A DNA stretch of 64,000 nucleotides from Labyrinthula sp. Ha (Eukaryota; Sar; Bigyra; Labyrinthulida; Labyrinthulaceae): assembly GCA_015227615.1 (NCBI GenBank), contig JAALGZ010000010.1, forward strand, positions 1,352,097-1,416,096, written 5' to 3'. Position numbers and translations under genes: made by a program. The notes beneath the pieces were generated by a model. The model saw nothing but the letters and a program-made list of their open reading frames with translations. It searched no databases and was not told where the DNA came from. Positions 1 through 64,000 of this stretch are shown here, piece after piece; the first letter of the stretch is position 1, and every line of letters begins with the position of its first letter.

Positions 1-839
1 CCATCACGCTCTGTGAAGCATGTAAAGGTTGACGAGAACGTCATGGCCTCTAGAATATTATGACTCTTGCTCTTAGAGCAGTCCCAACCACGCTTACTCA
101 CACGATATATAAGATTTTGCTTCCTTATTTTGTGTTTTGTGTAGTTGTCAGAAGAATTTTTTAGATTCACTCTTAAATTCTTTCAATAAGGTTATTAGTC
201 CTGAGACAGTAAGACCTCGACTGGTAAGCGAAGATCCATAAATATTTCAGACTAATAGATGTCAGACCAGCTTGAATACCTACTAGGAAAATGTCGAAGA
301 AATCCTGTAAGAATATGTAACTCTTCCTAAATTTTCCTTCAGACACTATAAATGTAATCTTATTTTAATGTGTTGATGACTCATTTTCAGTCACACTTTT
401 ATCACTAAGATTAATCTCTGGTAAGGTAAGCAAAGAGGAGAACCTAGCAAGAGATGAAGAAATGGGAAGGAATTGTTTCCTTAACTTCAGGATGAGTTGT
501 TCACGGTGTATGAAGTCATTTCCAAGAAATCACAATAGCGAGTAATTGAGTTTACCCTCAGACTATGTCTTGAATTCACATTAGTGCAACTACCTCAAAT
601 CTTTGTATATCAAATTTTCCAAATCATATACATTATTATGTTTCGGAGTTAGTTATTAGTTCATTCATGATAAACTCTTAACTATGTAGTACATTTTCCA
701 GCGCATAAAGTAATAAAATGGTCATCATTTCTTAAATTAATTATTATTAGATTCTTCGCTTAAATAATTAAAATCTGTTATCAGAAGGAAAAGGGAAGCT
801 ATTAATTAACATAGCAGTTACATGGTACATTAACAAGAA
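1..839. other. non-coding, no gene seen
   Basis: AT-rich sequence with frequent stops in all frames. I see no gene, RNA gene or clear repeat here. Confidence 0.6.
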
Positions 840-1254
840 GGTAATCATATTGCAAAATACATTTGATTATATGAGTTTCAATGGAGCAACGTTACTTGTT
901 ATGCATAATGATCGATGCATTTGTCTGAAAAGAAGATTGAATTTGAGCACGCAGATGGCTACATCAAGGGTAAAAGATCTTGTGCGCAAGTACAATCCTC
1001 TTTATCAAATAGCAAATAAACTCTATAGCCTTCATATCAACAGGTCTTATAGAAGCTCTAGGTGTTATAAGATTATGTTCAGCTTCGTTGTTCCACAATA
1101 CAATATGAAGGGGGAAAACAATTTAACAGAGTTATGCAGTTTCATTCACAAAATGACACAACACATTATGACCCATGATTTTTTGAAACATGTGAAAATG
1201 ATTAGAAAGGAAAACATTCAACATATGGAAATCCTGTTCCTTGGCAAGATTTGA
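840..1254 (+). pseudogene. decayed proteasome subunit beta type-3-like relic
   Basis: An open stretch of about 134 codons whose N-terminal part resembles the start of proteasome beta-3 subunits. It reads YMSFNGATLLVM, where the family has an MSxNGG-type start. Farther on come a Q-MAT segment and an LY pair, at spacings like those of the beta-3 strands. A later segment (YNMKGENN, about 100 residues in) could match the family's NLYxLKEGR-like helix. There is no good ATG (the frame opens at a TTG), the conserved glycines are mostly lost, and the frame stops at 1252-1254, well short of the usual length of about 205 residues. I infer a dead copy, perhaps retroposed. The assignment was made by eye and could be chance similarity. 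Confidence 0.35.
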
Positions 1255-2897
1255 AAGAAAACTAGGGCCTTAGAGTATGAAAACAAGAATTTTAAATGAA
1301 TTCTTGCAATCATGAATGCGCTTCCAATTAAAAGCTGTTCACTACTAATTCAGATATTACAATGAATGGGTACGTAATGGACTAACTAGATTATATTTTT
1401 CTTAAACAAACCAACTCCTTAAATCAAAGAGTACTTCTCCTCCTCATTAGAGCTGATCCCAGTGGTAGGAATTCCTACTTACACCCTCTCAAACTTTAGA
1501 CATTGTTACTCAATATTTATAGATTGTATCAAAGATTTATGCGATTTGAAATAGAAAACTATATTCATCCAGTAGCGCAGAAGGGTGGGAATCTAAGAGA
1601 ACACAGATGCAGTAATGAAACTTCATTTCTACAATATTAATTGTATTCATAGTAGGTGCCCTAAGACAACCCCCCCCCCCTTGGTCAACTTCTCTGTTAA
1701 TACAAAATATTAATAAATATTCTCGTAGCTTATAAGCCTATCGCGGATGACAATAAGAATTAGAGCTCTAATGAAAACTTGGGCTGTGTCAAATAAAGTG
1801 GAAGAGCCCAAACTTTTAAGGAAAACCTAAAAAATGCCTTACTTAGCGACCTTTGAATAAGCAACATATCACAAAACTACATAACTGAAATGATAATATA
1901 CTTTGTAGAAACTAGAAAAACAGAAAAGATGATGGCTTTGCTGAAGTATATCTGCAAGGTGTTCATCTCATAAAGAAAATAATAGAATGGGCTTTAACGT
2001 TAATTATTATATATGGTTAATAGAAAATATCCTAAGTATTTGAGGTTACCGACCGCAGGAAGAAAACATGAAAAAATTTTAAATTGCTTAATAATGTAAA
2101 GAATGAAATGAAAACGTAAGAAATGTACTCGATTGATGAGAAAATTGGGGAAAAGGCTCAGTTATACCTGGCAATGAGAGGCAAAACATGGTTGAGCGTT
2201 TTTAGCATTAAATACGAAGTTTGAGCTACTACCAGAGAGAAACTATGCACAAAACATATAATTTTAAATTGAAAAGAGAGAGTTAGCGCACAGCTTTCAT
2301 TCTTTTTTTCTTTTATTTAGATTATTCTCTTTCTATAGACACAATTATACAAGCCAAAGTGAAACTTATAACTATTCATTTGTTGGTTCGACTACAAACT
2401 CAGAAGGCGTAAGATTAACTTCTTAATAAGAAATCAACCAGATATACCAGTTTTGCTCGCGTTTAGGTTAGTCAAAGGAAGAACTCTACTAATTTAAACT
2501 ATATTTCATTCATTCAATGTGTGGCGTGAATTGGGGTAGAAAAGAACCGAGAATTATGGCGTGCTCCGAGTACACGAATTTTCTATTCTAAGCAGAACGA
2601 AAAAAGAAGATGGTATTACCGGTTGTAATATGACAATATTCTCAAGTATCTAGAAACGTTATCTGCTTTTTTTATTTATAAGAAGTTTTACTTTGTGGTT
2701 TCGTGAGAGATTCGATAGTATCTAAGATGCAGTTAGCTGCAACATAAAGTATTTCTACCTTTTCATCACAGGACCTCACTGCTTTTTTGTATTTTTATAA
2801 AAAGAGGGTGGTAAGATATTAATGTTTGATGCGGTTTTCATCTAGGGTGACTTTTGGTACATGTGGAACTAAGGTTTCTTATCGTATAATGCATCAT

Positions 2898-3041
2898 GAT
2901 TGTTAACGGTAATTTTCCATTAATTTTCTTACTGTTATTAATGGTAAGGCAAGTTCCAGAGTTATCGTTAAAAGGAATTAACATAAGATTATCAGAATTA
3001 ACGATAAGCATTGTACTTAATGGTATGTACCGGTATGCAAA
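2898..3041. repeat. TTAACG/CGTTAA-rich patch, copy 1
   Basis: Short words such as GTTAACGGTAA, TTATCGTTAA, TTAACGATAA and TACCGGTA recur in both orientations within about 145 bases, giving many small inverted repeats. Similar patches lie at 3765-3912, 25440-25680 and 29105-29140. I infer a worn, palindrome-rich dispersed element; no boundaries or target-site duplications could be fixed. Confidence 0.35.
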
Positions 3042-3764
3042 GTAGATTCAACAAACTCGAAATTTTCTCTTTCTGGTTAAAGCTAGAAAAAACCAAATCC
3101 AGAAAAAATTTTTCCTGTGTGAAGAAATAAGGTAGTGGTAATAGAATTAAAAAAAATAAAAATGGACAAACAATCATTTGTTCACTGAAGGTTCAAGACT
3201 AGTTGTCTTCTAATTGTTAGAGATTACGTTTAGCTGAGCCGTCTGACAGGGGTGTTTCTTAGTGAGGAGAGGCGCTAAGATTGGGCTAAGGCAGAAAAAA
3301 AACTGATCAAATGAACTAAATAACGCTAAACTAATTTTTGAAGTATATTTTTAGATTTTTTTGGTTTTAGCGAAGATAGGTGCATTTCAATATGAAAATT
3401 ATGGAAATTTCTTGCTATCGCCATGGTATTACCTCTATTTCCTCAGTTGCAATTTCTTTCAGAGAGCACAACTAGTTCCTTAACATTGTTTATAAAAGAC
3501 TTTGTAATATCGCTCTACTCTCTAGGAGTTCATTTTGAGCTGAGATTGAGATAATTTCAAAGGCAAGGTTAGTAGTCCTGAGAAGATTATCATTTGAAAT
3601 AATTTGCACATGATGTTGTTTCTATGTTGCATATGGTTCTAATTCAGGTTTTGTTTCATTTTTATTCCTTTACAGGAAGAACATATATATAATATATTAT
3701 GGAGATATGATTTGGAACAAAATCTTAAATTGGTAAAATTATTGGGAACACCAAAAACTATTGT

Positions 3765-3912
3765 TCTTATCGTGCTTATCGCGGTTAACGGAAACTTCCG
3801 TGAATTTCCGATCCGCTAAGGATTTCTTATCGTTAACAACGGTAACAAAATTTGGATATTTATTTTACCGTTAGTTAATGTTTATCACGTTAACAAACCC
3901 AACGTACAAGTT
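3765..3912. repeat. TTAACG/CGTTAA-rich patch, copy 2
   Basis: It contains GGTTAACGGAAACTTCCG, a near-palindrome, followed by TTATCGTTAACAACGGTAAC and CACGTTAAC. The 11-mer TTAACGGAAAC (3785-3795) recurs exactly at 25458-25468 and 29114-29124. It lies about 350 bases upstream of the remodeller gene. Confidence 0.4.
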
Positions 3913-4220
3913 TTGTTATTCTCGAATTAGAACTCCCTTTTCAATACCAATAAGAAAATAAACTCATTGCTGGGATTGAATTTACAAGACAACTTTAATT
4001 GCCCAAAATGATTTGGAGCCGTTACATAAGAAAAAAATAGAGGAAAGAAATTTAAAAATCCTTCGAGTTGAAAAGAAAATTGCTTCTAGCAGTATCAAAA
4101 CAAGCTTCTTGGCTACAAACAATCGTGCCATAAATAACAATTCATCAAATATTTAAGGTTTTTGCTTTTTTTATTGATCACAAGTTAAAGCTTAGCCAGG
4201 ATAACTCAGATTCTTTTCTT

Positions 4221-4231
4221 GTATATAAATT
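4221..4231 (+). promoter_or_regulatory. possible TATA box of the remodeller gene
   Basis: GTATATAAATT lies about 35 bases before the ATG at 4266. If used as a TATA box it would imply a very short 5' leader, in keeping with the compact genes here. In AT-rich DNA such matches are common, so this is weak. Confidence 0.2.
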
Positions 4232-4265
4232 TATACTAACAAACTCTACCTCCAGCGGCTGAAAT

Positions 4266-7200
4266 ATGACAAAAATATCCCAGAAACAAATGATGAACTT
4301 GGATAATATTCTTTTTCATATTGACGCAAACTTATCTAATGAAAAACGTCATCTGAATTCTTTGGAGCTTGCAAGATCTGACAAGATAATCTCATTAGGA
4401 GTTTGTCCGTTAAACAACTCGTTCAAATTGTTAACGGACAAGAAGTTTAACAATGAGGTGACCATGATTTTAGAGAACTATCAGAGTTCGGAACTTTTGG
4501 ATACTTTGACTGAAAAGAGATGGCAAAGATATTATACTGGAAAGTTTGGTGCAAAAAAGCTTCAGGAATATTTTTTAAGCTTGCATCCGAAACTTACTTT
4601 AAATTCTCAGTTTGATAAAGATGAAGACAAAATAAATGTTGAAGGCCTTTCTATTTCTGATTCTTTTGGAAAATTAACAAGTAGCAACTTTTGGGGGTGC
4701 ATTTTACGTGAAATGAATTGGATGGCGAAGGATTTTCAATACGAAAGAAAAACCAAAATATCCAGGGCAAGAAAAGTTGCCAACCAAGCAAAAGCTTATG
4801 TTGCTAAGCTTCAGAAGAGACAGATTTTTATTGAACGTGAAAAGGAAAAAAGGCGTAAGGCCACTATTAGCAAGATTCGAAGAATGATTCAAGATTTCTG
4901 GGAAAAAATTACCAAACTTTTGATGCACGAAAAGGCAGAGGAACTCAAAAAATCAGAAGAGGTAAAAATGGAGAAACAACTTGATAAAATTCTCGCAAAA
5001 ACTGCCGCATATTCTTCGCAGTTAGCAGAAAAAATATCCAGGTCGAACTACACGAAGAAACGAATTCGCCCAGTGGAAAATTCATTATCTAAAAAAGTCA
5101 AACTTGAAAAAGAATCTGCCCTAAATCAGGTAAAATATACGACAAATGGGTCAATTTTAAAGTCAATAGAAGCAGAATATAAAGCGTCGTTGCCATTTTT
5201 GCTCGTCAGAAGTGTGACTTTGCGAAATTACCAAAGAAAGGGGTTAGATTGGCTTGTTGGTTTGTATAACAACAGATTAAACGGTATTCTTGCTGATGAA
5301 ATGGGACTCGGAAAAACTTTGCAGACCATTGCACTTTTTGCTTATCTAGCAAGCTATAGGAATATTTGGGGTCCACATTTAATTATTGTTCCAAGTTCTG
5401 TTCTTTTAAATTGGGAACTTGAGTTCAAGCGTTTTTGCCCTGGTTTAAAAGTCTTAGCGTATTACGGAACACCAAAGGAGCGAAAAGAAAAAAGAATTGG
5501 ATGGAACAGCGTTACTTCCAAAGCCGAAAGTGTACGGTTTCATGTTTTAGTGACTAGTTATAAGCTTGCTGTACAGGATCATTGGGTTATTAAAAGGAAG
5601 AAATGGTGTTACATGGTTCTAGATGAAGCCCACCATATCAAGAATTTTAAATCTCAAAGATGGCAAACTTTGTTAGGATTTAAAACCAAGAGAAGACTTT
5701 TGTTAACTGGCACCCCATTGCAAAACTCATTGATTGAACTTTGGTCTTTGCTTCATTTTTTGATGCCTAATTTATTTACTTCACATTTAGAGTTCAAACA
5801 TTGGTTTTCAAATCCTTTAACACAGTTTATAGAAAATCATTCATCAGCTGTAAAATATACTTCTTCGGTAAATGTGTCTGGAAAAAAAGAAAAGCAGAAA
5901 CTGAATAATTTCACTAATGAGAACTTCATTGAGAATGATGAAGAACTTATGAAAAACCTTAACTCTGGTGCTCCTGGATTTGTTACAAAACTTCATTCTA
6001 TTATAAAACCTTTCATTCTTCGAAGGAAGAAAGTTGAAGTTCTAAAAGAGTTGCCTCAAAAATTTGAGCACAACATTTCAATCAGTCTAAGTCCAAGACA
6101 GGAGAGGTTGTATGAAGATTTTGTCAAACGAAAGCAGACCAAACAGAAACTTGTCAGTGGTGGGTATTTGGGGATGATGCAGGTGATGATGAAGTTACGG
6201 ATGGTTTGTAATCACCCTGATATTTTTGAGCCAAGGATGGTCAATTCAGCTCACATTTTGGAACCACTTGTGTTTTCTACTGTTAAATCACAAAAAGTAC
6301 TGAGAAATAAAAAGGTTGTTTCGCTGCTGCAAAGTAACAAACATTTTGTTCATCCAGCATTTTATGAGGAAGATGTTTCAAATTTTTTTAACTCTCAATT
6401 TGCTGTTCAGACAAAATCTTTTTCAGCTGAGTTTAAAGAGTGCATTAAAAGGACTAGCACATCGCGATTTAATTCTTTTGACGATAGAAGCAATTTGGAT
6501 CGAGTAGCACCTCCAAATATGTTTGATGGAGACTATACTAACCGGCTACAAAATTTTGTTAGCCTAACAAAGAAAAAGAACTTCTCCTTAGCTCAAAAGT
6601 TTGGCTTAATTTTGAGCATAAAAGACAGAGTAAAAAGCTTAGATTTTAGGTTGAAGTCCTCTTTATGCGTCGGGGAGTTAGCTGTGGTAGATACACATAA
6701 ATGCATTGTCTCTTCATATGTACGGAATTCTCAGTTCATTATTAACCCAAGGCTGCAGAAGCTGAACGTAGACGTCAATCAACCTATTGTAGCTGAAATT
6801 CTTTCAAGATCAATAAATATATTTCATGCTATAAAAAAACAACTTCAACTAACTTTTCCAGACAGTAGGTTAACAGAATTTGATTCGGGAAAGCTTATTT
6901 ACTTGAAACAATTGTTACAAAATCTGAGTTCATCAAACACGAAGAATAATATAAAGAATAACAAGGTATTAATATTCACTCAGATGACAAAAATGCTCGA
7001 TATTCTTGAAATATTTTTAACTCAAAATGGATTCGTTTATTGTAGATTGGACGGATCAACACCTATCAGAAAACGCCAAGCTTTAATGCACAAATTCAAT
7101 AATGATCCCAATCTTTTTGTATTTATCCTTAGTACCCGATCGGGTGGGTTAGGTATCAATTTAACTGGAGCAAATAATGTCGTGTTCTTTGATTCAGACT

Positions 7201-10073
7201 GGAACCCAACTGTTGATTTACAGGCTCAAGATAGAGCGCACAGAATTGGACAAACTAGAGAAGTTCATATTTTTAGATTAATTTCTACTAAAACCATTGA
7301 AGAAAATATTTTTCTTAAGCAAAAGCAGAAGAGGCAATTAAGCTTTGTTAGTGTTGATTTTAAGAAGATGCGAGATGAGCTGATTCACGGAAAAGGAATA
7401 GAGAGTAATGGAAGCGGAAAGGCGGAATTGGTCGATGAGAAAGAGTTTTTAAATGTAATGACCAAAGTTGAAGATGAAGAAGATCAAATTGCTATGAAGA
7501 ACTTAGAAGACGAAACGCGAGCTGACAAAGAAGATTTTGACGATGATTCTCAAGCCATAAAGACAGCTGACACCGGAAAAAATGGGACTATGAAGAAAGC
7601 TGAAAAAAGCCTAGCTGAACTTTACGAGACACTTTCTCCAATTCATCGATATGGCTTAAATTTAATGAAAGGAGGGTTAGTTTCGATTCAACAAGACAAG
7701 TTCTTCTATAAGTTGCCTAGCAAAGATTTTGATAATTCTGAACCACCTGAAGATATTGAAGAAGTTGAAGATGTAGTTTCTGATAGTGATTTGCTGCATG
7801 GAAAAGAAAATGACGAGGAAATCGTTTCAGATCAACTCAAGGCTGCAGAGTATAACGCTATAAAAGACAAACTTAAAGTGGCAACAAAGTTGCGTGCCAT
7901 TAATGGTACATGTTGGGAAGAGAGACAAGAGAGAATTATTTACGATAAAGCAAATAAGTCAGGGTCTAAGACAAATATCAGAAAATATTATTTCAACATT
8001 GATTCTAAAGAAACTACCTACTTAAGGCCTTCAATTTTGGATGCTATGGCAGCGTATAAGAAATCTCAAAGTATTGGATGGTCTGCACTCCCAGAATCTG
8101 CATTGTTATTGATTTTTTTCTTTCTTCGCGGAAGTAGAGACAAGTTCATCACTGCAAAGGTATGCTTGAATTGGTATCTAGCTTCTCGATCGCCTAAATT
8201 ATCCCTTTGGGTAATGAACAGTGTTGATTACAATTACAAGCTCAAAACCAAATTCGTTCGAAATAATTTTATCGTAGGTGACTCTATAGAAGTTCTTATC
8301 AAGCCAAAACTCGGGGGTAAGACACAAGAAGAGTTGTACATGCCTGGAGTTGTTTCAGATATCAAGACTCTTGTGTCTGGTGAAGTTCAGTATCAGGTTA
8401 CATATTTGAATGGAGGGATTGAGGATGATGTTAAATACTTTCAGTTGCGAAGGGATTCAGGTTTAAGATACACTTTTTCATACCAAACAACAGAGGTAGA
8501 GAAAATTAGTAAAGTTAAGAACAAAATTACTGTGCGAAATTTAAACATGGTGCATTCAAGTTCATTTGCGTGCGGTGTGGATGTTCTTGAAATGAGATTT
8601 AGTACTCTCAGAGCAGCACTTAGACGTGCTCTCCCTGGAGATACGATTGTCCTCAAATCAGGGATTCATAAACAGGATAGAGATATTGTTATAAGGAATC
8701 CTGTTGGGAAAGATCTAGCTGGCATTTCTATTCGAGTAATCGGCGAGCTAAAATATTTTGAAGAGTTGCAGTTGAAAAATATTGTTTACGAAAAAGTGTG
8801 GAAGGATCAACTCGGCTTAAGGCCGTCACTAAGAAATAGGTTGCTTCGAAGCCGATATCAAATTAGTAAGAATACTATTCATCCGCTTGCTAGAGTTCAA
8901 ATTCAAGGGATCACTAGTAGGCTAATCATCAATAGTCCCTATGCGAAGCTTAATGGCACTGAGATGGCCAATGATGCAAGAAAAAGGCGTATGAACTTTA
9001 AACATTACGAACTGGATGATGAGGAAGCCAAACTCGGGTCAATCTTAGTCATGTCGGAGGGAAACATCAAAATCGAACAATTTTCCGGAAACTTGGTTTT
9101 CTCTCAATTTACCCTACTTAAACAGAGGTACAACTTGATTAATCCAAATACTACTTCAGCCCTTCCTCTTATTACTGTTCGCAACTGTCACTACTTTTTA
9201 CTAGATTGCTGTGCTCTGAACACACGGTTTTTCTCTGATCAAATTCTATGCATCAGCAACCCAGGAACTAGCGTGCTAGTTAATAAATCTATTCTGAAGA
9301 ATGCTAAAACTTGTGCACTAAATGTATTAGATGGAATCGTGACTGTTTTACAGAGTCAGCTGATATTTAACAATGATTGTGCAGTTAACCTTTCTTATGG
9401 TAAAGTTTTTATTAATCGCTGCTACTTTTCAAACAATAAAAACTGTGCTGTTAGAGTAGTTCAATTTTTTCAAACTGGTGCTTCTGATCGGTTATATAAC
9501 CTGAGAAATTTTATTCTTGGATACATGAGAGAGTTGGTTCATCGTGTTGAAAGTTTTCAACTAAATAAAAAATTATTTCTAGTACTCACAGGTAACGTAA
9601 CAACAAGAAAACAGAAAGGAATTTACAATAATCTACCATACCCTACTCTTGAGGTTCACCTTGATGATGCCCTTAATGTAAGGTCCAAGCCAATTTTTCA
9701 AATTGTAGATGATAGCAAAGAAGAAAAATTTCATGAAGGACAGCACAAAGAATTAGATCACAAAAAGGATAAGATGAGTAGATATTTGTTTTGCTTCAAT
9801 AACATGTACTCATTGCAAAGTTCTCTAAAATGGCAACCGGCTATAATTCAAACGAGAGATACCAGAAAACGTGACAGAAAAGGCCTGAAGTCCACGATAT
9901 TTGGAAATCTAGCTGCTCTTTCATTAGATGAGATCAGGATATGTGTTGATCAGGTGTTTGATGCAATACTTAGAGATGATTTTACACCTTATCTTGGCAC
10001 TAGTGCTCCAACTTCATTAGACAACTCAAGCTGTTCTGACATTCAGCAAACCCCCAAGCTTATTTTACGATAA
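4266..10073 (+). CDS. SWR1/SRCAP-type SNF2 chromatin remodeller fused to WW-, F-box-, Tudor-like and beta-helix modules
   Basis: An intronless 1935-residue frame. An HSA-like segment starts near W143. The SNF2 ATPase N-lobe starts about residue 319, with Walker A GLGKT (K350), DEAH box 453-456 and LLTGTPLQN near 480. CNHPDIFEPR near 650, typical of the SWR1/SRCAP branch, is followed by an insert of about 250 residues. The C-lobe runs from KVLIFTQM (900) to QDRAHRIGQ (988-996). Family role: ATP-driven exchange of H2A.Z into nucleosomes. After an acidic linker come a WW-like module (W1217, YYFN near 1241; the second Trp is Tyr), an F-box-like helix set (about 1272-1318), a Tudor-like barrel (about 1336-1395) and a right-handed beta-helix (about 1445-1735, opening with an ALPGDTI motif). 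F-box plus beta-helix recalls FBXO11. ATPase identity is secure; the C-terminal modules were assigned by eye. It ends TAA TAG, 15 bp from the convergent sulfotransferase. Confidence 0.93.
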   Translation: MTKISQKQMMNLDNILFHIDANLSNEKRHLNSLELARSDKIISLGVCPLNNSFKLLTDKKFNNEVTMILENYQSSELLDTLTEKRWQRYYTGKFGAKKLQEYFLSLHPKLTLNSQFDKDEDKINVEGLSISDSFGKLTSSNFWGCILREMNWMAKDFQYERKTKISRARKVANQAKAYVAKLQKRQIFIEREKEKRRKATISKIRRMIQDFWEKITKLLMHEKAEELKKSEEVKMEKQLDKILAKTAAYSSQLAEKISRSNYTKKRIRPVENSLSKKVKLEKESALNQVKYTTNGSILKSIEAEYKASLPFLLVRSVTLRNYQRKGLDWLVGLYNNRLNGILADEMGLGKTLQTIALFAYLASYRNIWGPHLIIVPSSVLLNWELEFKRFCPGLKVLAYYGTPKERKEKRIGWNSVTSKAESVRFHVLVTSYKLAVQDHWVIKRKKWCYMVLDEAHHIKNFKSQRWQTLLGFKTKRRLLLTGTPLQNSLIELWSLLHFLMPNLFTSHLEFKHWFSNPLTQFIENHSSAVKYTSSVNVSGKKEKQKLNNFTNENFIENDEELMKNLNSGAPGFVTKLHSIIKPFILRRKKVEVLKELPQKFEHNISISLSPRQERLYEDFVKRKQTKQKLVSGGYLGMMQVMMKLRMVCNHPDIFEPRMVNSAHILEPLVFSTVKSQKVLRNKKVVSLLQSNKHFVHPAFYEEDVSNFFNSQFAVQTKSFSAEFKECIKRTSTSRFNSFDDRSNLDRVAPPNMFDGDYTNRLQNFVSLTKKKNFSLAQKFGLILSIKDRVKSLDFRLKSSLCVGELAVVDTHKCIVSSYVRNSQFIINPRLQKLNVDVNQPIVAEILSRSINIFHAIKKQLQLTFPDSRLTEFDSGKLIYLKQLLQNLSSSNTKNNIKNNKVLIFTQMTKMLDILEIFLTQNGFVYCRLDGSTPIRKRQALMHKFNNDPNLFVFILSTRSGGLGINLTGANNVVFFDSDWNPTVDLQAQDRAHRIGQTREVHIFRLISTKTIEENIFLKQKQKRQLSFVSVDFKKMRDELIHGKGIESNGSGKAELVDEKEFLNVMTKVEDEEDQIAMKNLEDETRADKEDFDDDSQAIKTADTGKNGTMKKAEKSLAELYETLSPIHRYGLNLMKGGLVSIQQDKFFYKLPSKDFDNSEPPEDIEEVEDVVSDSDLLHGKENDEEIVSDQLKAAEYNAIKDKLKVATKLRAINGTCWEERQERIIYDKANKSGSKTNIRKYYFNIDSKETTYLRPSILDAMAAYKKSQSIGWSALPESALLLIFFFLRGSRDKFITAKVCLNWYLASRSPKLSLWVMNSVDYNYKLKTKFVRNNFIVGDSIEVLIKPKLGGKTQEELYMPGVVSDIKTLVSGEVQYQVTYLNGGIEDDVKYFQLRRDSGLRYTFSYQTTEVEKISKVKNKITVRNLNMVHSSSFACGVDVLEMRFSTLRAALRRALPGDTIVLKSGIHKQDRDIVIRNPVGKDLAGISIRVIGELKYFEELQLKNIVYEKVWKDQLGLRPSLRNRLLRSRYQISKNTIHPLARVQIQGITSRLIINSPYAKLNGTEMANDARKRRMNFKHYELDDEEAKLGSILVMSEGNIKIEQFSGNLVFSQFTLLKQRYNLINPNTTSALPLITVRNCHYFLLDCCALNTRFFSDQILCISNPGTSVLVNKSILKNAKTCALNVLDGIVTVLQSQLIFNNDCAVNLSYGKVFINRCYFSNNKNCAVRVVQFFQTGASDRLYNLRNFILGYMRELVHRVESFQLNKKLFLVLTGNVTTRKQKGIYNNLPYPTLEVHLDDALNVRSKPIFQIVDDSKEEKFHEGQHKELDHKKDKMSRYLFCFNNMYSLQSSLKWQPAIIQTRDTRKRDRKGLKSTIFGNLAALSLDEIRICVDQVFDAILRDDFTPYLGTSAPTSLDNSSCSDIQQTPKLILR

Positions 10074-10088
10074 TAGATAATTCTTTTC

Positions 10089-11357
10089 TCAACTTCTGAC
10101 TGTATTCATATATTCATTTGTCTCTATAAACTCATTCATACATTGAATACCACACCCATTGTCATTCCAATAACAATCTTCCAAAGACCCGAACTGGAAG
10201 TTGCCCTCCGTATCATAAGGAGTTATAACTCTACCCTTGCAAAATTTTTCTGCCGCGGTTCTAATCTGCCGAAATTTTATTAACTCCTTGCTGAATGTAT
10301 CATCTCCAATGTGTTGTATAGTAACCCATAGTTTATACTCGACCAAGAAATACAATATTTCATCCATGAACTCTCCTAGATTATTTATTTTGCGCCTCAT
10401 ATAAGAGTCAAAGCTTTCTGTTGTCTCTTTTGGTATAAATTGAACGCCTTTGTCATCAAAACCACTTTTCTTTGCTTTGGATACGTACAAAATGTCTCCA
10501 AAATTTAAATCCAGGAGAATCTTTAGAACAACAAGACTTTCATCAAATCTTTCCACTAACCCAATGAAGTCATATCCCATTAAAGTTTTTTCTAGGCAGC
10601 TAACTCTTTTTTCTTCGTATTTCTGAAACCAAAATCTTCTTCTGCAGTCTCTATACATTAAACTCATGTAACGAATTATGTATTCAGGTCTGAACATGTT
10701 CTCGATGTACTTAATCGCAGTACGATCCGAGAACTCCTTTCCCGTTCTAGCAAGTCCAAAATGAAATAGTTGAGATAATATTCTTTCCTCTGGGTTCCGC
10801 ACAAAAGTAAATAGAAAAGTGTTCCTTCGCAGATTCTTTTCTAGAACCTGGGGTAGGACATTTGGATGGGGCTGATGATTAGCGAGCACTCGGCATCTCT
10901 CTGGGTTTGCAAGAACTTCAGTTTTATTGGCATGTGATCTAACACCATAAAATCTTCTTTCGTTTTCATTCTGATCTGCAATCCTTCGAGTTATTCCACC
11001 AACTGTTGAGGAAGCACATTTTGGTATCTTCACATAAATGAGATTGCACTGCAATACTTTCTTGGGCCACGCTTTTAAGGAGGAGGCGTTCAATAGTGAT
11101 ATATATTTTTCATGAATTTTAAACCTCTCTAATTTTGACACAAAGTTCTTTGTTTTATAGAGAGAAGTGGAGTTCTCGTCAGTTGACTCTACTGTTAGAA
11201 GCCATTGAAGCCTTCCGTCCTCGGTAAGAGAAGCCAGTCCAACATCTTCAAACAGTAGCACAGCAAAAACAAGAACAACAACCAAAAAGCAAAACCCAAT
11301 CATTGATCTACTTTTACCATTCTTCTTTTTTTCCTTTATTACTTTTATTTTATTCAT
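10089..11357 (-). CDS. Golgi-type type II membrane carbohydrate sulfotransferase
   Basis: A 422-residue protein. A basic N-terminus (residues 1-18) precedes one membrane segment at about 19-37, the signal-anchor layout of Golgi enzymes with the catalytic domain in the lumen. The 5'-phosphosulfate-binding loop is KIPKCASST (110-118). The 3'-phosphate-binding motif is FVRNPEERILS (175-185), with the Arg and Ser expected to contact PAPS. Together these identify a PAPS-dependent carbohydrate sulfotransferase of the Sulfotransfer_2-like superfamily; the sugar acceptor cannot be told. The C-terminus is rich in Cys and probably disulfide-bonded. The frame has no intron. It converges on the remodeller gene and diverges from the glutathione peroxidase gene, with 239 bp between the two start codons. 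Confidence 0.85.
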   Translation of the reverse strand: MNKIKVIKEKKKNGKSRSMIGFCFLVVVLVFAVLLFEDVGLASLTEDGRLQWLLTVESTDENSTSLYKTKNFVSKLERFKIHEKYISLLNASSLKAWPKKVLQCNLIYVKIPKCASSTVGGITRRIADQNENERRFYGVRSHANKTEVLANPERCRVLANHQPHPNVLPQVLEKNLRRNTFLFTFVRNPEERILSQLFHFGLARTGKEFSDRTAIKYIENMFRPEYIIRYMSLMYRDCRRRFWFQKYEEKRVSCLEKTLMGYDFIGLVERFDESLVVLKILLDLNFGDILYVSKAKKSGFDDKGVQFIPKETTESFDSYMRRKINNLGEFMDEILYFLVEYKLWVTIQHIGDDTFSKELIKFRQIRTAAEKFCKGRVITPYDTEGNFQFGSLEDCYWNDNGCGIQCMNEFIETNEYMNTVRS

Positions 11358-11402
11358 CCAAGTCTAACGGATATTTTTTAATCTGCCAAGGATAACAAGT
11401 TC

Positions 11403-11560
11403 TACCGATAGGTATCGGTACTTCAACTTCCAATCGTCACAACGTATATTATCTACCGGTATTATTTGTTACCTTCTGTATTGCCAATACTGATTTTGAT
11501 ACCAAATACCTGCTAATAAATTTTATCAACCTTATTGGTAAATATTAATACCTATCGTTA
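11403..11560. mobile_element. 158-bp MITE-like element between divergent genes
   Basis: The left end TACCGATAGGTA and right end TACCTATCGTTA are inverted repeats matching at 11 of 12 positions. The left end is itself part of an 8-bp palindrome (TACCGATA GG TATCGGTA, 11403-11420). The interior repeats ATACC/GGTAT words. It fills most of the shared upstream region of the sulfotransferase and peroxidase genes. No target-site duplication was found, so an element is inferred; the repeats could instead be paired regulatory sites. Confidence 0.35.
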
Positions 11561-11596
11561 AGAAATATCATTCTTCACAGAAGGAAAGTGTCGGAT

Positions 11597-12174
11597 ATGT
11601 TGAACAGGTTAATGAAAACGTTTGGTTCACAAGGAAATCAGAGATCTACAGGATCAACGTAATAGTTTCATTTTTTTTAATTTTCAGCCCCTTTTATGAC
11701 TTTAAACTACAGAATTTGGAAAAAACTGAAACAGTTATGTTTTCAAAATACCAGAATAAAGTCTGTCTTCTAGTAAATGTAGCATCTAAGTGAGGATTGA
11801 CGGATGCTAGTTACAAGCAGCTAGTGTCCGCAGATAAAAAATATAGAGCAGAAGGATTAGAGATCTTGGGGTTCCCTTGTAACCAGTTTGGGAACCAGGA
11901 GCCAGGTTCAAAAGAGCAGATCCGCAAATTTGTCAACAAGTACGGAGTTGAATTTCAAATGTTTACTAAGATTGATGTGAATGGAAGCAACACAAATGAA
12001 ATTTGGAGATGGATGAAAAAGGAAAAAACTGGTATTTTAGGTGAGGGTTTGATCAAGTGGAACTTTACAAAGTTTCTCGTGGACATGCATGGTTTCGTGA
12101 GGTACAGATTTGAACCCAAAGACAGTGTGGATTCAATGAGACCAAAGATTGAGGAACTTTTGAATGAAGAATAA
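11597..12174 (+). CDS. selenocysteine-containing glutathione peroxidase (spliced; in-frame TGA = Sec)
   Basis: Reduces hydrogen and lipid peroxides with glutathione or thioredoxin. Exon 1 is 11597-11658, a 29-nt intron spans 11659-11687, and exon 2 is 11688-12174; together they encode 182 residues, normal for the GPX4-like monomeric class. Exon 2 opens PFYDFKLQ as the family does. It then reads NVASK-TGA-GLTDASYKQL, with TGA (11791-11793) exactly where the catalytic Cys or Sec stands. Farther on come GFPCNQFGNQEPG (the active-site Gln region) and WNFTKFLVD (the active-site Trp-Asn region). The frame is otherwise clean. A SECIS-like hairpin follows at 12184-12255, which supports true recoding rather than a nonsense mutation. 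The start could also be the in-frame ATG at 11612. It is divergent from the sulfotransferase gene. Confidence 0.85.
11659..11687 (+). other. 29-nt spliceosomal intron in the glutathione peroxidase gene
   Basis: Begins GTAATAG and ends TTTTCAG after a T-rich tract. Removing it joins codon AC|C and puts the ATG exon in frame with the conserved PFYDF start. It resembles the 31-nt intron of the adenylate kinase gene. No transcript evidence is available. Confidence 0.75.
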
Positions 12175-12183
12175 AGAAAATAA

Positions 12184-12255
12184 GCAAAATGGAAGAGGCT
12201 TGATGACGAAGAACTGTGAAAGTTATACTGTAGTTTTTCTGAGAAGGTTCCTTGC
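12184..12255 (+). promoter_or_regulatory. SECIS element (selenocysteine insertion) in the 3' UTR
   Basis: Folded by hand. The core is ATGA at 12203-12206 against TGAG at 12240-12243, which gives the non-Watson-Crick G.A/A.G pairs of a SECIS. Helix II is GAAGAACT (12208-12215) with AGTTTTTC (12232-12239), 8 bp with one G-U pair. The unpaired AA is at 12219-12220, 12 nt after the ATGA, the normal spacing. AGT/ACT (12221-12223/12227-12229) could form the small apical stem of a type 2 SECIS. The lower stem uses GCAA/TTGC, GGAA/TTCC and CTT/AAG. It starts 9 bases after the stop codon, a short but possible distance. Confidence 0.75.
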
Positions 12256-15200
12256 AGAGTGCTTTTTGTGGCTTTTTTGCTCGAAGCCACACATCGGATT
12301 CTGTTTTGGAGCTAAATCTTCTTCCATTTGGCTGTAATATCTTAAGAAATTAGATTCAAATATTTTCTGTAACTTTCAGCTTTCCATTCGTCTATCCAAA
12401 CCGCAAGGATTAGACTTGGGTCTTGGAGTAGAAGAAGTTTGTCATTACTTTTAGTATGTATAGTGAAAAGGAAGGTATTTGACAATAAACAAATGTCAGA
12501 AGGAAGCAGTTCTATTGACTTATATTGATACAAGATTTAATCCCACGCATTTTCTTAATTCAGGTTGGATTTAGTTTGGTTACAGAAGGCATCTTCTAAA
12601 TCCTTTGTTTCAAAGGTCTTTTAGGCAAATAGTCACCCCCCCAGATTATGTTTTTTATTGCTTTAGAGTATCATAGTCCACTTTTTTTTTGGATAATTGG
12701 ATTTCCCAAGAAACAGATTTTCCAAAATTATAATATCAAGAACCAGTGGAATGCAGGAAAAATCACAACATGTTGAAAGATTGAAGAACCACAATGATTA
12801 AGACATGAGCCAGGTAAGAATGTCCATAGATGTGAAAAGGATGTGCATAGGTACATAAAAAATCCCGGAAATAACTAAAATATTTAAGCTCTTTCTCTTG
12901 TCAGATCATCGGAGTGTGGAAAGAAAACTTTCCTAAAAAATGTTGGAAACGAAAACTAATGAAGAATACAGAAACAACTGAAAAAGAAACAAAACCTGGA
13001 AGAGCAACTATAACAAGTATATTATCTCAAGTTATTACATTTTACTTAGAAATGGAAAGGGGGCTACAGTGTGAACTTTAGGGCGCTTTCTCCACCAACA
13101 ATGTTTCTGCTGAATGAGATGGCATAAAGCTATGTTGCTTTGATATTAGTGAATGGAATGAATACATTTAAAGAGTTCAAATTAAGTCAACACAAAAGTT
13201 AAAGTAAGTTTTATAAAGTAATATAACTTATTTCTTGGATGGGTACATGTGAAATGCTCAAGTGGTGTTGTATTTTTGGATGGGAGAGGGTTATTGGGTA
13301 CTATTTTTGGATTTGGAAGAGGTACGTGTCTAAGGGTTTGCTGAGGGGCATAGGGATCAGATCTTTTCTTTCTTAGGTTTGTATGCTACATAATTTTTGT
13401 GCTGTTGATTTATTTCTTTTGAGGTTTGGCTTTTCGTCATACGGGGCACCATAAAAAGAATATGGTTTTTATTTGGATGGAGTTTTGAATTTTACTTTAC
13501 ACTGAAAAAATGACTTATATTTTGTATGGGGCCATTGTTTCTATAATTTACTCAGAGAAAAGTTTCACTTATATTATTGACGAGGAATTGAATGTTAGGT
13601 TTGTTCAAACAGAGAAAGTAAGCGAATTAAAGTATTTTTCATTTTACAAGAGGTTTTGGATTGTTTTTCGAACAGTATTGAATACCATGATGCTGTCTAC
13701 AGCTAGTGTTTTTGTTAAGAAAAACTAAATCAAGTCCTTAGCTTAGCTTGAATGAGTACGTGGGGAACCTTCAATATGGTTTGGGTTAGAGATCACTGTA
13801 TAGGCTACTAACTCCAATGGTATGGATGAGTAAAAAGGAAAACGTCATAAAGCTACATCAAATATTAGCTCAACTTACTCTGTGACCCTCCTTCATCTGT
13901 TTTGAGTCTCAGTTTTCTTTTCCGAGGTGTGCTCAAGCTTATTGATGATTCCTATGGTAAGGATGAATCAAAATCCAAGAATACTCCATCTTGATTATTC
14001 TTTAGAGTAACTTGTATCTTCATTACTATTGCATGGGCCTATTTCCACCATTCACCAATTTTCCTTGCTTCAATGCATAATTCCTTGCAGGCCAAAAATA
14101 GTTACGCTTACTTTGCAGATGGGTAAGATTGCGCCTTAGACATCTTGAATAATGATACATAGGGTTAGAACTTCAATCCTTCTATGCTTGATATTTCTAT
14201 TCTTTCCCACTATTTCCAAGCAGGAACAGAGACGTGATGTCTATGAAAATCCCATCTAGATTGCAGAGTTGACTGTTATATGCACTTTCGATTCTCTTCG
14301 TATCTAATACGTGCATGGTGCCTGCAAGACAAGCTCAAGCTAAGTCAGAAGAAGCCAGGGAATATTGAGTATAAAATCTCATGCACCAAATGAAGTTCAA
14401 TATGGAATTCAACCCATTCTGTTACAATGGGACTGCAGTTTTCATTGTATAAGCTCATGTAGCAAGAAAATTCTATTTTGATCACTGGTTTATTAGAGTT
14501 TGTAGCTCATTGTACATTTCAGCTTTTTTCGCTGTGATCTTTTATGTTAGACAACGTTTGATGCAGACACCTTTCTATTATTTAATAATAACATCGTAGA
14601 AGTTTTTCTGGAGTTTTGGACTTCAATGTCAGTTTTAATGCACCCCCTTACTTTCAATATTGAATTAAGTTACTCAATCTTTTAGCTAATTTTATGAGAA
14701 ATAGTAAAATTTTGCTAGTCGGGGACCAATGTAGTATTATTTTTTTTCTTGTGAAACTTCTTAGATAGTTTTACTAAGGAGTGCATAACATGTAATGAAG
14801 ATTAGTTTCAGGAGCTGGTCTCAAATCGTACTAATTAGAAGTAATTTTTGAAATTGACCTTAAACTGCAGAAGCTTTTACCAGATAATATTTTAAAGTTG
14901 AGCCCAATAAGGCTGCAAAATGTTTAATTACTTTCACATGAGTGGTTCATAATTATGTCAGAATCCTTCATTCAGCTTAAAATAAAATGTACAAGTTGCA
15001 TGTTGGAGAAGATGTATACTTAATTCTTCAGAACCTGAATTTATCCTCTTTTCACAGAAAAAATAAATAGAGATATGTGATTCTACATGTTCCCGAAATA
15101 TAGCAATAGAGAATATAATGAGTATATGCGGGTAAGAAATTGCACCTATATTAGCGTTATATCGAGAAAAAGTTATAAATAATATTCTGAAGATAACTAA

Positions 15201-16260
15201 GATAGAAGGATCTGAAATGAGTTTCTAAATATTTCTAAATAGTATAATAAGAATAAAGTTATTACTTATGACGTTTTTTCTTTGTACATAACAGAAAATG
15301 CAAGGTTAAAAGTAATTCTGGAGAAAAATTTTTACTCACAAATAAATAAATATATGTAATATGTTGATTATATTCTTTTGTTAGCTTGCCCCTGCATAAG
15401 ATCTAAGGAGGGCAATAATACCTGATATGAAACTTATTTTATGTTTCTAAGAAGAAGAATTTAGAGTAGAAATACCGCAACGATATTTTCATTGACCATT
15501 ATCTTTTCATTTTAGATAATAATTCTTGCAGGTTCTTTGTTAGAGTAATATTAAAATCCCATTCTTGGTTTTAGGTGAAATTAAAGTTTGTTGCTACCGG
15601 GAATACTTTTAACTACCATAGAATCTTATATATATACATTCAAGAACAAACTATCTATACCAACTTTAATCACAATTCTTCTTAGAACACTTTGCAATAT
15701 GTCGCAATACAGAATCTTTTATTTTTCTGTTTACGTTATCTAATTCTTGATTCCATTAGCCAAAAAAGTATTTATATATTGGAGCAGACACAAAGTATTA
15801 TTAATTTCAATTTAATATACCTGCTTATATAGGCTTATTTATTTAACATTGGGAATATTCTCCTAGTGGATAGGTAGTTATGATGCCTCTGGAACTAAAG
15901 CCATTTATTCTTGCCCATACTGAAAGTGAAGTTGGAATACAATCATGATGTACTTATTGTATGTTCTTTTTATAAAATGATATTTTTCTGGAAGAAATTG
16001 ATAAATATGTATTTTCGTAAAAAGACATTAAAAAAATACCATAAACGATCATTATGTATCTTAAACTAGATGCTGGCTAGGCACTCTTATTTAGTTGGTA
16101 TTTTTTCGTTCAATCTCATAATTACTTTGTAGATTAAACTTGTATTGAGAATTGACAAAAACCTAGCAAATCTGATGTACCCTAGAGAAACCTTAATTTT
16201 TGGAATTAAACTTAACTGCCGTAAAACTTAGACCGACATAATCGTCTTGGAATATTTAAT
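12256..16260. other. gene-free AT-rich stretch
   Basis: No supported gene. It holds a C7 run at 12636-12642 and a slightly more GC-rich patch at about 13740-14450, in which I recognised no product. Short open frames here are no longer than chance allows. Confidence 0.55.
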
Positions 16261-19200
16261 TTAACATTATATCCATAAAAACTATTATCCTTTTAGTCGG
16301 AATTGAACCGACAATTATAGTATCGCGCTCTCCTCGTGATATTTTGGTATGTTGATTATTCACAATTAGGTATCGAATTAGATGAAATGTATTAATAATG
16401 CTTTGGTCCTTGTCTTGATTGTGATTATCAATAATAGAGTTGGGAGTTTTGCTTCACTTAAACGATACTCTTTTCTTTCTAACAAAAAATTGATTATCAA
16501 TAATCGATTGAAATATTTTGTTAATATTAATATCTTTAAATGCGAGAAAATTGTCAAAGGAACTATTGATAAATTATGAATAAGTCAAATAGAAGCTTTA
16601 TTTACCAAAGATTACTGATATAAATTATAAGTACTAGCTGTAATATGAATCAAAATTCGGGATCTGTCATTGACTTTAGAAAAAACTTTTTTTAATATTA
16701 TATGCTTCTCAAACAAGGTTATTACGTGCTAAGCAAACTGTATTAAAAATTAATGATATGTTACTTTAGCAATGCTTAAGATAACTCTTTAAATTTATTG
16801 GGTGATTTACAAGGTCTTTGGAAAGTATTTGTGCATCTTCAACTACTAAATGCAAATCCTTATAATGCCGTAGCAATTTTTATAAAATTAAATGATTACC
16901 AACCATAGTACTTTTTACAATTTCCCGGAGGGAATTAACTGCAATGAGTTTATGCTTAAATGATCCAAATTGGTCGTTAATCATAGCAATAATCAAAACC
17001 ACAATTATCTGTGCAAGAACATATAAGTTGTTCATTATGAGTGAGAACTTTCTGGATTTTTGGCGATTATTGCACTCAGGTACTCCCATTTTAATGGAAA
17101 AAAAACCTAGAAGACCTTGCTTACATGTTTTTCAATTTTACTTGTGATACATGTATTCATAGAAATGAGATACTATATTCTTATTCTGAGGCTCCCTGGC
17201 TCCAACTCCTAGCACAAAATTAAGAAGATCAAAACTAAATGGTGTAATATTAGGTAATTAAAGGACTTGGCATCGTCATTGTAGATATAACAATCTCAAA
17301 GCTATATTCTATTGTTGATAATAGTTCGGCAGCTCATTTATCTTAACATAAATGTTTTTGAATTTCAGGCAAAAATAAGGCAAGGCACATAAAAAATAAA
17401 ATACATATTCAGGTTGCAGAAAAGGCATGGGATATCAAATATCTTTGGGTTCGCTTTTAGTTTGCTGAAATAGCTGAGATATTCTTTAATAATCTCAACT
17501 TTTCTTGGCAACTTGGTACTCCCTAGCTCATGATTGAGCCGGATATAGCTTAAATATTTTTATCACACGCGCAAATAACCTGATTCTAAGTGTTATACTT
17601 CCCTCAGTTATACTCATTTCTTTCATTTTTGTGATGAGACTAAAACCAATCCATGATTTTGGTAGAAGTGGTTATTGCCTTGAATAGAGATATCAGAAGC
17701 TAGAATGATACACATATTTAAGGTTTTTGGATGGTTTTTCTTAGTTTCTGAGCATTTATGCTCAAAAGCATCCAATAGCCAAACAATTCGCGGATGAAGA
17801 GATTATTTATTGTTCTTCGTGGTTTTCTGTAGCTATGTTTCTTCTTGTTTTGGTAAGTGACTAAGAAGAACCGTTTAAGCAAAAACTTAGTTTAAATTAA
17901 GTAGCCCAAATATCGCGATGGTACACTATTTGTGCTTTTTATTACAATATTCTTCCGAGTTAGAAACGTCTCTGAATTTTGTTTATCGCTTTTATTACAT
18001 TAGTACCGTGACATACTAGTAATTACATAAGGTGACGGTAAATTTCAAGCCTTTTTGTTAATTCCCGAGATTCTAAATTCCTTCTCTAAAATAAAATCAA
18101 AACCAAAGAAGTTCAGTTAAAAAATAAGGACACATGTTTCTACAAATAGTACAATGATGCATAAGCCATTAAAAAGAGATCATTTAAACTTACGAGATAC
18201 AATGACTAGCAGAAAACTGAAACTTTGAATTTGGCTTCGAGTTGAAGATTTTCTTCAGATTGAATTTACAAGGTTGTGTATTTTTGTAAGAAAATTAAAT
18301 AGGCTATCTGGGGGTAGAAAAACATGTTTCGATAATGAGGAAATTGAAAAATTTTATTAATATTTCACGCGGGTTTTATGGTCCATTCTTAATACTATGT
18401 TTGTTCCATGTATCTAGAAATTAGAAATTACTTCGAAAAGGGAGTTGCATTTTTTCCTAAGTACGTCAGAAAACTTGCTATAATACCACTACTTCAAAAA
18501 CTAAGACTTATTCCTTATTTAATAAAAAAAGCGTAATTATCGTATAAACATACATATATATATTCCAGGATATTTTAACAGGTGTAAAAGTCTAAGACAT
18601 GTATTCTTATACAGGAATGTGTAATAATATGAAAGTGCTTTGTATAATTAAAACTAAAAAAAACTAAAAATTTTAGCTATTTCTCACCTAAATTACTTGA
18701 AGTTATTTTAGATTAGCCTAGAGTCTAGTTTTGTTTTACTTAATCAATCTGAAGCTCAAATTGGACTATTGTAGAGTTGGGTTGGAAACCAAGTCAAACT
18801 TTGCCAAATGACTATTGTTGAGATTAATAGGGAGTCCATTGGAGTCTTTAATAAAGCTCATATAAATCCTAAAATAACTATAACTCGACGTAGAAACAGT
18901 TATTTGCAGTATCTCATTACTTAACATCATCTACTCAGGAATAGTTGAACTCTAAGAGTCTCCATTTTTAGTGATTCTTAAAACTTAGAAATAGAATATA
19001 TTGTTAAGAATTCTCTACAGAACACTTAAATTCCCGTATAAACGTGTTTTTAGATATAAATATAACCATTATTTTGACTCGCTAGGCTCTTAAGCTGTAG
19101 ACAAATATTTTTTAGGTATTTCACGGAATTAACTTGATAAAAACAGCATTATGCCCCAATATCAACAATGGCAAGAAATATTTAGATTTTTTCAAACTAT

Positions 19201-22200
19201 TTTCTAGAGTACATTGCATATTTCTTAATATTTGGATGATATATAAAGCAATAATTTAAAGTGGTGTATTCAAACTGAGAGGTTAAATATTATGACTTGG
19301 GTAGATTTTGAAGATTCGGTTTTTATTTCCGAGCATTAACACAACTACATTTAAATAGGGCACCAAATCTTTAGTAAATTATCCGTAATCTGGCTAGGTA
19401 ATTTGTTAGATGACTTGAAGAATCAGATTATCTACGTAGTTTGCATAGGCAAAATAGCGTTTGAGCATATTCTAAGGTCATCATATTTAGGCCATACTGC
19501 TTAAAAACCTTAACCTTATTTATGCTATAAAATTCTCATGGCTTTAAAACATTGTCGAAGTATTTTCTGGTTACAATTAAGGATACGAAGTATACAATTA
19601 AGGATATCTTAGGTAAGATTTAGAATATGAAGTAGCAAATACTATATACATATTTTCATTTATTCAATTTTTTTTATATTTTATGTTTTTCTTCTCTAAT
19701 AACTTCCTAGGTAATATTTATAAAAATTTAATAGTTCTAATTCTGTGAATGACATTTGAGAAACTAGATTTACACATTTATAGTTCTAACTGAATTTTCC
19801 AAAAATACTTGAATACAGTTCTAAATCACCCCGTAGTAGTAAATACGACAAGAGAAATTGCTTGGTCAAATTCTCAAATTTCAAACTGAGGTTGCCTTGG
19901 ATAACGTAAACATGTGCTATAGCTTTTTATCCTTTGTTTCCTTAGTTGTGAGAAACAAATATGCTGATTACCAGTGTTTCTTGTATTTGATTATACCTTT
20001 ATCATTTTAAGCCCTCAGAAGTCATGTAGATGAAACAATATGTATATATATAAATTAAAAAATTGTTATTATGAATGTATTTTTCTAATTTGGACATTTA
20101 CCAATTATTTGAGCTAGAAAATCTTAATTGATCTTAATTAAAAACTTTTCACAAAGTTCTACCATATTTTTTTGAGTTTTTAAATGCTTCAAGGTACTTA
20201 AAAATAATAACTTTCTTGTTACTGAAAAAAATGACCTTTGAAAATATCATTCTGATTAAAGTTTTTCACTGTTGCTATTTCCTTTAAGATCTCAACTCTT
20301 GAAAGAAAAAATTCAGTGAAAAAACAATCCACTAGGTCATTATGTTGAAAATAGCAGTATGTGAGTCTTTAATTAGATATTTTGTAATTAGTAGCTCAGA
20401 CTTACTCCTGTTATTCTATTAGATTGGTAGCATTGCCTTCTATAACATGTATAGCCTCATCAATAACGTTGCTATCTTATCAAAGTTTAAAAAATTGTTG
20501 GTAGAGTTTTCTGAATAGGGTATTGTAGCACCATTTTATGAACCGGAATTTAGCCATAATATTTATATATATATATATATATACATATATAAGGCATAAT
20601 CTAGAATTAATGGAGAGTGGTTAAGGATGCCAGTAATGAACCAAAGTAACAGAAAATTTTGACAATATTAGTTCTGGAATATCTAGATCTAGGGTTTGCT
20701 GAATATTCAATTCTCGGTCTAGAAAGGCTTCTCGACCTAATTCTCCATATCGGGGTTAACCATTTTATTTTATCGTGGAATTCTAAGTAAGTTCTGAGGT
20801 TTTATGGCTTAATTTGACTGTTTCCAAGTGATTTTAAAGCCAATTTGAGTTATCTTTTTTATTATCATGAGGATCATATGAGGTATTGGTCATTTAACTC
20901 AAATATTATTGGAGGCATCGTGTTACACAAAACTAACTCTAGTAACTTTTCCAGGAAAATAATCCGCAATGTAGATACTGAAGCCAAAGTAATTCACTTT
21001 CTTAGTTGAGTCTTGATAATTTTCGCTCCAAATATACCCTCTTTTCAAGCTTATATGTGTTTTATAGATTATTTTAAATCCCAAGCATATATGATTAATG
21101 AGAAAGAAATATTAAAAGTATCGTTGTGCACAATAACCTCTCGTTATGCCATGAGAGTTATGTTTATCCAACATCATTTTTGAGAAGGTTAAGTAAGCTC
21201 ATTGAACGTGTCCAATCCCAACCTTTTTGGTATAAATACTTCGAGACTCAAAACAAAATAGGCTAAAATTTAATTATCAATTAAAAGAACTGTTTATACC
21301 TTACTTTTGTATGAAAGAGAATACAAATGATGCGAGCATCTAAAATAGAACGGCAAGAGTTTCAACTGTCGATAATAATTAAATAAAAATTGGAAGTTCA
21401 GAACCCACGAAGAGCGAAAGAAGATGAATAAAATATTCTTCGTATACCCCGGTGTAACCATGAACAAGAACGTGATAAGCACCTTCATGACTTTTAAAAA
21501 TTGAATAAAATGTACGTTTGTGCTAGGGTTTCTGAATTTTACTGAGAAGGTGTCACCATCTTTGAAATGTTAAGATCAGTGATGCTCACTTGATATCGTT
21601 TGAATTTTTTCATATCCCAATCTGGTAGGATTGATACGTGGATGCTAAAATTATAGAAAAATTTTCGAGATGCTGACAATAGTGGGAAACTAGGAACACA
21701 CTCAGGGCCTTCCACAAAATACCCAAAATTAAGTTGTTTTTGTCCAAAAAATATTTTTTTGTTTGAACTACACCTTATTATCGAGAGTTAACGAGATCAG
21801 AAGTAAAGTTAAGTTATGGTTAAACTTTGACACTATAATATTTATTTATATGAACAAAAGAGAAAGGCTATTTAAGGCCCTTAAAGCTTACGCTTTTTTA
21901 CTATTGTCAACATTCTTGCCATAGGAACAACTTCCATAAAGTATTTTTTTTCACTCTGTAATCCATTAACCTCATCTTATTGGCCATCATCGAAACCTGT
22001 AAGTTTTTTTTTAATAGCAAAAAAAAAACGCTGCGATGCATGAAAACTTAGTGATTTGTTTTCAAAATACAAATCTGTTTAAATTGGCATACACCATCCA
22101 ATTTCTATTGTCAGTAAAGATCACATTTTACTGGCTAATAAATTTTTCTACATTGCACGATGTCACCGGAATGAAGGTCATATATACATGTATACTCTTT

Positions 22201-22290
22201 TTTGTAAATTCTCTAGTCTAAACACCGAGTTCTGAAAGCACAGAATCATTAGGTGGCGTATTGGTACCTTCTTCAGTGGAGCCTAGCTAT
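16261..22290. other. gene-free AT-rich stretch with a (TA)n tract
   Basis: No gene is supported over about 6 kb. A tRNA T-arm-like hairpin lies at 16296-16312 (minus strand) without a matching acceptor stem. A TA-dinucleotide tract lies near 20570. Composition is uniformly AT-rich. Confidence 0.55.
20564..20590. repeat. (TA)n microsatellite
   Basis: Alternating TA for about 27 bases, with one C interruption near 20584. Confidence 0.85.
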
Positions 22291-22295
22291 AATCT

Positions 22296-23200
22296 TTACA
22301 TACTTGCATAGTCTTCTCCATCAAGCTTATCTTCTTTTTTCCAATAAACTTTAAACACCCCACTGTTAATAGTATCAAACTCAACCAAAATATCTGCATC
22401 ATGTTCATGATGCTTGGGCATAACTTGATGATTGTCAACATCTCTTAAGTAATTAGCATCTACTCTCTTGCCTTGAAGAGAATTCAACTTTGATCTTGAA
22501 GAGCAACCGTGTAGGGATGACAAATAGTAAAAAGCTTAACATGTTCTTGCAAAGCTTTTCTTTAATCAACTATTAGATTCAGAGCACCAACTTTGCCATC
22601 AAGCTGCGCACAGAACATCCAAATCTCAACGTACCTTTTCAAACATAAAAAAAATAATTCCAATGAGTTATATTTGAAAAAATAGCTACCTTACTGGTAA
22701 TTTATCTAAGTGTTGCTATTAATTTCTTTGATTTTTTGATCTTGTGAGAAAAACAACCGCGCCTTATTTAAAGCTTCGGTTAGCAGTTCATGTGAATTGA
22801 TATAAAATCTAATACCTAGAGCCACGCGATAGATAGTACAGCCCATAAACTACGTTTCAATATCTCTGTAAGCTTGTTTGTTTGTGTTTTTATTATCCAA
22901 AACAAGTAGCGCCTCATCCAAACCAAACTCCTTCATCAAATCCTTGATGAAAGGAACGATGTTAATGGCTTTCTGAGCCTGTTTTGCTAAATAAAACACC
23001 TCAAGAACACTGAAAGCTATCTTCTTCATCTTGTTAAAGTTTAAGTAGACGTCATTAAAGTTTTACCCTTGGTGATCACAACCATCGGTGACCGAACAAA
23101 ATAATACTGCTACAACCTCTTTTGTGATCTTCTGTTTAAACATATATTCCACGTGTTCCATGCAGGTCGTTATAGTGTACTCGCTAACAAGATCATCTGT
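22296..23200 (-). mobile_element. eroded hAT-like DNA transposase relic
   Basis: Minus-strand translation keeps blocks typical of hAT transposases. VLDNKNTNKQA (about 22870-22910) fits the family's GDN-x-x-TN motif, which carries a catalytic Asp, and MGCTIYRVALGI (about 22820-22855) fits the G-C-x-x-HR-x-N-L motif. The block is preceded by EHVEYMF and TDGCDHQG. Most catalytic residues have changed (His-Arg is Tyr-Arg). In-frame stops fall at about 22848 and 23058. A last open block (22296-22523, 75 codons) with DADILVEFDTI may be the C-terminal dimerisation end. No terminal inverted repeats were found. It is clearly non-functional; the family call rests on motif shape. Confidence 0.45.
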
Positions 23201-25439
23201 AACTCTTATCCATTAAGACTTTTCACTTCTTAATAATATCAGGGACAGGTTTCTTTCTAGCAAAAAGAAATATACAGATCCATTGTAAACATTGGATGTT
23301 TCATCACTCTTATATTCTGAAATATCTCTACTTTTCTTTTGCGTTTTCTTTTGTGTTCTTCTCTTAGTTTTTCAGTTGCAGTATTCTCGAGGTGTTTTTA
23401 AATGTTTCAGGGGACCGGCATATATTTGCTTTCTTCGCCGAGTCATCTCTCTTGGGCAATTTCTACAAGGAAGTTTGAATCGTGCTTTTTTTATGAATTT
23501 AGCGTCTTTACATTTGAAATTTTGCTTAATTACCGCAAATAGATTCGGATCTGGTTTTGAAGGAGACAGACTTGGTCAAAATAATGCTCATAATTAGCGT
23601 AAGTTGTGTTTTTAAAATATTTTTCTTGCCTGTTTCTGAATAACGGGATAGGACATAAAAAATCGAAGAAGAGGGGCTCCTCGCACAAATAAAAGCACGT
23701 AACCTTCCACTAATACTAATTTTACGAAGGTTCATGGAGGTATGAATGATATATTCGTTTCTACTGAGTAGACGGCATTGAGCATCACTGCTCGTAACTG
23801 ATGTTGATATGTATCTACATCTTAAAATAACGCTAGACCCAACATTGTAATGTTCAGATTCTTCAGTATTTCTAGGCATACAATCGAGATATATCTCTTC
23901 TAGGTTCTCTATTTGTTAGTTGTATATAGCTTTTTAAAAGCTTCCCGGCACAGGAACATTTAAATAGCGTCACCTAAGAATAAGATCTAACATGTAATAT
24001 ATATATGATAAAAAAACTCTTGGAGCATATATGAGAAGAGGAGATGAATGGTGAGATGGACAAGCTGAGCATAAATATGAGAAGTAGCAGGAAAATTTTC
24101 ATCGGGTAGGTTGTAGCTGAACTCTAAACAAGTTAATGTAGAATTTAGCTTCTATAGTTCTTTACATCGAATTAATACCTGAAAAAGCCAGTTTTAATAG
24201 TGCTAAATACTGAGTATTCAAACAAAATAAAGGGGTCAAATGTTTTTATAGTAAGTGCTAAAAAAGCTAACTACTTACAACTCTGCCTCTTTCTCGCTTA
24301 TGAATTGACGTTTGAATTTTGGGTTTTACAAGAGCTCAAACTAATGAGTCGTAAGAAACAAGACTATAAGCAAAATGAGCCTTGCAAGATGAATGGGAAG
24401 GTGTTTAATAATGATAGCTTCTAAGTTACAGGGGTTTAACTCTGCAATGTCAGCTCAGTTCATGTTGTGGTGACTTCTCAAGTTTTCTTGATAACTTTAC
24501 CTGCTTCATGAGTTCTGGGCTTCTGTATGAAACTTACTTATTTCCACAAATCTTGTGAACTAATAATAAGTTAATCTTCCAAGACTTAGTAACTCAGGAT
24601 TAACTTTCTAATGCTAATAGTAGCGATGTCAATTAGCACCCATATAGGTGCATAGATCTTTCAATCTGTCCGACAGAAACTCTCAGAGATCACGGGCGAA
24701 AGTAATTTTCGTTAGCATTAAGAAAGTATTGCTAAGTACACTCGATAGTCGCTAAGAAATACAGCAGCGATAAATAAAACGAGAATCTATTAAGTGATAA
24801 GTGCCACTATACTGCTAAAAATTCAGGGAACATATTATGCATTGTCCTCTTGGGAAATTAAACCAAATCTTATGTTCCGCCAACTTGAAGTTAGAACATA
24901 GAAAACCCAATCTAGAGTGACAATAAAAATCTGGCAAGGGTAAGACATCAATGCTCAAAGAAAGGTGAGCGGGGATTTTCGACTACAGTAAATCTAGATT
25001 TTGTTGTAAAAACTTCTAAACTAATTGGTTGGTCTTTTTTAGAGTCTTTAAATAGGAAAACCGATTAGTTTTAATGTTTGCTTGTTAGAATTAGAGAAAA
25101 ATCAAGTAGAGTATGAAAAGGAAAAAAAATACCTGCTTAAGAGGCAACAATAGCTTTTCTTTAAATTTTGCTATTTTCTGTCTCAAAGTTTCAATAAGAG
25201 CTAACAGTTAATTCTGTTTTAGTTAGAAAACAATCTAAAATCCAGGAAACAGAGGTTTAGCTGTTTAAGAACAGGTGAAACCTGAGCTAACAGGCTCAAG
25301 CAAGGGCTTTCGAATTTTCTTTTACTTCTTGCCACGCTTTTCATCAGCTTAGGATTTCTGTCAATTAAATGTGTTTCAAGAATATTTTGTGACGAGACAT
25401 GTTCAGGATCAATATGAACCGGGTTTCTCCGTTTAATGA
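23201..25439. other. non-coding, no gene seen
   Basis: AT-rich with short chance open frames on both strands (for example 23292-23597 plus, 23526-23879 minus). Neither of those shows recognisable motifs, so neither is called. Confidence 0.5.
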
Positions 25440-25680
25440 ATGGGTAAAATAACGGTATTAACGGAAACTTTTACCGAAAATGAGCAGCACCATATTTTGG
25501 CAGTTTTCTTAACATTTGCAACCGTTATTCTTGGTAGGCTTGTTTATCGAGATAACGAAAACTTCCCGAGAAGGATTTTACCTAAATATTTGTTTTGCGA
25601 GATAACGAGAGCGCTCTTCTTGAGAAGCTCTCGTTAAGACTCTCTCGTTAAACACCCCTAGCTACCGTTACTCTTGATAT
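25440..25680. repeat. TTAACG-rich patch with a strong hairpin, copy 3
   Basis: It carries TTAACGGAAAC at 25458-25468, then several ATAACGA words, then a hairpin. TAACGAGAGC (25603-25612) pairs with GCTCTCGTTA (25627-25636), and the pairing continues inward through TTCT/AGAA after a 4-base bulge. CTCTCGTTA is repeated once more just beyond. Likely a MITE-like or foldback element of the same family as the patches at 2.9 and 3.8 kb. Confidence 0.4.
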
Positions 25681-27063
25681 AAAATTATGGGGACAAAATA
25701 CGAATTGATCACGTGCGTGAAAAACGTATCACCAAGTGCCGATAAACTTGATTGGGCCACTTAGAAAAATGATATCTTCGTATAATTAACGTTAGAGCCT
25801 ATTCAATTACACCCTGGCTTTGTCATATAAGAGAGTTCTGCAAGTATCTTTATGCTTCAGAGCACTTCTTAGGATACTAACTGAAAAAGCATCGATACTA
25901 AAAACTTGTTTTCAGAAATTTTGCTTGACCAACACAAGATAAATAGTTGGTTGGATCACAGTTTGAGGCTAGACATAAATGAGAAGTTTGGGGGGAGAGT
26001 GTTCAAATATCTTAACGTCCTGATTTTAAGATTTTTTATTTTCACTCTAAACTTTTTCTTCTGAATTAAGCACTGAAAAATGGAAAACTTAAAAATTATA
26101 AAAACAGTGTAAAGGCAAACGTTGAAAATATTTCTTCTATGAGAATACGCTTCTTCCCAGATATAAAGTCTAACCCGGAGTCACACTGAGCTTAAAACTG
26201 TATTAATTGCCTTAATAAACACATGGTTTTTGGTGCGTAACCTCTTTTATATAAGCCTTAATATCTATTTTCCATGCTCTCTAGGCTCGCCAAAATTGAG
26301 CATATAGGCAGCAGATATGGCAAGGCAATGGTTTCAAGTAACCTCTAGCAACTAGTGTTAACAAGGGGGAAACTTGTTCTTAGGTTTGCAACATTTGTGC
26401 ATACTCATGGTAAGAGATGTTTTCCCACCTAAATAAGCCTTTCTTACTCGTTTTTGTTGCCGTTTTCTATAAAAGTGCTCTTCATGAAGCTAGGAACTCC
26501 CTGTTCCCATGAGAGAAGTTATAGAGTGTGATCCTTTTATACTGTACATTTTTTAGCTTAATAAAACTTGCTTCGACTAAGTTTGAGAATAAATATTATG
26601 AACAAGACAGCACCAAATGTTCTTCTAATGCTGCATATGTTTTGTAATCTCATACTAAACTTCTTCATTCTTCGTTTCACGCTCAATTTCTGTAATATAT
26701 TTAACAGTAGGTTCCCATTAGAGTATTACAGATTTTTTGGTAAATACGATATTGTAGCTAGCTGCCTTTACCAATACGCCAATAGTCATTTGCACGAATT
26801 CTAGTATGGATAATGGTTCTGGAAAGTAACAATACAAGATCTATCTACATTCTATTCATAGAGTTCTATTGATAGATATATTTTCCCATAAACAAGAATA
26901 TATGGCTAGGGTAATACTCTATCGATAGATATCTTGCACCAAAACTTGTTTTCAAGATAATAATAAATATTCTGCTGTTAAGTTATCGGCAGAGCTCTAT
27001 TGGTAGAGGATTCAACTTCAAGCAGAGAATATTTATGCTGAACAATGATTAATTAGTTATTTA
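25681..27063. other. non-coding, no gene seen
   Basis: AT-rich. Contains several near-repeats of TCTATCGATAGATAT-like sequence around 26860-26930. No gene motif recognised. Confidence 0.5.
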
Positions 27064-27456
27064 GCACTAAAAACATAAACGCTCTGATTTAGTCTTGATA
27101 TCCCGGCAATATCTCGAATTTCTCCTCCCGACTCGTAAATATAAATTTTTCTACAAATTTGACTCATGGGAATATCTGGTAATGAGAGAAATATGAAATG
27201 AAATTCATCCCTTCTCGAGAAAGGACATAAGTGTAACGTATATTCATAATCCTACCTCAAGTGTGGAAACATAACCAAGAAGTTGTTGAAGAGCAGCCGG
27301 GAAACTCTTCTTCTTGTAGTTACGAGCAGCTATAATAAGCCAGCGTTACCATACAGCATCACTCTTTTATCTTTTCTGTAAAACACAGCACGAAGAGTTT
27401 GTTTTAGAAAGAACGTTAAGGATATAAAATAGTAAACCCCATACCTACTGGGCGAA

Positions 27457-28446
27457 ATGGCAGAAGATCGTTGCGTGGAGGTTGATTGTCTTCAAGGGGA
27501 GTGTGAGAATGATACATGTATTTGTGAAGAAGGTTTTTTTGTAAGTGATGATTTACATTTTACGTCTGAACCCGGAGTTTGTCTGGCTCCAATTCTACTA
27601 ATGAAAATTATGTACCTGACTACAGCAGGTTTATATTTATTACTTTTTCTTTGCTATGTACTAAGTACAAAAAAACTTTCTCAAGTCAAGAGGTTAATTC
27701 CAACATTTTTAGTGTGTTCTTGTTTAATCCCACTCTTTATACTTAAATTCTTGCACCCGGAAAGGTCAGTGGGAATAGATGTTGGAATTACACTTCTATA
27801 TACTTTTTCTTTATTAAACTTATTTTTAGCTTTAGCAACATTTCTGAATAAGTATATTGTTTTTCTTCTAGAAAGTATAATAATCAAAAATAACTTTTCG
27901 AGAAAGCGGTTAGAACTTTACACGTTTGTTTTTAAATTTACGACTGTTATAAGCGTTCTTACTTGTTTTGTTTTGCTTTCTATTTTATTTACATCAAAGA
28001 ATACATCTAAAATATTGGCTAAGTTGTTCTTATTTCTATGTTTAGTTAATTTTACCTTTTTTCTGATTCTTTCAATCTACTTATTTACAAACATTTTAAC
28101 GGACGCTCAAAGTTTGCTGACGTCATTGGAAGCACGCTTGAACACTGAAGACAAAAAACTATTTGGTTTAGTACGAAGACTTAAGACATTACGATCAGCG
28201 ACTGTGACCACTTTTATTATGTTCTTTCTACTAAGTGCTATTCCTCTTTTATCAGAAGGTAACCTTCTTTTTCAATTTGTTCTGCCATTAAAGTTTTCTT
28301 TTGGTGCATTACTCTCACTGAAAATTTTGCAAACTAATCTGAAAGTTCGAACACAAAAAACATCAAAACAAACAATAACTTTACAGAAATCTGCTACTCA
28401 GGTAACTACAACTATGAAAGAGCTTTCAAAAAGTATTGACATTTAA
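27457..28446 (+). CDS. EGF-domain seven-transmembrane receptor-like protein, copy A
   Basis: 329 residues, intronless. The N-terminus has six cysteines at 6, 11, 16, 21, 23 and 42 in the EGF order C-x4-C-x4-C-x4-C-x-C-x18-C. Seven hydrophobic segments follow at about 44-70, 81-99, 107-131, 154-180, 186-213, 249-266 and 269-291. The loops after segments 1, 3 and 5 and the C-terminal tail are rich in Lys and Arg, so the EGF module should face out and the tail in, as in a G-protein-coupled receptor. There is no cleavable signal peptide; segment 1 would act as anchor. I do not recognise a family or ligand. It differs from copy B at three residues (51, 55, 229), and its frame is intact. It ends 3 bp from the convergent adenylate kinase relic. 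Confidence 0.82.
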   Translation: MAEDRCVEVDCLQGECENDTCICEEGFFVSDDLHFTSEPGVCLAPILLMKIMYLTTAGLYLLLFLCYVLSTKKLSQVKRLIPTFLVCSCLIPLFILKFLHPERSVGIDVGITLLYTFSLLNLFLALATFLNKYIVFLLESIIIKNNFSRKRLELYTFVFKFTTVISVLTCFVLLSILFTSKNTSKILAKLFLFLCLVNFTFFLILSIYLFTNILTDAQSLLTSLEARLNTEDKKLFGLVRRLKTLRSATVTTFIMFFLLSAIPLLSEGNLLFQFVLPLKFSFGALLSLKILQTNLKVRTQKTSKQTITLQKSATQVTTTMKELSKSIDI

Positions 28447-28449
28447 AAG

Positions 28450-28964
28450 TTATAATCTGCTTGTTCTAGTCTTCGTTTTCATTCCTAATTTTTCCACTAT
28501 TTCCGGAAAGTCTCCTAAACCTTTCTTAATATTTACAGTTTTTAATAATCCTTTGCTTTCATAGAAATCCAACAAAGGCATTGTTTGTTTTTCATACACT
28601 CTGAGTCTATTCTGAACTACATCTAAGACATCATCCGCACGTTTCACCAACACGGATCCGCAGTCACATTGTAATTTAGAGCCATTCTTGGGCAACAACG
28701 GTGGCATATCGACTCCTCGTTCTTTATTTCTAACATGTGTTACATTAAAACTTTTCTTACAAGTTGGGTTGGAACAAATTCTTCTACCCAGAATTTTGTC
28801 AATTAAATATTCGCTTTCCATATTCAAGTTTAAAACATGATCTAGCTTTAAGAAATTCTCCAAAGCTTTTGCTTGAGGAATTGTTCTTGGAAATCCATCC
28901 TAAAGAGTTATAGTCGGAGAATAAACATACAAAAATTATCCCTGAAAAGTTTTTGGGAAGCGTT
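28450..28964 (-). pseudogene. 5'-truncated adenylate kinase copy
   Basis: This is the 3' part of the gene seen whole at 57454-58268. Exon 3 (28450-28899) is open and close to the intact copy, and the 31-nt intron (28900-28930) is kept with a GTATG donor. The copied sequence breaks off a few codons into exon 2, at 28964. The P-loop exon and most of exon 2 are absent from the flanking DNA, so no working enzyme can be made. The break coincides with the end of the segmental duplication. Few changes have built up in the surviving part, so the duplication looks recent. Confidence 0.88.
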
Positions 28965-31884
28965 AAAGTTTTTCATCCTTTTGAATGAAATAGCTTTGAC
29001 TCTGTTAGAGGTGTGCAAATAATTCTCTGTATAACAGTTTAATCTGACCAAAAAGATTCTTTTTCATGTTAATTTCTTATAACAAATAAGACGAATATGT
29101 TCTCCTAATCTTGTTAACGGAAACTACCGTTATGGATCTACTGGAACAAAGGGAAACATGAGGTTCTCAAAACGTCCTTAACATTGCCCCTTTCCTCTTG
29201 ACAATATATTAAAGTTTCCATCCAACCCATTTAAAACGGTGATACAACCATGACACAGATTATTCTCCCCCCCAAAAATAACTTTAACTACCTTGTCAAA
29301 AAAAATCGATGACTATAGAAATCCGCAGAATTCATTGAATTCATCGCTTTCGTCCTATATAGCACCTCCTTGCCAATTAATCCTCTATTTAACATCTTAG
29401 GTAATAAACCTCCTATTCTAATAAGATACTCTTCTACATATTTTCTCACCATAGTTTCATGATTAGATTCTATCTTTCCTGACTTGATTCTCTAAATGCA
29501 CAGCAATGTTCTCATGAATCGAATTCCATTTTTCTTAAACCACGCCAAGGTGAGAAACCTCTTGAATAGTACTGTCCACACAAAACATAAATTGGTAGAG
29601 CTCAAACTTGTAACATTTAATGTCATGTTGTCTCCATCTGAAATTTGAGAACAATCATTCTTCTGCCCTCACACATGCTCAACAGAGAATAGCTTAGAAG
29701 AAAAATCCACTATATATATATCTATTTTGCTTCTTAATGACTTAGAAAGATTTATTACATTCAGATTACAAAAAGTCACACCTAAAGGAAGTCTCCATAA
29801 GAATCCTCCAAATGAATCACTCAACTTTCAATTTTTCATTCACAATTTTCAACCAAATGGGTGCAACATAGCTCACTACTACTGATCTTTTCACCGCATC
29901 AGGTGCCAAATTTGATTCATGAAGCACCATAAGACTTAATTCTCTTCATATATTCGTTATCAGTTCCCAATTTATATTTCAAAATCTTTATTTAATTTAA
30001 ACATTTCAGGATACATATATTTCAAGTGATTAATCAGAGATGGAAATTGCTTTCATTCCTTCATATTAGTGTAGTTACAAATTAATCTTACCTGATCTTT
30101 CAAACTTCTCTAGGAAGACATACCATAAGATACTTCAAAATTTAAATTTATTCTTGTACACATCTTACGTGATCTCTAGCATATCTACATAACGTGAAAA
30201 ATTTTGAGTTCAATTTAATATTATTTGAAAACAGATTTTATTGCTGCTGTAGTTCCGTACTTTTATCTTCTCAGATACTTCATCAGGCTCTTTCCTTAAA
30301 CCATGAAAGTGCTCGATACATTTGTATCTTCAATAATCTTTACAACGTATTATTTATGTAGCTTTTCTTTCTCTATGGAACTCTCCTTAACTCTCTTAAA
30401 CAACCAATTCAATATCTTTTAATTTTTTTAGACAAAATTGTCTCTTCATACTTTGGCAATACTATGAACTAAGATCATCCATTAGCAACAAAAGTAAATT
30501 TTAGTTTCATTGCCTTTCGACTAAATACTCCCTCTACTTATCTCTTTCCTCTTGCTAAACATCAGCTTTCTTGATTTTATAAAACCATGTTCTTGAAAAT
30601 TACTTCAGCTCTTCAATACTATCTTTTCCTATATTGGAGTCCATAAATTTTTCGCCAATAAATAAGGTTATTCACACATTAAAAGTGTACATTCTAAAGA
30701 ATAACAAAGTTAATGAATGTGCCTTCATCTCACTTTCAAACCAAACTCGCCACTATCACTTTTCTTTGCCTCTGCCACCTTTTACATTTCTAGTTTACCC
30801 TTATCGAACAAAAATCTCGCGCTCGTACATGTAACAGCAAGAAGTAGTCGCAAAAGATATTAGCAATGAAACATTTCTCAATTTTTTCTTCCTCAGAAAT
30901 CCTTTAAATTGTATGAATGATCAGAAACAACTCGTGCTTTTTATATTGCCTCGACTATCGATACGTCATTCAAACTTTACCTCCAGATTCCACTATCTTT
31001 TTCGATATTTGAAAAAGTTCACCTTGATAAGATTTATGGGCTGAAATTTTTATTGCTTGTTATATTCATTAGATGTCCATACAAAAACCCTTTGTGGAAC
31101 ACTGTTTCCTGATATGATTTCAATTTTCTTCTTAATTCCACTGCTTGACCCTTCAGCAGTCCAAAGATCTAGTTGACATATCCCTTTCAGCTATATTTCT
31201 ACAGCAGCTTTTCGCTCAAATCAACAAACATCGGCTTAAATGGTTACCTTCCTTCTAAAAATTTCGTGGACAAGGTGGTCAAATTTAAATAATGTTGAAA
31301 CACCTTCTGTATTTTTGCTACTGTGTATGCACAAAAGCTAATTCGGATTCTAGGAATAAAAGTTGTTCTAAGATCAGTCTATGTTGTACTTCAACTGTAC
31401 CCAGTATTTTAATAATATAGACCCGAGTGAAGAATGCCTCACATAGTACCTTATAAAAAAGGGATAGAACTTGCTTAAGAAAGCAAACCCCTGCAACTAA
31501 CAAGTATAAACCACGAGTCTAATGGAAATTTATAATCCCGATTCCATAGCCCTTCAACTGCGACCTCTGCATTTATACCTTTTACACATTGCTGCGAAAA
31601 AGTCTTCGTAAGATTACATACCATAACGAGTATTCTATCTATTTTATAATATAAATAGAACCAGAATATAACATAGAGTGAACTCTTGAACCTAACTTAG
31701 TAATATTTAGGAGATTGACTTACCAATAGTGAGTGACACAGACAATATGAAAACTTGGTGTATAACTTGTCGGTTGTCATATTCAATAGTTCTTTCAACT
31801 CCGTTTCCACTATTTACTTCTTTTTTAGATGCCATTGTTTCATTTTACTTCCCCGTGGTCAGTTCTAAGATGTACATTATCTAA
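28965..31884. other. transposon-derived or empty DNA, no intact gene
   Basis: A TTAACGGAAAC copy sits at 29114-29124 and a C7 run at 29267-29273. On the minus strand, short gene-like blocks broken by stops occur at about 29350-29700 and 31060-31200. They may be transposon debris, but I cannot assign a family. Confidence 0.45.
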
Positions 31885-32800
31885 TACAGGTAATATTATA
31901 TCCAATGTTGAGACTATCCTTCACTTAGCCCTAAAACCTTATTTCGTTTCTTTCTTAGATAATTTTTTAAACTTATGTGTGGAATAAATTAATCAACGGT
32001 CAAGTGGATAAAATTTAAGAGGTTTCCTAGAAGACATGACTTTCATCAAATTTCCTTCAATATTCCGGATGATTAATCGTGGTTTATACTGAACATATTT
32101 CCCTAGTATATTCCACATAATATTAACTTATCCCACTAGATAAAATAATAGACAATAAATTTCATATACCTTCAATAGGATAAACTTTTGTCGATATTTG
32201 TTGAAACTCTAAACCCCAATTGAATGTTCTTTCCGTATTAGTTTTTTAACAAAATAGTGAGCTCAAAATAAATATTCAATACTTGTGATAAGTGGAAACC
32301 CCTATTTAGTTGCCTCAGATGATATATGAAAGTTTCATATCTGTTACTATAATCTTGAATGGTTCTTTACAGCTTATATGTCAGTCCAATTGATTACTCT
32401 TGAACCATCTTTGCGACATCACAACCACATAAACTTTATTTAAATTGAATTTATATAATATATTTGTTCATCTTTTTGACATAAAGATAACTTCAAAATT
32501 GTTCACTGAAATCAGCGAAGAATGATAAAATCTTTCCTTGGGTCATAATATCTAAACGATATGTCTAAACTATTTTCATATTGTTGATAAAGTGCTTATA
32601 GACTTCTTTGAAAAGCTCCATACATCTTATCGGAATTAAATCTTTTCCAGCTTATTAACCTTTTCTAAGATATTATTTCCTCCTTCTATTAAATTTCGTA
32701 CTCCAAAAAACAATTGAGACACGAGAATCACATTATAGGCAAACATATCTGTGCAAGTAAGTATGTGTATTGTGGACTCCTCTTGCTAAAATTTTTTGCA
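31885..32800 (-). repeat. dispersed repeat copy 1, possible gag relic
   Basis: About 0.9 kb that recurs in the same orientation at 43220-44140 with high but imperfect identity. Translated on the minus strand, copy 2 gives a run beginning IQDYSNRYETFIYHLRQL. This looks like the R-F/Y-x-x-hydrophobic-L helical pattern of retrotransposon capsid (gag) domains. Both copies are broken by stops and indels. The gag reading is tentative; the repeat itself is clear. Confidence 0.6.
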
Positions 32801-33011
32801 TGGTAACAGTCAAGTGAGTCACTTTGCTTAGTTAATTAATGCCCATAGAATTTTATTAGCTGAAATAAATGAGTATTCAATAACGTTCAAGCATAGTTTT
32901 TTTTTCGCTTCAATGTTTTTAACAACTTTCAAGTGTGCTTGAAATATCTTCAATAGTATTTCTAAAAACAAAAATGTCATCACTTCACTGCATTTTTGGT
33001 TAACAGAACAA

Positions 33012-36000
33012 ATGACACAAGTTGTTTTTGAGATTGAGCCTACGTCAACTCAGCACCTCCAGGAGCTCCAAGACTCCGCGAGCCGTCGAAAAGCGAACGT
33101 CCAAGTACCTTCACTCAATTTTGGTGGTCTTACTCAATACAAACTCTCTACAACAGTAAAATTCACTCACGAACTTCTATCCCTAATGATCTATATTCAA
33201 GAAGCTAAACAGAATGTTGTTGAAAGACTTGAGAAAGCAAACCAAAACGCCAACCACAGCAGAAAAGGAAGGTGATTTGTGTCAAGATCCAACTCCAATT
33301 TCACTGGCATAGCTATTTTTGCGTGTCAGGAACTCCTCCTGGATGTAACTGACACCTACAGAGTGAGCGGCAGGTTCCTAGCTGTCAAGATCTGGTCAAG
33401 CAACAACAGAAAACTCATTTTAGTAAACATGCCCGCACCCCACAATTGACTACCGATCCAGGAATACAAAAAATTCTTAGGAAAGCTTCAAGAAAAGGTA
33501 ATGAAGAAAGGCAACAAGAGGATATTAATAGTTATTGTATGTGATTGTAATGTCCAGGCCAACAAAACATCGATATATGCTAGTAACAAGTATGCATTGT
33601 CCTCCAGAAGCAACAGGAATGGCAAGACACTGGAGAATTTTCTACTCATGAATACGATGGACATAGTTAATCACAGGTTCAAAATAGGAAAGATAGGATC
33701 CAGAAGATACGTAACCTTCAAACAATGGAATGAACAGATAAGATCATCAGAACTAGGCTTCTTTGTCACCAACAAACCAGCAGCAATCATATCATCTAAA
33801 GTAAACAGAAAGATCAGCAAAGTCACCTGGCTGCATGAACCAAAAGACCACATGAGAATACAAATCTTCATCAACCTCACACCCACAACACCAAGCCTAA
33901 AGACAACACAGAAAAGGATGTATCGACCTATTTAAAAACACACAGCAAGCAGTTTGACGAAGCTCTACACGGTAAATTGTAAAATACAAAACTTGAACCC
34001 GAAGATGTGAATTACATTCAACTCAGAAGGACAATAAGGGAAGTAATAAAACAGCTGGTTCCGCCAAGAAACGTAAAGGATTTCATCGAAAGAACTCTCC
34101 AGAAATCCTTGAATTTATCAAGTTAAAATGACAAAGATGGAGTACAGCTTCGAAGGAGGAAAGAAAAAGGATGTCCAGAGAAATCAGGAATGCTGCAGTT
34201 GCAGAAAGGAATGTGTAGTTGGACGAAATCTGCACAGAAATTGACACAAACTTCAATACCAATAACTCTCGACAAGTATATAGAATAAGGAAAATATTCC
34301 AGAGGAAGAAATGTAACTTTGAGAGAATAACTAAAGACAGGCAAGTTAATACCGTATCGGTATAAAAAAGACTGAAGATATTGCAGGAACATATTCATGC
34401 GACCCGAAAATATCCAACTCATTGACCACAAAATATAACTGCAGAAGAAATACAACATTACCACAGACAATTCAACTTGAACTTCCAAACCGGCTCCACA
34501 GTTTCACGCAACACTCCAAGCAAAGAAAAAAAAATATCGATATCCTAAAAGCAATCAAAAACAAAAAAGTCAGCGAAAATGATGGTATAGTAAATAAAAT
34601 CCTCAAATACTCTAGTCAATTCCAAAAACATTTAATAAAAATCATTAAAAGATTTTTCAGAGAAGGAAAACTTAAGGAAAATGAAGAAACAGCATTTTGT
34701 CAAGGAAAAGTAATATTCTTGTACAAAGGTAAGGGTCAGAAATAAAACCCTTCACCATACAGGCCAAGAATGTTGCTTCCAATATCTTTCACAGTTTTAA
34801 TAAAAATTATCAACAGGCAGCTAGAAAATGTAGTTGAAAAATTACCTTCATATCAAGCAGAATTTCGCAAACACCGTGCAACAACCCAAAAGATCGAAAT
34901 ACTGAAATAAATAATTGAGAAAATTATAACGGAGAACCTTGGACTCAAGATACTTTTCATCGACTTCAAAAAAGCTTTTGACTCAGTTTCACACAGCTTT
35001 ATCCGTCTCTCACTTAGGGAGCATGGTGCACCTAAATAATTACTAAAAAAGATCATGTACCTCTATAGCTTAGCAAAAGTCAAAGTAGTCGAAGGAGAAA
35101 AAGAATCCAAAACAACAAGGAATTTAAAAAGAGTTATGCAAGGTGACAGTTTGTCACCAACCCTCTTTATCTTGACGTTGGACAGTATTATACATCGCTT
35201 AAAAAATATTACATGCGAAAAGTGAATCTACGAAGTGAACAAGTACAACTCTTGGCTTACGCAGAAGATGTAGTTGCGTTTGTTAAAGAAGACTCTCAAG
35301 TAATAAATCTTCTTAAAGAACTAGCAAAACTTGAACACATCACGAGTCTGGGAATAAAAATCAACAAAACGAAGCTCATATGCATTGAGAAAGTACCTAA
35401 GATACAAGGAAAAATACCTGAAGCTTTGATCAATATACTTCTGTGAAGGTTTAATTGTAAATGATGTGAAATTTTTCCAAACTGCAAGATCCTTGAACTG
35501 TTACCGGACTTCAAGAAACTGCGGTGAAAAAAAAACCATTCAAGAAGAAAAACCCTTGCCGTTTCACACGTAGAAGATATATTGACCAGCTTACTAAGGA
35601 AGGAAGCTCCAAATATCGAAGTAAAAAACCAAACAATGCGGGGAACAACCAAGATGAAGTATCTTGGAGCAGTCTTTAGCACATCGGGGCTGGATGAAGA
35701 AACAGTTTGGATGAAATAACGATGGCAAAAGTGACCTGAACCAATTCGACTACCTTCTAAAGTCAACCATTTTGAATAGGAAAGCAAAAATGAGGATAAT
35801 CTTGTCACTGGCACTTTCGCCACAACTATATGATTGCTAAAACTGGAAGATCACTGTCAACATTAAGAAAAGACTCAACGAACTCTCTAAAAAATAAGAT
35901 AGACAACTTGGAGAATATGAACTTCAACCTGCAGGATGGAGACATAAACGTCTGTGAACTTGCTAAACAAAGAATCCAAGCCTTCTGTGAACAAGAAACT

Positions 36001-36320
36001 ATGGATACACAACTGGACACAGCACGTGAAACTACTGTTCTAGAACCTGGAACACCACAATATCTCTGGAACAAGCACTTCAGCAAAACATAGTCAGAGA
36101 ACATGTGCAAAAATATTACGAACCTGTGCTTCCTGACAATAGACCTGCAACTTCAACTTCACAAAATCACAAACATAGCCTAGAAGATGGCACTATGAGT
36201 GGGCGGTTGAGAGGTTCACAACGCCGTGAACCACTGGAATGTTCTCTCACCCATCCCACCACACCACCCAGGATAGATGCTGGATGCTCCCTCCTAACCT
36301 CAAGCACACCCGACTAGCAT
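33012..36320 (+). mobile_element. degenerate APE-type LINE (non-LTR retrotransposon)
   Basis: Translation in shifting frames gives the parts of a LINE in order. First is a possible ORF1 end (33012-33275). Next is an endonuclease relic (about 33350-33935), with IVIVCDCNVQ where active elements have a GDFN motif and an NGKTLENFL helix. Then comes a reverse transcriptase (about 34540-35450) with NDGIVNKILKY, LFIDFKKAFDSVSH (motif A), MQGDSLSPTLFIL and LAYAEDVVAF, where the catalytic YADD/FADD motif has become YAED. A KYLGAVFSTSG thumb motif is at about 35655. Many stops and frameshifts make it dead. Base composition is richer in GC than the flanks, as expected for an insertion. The 3' end is uncertain. 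Confidence 0.85.
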
Positions 36321-38240
36321 GGAATTCTCTGCATGCCAAGGAAGAGTACCAAGAAGCTAGAGAGAGAAAACCAAGAGATAATAAGGGCAAGAAAAGCTAC
36401 CCAACACCAATCTGAAACCCGGGGTCGTCAGAATCTAATAATACACCATCTTCTTGAACCTGGATGAAAGATAGGAAAACTGGTATCCTTGAAATCGTCT
36501 AAATCGTGAAATCTTGGTCAAGTTCCGTCAAAACCTCAACTACATATTTTGGCTGGATAAAGGTAAGTAGCCTAATCACCAATAAACGGTGTAGATATAC
36601 TCCGTTAGATTCTTGACCGGCCTTCTGGAGCTTGGATGTAGATAAAAACACGTCGAGAGAGAAATATGTAGCTGGAAGCACAAACCTTGGTCAAATTTCA
36701 CTGGAAAACATCTAATTGAAAATCAAGAACCATCTGGAGTTGCATCAAACAGGAACTGGATCATTTCAACGTCTGGGTCGGACTCAAATCAAACACTCTC
36801 GCTCGAGATTATTATTTTCTTTGACTCTTGGATTGCATTTTGGAAAGTCACAAATATTTGAGAAAAACAGCACAAGGATCACGGAAGAATAACAAACTAA
36901 TAAAAAAAGAACTCCTGCTACATAATAATACTTTTTTTGGAAGGAACAAAATATCAGTAAGAGCAATATTGTAGAGAGAGTGCGGGGAAGACCGCAAACT
37001 CAAACAGGATTAGGTTCTCGGAATCAAGTGGCACTGACTTGGAGCCTGTAATTAACTAACTTAATCTTAATGCTTTCTCTCTGCAATGACCTAAGAAGTA
37101 TTTGCTTAATATGTTTAATTCAGTATTTTGCTTGGCTTTCTTGCTATGTATTTTGCTTTCACTGCCAGAACATCCTACGTATATTGTGTCTATGGCAAAA
37201 CTAAATTGGGTAAGATCAGATTTTAAGCCATGTCATAACAAGGCTAGTTGCCTTTTAATGGTAGAATAACTGAAAGAAGACAACTGGAAAGCAGTCGTAC
37301 AGTCTATTCGAATGGATGTGAATATTCTCAATTAAAAAATCTTAATATTCTTATTTCATGGTCTGTTTGACACTGCTACGCATATTTATTGTTTTTTCTT
37401 TGTTATTTTGCTTGCGTATGCCTTATCCTTTTTCAATGTGTTTCTATGAATATTTTCAAGTGATACCCCATATATCATTTACGCTATGCTCTAGATGTTT
37501 GTCTCCTCTCCAAATTGTCGATAAACCTCTCAACTTCAAGTTCTGTAGAACCTAGTCACTGCATTTTGTATTTGGTGCTTAGACCTAACCTCTAGGGGCA
37601 TTTTCTTGGTAGATACAGCCAAATTGCTTCTGTACATTAACTTAGGTTACAGTTTAGGTACATAAAACTGGTTTAATATTCTCACCAGCTGTCAATAGTT
37701 ATGCAAAGATATTATTCTTGTCTTGATTGTTTGTATATAGTTTCCAAACTTTCACCTCTAACTGTGAAAATCAGTTTTCAAGAAAATATTACAACAAATC
37801 CAGGACAGGAGCGCTTAACCTATTATACATGGGACTACTGCTTACATGTCTTAATTTCATACCTTTGCTGCACAATTCTTACCAATGACAATAAAAATTG
37901 TTTGCCTGTTGTATAATGTTTTCTGAATATTGAGCAGGTAGCTCCATAGATATATATCACATCAAATAACAGAATTTCGGTTCAAAGAAGCGGCAGAGAG
38001 TTCGATGATGGTGATCATGCACTTCAAAAGAAAAGAAGAGTATTTCAACAAGTATAATAAATAAACAATAGAGATAAGTAAATTTGAGCAGCGAATAAAG
38101 ATATTCTTGTTTCCTTTTTATGCTAGTTACAGATCTGAATTTCTGAAATATTAAGGCTTTTAATCAATCAAATATTCTGCATCAAACCCAGAAGGCGCAA
38201 GAACAATAAAAATATTAAGTTCAAAATATGCGACTAATCT
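36321..38240. other. LINE tail region and non-coding DNA
   Basis: Up to about 37000 the sequence keeps the higher GC of the LINE and may be its 3' UTR; no poly-A tail was pinned down. The rest is AT-rich with only chance open frames. Confidence 0.45.
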
Positions 38241-39326
38241 CTAGATAAGCGCATTTGGATTGCTAAATTTTCCTTTAAAACCTTTTGCAAATGTCTCTTC
38301 TGAGCTAAGGTTCGCGAAAGCTGAAATAGAGCATAAAGTACCTACTGCATTTGAAACACCGCCTTCACCCCAATCTCTTTTTCTAAGTATATTTTTCAAG
38401 GTTTTAGTCACAGAAATTTCTTTACTAAATTGTAGTAGCAGAACGCATAATATACGTATAGAATTGTTACTAAATTGAGTACAATCTAGAACTTTGAGTT
38501 TAGTTTTTGTTCTTCTTTTCAAAAGTTCACATAAATTAATACTCATCCAAATTTGAGAGTCATCACAAAATAAACTCAACTCAACTAAATTATCAAATCC
38601 AGTCCTCAAAAAGTGAAAGAAATATATTGAATCTGAACGGATTTGACCAAAACACCAAAAATTAAATGCGTTTAAATTATCCAACTGACTTCCAAAGCTT
38701 TGATAAGATTGTTTTGTAAATTTAATAGAGGATCTTCTTCTCAGATAAATTCCTGCAAAGTTAACTCCTTCAATAAGATTCAAAAACCTCTGACTCATTA
38801 AATCAGACTCCACAACAAATAGTGAAATATTATCTCTCTTGAGCTCACACAAAATCTTTCGAATAATTTTAACCTTACCGTCATCTTCTTCCATACCCTC
38901 AGTCAAACAAATCCTAAAGTTCAACTCTTCGAATCTTCTTTGATCAAGTAGTCTAAGTAGTATTTTGGATTCTCTAAAGCTATCTTTCAATGAATGATCT
39001 GGTAGAGCTTGAGAAAAATGAATGCGAAAATCTCGAGCTTCATACAAACTTCTTGCCTCCACGGAAAATATAAAAGAACTTGTCCTCATTTTCATTAAGA
39101 TGTTTATACCTGAATCACTATAGTGCTGTCTTCTTGATGGACCTATATTCTCCGGATTCTCCCACGCAATTTCCAAAGATATCTCATTTTCAAAAAGCTC
39201 TTTAGCGAGCTTCTCATGACTGATTTTCTCTTTCTTAAGCCTTGGCCAAAACGACTTTTTTAGTTGAGCAGCTTCAATTTTCTTAGAATCATCACGAAAC
39301 CAACCAAAATGTTTCAGTTTTCTCAT
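38241..39326 (-). CDS. hypothetical 361-aa protein, leucine-rich
   Basis: An uninterrupted 361-codon frame, far longer than chance frames in this AT-rich DNA, so probably a real gene. No family recognised. The N-terminus is rich in Lys and Glu. From about residue 195 there are spaced Leu/Asn patterns (NLVELSLF, KLKVLDCTQFSNNSI) that recall degenerate leucine-rich repeats or the F-box/LRR fold. No signal peptide or membrane segment is seen in the frame. A 90-codon frame immediately upstream (39323-39595, minus) starts like a signal peptide (MKIIIITLLGYTF) and overlaps the ATG as ATGA. It could be an upstream exon or chance. Confidence 0.6.
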   Translation of the reverse strand: MRKLKHFGWFRDDSKKIEAAQLKKSFWPRLKKEKISHEKLAKELFENEISLEIAWENPENIGPSRRQHYSDSGINILMKMRTSSFIFSVEARSLYEARDFRIHFSQALPDHSLKDSFRESKILLRLLDQRRFEELNFRICLTEGMEEDDGKVKIIRKILCELKRDNISLFVVESDLMSQRFLNLIEGVNFAGIYLRRRSSIKFTKQSYQSFGSQLDNLNAFNFWCFGQIRSDSIYFFHFLRTGFDNLVELSLFCDDSQIWMSINLCELLKRRTKTKLKVLDCTQFSNNSIRILCVLLLQFSKEISVTKTLKNILRKRDWGEGGVSNAVGTLCSISAFANLSSEETFAKGFKGKFSNPNALI

Positions 39327-39595
39327 TTTATAGTTGAAGTCGAAGAAATAAGTCTGAAAGTGTTTGTGTATGAGAGTTTTATTTTGAGCCCAGTTCTTTT
39401 AATTTGTTGTCTGAATTTTATCACTTTCAGATATCTGCCCAAAAACTTATTCATATCTATGATATGATTGGTTTGCGTGTTTAGCCAATGAGTTTGATTA
39501 GACTTTCGAAAGTACTTCCCAAAATGGAGCATTACTGTAGATTGTCGACATATTGAAAAAGTATAACCCAGAAGTGTTATAATTATGATTTTCAT

Positions 39596-41340
39596 ATTGT
39601 GTTAAGATATTTTATGAGTGGTATTTATACTTAAGAGTGCATAGCTATACTGCGTCAGAAGGTATTTGTGTAAGCAGTAGTGAATACAGCATTACTGTGA
39701 GCTGATTAGAGTAATATCAAGTATATTTAACGACTAAACCGTTATAAGAAAGTAAAGGCAAGAAAAATATTTAGGTAGGCTTTGTGTGGTAAAGATCTAG
39801 ATAAAGTGTATTTTTGGAGAAGTTCCATTCATAATTGTATTAAGTACTATTATATTCCTTTGGAAAAAGAATAACACAGATTTTTGTCGCAGGAGCTATT
39901 TTTGACGAAGGGACCTAGGTTCAAAATTATAATTTTCAACTATTGCTATTACTAAAAAACATTGGATTATAATAGATATTTAGGACCTTCAGTAGGAATG
40001 AAAACATGCTTGGATGATAGAATATAAACAATAAGCCTAGGTGTAAAATGTGTAAAGAGAAATATCATTATTGAATATTATACTTTTTTGTTTATGTAAA
40101 AGTGTTTCCATCTAAATTTTGATTAGTGGTTATTTCGAAGAGAAGACTAATTATACTTTTTCGTCGCATGATATTATTGTGAATAGGGCGGCGCTTTGTA
40201 ACAGTGTAGGTATAAGAAATAAGTAGGTATCGAAGTATAATAATAGTATAGTAACTTCCAGACGTCGGTAAATTACCCCTTTCGCGACTAAAGCGGCTTC
40301 TTTTTATTCCGAAAGTTCAGAATTATTCCAATTTTTAGGTTATTGCGAAATGTTTCTGTTGAGTGGGATCCTTACTAAACTTGTACCTCCGAAATGTAAC
40401 TTTCTTATATGAAACATAATTTGCGTTAATTAAGATATTAATGGTTAAATTATAGTACATCCTAAATTTATATCGAAGCTAGTTAAGCGCTATAAGAGCT
40501 GCAGCAATTTATCCTTTAGCTACGTTTGATATTATAACTGTAAGTCCGCTGACCCACACCGTTTGGCAAAGATATTGCTTTATGGCAAAAAAATCCAAAT
40601 TTTCATTCTTTTTGCTGTGTCTAAATTCAAAAAAACCCTTTAAATATTTGGTTTTCTAAAAATTCCTAAAAGTGGGGGTAAAATACCTTTTTTCAAAATT
40701 CGTATTATTCATATTTTCCTGGAAATCTCCAACTTTTCCAAATATACTCTCCTCTGTGTATCTCTGTTTCAGGTGCTTCAACCAGGACCACAACTTTCTG
40801 AATCTAGTGGTTCTGGCATGCACGATCATATCCAAATATTCAATATTTTGTGTCTTTAATATCTATAAAACGACTCCTCGCTTCGACATCATAGCCCAAT
40901 CTGATACAAATGAATTCTTCAAAACTTTTCTAAAGGTAAATTTATAATCTGCTGATCAATCATTGCAATAAACTTATTGCCTGGGTCTCGGGTAGGATTA
41001 TATTCACACCATGAATATGTGGAGTTCATCAGCAACGCCTTTATTTTCCCACACTCTCATTCAGATGTTGCCCCACTTCTTTAACTACTCAAACAAAACT
41101 ATGAGGGTTGATACAATAATTTTTTTAAACAAGTATATCTTCATCCAAAATATTTGGCTGGTCAGCTTACGATTCCATATTACAACTAAGTAAATAATGA
41201 GATCGCTATATTTATTATCATTCAGAGCTTCTTGTAATTCGTGACAAGTTTCGTCTAAGTATGTTCTTAGCGTTTAAATCTTCAACTGTTGATTTCGTGT
41301 CTCCAAGATTGTATTCTTTCTTTGAGTACATTCATTGCTA
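39596..41340. other. non-coding, no gene seen
   Basis: AT-rich. Short open frames are not supported by any motif. Confidence 0.5.
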
Positions 41341-41960
41341 GTGATTAACTCGATAGCAGTAGCTATATTTCATTCAAGTATTTAGATGAAAGTAACTTGA
41401 TAACTTCTTTCCACAAAGCTTCGTATTCTTTTATATCGCAATATTCCAGGATAATAGAGCTCTCCATTTTATTTATAATCATACGATATATATTTCGGTA
41501 TTTCTTCACTGTCAATAGCCTGTTAATCTTTACTATACAAAAAGAACAAAATTTATTTCTCATAGAAAAGGTATAGCCGTGCGTCTTGATATTCTTCATC
41601 TTCATCTCCATCAAATCCAAGAATCATCCTAAGTAGCCTCTAATTGGTTGCTTTCCAATTAATTTCTGTAGCATTCCATATATTTGCTCCTAATTTCTGG
41701 ATGTAACGGGACTGAAATATTGGGGAAAGTTGATAAAACTATATTTCTTTATACATGTACGCAGTAAGTCTTTTTCTGCCCTCAAACGGTCTACTTTCAT
41801 TTCGCCATTCTCATCTAGAATTCTTAGTAAATCCTACAGTGCTCCAACAGAGCAAATCTCTGCAACATTTATTGTAGTCATGTCCTCAACTCCATATATC
41901 CGAATCATAATTAATAGAGTTATCTTTGCCAAAGTTTTAGATTGGTATTTCTAGTAATCC
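41341..41960 (-). pseudogene. unidentified gene relic on the minus strand
   Basis: Minus-strand translation gives long amino-acid-like stretches broken by a few stops. One upstream block contains EDMTTINVAEICSVGAL, a stop, then DLLRILDENGEMKVDRL. A downstream block of 85 codons (41363-41620) is rich in Lys and Ile. The balanced composition suggests former coding sequence. No family recognised. Confidence 0.3.
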
Positions 41961-43219
41961 ATCATCATATCTCAAACATTTTCAGTGATAGCTATACAGG
42001 GTTCAAGTTTTTATCTATGTTTTCATTCTAACGAATCCATCAATTTTTCAAATGCACTTATTCCTTTATTTTTCTTGATCCATGTAGTATCTTGTCCTCT
42101 ATTTTCTTTGAATTATTTAAGTATATAGTCCATGTTATAGCACTTGGAAGAAATATTGTAGGAGAAAAACCATCAATCTCATTCTATGGGTCTATACTTC
42201 TTAATCACCCAACAGACAAACTATATAAACAATTTCACTGCAAATCCTAGCTATCCGATAAGGTTTCTTCATTGAGATTCATTCTTTTTAAAAATCACTG
42301 GTTTATGAATCATCATATATTTTCAAACGTTGGGATTAATAACATCCTCTTTCACTGTGGCGTAGATTACCATATTGTTCACAGCTCTCAAACGAGCAAA
42401 GTGCCTTAAAGCTCGGCTTTGATAGTGTCCTAGTTTCTCCGCCAACTCTCTTATGAATAACTTCAGACTTTTCGGATTTTTCTTTGAGAAACACGTGGAA
42501 AATTTTTCTTGTGCCATTTTAACTAAGCCCCTTTCCTGCAATTATCTTAAAGGCGTTAAATTACCCCCCCCTGAATCCATTGGGTTCGGAATTAAGAAAT
42601 AATGGTTTTGTTCTAATATATCCTGCCAACTTTTTCTTGGCATCACAAGCACATGTAGCAATATCTTATTTTATTTCAAAACACTTCTATTATGTGCTCT
42701 TATCGCGAGTAATAAGTGATGTATATGGCCAAATATAATATATCATCTTACTTGAATTGTTTGTAAGAATGAATCAACCAAAATTTTTTAAGATGGGAAC
42801 TTTGATCAAAAACAGAAGAAAGTCATTTTTCAACTTACAATTACTGTGAAAAATCCCTAATACTCGTACCACATTTTCAGCAATGAATGGCACATAGATT
42901 AACAAGAACGTCAATCTTGAAAACAAATCAGTACATAACAAAATAACCTTCCTATTTACTGACATTAAAATACCCTGAAATGATATTTTACCCTCTCCTT
43001 GCAGTCAGTTAATTGAAGCAAAAAGTCTTTTTAGTATATATATACGTATACACATATATATACTATTTTTGGTCAAAGTAAGGTTTGGCTTCTCATCTTT
43101 TATTATTTTGTTTTCAAAGAATATTTCGATTTTTCTATGTGTAATGTATAAATTTATGTTAACTATCTATTTTTCATTTACATTATAATAATTAATACAA
43201 AATTCTAAATAAAACAGCA
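41961..43219. other. non-coding, with C-tract and an AT palindrome
   Basis: Holds C8 at 42564-42571 and an imperfect TA-rich palindrome at 43032-43065 (TAGTATATATA against TATATATACTA). A 72-codon minus-strand frame at 42323-42541 has no recognisable motif. Confidence 0.45.
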
Positions 43220-44140
43220 CAGTTAATATTGTATTCAATATCAAAACCATTCTTTCATTGTCAGTCAAGGCCTTATCTAGTTTCTTTTGTAGATCATTTT
43301 TTTTATTTATACGTGGAATAAATTAATCAGCGATCAAGTGGGTAAAATTTAAGAGGTTTCCTAGAAGATATGACTTCCTTCAAATTTCCTTCGATATTCC
43401 GGATAATTATTCGTCATTTGTACTGAGGATATTTCCTTAGTAGATTCCACATAATATTAACTTATCTCACTAGATAAAATACTAGAAAATAAGTTTCATA
43501 TATTTTCAATAGGGTAAACTTTCGGCGATACTTGTTGAAACTCTAGACCCCAATTGATTGTTCTTTTCATATTTGTTTTCCTAACAAACTCGTGAGTTAA
43601 AAATAAATATTCAATACTTGTGATAAGTGGAAACCCCTATTTAGTTGCCTCAGATGATATATGAAAGTTTCATATCTGTTACTATAATCTTGAATGGTTA
43701 TTTACAAATTATATGTCAGTTCAATTGATTACCCTTGAACCATCTCTGCGACATCACAACCACATAAACTTTATTGAAATTGAATTTATATAATAAATTT
43801 TTTCATCTTTTTGACATAAAAGATAACTTCAAAATTGTTCATTGAAATCAGCGAAGAATGATAACATCTTTCCTTGGATCATAGTATTTAATTGATATAT
43901 CTAAACTATTTTCATATTGTTGATAAAGTGCTTCTGGATTTCTTTCAAAAGATCTATGCATTTCATTTGAATTTATTTTTTTTCAGCTCTTTAACCTTCC
44001 CTGAGATCTTATTTTCTCCTCTTATTAAAGTTCGTACTTCAAAAAAACAATTGAGACATGAAAATCACATTATATGCAAACATATCTGTGCAATTTTGTA
44101 CGTGTATTTTGGATTATTCTTACTGCGAAAGTTTTCACAT
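43220..44140 (-). repeat. dispersed repeat copy 2, possible gag relic
   Basis: Second copy of the 0.9-kb repeat at 31885-32800, same orientation, offset about 11.33 kb. It matches almost continuously with scattered substitutions and small indels. The gag-like minus-strand reading is slightly better kept here. Confidence 0.6.
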
Positions 44141-47100
44141 AGCAATCATCAAAAATATGACCTTAATAAGATGACCCTTGGTCACAGAATTATGTAACCA
44201 GAAAGAATTATAGTCTAATAATGTTCTGGCATAGTTTTTTACTACTTCTAATAGCTCTCGAGTTTTGTTAAGAATTGTTAAATACTCTGTTCTAAAAAGA
44301 CAGCGTTGTAAGCCCAATACAGCGACTTGAAAAAATCTTTTTGGGTGGATAACTTCGTGGATAACTCTTTCTCTTAGAATCAGGGTATTCTAAACTAACC
44401 CGGTAAGGTTGCTATAAAGTTACGGCTCACCCCCCCCCACAAAATGTTAAATACAAACCATGGTGGACTCTGTTTTTCTTATGGGAAAGTAGTCAAAATT
44501 TTAAAATGTATTGTGTTATTATAACAAGTTTAATCCAAAAAAATCCAACACTACTCTCAATACTTAGAAAAGATTAATCTGTATTTTTTAATACGATATT
44601 CAGCGCATAAAAATCTGTCACGAATATGTATTCTTGTTCTGATTTAGCCATCTCTAGAATTTTATAGAATGCACTATATTTAGATCTAAAGTATTTTTCT
44701 ATTTTGTCAGAGTCTTTTCTATTCCTATAAATATTTTTTTCCGAGACCAGTTGCTGTTTTTTCAGAACATAATAATCAACAGTCAGTATTAACATTTATT
44801 TAATGATATCCAATGTTAGTATCCTAGCTAGAGCGAAATCTTATCTGAATACTGCTGCTTGTCTACCAATAGCTTCGAGATCTTCGCCGATAACTCTTTA
44901 CTTGGGTATTTATATTCATTTTGGTATACCTATTTTCAGGATTTATCTTAATAACCACACATCGTTATCTATATTTAGTTAGAACGTTTCCGATGTCCCA
45001 ATTATTATCTAAAAGAACATCTTTTTTTTCTTTTCAGATGCAGCAATTTTCCAACCGTACTAAGCCTCGCCTTTTAATATATAAAATTTTTGGATTGCAG
45101 CACCTCCACCTTCATGACTTAGATACACGGGTTGATTCGCCTCCATTTGGACAATTTAAAGCTAATAATAAATTAATCACTTAATTATTAGTCTGGCTCT
45201 TAAGATTATAGCTGGGTACCATTGATTTCTATTAAATAATTTTTCTTTAATATTTCAACTAAGATTTGCATAGGGCTTAATCCGTGCCTCTACAACACAA
45301 CAAAATCTATTTTTAATTTCTTTCACGGGTTTTTTGTTAGAATAGAAGGGGCGTAAACGAGCTCAATTTATATCACACAAAACTTCTTATTACTACCATT
45401 GATTTTGTGTCTCCAACCAAAAATATTAGATGGAAAATTTTGTTCACTACGCTGACACAAATTGATTCTTGTACAAGAAAAATGTACATTGATTCAACTA
45501 AAAACACGGTGAAGACGTTGTACCAGGTGATGAATCCAGTATCTCATAATACCCCTCTATACATTTATATTTCCTTTGGAATTCAGATTTTATCTTACAA
45601 GTAATAATTCAGAAGGTCCAATCAATGATAAATACATACATACATAACTGTTTTCGATCTCATTTTGATTTCTTACTCTCAGGTGAATTTAATTTATTTG
45701 ACCATTTCTATTTCATCTATTTCGAGCGACTAAAATCAATATTGGCAAGTATTTTCTCCATTTATTCCCTTCTCAGTTTTACTATAGGAAAAGAAACATC
45801 TTTGCCATCCTTCTTTATATTTTTTCACGAAGGATATCATCGCGAAATTTTCATAGCTATGACAGTATGTCTATTGATCGTTCTTTATGAATTTGTTTGT
45901 GGGAGGTTTTAATGAAAGCAGCTGAGCTACGGCACAAAAAATCTTTGCTTTCCTTTCCACTAAATCTTTGACGCATATTAAGCCTTTTATAACTATATTA
46001 CATACTCTAGGTGATGGCATATATTTTGATGAATATTATTTTAGTGTTTTATAGCCCGGTTTCAACAACTTAGAAAAAACAACCAGGTATTCACTGTTTA
46101 CCGAGAAATATTTTTGTAGTTTTCTGTAAAACGTCACAAAAATTTTATTATTAGGCTTAGCAAAATTTCACGGCATTAAAAAAACATAACCATAGGTTTG
46201 GCAAACATAATGGAAATAAAATTTTTTTCTACCATCATTTCTGTAATTCAATAGTTTCAAATATCATTAGATCTGGGGTCTCTAAGTCTTACTTTCAAGT
46301 TTTTTGTCTTAATTTTCTTAACCGGGTGATTATATAATCATGGTTATTTTTCATCTCCGTTTGTTTAGAATATCCAAACAGTACTAAGTCCATATATAAT
46401 TTTAAATTGATTTTCATATACTTCTGTGCAGATAATCTTGAATGTAGAATAAGCATTTGATCTAACTTCTTACAATCTATCTCAATAAACAGATCTACTA
46501 AAAGTAGTGATTCTTATCTTCCTAAAGTTTTAGCTCCCTAAAATCTTAAGTGCTTCCTTCGCTAAACCGAACAAATCTTAAACAAAAGCTGCATTATCAA
46601 AAAATCTAATTATATCTTTTTTACTCATCTTAATCCCACACAATTTTGGTCGAAGTTTATAAGAACTCAATTTCATAGAAACTTGGAAAAGTTTTTACTG
46701 ACCAGGATTTTCAATAAGTTTTTGCTTTGAAAAGTTTACCTTTTTTCTATAAATTGATATATGAAAATTTCAATATCAATCCTTGCATCGTCTTACACCC
46801 TAACTGAATATCTAAACTTGTTGACTTAAAAAACAATATAGAAAAATAAAAAACTACAATGCAACAAAACGCGAATGAGTTACCTAGCTCTAGCACAGAA
46901 AAATAATTCATTATTCACAATGAAAGTACTTCAAAACCAGGAAAGTTGTAATCAAAGGGTACTGGGTCAATTCTAATGGCAACAAGCTAGCTAGAAACAA
47001 TACGAGAAATCTGTAAATATTCCATAGCATATATATTTTCAGGTCTAAGATATTCTGTTAAATGTTTTCTTGTAGTATTAACTCTAAAAGCAAGAAAAAA

Positions 47101-48070
47101 ACTTTAAGAAGATAATTTAAAGATACTTAATGAACCATAACCAACGAAATCATTGTATCTTAGGATAAAACCTCTCTTTATTCTAGCGGAGGAATACACT
47201 AAATAGATGAATAAGTTGGCAAAAAATCAGCAAGAAGTTACTATTGATCTTAGAAAAGGAAGTCGGTTTTTTTTCTACAACCAGAACATCATATTATTTG
47301 AACAAAATTTTATAAGAAATGATTGCGAATGTATTCTTACCTTTAGAAACAAGAAATTGTGTTACTTTTCAAACGTTTTCTAATGTAACTAGAAAGAAGA
47401 ATCTACAATTACTTTGTCTTCAACATAAAAAAATATATTTCAGAAATACAAGAAAGTAGAACATTTTCAAAACACAAAGGATTAATTAATTATATGTCAA
47501 GTGGAAATTTTATAGCAACAATATAAAAAGCCGGTCTTAACCTTGTGTACCATATTTATCTAATTTAACCATAGTTAATGATGAATTAAATGACTACATT
47601 TCAACAAACAAACCTACAAGACAACCTCAGTTGCTTGATTCCGTTTTATTGGTCCTTTCAATTAGTCGCAGAAACGTTAGCTAGCATATCAGATAAGAAA
47701 AATATCCAATACATATGAATACTGTGGTGAACTTAAGCCTCAAAGAGTGGGATGATGTTAAGAAACTGGTTAGAAATATTTAGTTTTTTCAATGGTGAGC
47801 TGCTACAAAAAGATTTGTTCAATAAATTAGAAGTCTATAGCATGGAGAAAAATTTTAGATAATCAGCGGCAATTACTAACACAACGTAGTAGAACAGGCT
47901 TGACCCCCCCCTTTCCCTTACAAGTTTACTCTTAACATCACTTTCTGAAAAGTTTGATGAGATTGACTCATGCAGCGATGTTTTAATTTTCAATGACAAA
48001 AGATTTCTTGGTATCCAAATCATAATTCAGCTACATAACAGAAAGTATTTGACTGTACACACAGCGCTGC
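44141..48070. other. gene-free AT-rich stretch
   Basis: No supported gene in nearly 4 kb. C9 at 44430-44438 and C8 at 47904-47911 are the only conspicuous features. Confidence 0.55.
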
Positions 48071-48071
48071 T

Positions 48072-48400
48072 TTGGTAATTGCTTGTTTTCTGTTTAAAGT
48101 AGCACCTATCATGAGATTTGAAGTTATGTTATTGTATATCCCAGAAAGTGTTCCTAGCATTCTGTGTGATTTTAATATAAAAACTAGAAACATCGAAGCT
48201 GAAGATGACCCAAAGCTTTCATTACCTTACCAAACAGAAAAATGTTCAATGTGGATTTTATTGGCAAAAGATTCTTGACGAAATTATACCACTTGGTTTG
48301 AAATTATCAGCTACTTCAGATCATAGCATTTTGGCATCGTAGACTGGTGTATATTGGATCCGAAAGCTAAAAAAACTTTAATTGATAAATAACTTTGAAA
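48072..48400 (+). mobile_element. possible LINE endonuclease fragment
   Basis: The plus-strand frame contains VPSILCDFNIKTRNIE, like the GDFN strand of LINE apurinic-type endonucleases. About 45 codons later, after stops, comes TTWFEI and then VDWCILD, like the family's T-W/H-x and ID-Y/W ends. Too short and broken to be sure. Confidence 0.25.
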
Positions 48401-50167
48401 GCCGAATGTTATAATAGCCGAAAGCGAGAGAAAGTAGAGTACAGTCAATTTCAAAGCCTAAATCCAGTCAATAAGAAAGTTCCAGAATATGTTCTTGACA
48501 CATTTTTCACGTATTGATTACTAATTTCAACATCAAAAGAAAAAGAAATCAATGGTGATATCGCTCTAATGGTTCTAGTCGATATAAGAATTAGATTAGT
48601 TGAAACAGTACCATTAAGATCAACTATAGTTTATTACCTTGTAAAAGCCTTTTAGAGGATTCTGGGGCCTATAAAAGCCAACAAGGCTTTTGGTAACCGA
48701 TGGAAAATAAGTCTTCATATTCTCAAAAAAAATTAAAACTCTTAGTACAGGAAATATCAAAATGTAATTTACACAAAGGATAGATATGATGTTTATAATA
48801 AAATTACAGTAAGAACAAATGGGGTACTGAAAAATATGTATTTAACAATGAAATCATAACCCCCGAATCTGGTAATTGTTTTTTGGTGCTATGCCATCAA
48901 GTACTCAATGTTCACCAAGAGCAGATGTCCTCATTTACCATCAAATAGTAAAATTCCTTTATAATACTTTTACAAGAAAGAAATAAAGAGTTGTAAATCT
49001 CGGTATTTTCAGTTCAGTTTACCATTTGCTTAGGGTTAATAACCATAAAATGAAAATTTAAGAAAAATAACGCATTTTTTTCGAATAGTTTTTTGCTCTA
49101 GTATTGAATACTCCTAGCTCTCATTAAATATGTTCTTAATTGATCCAAATGAATATACAAAAAAAATAGTCCAACCAAAACTAATTTAAAAAAAGAAACT
49201 TAATTCCATTACATCATGCAAGACATTGAAATAATGGAAAGTGAACCAAGTAGTGACACATTTGTTTTTTTTAATACAATCGAATCATAACCACAGCTTG
49301 AAACAATATGGAGATCTCATATAAGAACGGATGAAGTAAACTTTAAAGATAATAGGATATCTCAACTGCAGATTTAAATAAAGTCGGCTTATTTTAGATA
49401 AACCGATTAAACTATTCATACTGTCAAGTAATAGAGAATAAAAATATATATGGCTAGATTTTATTAAACTGTAGGAATCCATTTTCCAAAAGCGAACAAT
49501 CAGTCAATCCTCAAATTTTGATATACGAGAGGTCAGATGTAAACGAGCAAAGTGGTTGGAATATAGTATCCTCCAAGCCAAATATTACGATGGGTAATAG
49601 TTAGAAGTGTATTCATAAAGAGTTATAAAAGTGGATAAGAACAATCAAAAGGGACCTAGCAAGTTTCATATAACGATATTACAAGGATGAATATCATCGC
49701 CAAAAATTTTTAGAGAAAATAACACTATATTTTTTTATTATATTTAGGTTTGACACTCGTGATTTGTTATTTTTATTGCAGAAGATTCTGAGAAAATTGT
49801 TAATTTTAACGAAGATAAAACTGATATTGGGGTAAGATTGGAAATATTAGTTAACCATATGCGGCAAGGCGAAAGGGCAAATATATAATTTTAAGGTATA
49901 TTTACGGAAATCGAAAACTAAAACAGAAAGTGGGAAAAGGTCCAAAAATTCAAAAACTTTAAACTCCAATAATCAATATACCAAGAATAAAAGGGGAACG
50001 GTTCAAGGTTCAAGTAACAAGAAAGTTCGAGAATCAGGAAAGCAATTGTTCAAGATTACTTTTTGAAGGAAAAGATAAAAATGAAACAAAAATAAAACAA
50101 ATTTTGGGAGATTTAGTTTATAATTATATTATTCAAGATAAAGTTCAAGAACCAAAAAAAAGACAAA
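48401..50167. other. non-coding, no gene seen
   Basis: AT-rich with many A-runs. No gene motif recognised. Confidence 0.5.
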
Positions 50168-50290
50168 GGGATGGGGTTTGGCTTCGAGTTTTATATATAC
50201 AATAACAAAAAGTAAGGGATGAGGTTTGGGTTCAAGGTTTTTCTTTACTATAAAAAGTGGTGATGTTTGGGTCGGAGTCTCTTTGTACAA
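50168..50290 (+). repeat. imperfect tandem repeat, about 48-bp unit
   Basis: Units start at 50168, 50216 and 50261. Each has a GATGxGGTTTGG core, a TTC-GAGTTTT-like segment, then A-rich sequence. The third copy is partial and diverged. Confidence 0.5.
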
Positions 50291-50989
50291 GAAACAGTTC
50301 ACATATCAAGACAAAAAAATATACGGAATAGGCAACTTAGCTATAACTTATGAAGGTCAACAGGGAAAATTATGTAGGGGACTCCTTATTTTTCACTCTT
50401 CTTCCTTCTCCTGATTCTCTTCTTTGGTAATTCAAAAAAAATCTATTTCTACTGAAACCTCATCCAGGTGTAGAAAATTTTCGCCAGAGTTTCGTTCAAG
50501 ATCTAGATCATTCTCAAAACTGCCAAGAAAACCTTTTTTGTACCCTTCCCACTGCTTCTAATCTCTTCGCAGAGCACTTTGCCTATAGGGAGAAGCTATT
50601 AGTATTTAGTCTCCAAATATCTCTATATACGAACAAGATTAAGTAGAATAGTTTTAATGACGAACTCCGTATTTCTGCCAGATCCATAAGTTTTACCATC
50701 CATCTACCAAAAAAAATGTTTATAAAGGTGATACTTTTGGAATCTCCAGTGTATTAGAGGATGATGTAGATAAAAGTATTGATACTTTTAAAACAGAATG
50801 TGGAATAAATGCCTAAAATCAAGAAGAGTATTTTCCAGGTCTAGCCTATACAAGGAGAAGCTTTTACCACACCTCTTTTTATGATCTATGAATATTTTTG
50901 AATTTTATTCTGGATGTCGAATCTCTTACGAAAAAGTTACGTTTATTACATTCATCAACTTTCTAGGAACCTCTAATCAACTACAACTA
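50291..50989. other. non-coding, no gene seen
   Basis: No recognisable coding sequence. It borders a minus-strand gene relic. Confidence 0.4.
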
Positions 50990-51610
50990 TCTTGCGAAGA
51001 TTTCATCTGTCTCTTACAAGAACTTTGGATCATTTCTTATCAAATCGTTAAGTCTCTTTAAGATTGTTTCTAAGTACTTATTCATAGGGTTGTCGTAGTA
51101 GGATACAACTTCATCAGGAACTTAAGCTCTGATGGTAGATCTTAGGGTGTCTTATTCCTTGATACCGACATGGAATAACTTAATCCCCTGAGTAGCACTG
51201 TTGGGGAAAATGAGATACTTTTGTATTATCATCAAACAAATTTCATTAACTATTTTTCCTATTTTTTCTTAATTTTCGTGTTCCGGTTTATCATGAAACT
51301 AATCAAGCTTATTCTTGATAAGTTGATCAAAATAATCTTTTAATGAAAGTTTCTTGTTAATACACGCACAGGTTACAGGTAAATTTTATACTTTTAATAC
51401 CTTTTAGATCGGATATTGCTGAGATCAACATTGCCAAGAAGTATTTACTACAGAGAACATATGATACATCGACTAATCCAATGACTGCCTATAAATCTTT
51501 GCCAACATCTGTCATGATGACCTCCACCTACTCAAACCTCAGAACCTTCACGCCTTTTACGATGCTAAAGCTGGACTTGTCTTCCATCGTAGTGCATCAG
51601 AAATATATGC
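50990..51610 (-). pseudogene. unidentified gene relic on the minus strand
   Basis: On the minus strand a block starting MEDKSSFSIVKGVKVL (about 51590 downward) gives way to another containing EICLMIIQKYLIFPNSATQG, and then NDLIRNDPKFL near 51020. In-frame stops interrupt it at only a few places over about 200 codons. Its composition is protein-like, unlike the flanks. No family recognised; it may belong to a mobile element or be a lost host gene. Confidence 0.35.
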
Positions 51611-52579
51611 TTTTTTGAAGAAATAGAAAACAAAAGGGAATATTGCTACCAATCTATTTTTGCTAATGTCAAGTATGATATTCACTTGGATATATCCTCT
51701 TATACATTTTTAATTTATTTTGTAGATATTCCCAAGAGCTAAAAGCATTTTGATACATTTCCTTCTTTGGGATAATTTCAATTCAGATTCAATGTTCTTC
51801 TGCATCCAATGTATTTTTTCGCTGGAGGTAATTAATTTTTAATATTATTGACTTTGCTAGAATCATCACCTCCTTTAGCTTTTTTCGTGATTTTTTACAA
51901 GTGCTTTGATAAACAATGTACCTGGAAAGTCCTAATTTAGGTCAGCAACTGCTGATGTAATTACACTGATCATAATTTATAAGGGTTTAATCACATTTAG
52001 CTCTTCTGTTGTAAGCCCTTGTATTTTTCTAAATCTTTCCAAGTGCCATCACTTCATGTTCATGATGATTTTATTAATTACGATTAAAATGTACTTAGAA
52101 GTGTTATCATTCAGTTAAATGTTAACTTAACATAAGCAATTTTTGTCTGAAATACATTTATTTCTGTATGTTTAATGTCTTTCACAGTTTCGGTCCAACT
52201 TTATATAGATAATTATTTCAGTAAAGTAGTGAAAAGCGTGAGTTCCCTGCTGTAAACATCCAATGAACAGCTTAATAGTCATTTCGATTATTTCTTCTGA
52301 GGTAGAATAGGCCGTTGTAGTTTATTTCCAAAAAAGCTTTACTTTGATTTTCTTCTTTGGGATTTGTATGCTTTGGAGGAAAGTCTTTTTATTTGGATTC
52401 ATATTATTGCATACTTTTTATTCGTGATTTTGTTTTAAAATGTGCAAAAAACATTCTGTCTAACCTTCTTAAAATCTTTTTGAAGTATGGGAAATCGTGA
52501 TTTTATGCAATTTGAGTTTTTTCTTTATGATTGAGAAACCGTCACACTGCGTGTCAGTGATTCAGGTGAAGTGTGATGA
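51611..52579. other. non-coding or highly eroded DNA
   Basis: No intact frame. A weak minus-strand coding look near 51850-51900 may continue the relic to its left. Confidence 0.4.
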
Positions 52580-54660
52580 AAAAAATTGGGGAATCGCTTT
52601 TACCCATCACGTTACGAAAGATACCTGACTTTAGAGTCAAAACCCAAACCTGGTTTGTTTCTTGGATTTCAATCAAATAATAGCAATGAAAAAGCAATCA
52701 TTTAAAGCTTAGAAGTGGAAAAGATAATTCATTCTATCTTAACAAATATATTTTTTCAAGAATTTAGCACGCATCAGGAATTCAGTAAGAATCAAAAGCT
52801 TTCCTTTGGAGAAGCCAAATTTTTGCTAAATTGCGAAAATTCTGAATCTGACGATGATGAAGAAAATCTTAATCAAAATAGAGTCGATACACATATTGAA
52901 ACGGCTCCAAGCCCCGAAAACAAAGAAAATCAAGAATTTCGAAATTTTGAAAAATCTCAAAATTTTGAACCTCAACATGAAAATTCATCTAATCTCAACG
53001 ATGACGAAAATTACACCGAAAACATACATAAGGCAGTCCAAAAGCCTTCCAATGAACAAATTCGGGAAAATTTCATGGATCTAGGGCATGATGATCATTC
53101 TGGACATTCAGATGCAGAGGTAGACACCAGTCAAAATGAGCAACAAAATGACCATGAAGAGACGGTTCCCAACTCAGGAGAAGCAACTAACCAGAAGAAC
53201 AGCTACAAACAAACTCTGTTAGCAAAACCAAGAACCAAAACCGTTACAACTAGATCTGGAAGAAAGGCCACAATGTTAGATCTCAGAAAAGCAGTTGCTT
53301 TTACTGTGGAGACAACAGAGGATGGAACCTACAAACTTAAACCAAAAACACTTGGAGAAAAGAAAAGGTTACAACAGAAAATCATTGAAGCAAAGTTGAA
53401 GAACCTTCCGAACGTTTACAAAGACATTAAAAATCATCCTGAAGAAAAACTTTACTTAGAAGCAGTGCGAAAGGAAATTAACGCTCTTGAAACTAGAGGT
53501 GTCATGAAACTAGTTCCAAGGTCAACTCTTCCACAAGACGTGTTCATTGGGAAGTGTACCATGTTGGTAAAGAAGAAACGTAATGGAAAGCACAAGGTAC
53601 GTTGCGTTTACAATGGTCGAAAACAACGCTACAAAATCACTACACATCGAAGCTCACCAACACTCAACGCAGAAAGTCTTAGTGTGGCTCTCGCAATTGC
53701 TGCAAGCAGAGGTTTTGACTTTAACTCACTGGATGTCAGCACAGCTTTTCTTTACACAGATCTTCCACCAAACACGGAACTCTTTTGCGAAATTCCTGAT
53801 GGTCATCCGCTACAGCATGAAAACAAGACAATGGTGATGAAAATCTACAAAGCGCTCTACGGACTAAAAGAAAGTCCTAAACTGTGGCATGACAATGTAA
53901 CAGCAAACTTAAGCAATTTAGGTTTCCTTCAAGCAAAATTTGATGAATGTGTTTACTACAAACAAAACTTAATTTTACTCTTGTACGTGGATGATGTTCT
54001 GATGTTAGGAAACAAAAACGAAATCTCAAAATTCATTAAATCATTTCAGAAGTTTTACACATGCACAGTTGGAAATCTTAATGAATCAGTAGATTTCTTA
54101 TGAGTTAACATTTCTAAAAACAGCAAAGGAGATTTTGAAATTGATCAAACTAATTACATCAACGGATTACTGAAGAAGTTCAAACACTTAGTTGCAACAC
54201 CTAAAGACATACCTCTTACAGCTACATTCAAACCACTAGTCGATCCTGAACACAAATCAAACACGAAATTTCCTTACAGACAAGTCTTAGGATCTCTCAT
54301 CTACCTTAGACTAACAAGGTTAGATTTAATTTTTGCATTACACGCTCTTAACAGGTTCACAGAGAATATAACTTAAGAGGTAATCAAAGCAATTAAGAAC
54401 ACTCTAGGCTAGTTACAACAGACAAAAAATCTAAAGAGAAGATTCTTCAAAGGAATTGGAAGTGTTCAAACTAATCTCGTTCTGTGATACAGAACCGGCT
54501 GATAACAAATTGAATCGAAAATCAGTTATTGGAAACTAAATTTGTTTATGTCAATCTCTAGTAAGTAGAAAAAGCAAAGCAAAAAGCGTTGTAGCAAAGT
54601 CAGCTGCAGGTGCCGAATTCATGAGGATTCATTCAACAGGTAAACAATTACAAGGAATCG
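52580..54660 (+). mobile_element. broken Ty1/Copia retrotransposon (integrase end, reverse transcriptase, RNase H)
   Basis: The integrase C-terminal end reads SKPKPGLFLGFQSNN at about 52637-52685, followed by a TAA. A 462-codon open stretch (52715-54103) starts with an acidic, Asn-rich linker. It continues into the Copia reverse transcriptase: EIN-ALETRGV, ARCV-type YNGRKQR, NSLDVSTAFLYTDL (motif A) and LILLLYVDDVLMLG (catalytic YVDD). It halts at TGA 54101-54103. The same frame continues with GSLIYLRLTRLDLIF, typical of the Copia RT/RNase H junction, then has stops at 54374 and 54407. A worn RNase H end with SRKSKAKSVV lies near 54580. gag, protease and long terminal repeats were not found, so this is a 5'-truncated, inactive copy. 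Confidence 0.88.
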
Positions 54661-55139
54661 GAGAAGTATACATGCATCTGCGTTTCGATCTTCATCCTAC
54701 TCTTCTGCGACAAGAGCAAAATTCTTAGCCTCTTGGAACTTCTTTTTTCATTTCTCGATGCATTTATCCCATTGGTCCTTTAAAACTTGTAAGCTTGGGC
54801 ATTGATATCTACGTTTGCTGCCTTTCTTTAGTTTAGACCTTCGCTAATAGTGAAAGAAGGTGAAGCAATATTGGTACTGAGATTTCTTCTAAAACCTGAA
54901 TTCCAGATCATTCCCAATTTTCTTCGTTACCACTTTTGCCATTAAAATTTCCTTAGCTGTTAGAATATCGTCCTCTAGAGAGATACAAGGTAAAAGGTTT
55001 TTATTGTTTTTTTGGTTTATCTTGTCCATTTAAATCATTTCTAGTTTCTAATTCATTATTTCTCACCCAGATGTAGTTGGTAAAATTGTGAATATAGCCA
55101 TGGCAACCTGTTTCGGTTTAATCTTCGCGTTTATTGATA
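54661..55139. other. non-coding, no gene seen
   Basis: No gene recognised between the Copia relic and the minus-strand relic. Confidence 0.4.
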
Positions 55140-56190
55140 TTTTCGTTGATGGTTTTCTTGACATTTATAAAGATGAATAACACTGCTTCTCTTTGTTCAA
55201 TATTTTCTGTAAATACCTCATAATTCTTGATCAAATCTCCCACAGTTAAATCCCTCCTCAACTTCTACCTTTGAATTTCTTCTGGAAATGATCTATGATA
55301 CTTTCTTTGGAAACAGTCTTGCCCAAATATTCCTTCATTTCATAATTCTCTAAGGAAATTCTTCGCTTCAACTCAACTAAAGCTCGTTGTTGATCATTTA
55401 ATCTTTCTTATTGGTACAGAAACTTCTCGATTTTTTCAATTGAAAAGTCTTCAAGTTTGAGAGTATGATTTAAAAAAGTCCCCACTCGATTTGTTAACAA
55501 TTTTATATGATATTGGTTAAGATCCTGCAGCACTTTCTTCACTTGAGCTTGATTCAACGACCTTGGAGTTACATCTTTCTTTTCCACTAAGCTCATATTT
55601 TTAAACTTCATGTAGAATTCATGCCACTAATTAGCTCTGCTTCTATAAATTTCATTTTTATAAGTAGACCTAAGCTTCAGAAAAGTTTTCAATGTTTCAG
55701 TATTTAGGCTTTCCTTCCCGATAAATCCAAGTAAACAAGACATGCGCAACTGAAACGAACATAAGTAGGATAGAAACTATCACTAAGGTTTGATTCCAAC
55801 CACAAAAGGCGCAAACATAGCTTCAACAATGATTTTCTCAGGTGAAGTTTTTTCCGAAGAACTTAAACTTGTTAATCATCTATAACAACCATATTTTATA
55901 TTTCTTGTATTTTCATAATGACGTGTTCACAACATTCACTATCACGAATTTGGGTTCTCAAATCATTCGTTAACTGTTCCAGATAAAAGCCAGTTCAATT
56001 ATTGCAAGTATGAGGAAATAAAATAACACTTTCTCAAATGGTAAATTTTCACACACACCATGCTTTTGCGTTAAAAATAAAAACTCTCTGACTTTGTCTC
56101 GATATCCCGTTATTTTCTCGAATCTATCCTCCCGCGTTATTTGGTTAAGTTTTCCTACAAATTTCACACAAACTAATGTCTTCTAGTGAG
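55140..56190 (-). pseudogene. eroded helical-protein relic, partly shared by both duplication copies
   Basis: Minus-strand blocks read as a charged, helical protein. The first is KFVGKLNQITREDRFEKITG (start about 56165). Then come EQLTNDLRTQIRDSE (about 55980), a 67-codon block at 55408-55611 with LNQAQVKKVLQDLNQ, and after one stop RLNDQQRALVELKRR. After a frameshift comes LTVGDLIKNYEVFTEN. Stops and frameshifts exclude a working gene. The first block also survives, more damaged, at about 27080-27160, so it was part of the duplicated segment. No family recognised. Confidence 0.4.
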
Positions 56191-56460
56191 AGCAATATAC
56201 AATGAATGTCATCCCTTCTCCAGAAAGGACATAAGTGTAACGTATATTCATAATCCTACCTCAAGTGTGGAAACATAACCAAGAAGTTGTTGAAGAGCAG
56301 CCGGGAAACTCTTCTTCTTGTAGTTACGAGCAGCTATAATAAGCCAGCGCTACCCTACAGCGTCACACTTATGTCTTTCCTGCAAAAGACAGCAGGAAAA
56401 GTTTGTTTCAGAAAGAGTGTTAAGGATATAAAGTAGTAAACCCCATACCTACTGGGCGAA

Positions 56461-57450
56461 ATGGCAGAAGATCGTTGCGTGGAGGTTGATTGTCTTCAAG
56501 GGGAGTGTGAGAATGATACATGTATTTGTGAAGAAGGTTTTTTTGTAAGTGATGATTTACATTTTACGTCTGAACCCGGAGTTTGTCTGGCTCCAATTCT
56601 ACTAATGAAACTTATGTATCTGGCTACAGCAGGTTTATATTTATTACTTTTTCTTTGCTATGTACTAAGTACAAAAAAACTTTCTCAAGTCAAGAGGTTA
56701 ATTCCAACATTTCTAGTGTGTTCTTGTTTAATCCCACTCTTTATACTTAAATTCTTGCACCCGGAAAGGTCAGTGGGAATAGATGTTGGAATTACACTTC
56801 TATATACTTTTTCTTTATTAAACTTATTTTTAGCTTTAGCAACATTTCTGAATAAGTATATTGTTTTTCTTCTAGAAAGTATAATAATCAAAAATAACTT
56901 TTCGAGAAAGCGGTTAGAACTTTACACGTTTGTTTTTAAATTTACGACTGTTATAAGCGTTCTTACTTGTTTTGTTTTGCTTTCTATTTTATTTACATCA
57001 AAGAATACATCTAAAATATTGGCTAAGTTGTTCTTATTTCTATGTTTAGTTAATTTTACCTTTTTTCTGATTCTTTCAATCTACTTATTTACAAACATTT
57101 TAACGGACGCTCAAAGTTTGCTGACGTCATTGGAAGCACGCTTGAGCACTGAAGACAAAAAACTATTTGGTTTAGTACGAAGACTTAAGACATTACGATC
57201 AGCGACTGTGACCACTTTTATTATGTTCTTTCTACTAAGTGCTATTCCTCTTTTATCAGAAGGTAACCTTCTTTTTCAATTTGTTCTGCCACTAAAGTTT
57301 TCTTTTGGTGCATTACTCTCATTGAAGATTTTGCAAACTAATCTGAAAGTTCGAACACAAAAAACATCAAAACAAACAATAACTTTACAGAAATCTGCTA
57401 CTCAGGTAACTACAACTATGAAAGAGCTTTCAAAAAGTATTGACATTTAA
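56461..57450 (+). CDS. EGF-domain seven-transmembrane receptor-like protein, copy B
   Basis: Same architecture as the protein at 27457: a six-Cys EGF module outside, seven membrane segments, and basic cytoplasmic loops and tail. It has Leu51, Ala55 and Ser229 where copy A has Ile, Thr and Asn; the other 326 residues are identical. Several nucleotide differences are silent, so both copies appear to be held as proteins. About 240 bases upstream of the ATG are also conserved between copies, including the sequence around the start codon, so each may carry its own promoter. The stop is 3 bp from the stop of the convergent adenylate kinase gene. Confidence 0.82.
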   Translation: MAEDRCVEVDCLQGECENDTCICEEGFFVSDDLHFTSEPGVCLAPILLMKLMYLATAGLYLLLFLCYVLSTKKLSQVKRLIPTFLVCSCLIPLFILKFLHPERSVGIDVGITLLYTFSLLNLFLALATFLNKYIVFLLESIIIKNNFSRKRLELYTFVFKFTTVISVLTCFVLLSILFTSKNTSKILAKLFLFLCLVNFTFFLILSIYLFTNILTDAQSLLTSLEARLSTEDKKLFGLVRRLKTLRSATVTTFIMFFLLSAIPLLSEGNLLFQFVLPLKFSFGALLSLKILQTNLKVRTQKTSKQTITLQKSATQVTTTMKELSKSIDI

Positions 57451-57453
57451 AAG

Positions 57454-58268
57454 TTATAATCTGCTTGTTCTAGTCTTGGTTTTCATTCCTAATTTTTCCA
57501 CTATTTTCGGAAAATCTCCTAAACCTTTTTTAATATTTACAGTTTTTAATAATCCTTTGCTTTCATAGAAATCCAACAAAGGCATTGTTTGTTTTTCATA
57601 CACTCTGAGTCTATTCTGAACTACATCTAAAACATCATCCGCACGTTTCACCAACACTGATCCACAGTCACATTGTGATTTAGAGCCATTCTTGGGCAAT
57701 AACGGTGGCATATCGACTCCTCGTTCTTTATTTCTAACATGTGTTACATTAAAACTTTTCTTACAAGTTGGGTTGGAGCAAATTCTTCTACCCAGAATTT
57801 TGTCAATTAAATATTCACTTTCCATATTCAAGTTTAAAACATGATCTAGCTCCAAAAAACTCTCCAAAGCTTTTGCCTGGGGAATTGTTCTTGGAAATCC
57901 ATCCTAAACAGTTATAAACAGAGAATAAACAAACAAAAATTATCCCTGAAAAGTTTTTGGGAAGTGTTTCTAACTCTTTCTGTACCAAATTAATTACTAG
58001 CTTATCTGGAACAAGTTTTCCAGAATTATTATATTGTTTAAATTGTTTTCCTATATCTGTTTCCTTTTTTATTTCAGCTCGAATTACATCACCAACACTC
58101 AAAACACATAGATTATAATTTGAAGCGAGCAAATTCGAGTAAGTTCCTTTCCCAGCACCTATGAAAGTAAGAATACTTGTAAAGCATTTCTACAATAATC
58201 AAAATGATAAATTATACTTATAAAAACTTAAATTTACCTGGTGCTCCTAACAAAATCAGTTTCTTCAT
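57454..58268 (-). CDS. adenylate kinase with zinc-type LID, three exons
   Basis: Catalyses ATP + AMP to 2 ADP. Exons are 58238-58268, 57935-58158 and 57454-57903 (234 residues); introns are 79 and 31 nt. The P-loop GAPGAGKGT (8-16) is rebuilt across intron 1. FDGFPRTIPQA, with the AMP-binding Arg90, is rebuilt across intron 2. Family length and motif order fit the long-form enzymes of bacteria and organelles. The LID has Cys127, Cys132, Cys163 and Cys165, followed by VLVKRADD. Four cysteines suggest zinc binding, though the usual C-x2-C...C-x2-C spacing is altered. Gln after GKGT, common in the family, is Tyr17. No clear targeting peptide is seen. It converges with the receptor gene (3 bp apart) and lies 160 bp downstream of panB on the same strand. 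A truncated copy lies at 28450. Confidence 0.9.
57904..57934 (-). other. 31-nt intron 2 of adenylate kinase
   Basis: Starts GTTTGTT and ends CTGTTTAG on the minus strand, phase 0. Removing it restores the family's IIFDGFPRT. It is conserved in the truncated copy (28900-28930) with a GTATG donor. Confidence 0.88.
58159..58237 (-). other. 79-nt intron 1 of adenylate kinase
   Basis: Starts GTAAATT and ends TTTCATAG on the minus strand. It splits the second Gly codon of the P-loop; splicing gives GAPGAGKGT. Confidence 0.88.
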
Positions 58269-58428
58269 CCCTCTAAACTCTATTCTACTCCTACTTTTTC
58301 CGACGTTTTTTCTATCCGTTTGCTTTTCCGACACTATCTTGATTGGTCGAAATAGCCAATTAGATGAACCTTCAAATGATTGGATGAACTAACCAATGAA
58401 ACCTTAATAAATAAACTCAACACTGCGC

Positions 58429-59457
58429 CTAGTACACTTTAATATTCTCTTCTTGCTCCTTAGACTCAGTTTTTCTATAATAGCGTTTAGAAACTTCAAG
58501 AAACTTTTCCGTCTCGGTTTTATTAATTTTATAAGGAGCAAAACCTTCGCCTGGAAATATCCTGTTCTCAACTTCTTCTTTATATTTTGCAAGTCCATTT
58601 TGTATCTCATACCCAACACTTGCATACTGTTTAGAAAAACTAGGTGTAAATTCTGCATGATGATAGTGTTGCATCATACCAAGTAAATCATGGTACACCA
58701 AAACTTGCCCATCTGTTCCCTTACCACTACCAATGCCAATTATAGGCACGGTGGCTACTTTAGACAGCTCAGTACCAACTATTTCAGGAACACATTCAAG
58801 CACAATACCAAAAACTCCTGCATCTTCTAAAGCCAGCGCATCTTCAATTAACCTCTCTGCAGCTTCAGCTGTTTTTCCTTGGGCTTTAAAACCACCTAAT
58901 CCACTCACAGCCTGTGGTGTTAATCCAATGTGACCCATCACTGCGACACCTGAATCAACTACAGCGGAGAGTAAATGTGCTCTTTTCTTTCCACCTTCTA
59001 TTTTTACAGCATCCATTCCCCCTTCTTTCAATAATATAGAAGAATTTCGAATGGCTTCAGCTTCTGAAGCTTCAAATGAACCAAATGGAAGATCTGCTAC
59101 TAAGAGCGGTCTTCTACATCCACGAACTACAGCTTGGCAATGATGAACCATCATATCCATGGAAACAGGAAGCGTTGTATCAAACCCAAGTTCCACCATT
59201 CCAAGAGAGTCTCCTACAAGAAGTACATCAATTCCTGCTTTGTCTACGTGCACTGCAGAAGGATAATCGTACGCAGTGACCATTGTAATCGGTATATTCT
59301 TGTGTTTCTTGTCTTGTAGAGTATGTATTGAAACATTTTTATGTACTGGAGCTGGCGCAGACATGATTTTATCCTGCTTTGAATTATTTTTAGTTGTATT
59401 TGAAAAGCGCCTGCATAGCTTCAGCAATCCTTTGTTCTTGTTCCAAATCTTCTGCAT
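58429..59457 (-). CDS. panB: 3-methyl-2-oxobutanoate hydroxymethyltransferase (ketopantoate hydroxymethyltransferase)
   Basis: First step of pantothenate (vitamin B5, coenzyme A precursor) synthesis: adds a hydroxymethyl group from 5,10-methylenetetrahydrofolate to 2-oxoisovalerate to make ketopantoate. 342 residues, intronless. After an N-terminal extension of about 40 residues, rich in Lys, Arg and Ser and so probably a mitochondrial presequence, the TIM-barrel core follows. It has MVTAYDYPSA (59-68), VGDSLGMV (81-88, metal-binding Asp83), ADLPFGSFE (121-129), VKIEGG (141-146), GHIGLTPQ and a late FGIVLECVPE (catalytic Glu region). A core-only start at Met32 is possible. The length is normal for the extended eukaryotic form. 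It is divergent from the next gene with 128 bp between ATGs. Its presence argues against an animal source. Confidence 0.95.
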   Translation of the reverse strand: MQKIWNKNKGLLKLCRRFSNTTKNNSKQDKIMSAPAPVHKNVSIHTLQDKKHKNIPITMVTAYDYPSAVHVDKAGIDVLLVGDSLGMVELGFDTTLPVSMDMMVHHCQAVVRGCRRPLLVADLPFGSFEASEAEAIRNSSILLKEGGMDAVKIEGGKKRAHLLSAVVDSGVAVMGHIGLTPQAVSGLGGFKAQGKTAEAAERLIEDALALEDAGVFGIVLECVPEIVGTELSKVATVPIIGIGSGKGTDGQVLVYHDLLGMMQHYHHAEFTPSFSKQYASVGYEIQNGLAKYKEEVENRIFPGEGFAPYKINKTETEKFLEVSKRYYRKTESKEQEENIKVY

Positions 59458-59585
59458 TTGGTTTGATTTATTCCTACCTTTCCGTCCGGGGAAATTTCAT
59501 GGAAGCTCAAGTTAGCCAATCATATTTTAGTACTTGATTGCGTAAGCCAATCAAAATAGTTTTTCATTTCCGTTTAATAAAGCTA

Positions 59586-60074
59586 ATGACGACATGGAAA
59601 ACTAAGGGGTTCGGAGTTTGTGGGCATAAGAATATATATTCCAAGAAAACTTTGTTAGGAAACTGGGTAGAAGATCAAAGAAAGATTAAAGAAGATATGC
59701 TACCCGTATCGGTCAAGACAAAGAAATTCTTGACAGAGTCAAAGGAAACATTCACAGAACCTTACTTGACAAAACTAGATCAAAGAAATGTTGAGTTTGA
59801 GAAGCTTAGAATTGAGTTTGGTAGGTTGGAACTTAGTTTTAGTGAACTGATGGGCTCATTTGAATGCAAAAATAGTAGAGAGAAAGTTTTTGAACACGTT
59901 ACTATGAAGAAAAGAGTTACTGCGGACAAGAAAGAAAGTTCCAGAAACACCCACTTTCTTTCGGAAACAATGGATGAAATGAAAAGTGATGAGGAGAAGC
60001 AAAAATGTATTTTAAACCGAGATACAAAGTTTGCTGTTAGCAATAAATTTACTAAACAGTTTGTCATGATCTAG
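59586..60074 (+). CDS. small charged protein, possible CFAP68-like ciliary microtubule protein
   Basis: 162 residues from ATG 59586; an in-frame ATG at 59538 is less likely because it adds only a hydrophobic-basic tail. The N-terminus TTWKTKGFGVCG leads into YSKKTLLGNWVEDQ. This recalls the short conserved block (tyrosine-serine, KTL-I/L, GNW, acidic) of CFAP68/C11orf1-type proteins, which bind inside doublet microtubules of cilia. The remainder is charged helical sequence without known motifs. If correct, the organism has flagella. The match is to one short motif recalled from memory, so the family call is tentative, but the gene itself is likely real. It shares a 128-bp upstream region with panB. 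Confidence 0.5.
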   Translation: MTTWKTKGFGVCGHKNIYSKKTLLGNWVEDQRKIKEDMLPVSVKTKKFLTESKETFTEPYLTKLDQRNVEFEKLRIEFGRLELSFSELMGSFECKNSREKVFEHVTMKKRVTADKKESSRNTHFLSETMDEMKSDEEKQKCILNRDTKFAVSNKFTKQFVMI

Positions 60075-63047
60075 ACGTTGTAACTAGAGCGTAAATATAT
60101 AATTTATCTTTACTTTGCTGTTATACTGTGTGATATCTTATCATATAAGTTCAGAAAGCTTTAATATGTACTTTATGTCAGTTACTTGTTAAATGTGTAT
60201 TCCAGATATATTTTTCAATGGCAATACACCAACAATTAGCTCTACGACACTCAAACCACTAAGCACTTGGGTGTATATCACGTGTAGGAAACAGGTTAAG
60301 AAATAAACCTCAGCAACATGTTAAAACTTTTCAAAAAATATTAACAAGAAGTACTAAAAGACAGACAAAATAAATTAGTTTCGAAAAGTACTTAGCGTAA
60401 CGAGTAAAACAACCACAAAAGTTTTCAAACTGGAAGATGTTCTCCTGTGAAAATTTTCTTTCTAGGCAAACCTAGTTTATGTGGACACAATAGATGAATG
60501 GTTGTTGGTGAAAAAAACAGTACGGAATTATTACGATGTATATGTTGCTTCCAAGCTAAAGACGTTCGTATTTAACAGAGATTGTTAATCACGTCGGTTC
60601 CACTCAAATAAAAATTCATGTTTTCTTCCCTAAACTATGTCATTATAGACAATGAACATCCTAAACTTTTTCTACGTTATTTGAAACTACTATCAAGGCA
60701 CTAATTATAAGTTTCAGTAACCAATATTACCTAACCTTACTTAGTTTTCTTCACTTGTACCATAATATTGCCCCTGGGCCCCCAAAATTTACACTTATTT
60801 ACAATCCTATTTTGCAAATCTAGGACAAGAAGAAGGATTATGCTCAATACTTGATATTATTGGCAAAACAACCTTTGGTTCTTTCTTCATTCCTAGTTCT
60901 ATGACTGTGCAAAGCTTAACAACGGTATTGAAAAATGTTCTACGATTTAACTAAAACTCAAGAAAACGAATATAACTTCGACCTTCAAATGGCAATAACG
61001 CTCTTTACGTTTTGCAATAGTCAAAGAGGGAAATGTTTTGAAAATCCGAATGTTTCACCATAAGTTCCAGTCCATAGCAAATATTACTTAGAGTTTTCTT
61101 ATATAGAGGCAATTTCTAAATAATATTCTAAACTGATAAACATAGCATCTTTGTGTCTATCTCAAACTTTTTTTAAGTTTTCTTAGATATTAACTTATTT
61201 TGGTCTCTGCTGGGTGAAGAGATTGTAATAATTACTTATAGCATTGGGGTTTTCACATGAGAAGTAAGTACTGTTAAGCTATATTCGCACATTTCTCCAA
61301 TATTAATATTACTATTTTGAACATCGACGTAGTATCAACTTATGAGTCAGGAGTTTTCTTATATGGTATAGAGGGGAAGGATTTGTTTACGACGAGGTTT
61401 CACTTATGAAATTTGGGTTGCTAAGTAAATGTCTTCCACAAGGTATACTGGTTAATGATAATTTTTTAGCATCATTTGAGTACAAACTCCTATTACAAGC
61501 TTTAATTATGAAACAAAAGCCATGGTCATTTTAAGTTCCCAATTCTATTTACTCTAAGTCTTATTAAATAAAATCACAATTGCATTTCTTCTTCTATTTT
61601 CTGACTGGATTAACCAAGCGCTTAGTATTTTGGAGCAGGGATTTCCCTTGTAGAAAAACATCACTACTGACATTTTGTGTCAATCAACTGCCTTCAAGAT
61701 TCCTGGCACAACTTTAGGGTGGACTGATATTAAATGTACCAAAATTCCTTGTTGGCCAGTTCTTATATAAACCATTCAACAGTGAAAATGTTCACCACTG
61801 AGTAAAATGCACAGCGCCAAAGTCACATTAACTTCTTTTTAGTGACTTCTTCTTCATTAAGTGTAATTCTTAGAGCTACATGGATATGTTTGGCAACAGC
61901 AACAGTCAAAGCAGCGAGATGGTTTCTCGGCCCTTGACGAGGTACAACGATTTTTACCTCTTCATATAATGTGAAAAGCAATGTAATACAAAACCCGGGA
62001 TTCATGTTTTCTCATCCTCCACTAGCTTACGAACTTGTCAATGTTGTTTTACCAATATTAGTTTTGTTTATTTTCAGGGCTTTAACGCTTCTTCAAGCCT
62101 CTATTAAAAGCCAATCGAAATCTATTATTTTCTATTTAGTGGCACAAACATGAAGATGTTAAAACACTATCATCATTACCTCGTTGTTTCCATAGGAAAC
62201 CTTTTAAATTCTTCCATAATGTTTTCTTTCACTACCTTGTCCACAAGTTACCATTTGTGTACAACGTTCAGTATGTTGCGAAGAGGTAGCCCAATAAGGA
62301 AACAGGTCAATTTGTCTGAGCCTGTTAGAAATCTGTGGCACAACTATCTACGATCCATTGTAAACCTTAATTGAGAATCAATAACTTATGCAGAAAAAAA
62401 TATTTGTTAGTCCACAGCATTCAAGTTTTGTTCGCAGTCTTAGTACTGCCTTCAATTGAGAGGTCATCATCCAGTGAAAAAGCTCATAAGAAACAAGATA
62501 TAATTTAAAACTTATGAATTTGCTCTGCGTAATCTATCAATACCTTTGACGTAGCCCAACACCTACAAGAAATAATCAATACTAACTAGAAGCTCTAAAG
62601 TACACCACGTTAATTTTCTTTTCTTTCCATCAAAACTTGACGAAGTAAAGAATATTCAATAACCTGGGTTCCTACTATAAGTATTCCTAAATTCTTAGAA
62701 AGGTAATCGATTCCTTTTCCTATCAACTGACTTTATTCATGTTTTGTTCGTATTCGCAGTTTCTACCTGCTAAGAAAAACTCTCAATCTCTCAATAATAT
62801 AAATTCAGACTTCTTCCCACGCCCGGATTTCTTATCAGTATATCACAGCACTACCGATAAAACCACGACACGCAAAATAAACAAATAAAAGCAGAAGAAT
62901 ACGTAAAAAATGTACCAGCGCCGGGAACATTTTCGTGTCTTGAATAAATACATTAAACTGAATTCTGAAACAATAATTTCATTAAAATTCCCATAATTAA
63001 CTCCCAGCAAATTCAAAGTAATACAATATAAAACTACTTTAAAAAAT
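60075..63047. other. gene-free stretch
   Basis: About 3 kb with no supported gene. Short frames around 61823-62374 on both strands show no family motif. Contains the presumed promoter of the LRR gene at its right end. Confidence 0.5.
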
Positions 63048-64000
63048 ATGAGACCATCTGCACGTAGAGCACAGGACCCAGATGACAGTGAAGAAGGTTT
63101 AGGTTTTTTCAGAGCTTTCGGACGAACTTTCAGTGCAGCTACCTTTCATCCCCGACTTGGAGCTGCTGGGAAACAACCGACTTTGCCAATCCCAAGTCCC
63201 GTTGTGAAAGACGCAGAAAATGCTTCGGAAATGGACATCATAGAAATCCCAGAAAAACAGGAAAAAAGAAAACTAAGAATTACAGATCTTCTTCAAGTAT
63301 TTACAATCTGCCTTGTTTTTGTCTTAATTATTTTCGTGGCACTTTTCATATCGAATGATGCCTCTAATGAAACACCTGCAACTGGTCTTTGTAATAATAA
63401 TCAGCTTAATGGGAACCAAATTCAGCAAATTAGGACTATGATGGCAACAATTGGAACAGGTACCTCAGAGGATGAAACTCTTTCATACTCTGATCTCTTT
63501 ATTCCAGTTCTTCCAACAGAAGCATTTAATGAATCAAGTGTTAGTGTGGCTGAAGAAGGATTCTCTGCGTTTGAAATTGCAAGAAGCTTCATGGAAGAAA
63601 TTGAGCCAGATGCTTTTTTAAATCCTTTTCCCGGATCGGAAACAGAAGATTTTTTTCGGGTTACATCTTTGAATTTTGGTTTTAATTCTCTTCGATCTTT
63701 ACCTGAAAGTCTTTTCTCTGTTGAACAATTTCCAAACCTAATTTCACTGAACTTTGAGGATAATCAACTACAAAGATTTGACCAAAGTATAATTGCTGAT
63801 GATCATTTATACCAGGAGTTAATTCTAAATACAAATCCAGATTTAGTTTTCATTCCAAGCGATCAACTTGTTGCTCAATTAGAAACTTTAGATTTAATCG
63901 ACACAAATGTTGAAGAAACAATTGTACAAATTATTGATTCAGGAATTGTTTTCGAAGCTTGCAAAAAATTATTAATTGGAAATGATGCTATTGATGAGTT
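63048..64000 (+). CDS. type II membrane leucine-rich-repeat protein (partial, 3' end outside window)
   Basis: Open from ATG 63048 to the window edge (317 codons), with no stop. The N-terminal region of about 75 residues is basic/acidic and probably cytoplasmic. One membrane segment lies at about 81-102 (LLQVFTICLVFVLII), preceded by KRK, so the rest should be outside. Asn-Ala-Ser/Asn-Glu-Thr-like sequons follow. Leucine-rich-repeat strands begin about residue 205: VTSLNFGFNSLRSLPESLF, NLISLNFEDNQLQRF, YQELILNTNPDL and AQLETLDLIDTNVEE. Each fits L-x-x-L-x-L/F-x-x-N-x-L. Single-span membrane LRR proteins often act in recognition or adhesion; the partner is unknown. No intron is seen in the visible part. 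Confidence 0.8.
   Translation, partial: MRPSARRAQDPDDSEEGLGFFRAFGRTFSAATFHPRLGAAGKQPTLPIPSPVVKDAENASEMDIIEIPEKQEKRKLRITDLLQVFTICLVFVLIIFVALFISNDASNETPATGLCNNNQLNGNQIQQIRTMMATIGTGTSEDETLSYSDLFIPVLPTEAFNESSVSVAEEGFSAFEIARSFMEEIEPDAFLNPFPGSETEDFFRVTSLNFGFNSLRSLPESLFSVEQFPNLISLNFEDNQLQRFDQSIIADDHLYQELILNTNPDLVFIPSDQLVAQLETLDLIDTNVEETIVQIIDSGIVFEACKKLLIGNDAIDE

What the first reader, a model, noticed from the sequence alone, without database searches (positions are those of the whole stretch)
4266..10073. Chromatin remodeller fused to an F-box/Tudor/beta-helix tail
The SWR1/SRCAP ATPase is complete, yet the same intronless frame continues for about 900 residues. That tail holds a WW-like, an F-box-like, a Tudor-like and a right-handed beta-helix module. 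Known SWR1/SRCAP proteins do not carry these. The F-box plus beta-helix pair resembles FBXO11, a ubiquitin-ligase substrate receptor. The fusion would place nucleosome remodelling, possible histone-mark reading and SCF-type ubiquitination in one chain. The ATPase is seen directly; tail module identities and function are inference.
Basis: partly seen in the sequence, partly recalled or inferred. Interest (0 to 1): 0.85.

Follow-up and report, generated by a model that had tools for sequence, protein, structure and literature searches.

The report
SWR1-type remodeller with F-box/beta-helix tail
A microbial eukaryote carries a histone-exchange (SWR1/SRCAP-type) chromatin motor whose single protein chain continues into an extra tail with an F-box and a probable beta-helix, which may tie chromatin remodelling to the protein-tagging (ubiquitin) machinery.

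Summary
The main observation holds. Window 4266-10073 (+) is one open frame of 1935 codons. Residues 146-1145 form a SWR1/SRCAP-type ATPase, the only gene with an HSA match over cut-off found in this 50.8 Mb eukaryotic genome. The frame runs about 790 residues beyond SRCAP homology. Coding signal does not drop at the junction and no methionine lies between residues 1134 and 1261, so a separate tail gene is unlikely. Of four proposed tail modules, the F-box is well supported (though below Pfam's cut-off), the beta-helix moderately (22-residue repeat), the WW weakly and in part, and the Tudor not at all beyond resemblance. The UBR finger of FBXO11 is not found, so FBXO11 is an analogy. Three SWR1-like loci recovered from environmental contigs gave no tail match; the end of the chain is visible in two. 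Structure prediction failed and was then switched off; no transcripts or eukaryotic sequence collection were available, so fold and spread across species are untested. Best reading: a SWR1-type remodeller with a built-in SKP1/SCF docking arm. The fusion is likely real; the ubiquitin function is inference.

The parts
4266..10073 (+). Single open frame, 1935 aa, SWR1/SRCAP-type ATPase plus tail
   Evidence: coding score continuous; tail found at one place in the 50.8 Mb genome apart from a chance-level hit at E 1.32
4701..4862 (+). HSA domain, residues 146-199
   Evidence: Pfam PF07529 27.1 bits over cut-off 23; the only one of two HSA matches in the genome that is over the cut-off
5229..6221 (+). 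SNF2 N-terminal ATPase lobe, residues 322-652, with DEMGLGKT at 344 and DEAH box at 453
   Evidence: PF00176 4.2e-79; motif positions
6222..6908 (+). Insert between the two ATPase lobes, residues 653-881
   Evidence: gap between PF00176 and PF00271 matches; SRCAP has about 1080 residues at the corresponding break (930 to 2010)
6909..7250 (+). Helicase C lobe, residues 882-995, with QAQDRAHRIGQT at 986
   Evidence: PF00271 3.9e-25
7599..7700 (+). Conserved post-ATPase box, residues 1112-1145, last stretch that aligns with SRCAP
   Evidence: alignment to SRCAP up to 2331
7701..7898 (+). Linker 1146-1211, junction of core and tail, without methionine
   Evidence: highest coding score of the 32 bins; no Met between 1134 and 1261
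7899..8039 (+). WW-like segment, residues 1212-1258; only 1238-1255 matches the model
   Evidence: PF00397 15.6 bits, E 0.016, model 14-31 of 31, below cut-off 26.9; a RIO1 match (E 0.022) outranked it (E 0.042)
8079..8210 (+). F-box, residues 1272-1315
   Evidence: PF12937 21.9 bits E 1.5e-4 (cut-off 24.3), PF00646 14.4 bits (cut-off 20.5); 1fs1_A only PDB match; own-genome F-box profile
8265..8450 (+). Tudor-like segment, residues 1334-1395; identity unproven
   Evidence: visual resemblance only; Pfam hits there are chance level: Peptidase_U32_C E 0.075, DUF4819 E 0.17
8592..8720 (+). Possible N-terminal cap of a beta-helix, residues 1443-1485 (LRAALRRALPGDTIVL at 1448)
   Evidence: resemblance recalled from beta-helix proteins; no Pfam match on its own (protein 6)
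9264..9461 (+). Three 22-residue units, probable coils of a right-handed beta-helix, residues 1667-1732
   Evidence: 22-residue self-repeat; PF13229 15.3 bits E 0.016, below cut-off 25.9
9540..10073 (+). C-terminal 177 residues, no recognised domain
   Evidence: no Pfam match up to E 10 (protein 8)

Best explanation
The gene encodes the organism's SWR1/SRCAP-type remodeller, the kind of ATPase that in known eukaryotes swaps H2A for H2A.Z. Its chain carries an extra C-terminal arm in which an F-box most likely binds SKP1 and a beta-helix region most likely binds a partner or substrate. Proposed working: the arm docks an SKP1-cullin ligase on the remodeller, so that a chromatin protein met during histone exchange can be ubiquitylated, or so that the remodeller's own level is controlled. 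Shown by sequence: complete ATPase and HSA, continuous frame, F-box at the profile level, 22-residue repeat. Inferred: H2A.Z exchange, SKP1 binding, beta-helix fold, ubiquitin ligase activity, substrate.
For: SWR1/SRCAP identity; only HSA match over cut-off; two other SNF2 genes that I classified are ISWI-like and DDM1-like. Two YL1_C matches over cut-off. One frame. F-box. Repeat. SCF parts exist in the genome: one SKP1 match, four cullin matches. Two SWR1-like genes from other organisms end about 80 and about 10 residues after their post-ATPase box, with no tail.
Against: F-box, WW and Beta_helix scores are all below their curated cut-offs, and fragment borders were tuned over. Tudor unsupported. 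NCBIfam gave nothing for the tail. The tail does not resemble the genome's own beta-helix family: it was not listed at E up to 100, while at least 22 of 200 shuffles were (listing cut). No relative of the tail in what could be searched, so no conservation evidence. No structure, transcript or binding data.
Confidence: 0.5

Rival explanations
1. The fusion is real, and the F-box binds SKP1 or another partner only as a structural joint. The tail is an assembly or targeting arm of the SWR1 complex and no ubiquitin is transferred.
For: F-box proteins with non-degradative SKP1 roles are known (recalled: yeast Ctf13). No UBR finger or other ligase module was found in the tail. SWR1-type ATPases act as scaffolds for many subunits (recalled).
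Against: Nothing tested here separates this from the ligase reading; SKP1 and cullin matches are present.
Confidence: 0.25
2. The fusion is real but the module names are mostly wrong: the tail is a fast-evolving lineage-specific extension with one F-box-like stretch and a short repeat.
For: All module scores lie below curated cut-offs; the Tudor has no match; solved-structure searches of the beta-helix and Tudor pieces gave only weak unrelated hits; no likeness to the genome's own beta-helix family.
Against: The own-genome F-box profile scores the stretch above all 500 shuffles and all other windows; the 22-residue repeat was reached by 0 of 1000 shuffles of 1415-1760.
Confidence: 0.18
3. Two separate genes, or an assembly misjoin, read as one frame by chance.
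For: No transcript evidence; one assembly only; no relative with the same fusion found.
Against: No stop in 1935 codons while the other forward frames have 148 and 193; highest coding score at the junction; no Met between 1134 and 1261, so the WW-like part has no start of its own; the one intron delineated here is 31 nt.
Confidence: 0.07

Closest known systems
SRCAP / SWR1 (INO80-class Snf2 ATPases, H2A.Z exchange)
   Same: HSA, split ATPase with a long insert, post-ATPase box; best solved-structure matches
   Different: About 790 further residues with an F-box-like stretch and a 22-residue repeat; that human SRCAP and yeast SWR1 lack these is recalled, not tested
FBXO11 (SCF substrate receptor)
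   Same: F-box followed by a probable beta-helix (CASH-type) region, same order
   Different: No UBR zinc finger found; the F-box sits behind a remodeller; no FBXO11 chain among solved-structure matches up to E 10 (whether the PDB holds one was not checked)
SWR1-like genes in environmental contigs L043, L044, L045
   Same: HSA, SNF2 and Helicase_C in L043, SNF2 and Helicase_C in L044 (L045 not given to it); tblastn 46-55% identity to the ATPase lobes in all three
   Different: L043's frame ends about 80 residues, L044's about 10, after a box that I matched by eye; no tail match in any of the three; L045 runs into the locus edge

Membership tests
SWR1/SRCAP-type Snf2 ATPase | SNF2 ATPase with intact Walker A, DEAH and motif VI | tested here: met
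SWR1/SRCAP-type Snf2 ATPase | HSA domain ahead of the ATPase | tested here: met
   27.1 bits over cut-off 23
SWR1/SRCAP-type Snf2 ATPase | Long insert between the ATPase lobes | tested here: met
   residues 653-881 between the two Pfam matches
SWR1/SRCAP-type Snf2 ATPase | Closer to SRCAP/SWR1 than to INO80 and others | tested here: met
   6.1e-187 and 2.4e-163 against 6.9e-125 and weaker; by score, no tree was built
SWR1/SRCAP-type Snf2 ATPase | H2A.Z-H2B exchange activity | not testable with these tools
   needs biochemistry
F-box protein | F-box motif | tested here: met
   below Pfam's cut-off but consistent: E 1.5e-4, own-genome profile, 1fs1_A
F-box protein | Binding to SKP1 | not testable with these tools
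   an SKP1 gene exists
FBXO11 | Beta-helix (CASH) repeats after the F-box | tested here: inconclusive
   22-residue repeat, Beta_helix E 0.016 below cut-off
FBXO11 | C-terminal UBR-type zinc finger (listed as an FBXO11 domain in passages of PMC8825234) | tested here: not met
   no such Pfam match in the last 177 residues or in residues 1201-1935
Tudor-domain protein | Tudor fold | tested here: inconclusive
   no Tudor family matched; no structure obtained
WW-domain protein | Complete WW domain | tested here: inconclusive
   only model positions 14-31 matched, E 0.016; weak PRP40-homolog match at E 2 over the same stretch

The most novel reading that the evidence does not exclude
A histone-exchange remodeller that is itself an SCF substrate receptor: one chain that opens the nucleosome, swaps in H2A.Z and, through its F-box and beta-helix arm, presents a chromatin protein (such as an evicted histone or a bound factor) for ubiquitylation, so that exchange and degradation are coupled in cis.
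Probability: 0.27. Interest if true: 0.8.

Novelty: new variant of a known kind. Interest (0 to 1): 0.52.

Why it matters
In the organisms studied so far H2A.Z exchange and SCF ubiquitin ligases are separate machines (recalled) whose cross-talk is hard to dissect. A natural fusion would say that the two act together in at least one lineage, and would give a simple genetic test (delete the F-box, keep the ATPase). It may also be a lineage-wide feature that has gone unnoticed.

Tried and rejected
Structure prediction of the tail: busy; accepted; polled until it failed (interrupted). A smaller job (residues 1195-1430) was busy, and the tool was declared switched off; it was not called again. Fold search was never run.

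Search for relatives: tail in viral contigs none, phages one weak hit at E 2; core in viral contigs and genome contigs none (each of these scans uses six short peptide patterns only). Hand-made DNA patterns for conserved SWR1/SNF2 motifs found one IMG/VR contig and two contigs inside prokaryote MAGs; two further patterns on viral contigs found only the same contig.

Kinship of the tail with the genome's own beta-helix genes: a profile from four of the eight loci (L033, L037, L038, L039) did not list the tail at E up to 100, while at least 22 of 200 shuffles were listed. Rejected. tblastn of the tail against the other host loci held at that time gave only chance hits, best E 0.26.

PHROGs gave one family of unknown function, E 0.015, for residues 1625-1740; not pursued.

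Intron hidden in the frame: a loose pattern listed 15 candidates; none was tested further.

Clues: no chlorophyll-binding protein match at E up to 0.001, one 31-nt intron, a PTxxPT-repeat protein; a heterotrophic stramenopile is a guess from recall. A find for intron length in PMC5608401 (Blastocystis) gave no passage.

Literature: listings only, and none listed; passages seen in PMC8825234; in PMC6952815 only two reference-list passages were returned. The listings showed no such fusion by title or abstract start; this is not proof that it is unpublished.

Full report
What was checked. The window lies in a 50,840,425-base, 153-contig assembly (contig C2:1352097-1416096) of an unnamed organism, a eukaryote by its gene content: SNF2 remodellers, SKP1, cullins and an apparent 31-nt intron in what reads as an adenylate kinase gene (the gene name is recalled from its sequence). 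Window 4266-10073 + is one open frame of 1935 codons, with TGA at 4260-4262 upstream and TAA at 10071-10073. A sulfotransferase frame on the other strand ends 15 bases further on, at 10089.

The core. Pfam finds HSA, SNF2 and Helicase_C, all above cut-off. Phmmer against solved structures ranks SRCAP first (6.1e-187), then SWR1 (2.4e-163, 3.4e-163), INO80 (6.9e-125 and weaker) and p400 (1.1e-107). Walker A, DEAH box and motif VI are present. The SRCAP alignment ends at residue 1145. The genome search with HSA found two matches, of which this gene alone is over the cut-off. One search listed 28 SNF2-type places, one of them this gene. I classified two other genes only: L004 is ISWI-like (best chain 1e-232) and L007 DDM1-like (2.6e-104). 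The rest were not classified, so a second SWR1-type gene without a recognisable HSA is not excluded. Two YL1_C matches over cut-off suggest that SWR1/INO80-class partner subunits exist.

Is the tail part of the same gene? With a codon model trained on 30 long ORFs of other loci (67,788 bases), frame 0 is positive in all 32 bins of 60 codons (the last 15 codons were not scored). In the 13 bins from 1141 on it is the best of the three forward frames in 12 (exception 1501-1560). In the 19 bins before, it is exceeded in 601-660 and tied in 421-480. The junction bin 1141-1200 has the highest score, 0.44. The other forward frames hold 148 and 193 stops; reverse frames were not scored. No methionine lies between 1134 and 1261. 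Together these make two genes or a chance read-through unlikely. A misjoined assembly or an undetected in-frame intron is not excluded, and no transcript was available.

The F-box. In the full-length protein the match is weak (14.6 bits, E 0.028) and in the 735-aa tail 15.9 bits; in a 70-aa fragment it is 21.1 bits and in a 57-aa fragment 21.9 bits, E 1.5e-4, always under the cut-off of 24.3. The fragment borders were chosen after seeing earlier results, which flatters the E-value. Independent support: the only solved-structure match for the 70-aa piece is 1fs1_A, E 0.24, a 53-residue chain aligned over the LP, IF, VC and WY positions (the printed molecule name is CYCLIN A/CDK2-ASSOCIATED P19; that the chain is the Skp2 F-box is recalled). 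An alignment of eight other F-box segments of this genome was made (A1): of the ten places, the window gene itself (L029) and L026, taken for a second copy of L024 without checking, were left out; three of the eight (L023, L024, L025) are above the Pfam cut-off and five below. It gives hhalign score 23.8, P 9.9e-5, probability 58% for this stretch, against 8.9 and 8.8 for two control fragments of the tail. As an HMM it ranks residues 1266-1322 first at 12.5 bits, followed by the overlapping window 1261-1317 (12.3); the best of 500 shuffles has 9.2 bits and the best non-overlapping window 5.1.

The beta-helix. Residues 1667-1732 hold a 22-residue repeat: best lag score 34, reached by 0 of 1000 shuffles of 1415-1760 and 4 of 1000 shuffles of the whole tail; residues 1-1160 run the same way give 616 of 1000. 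About 22 residues is the coil length typical of right-handed beta-helices (recalled). Pfam Beta_helix gives 13.7 to 15.3 bits, E 0.016-0.048, in three fragments, under the cut-off of 25.9. The motif LRAALRRALPGDTIVL at 1448 resembles the N-terminal cap of such folds (recalled), but that piece alone matched nothing, nor did the 304-aa fragment 1409-1712. The solved-structure search with 1409-1671 gave only a topoisomerase piece at E 0.093. The tail is not related by profile to the genome's own large beta-helix proteins.

WW and Tudor. The WW match covers model positions 14-31 only, E 0.016; in the fragment a RIO1 match (E 0.022) outranked it (E 0.042). A PRP40-homolog chain appears at E 2 over the same stretch. 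No Tudor model matched; the Pfam hits there are Peptidase_U32_C (E 0.075) and DUF4819 (E 0.17), and the solved-structure search gave unrelated glycosyltransferases at E 0.13 and a Paf1-complex subunit at E 0.3. These two modules should be treated as unproven.

Relatives. The tail occurs once in its genome (the other listed place has E 1.32 and lies in a PTxxPT-repeat protein). Pattern scans brought three SWR1-like loci: L043, an IMG/VR contig, and L044, L045, contigs inside prokaryote MAGs that must be eukaryotic by this gene. All three match the ATPase lobes at 46-55% identity. L043 has HSA, SNF2 and Helicase_C and L044 SNF2 and Helicase_C (L045 was not given to that call). By eye, L043's frame ends about 80 residues after its post-ATPase box and L044's about 10; L045's frame runs into the edge of the locus. 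None matches the tail at E up to 10 (0 of 3 loci; 0 of 3 records, where the tool warns that an empty answer without a positive control shows nothing). L043 and L045 look like close kin by eye, so this is about two lineages. It suggests that the tail is not general; it does not show where it began.

Mechanism. The simplest reading is a SWR1-type remodeller with a built-in SKP1 docking site. The genome has one SKP1 match and four cullin matches, so an SCF ligase can probably be formed. FBXO11 has an F-box, three CASH domains important for substrate recognition, and a UBR finger (passages of PMC8825234). The missing UBR finger means this is not FBXO11, but the working principle could be alike. 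The non-degradative rival is plausible and cannot be separated by sequence.

Verdict (judgement, not computed). Fusion real: about 0.9. F-box real: about 0.85. Beta-helix: about 0.7. WW: about 0.35. Tudor: about 0.4. SCF function: about 0.4.

Noticed in passing
window 11791-12174 (+): Glutathione peroxidase frame (PF00255 4.6e-26) preceded directly by an in-frame TGA in NVASK-TGA-GLTDASYK, where selenocysteine usually sits (recalled): probably a selenoprotein gene. An Rfam scan of 11400-13000 at E up to 5 listed no SECIS family.
   Followed up: partly
window 27068-28964 and 56072-57968: A 1.9 kb segment, with a membrane-protein-like frame and part of an adenylate-kinase-like gene (names by eye), is duplicated at 95.5% identity 29 kb apart.
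   Followed up: partly
window 31937-32776 and 43271-44113: A second repeat pair, 88% identity over 843 bases.
   Followed up: no
window 57904-57934 (-): The adenylate-kinase-like gene has an apparent 31-nt GT..AG intron, unusually short.
   Followed up: partly
window 52706-54103 (+): Reverse transcriptase fragment (PF07727 5.1e-25), a model recalled as Copia-type.
   Followed up: no
L043 2222-5566 and 7365-8555: An IMG/VR viral contig holds a SWR1-type gene and a T4-type major capsid gene (Gp23, 1.3e-95): probably a chimeric assembly.
   Followed up: partly
L044 and L045: SWR1-type genes sit in contigs filed under a Euryarchaeota MAG (PBDU01000012.1) and a Rhodobiaceae MAG (PBRS01000004.1): probably eukaryotic contamination.
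   Followed up: partly
L033-L039 (host contigs C70, C121, C124): Long open frames (941-1199 aa) with beta-helix matches, two pairs with equal scores (L033/L034, L035/L036); none of the ten F-box places lies on these contigs.
   Followed up: partly
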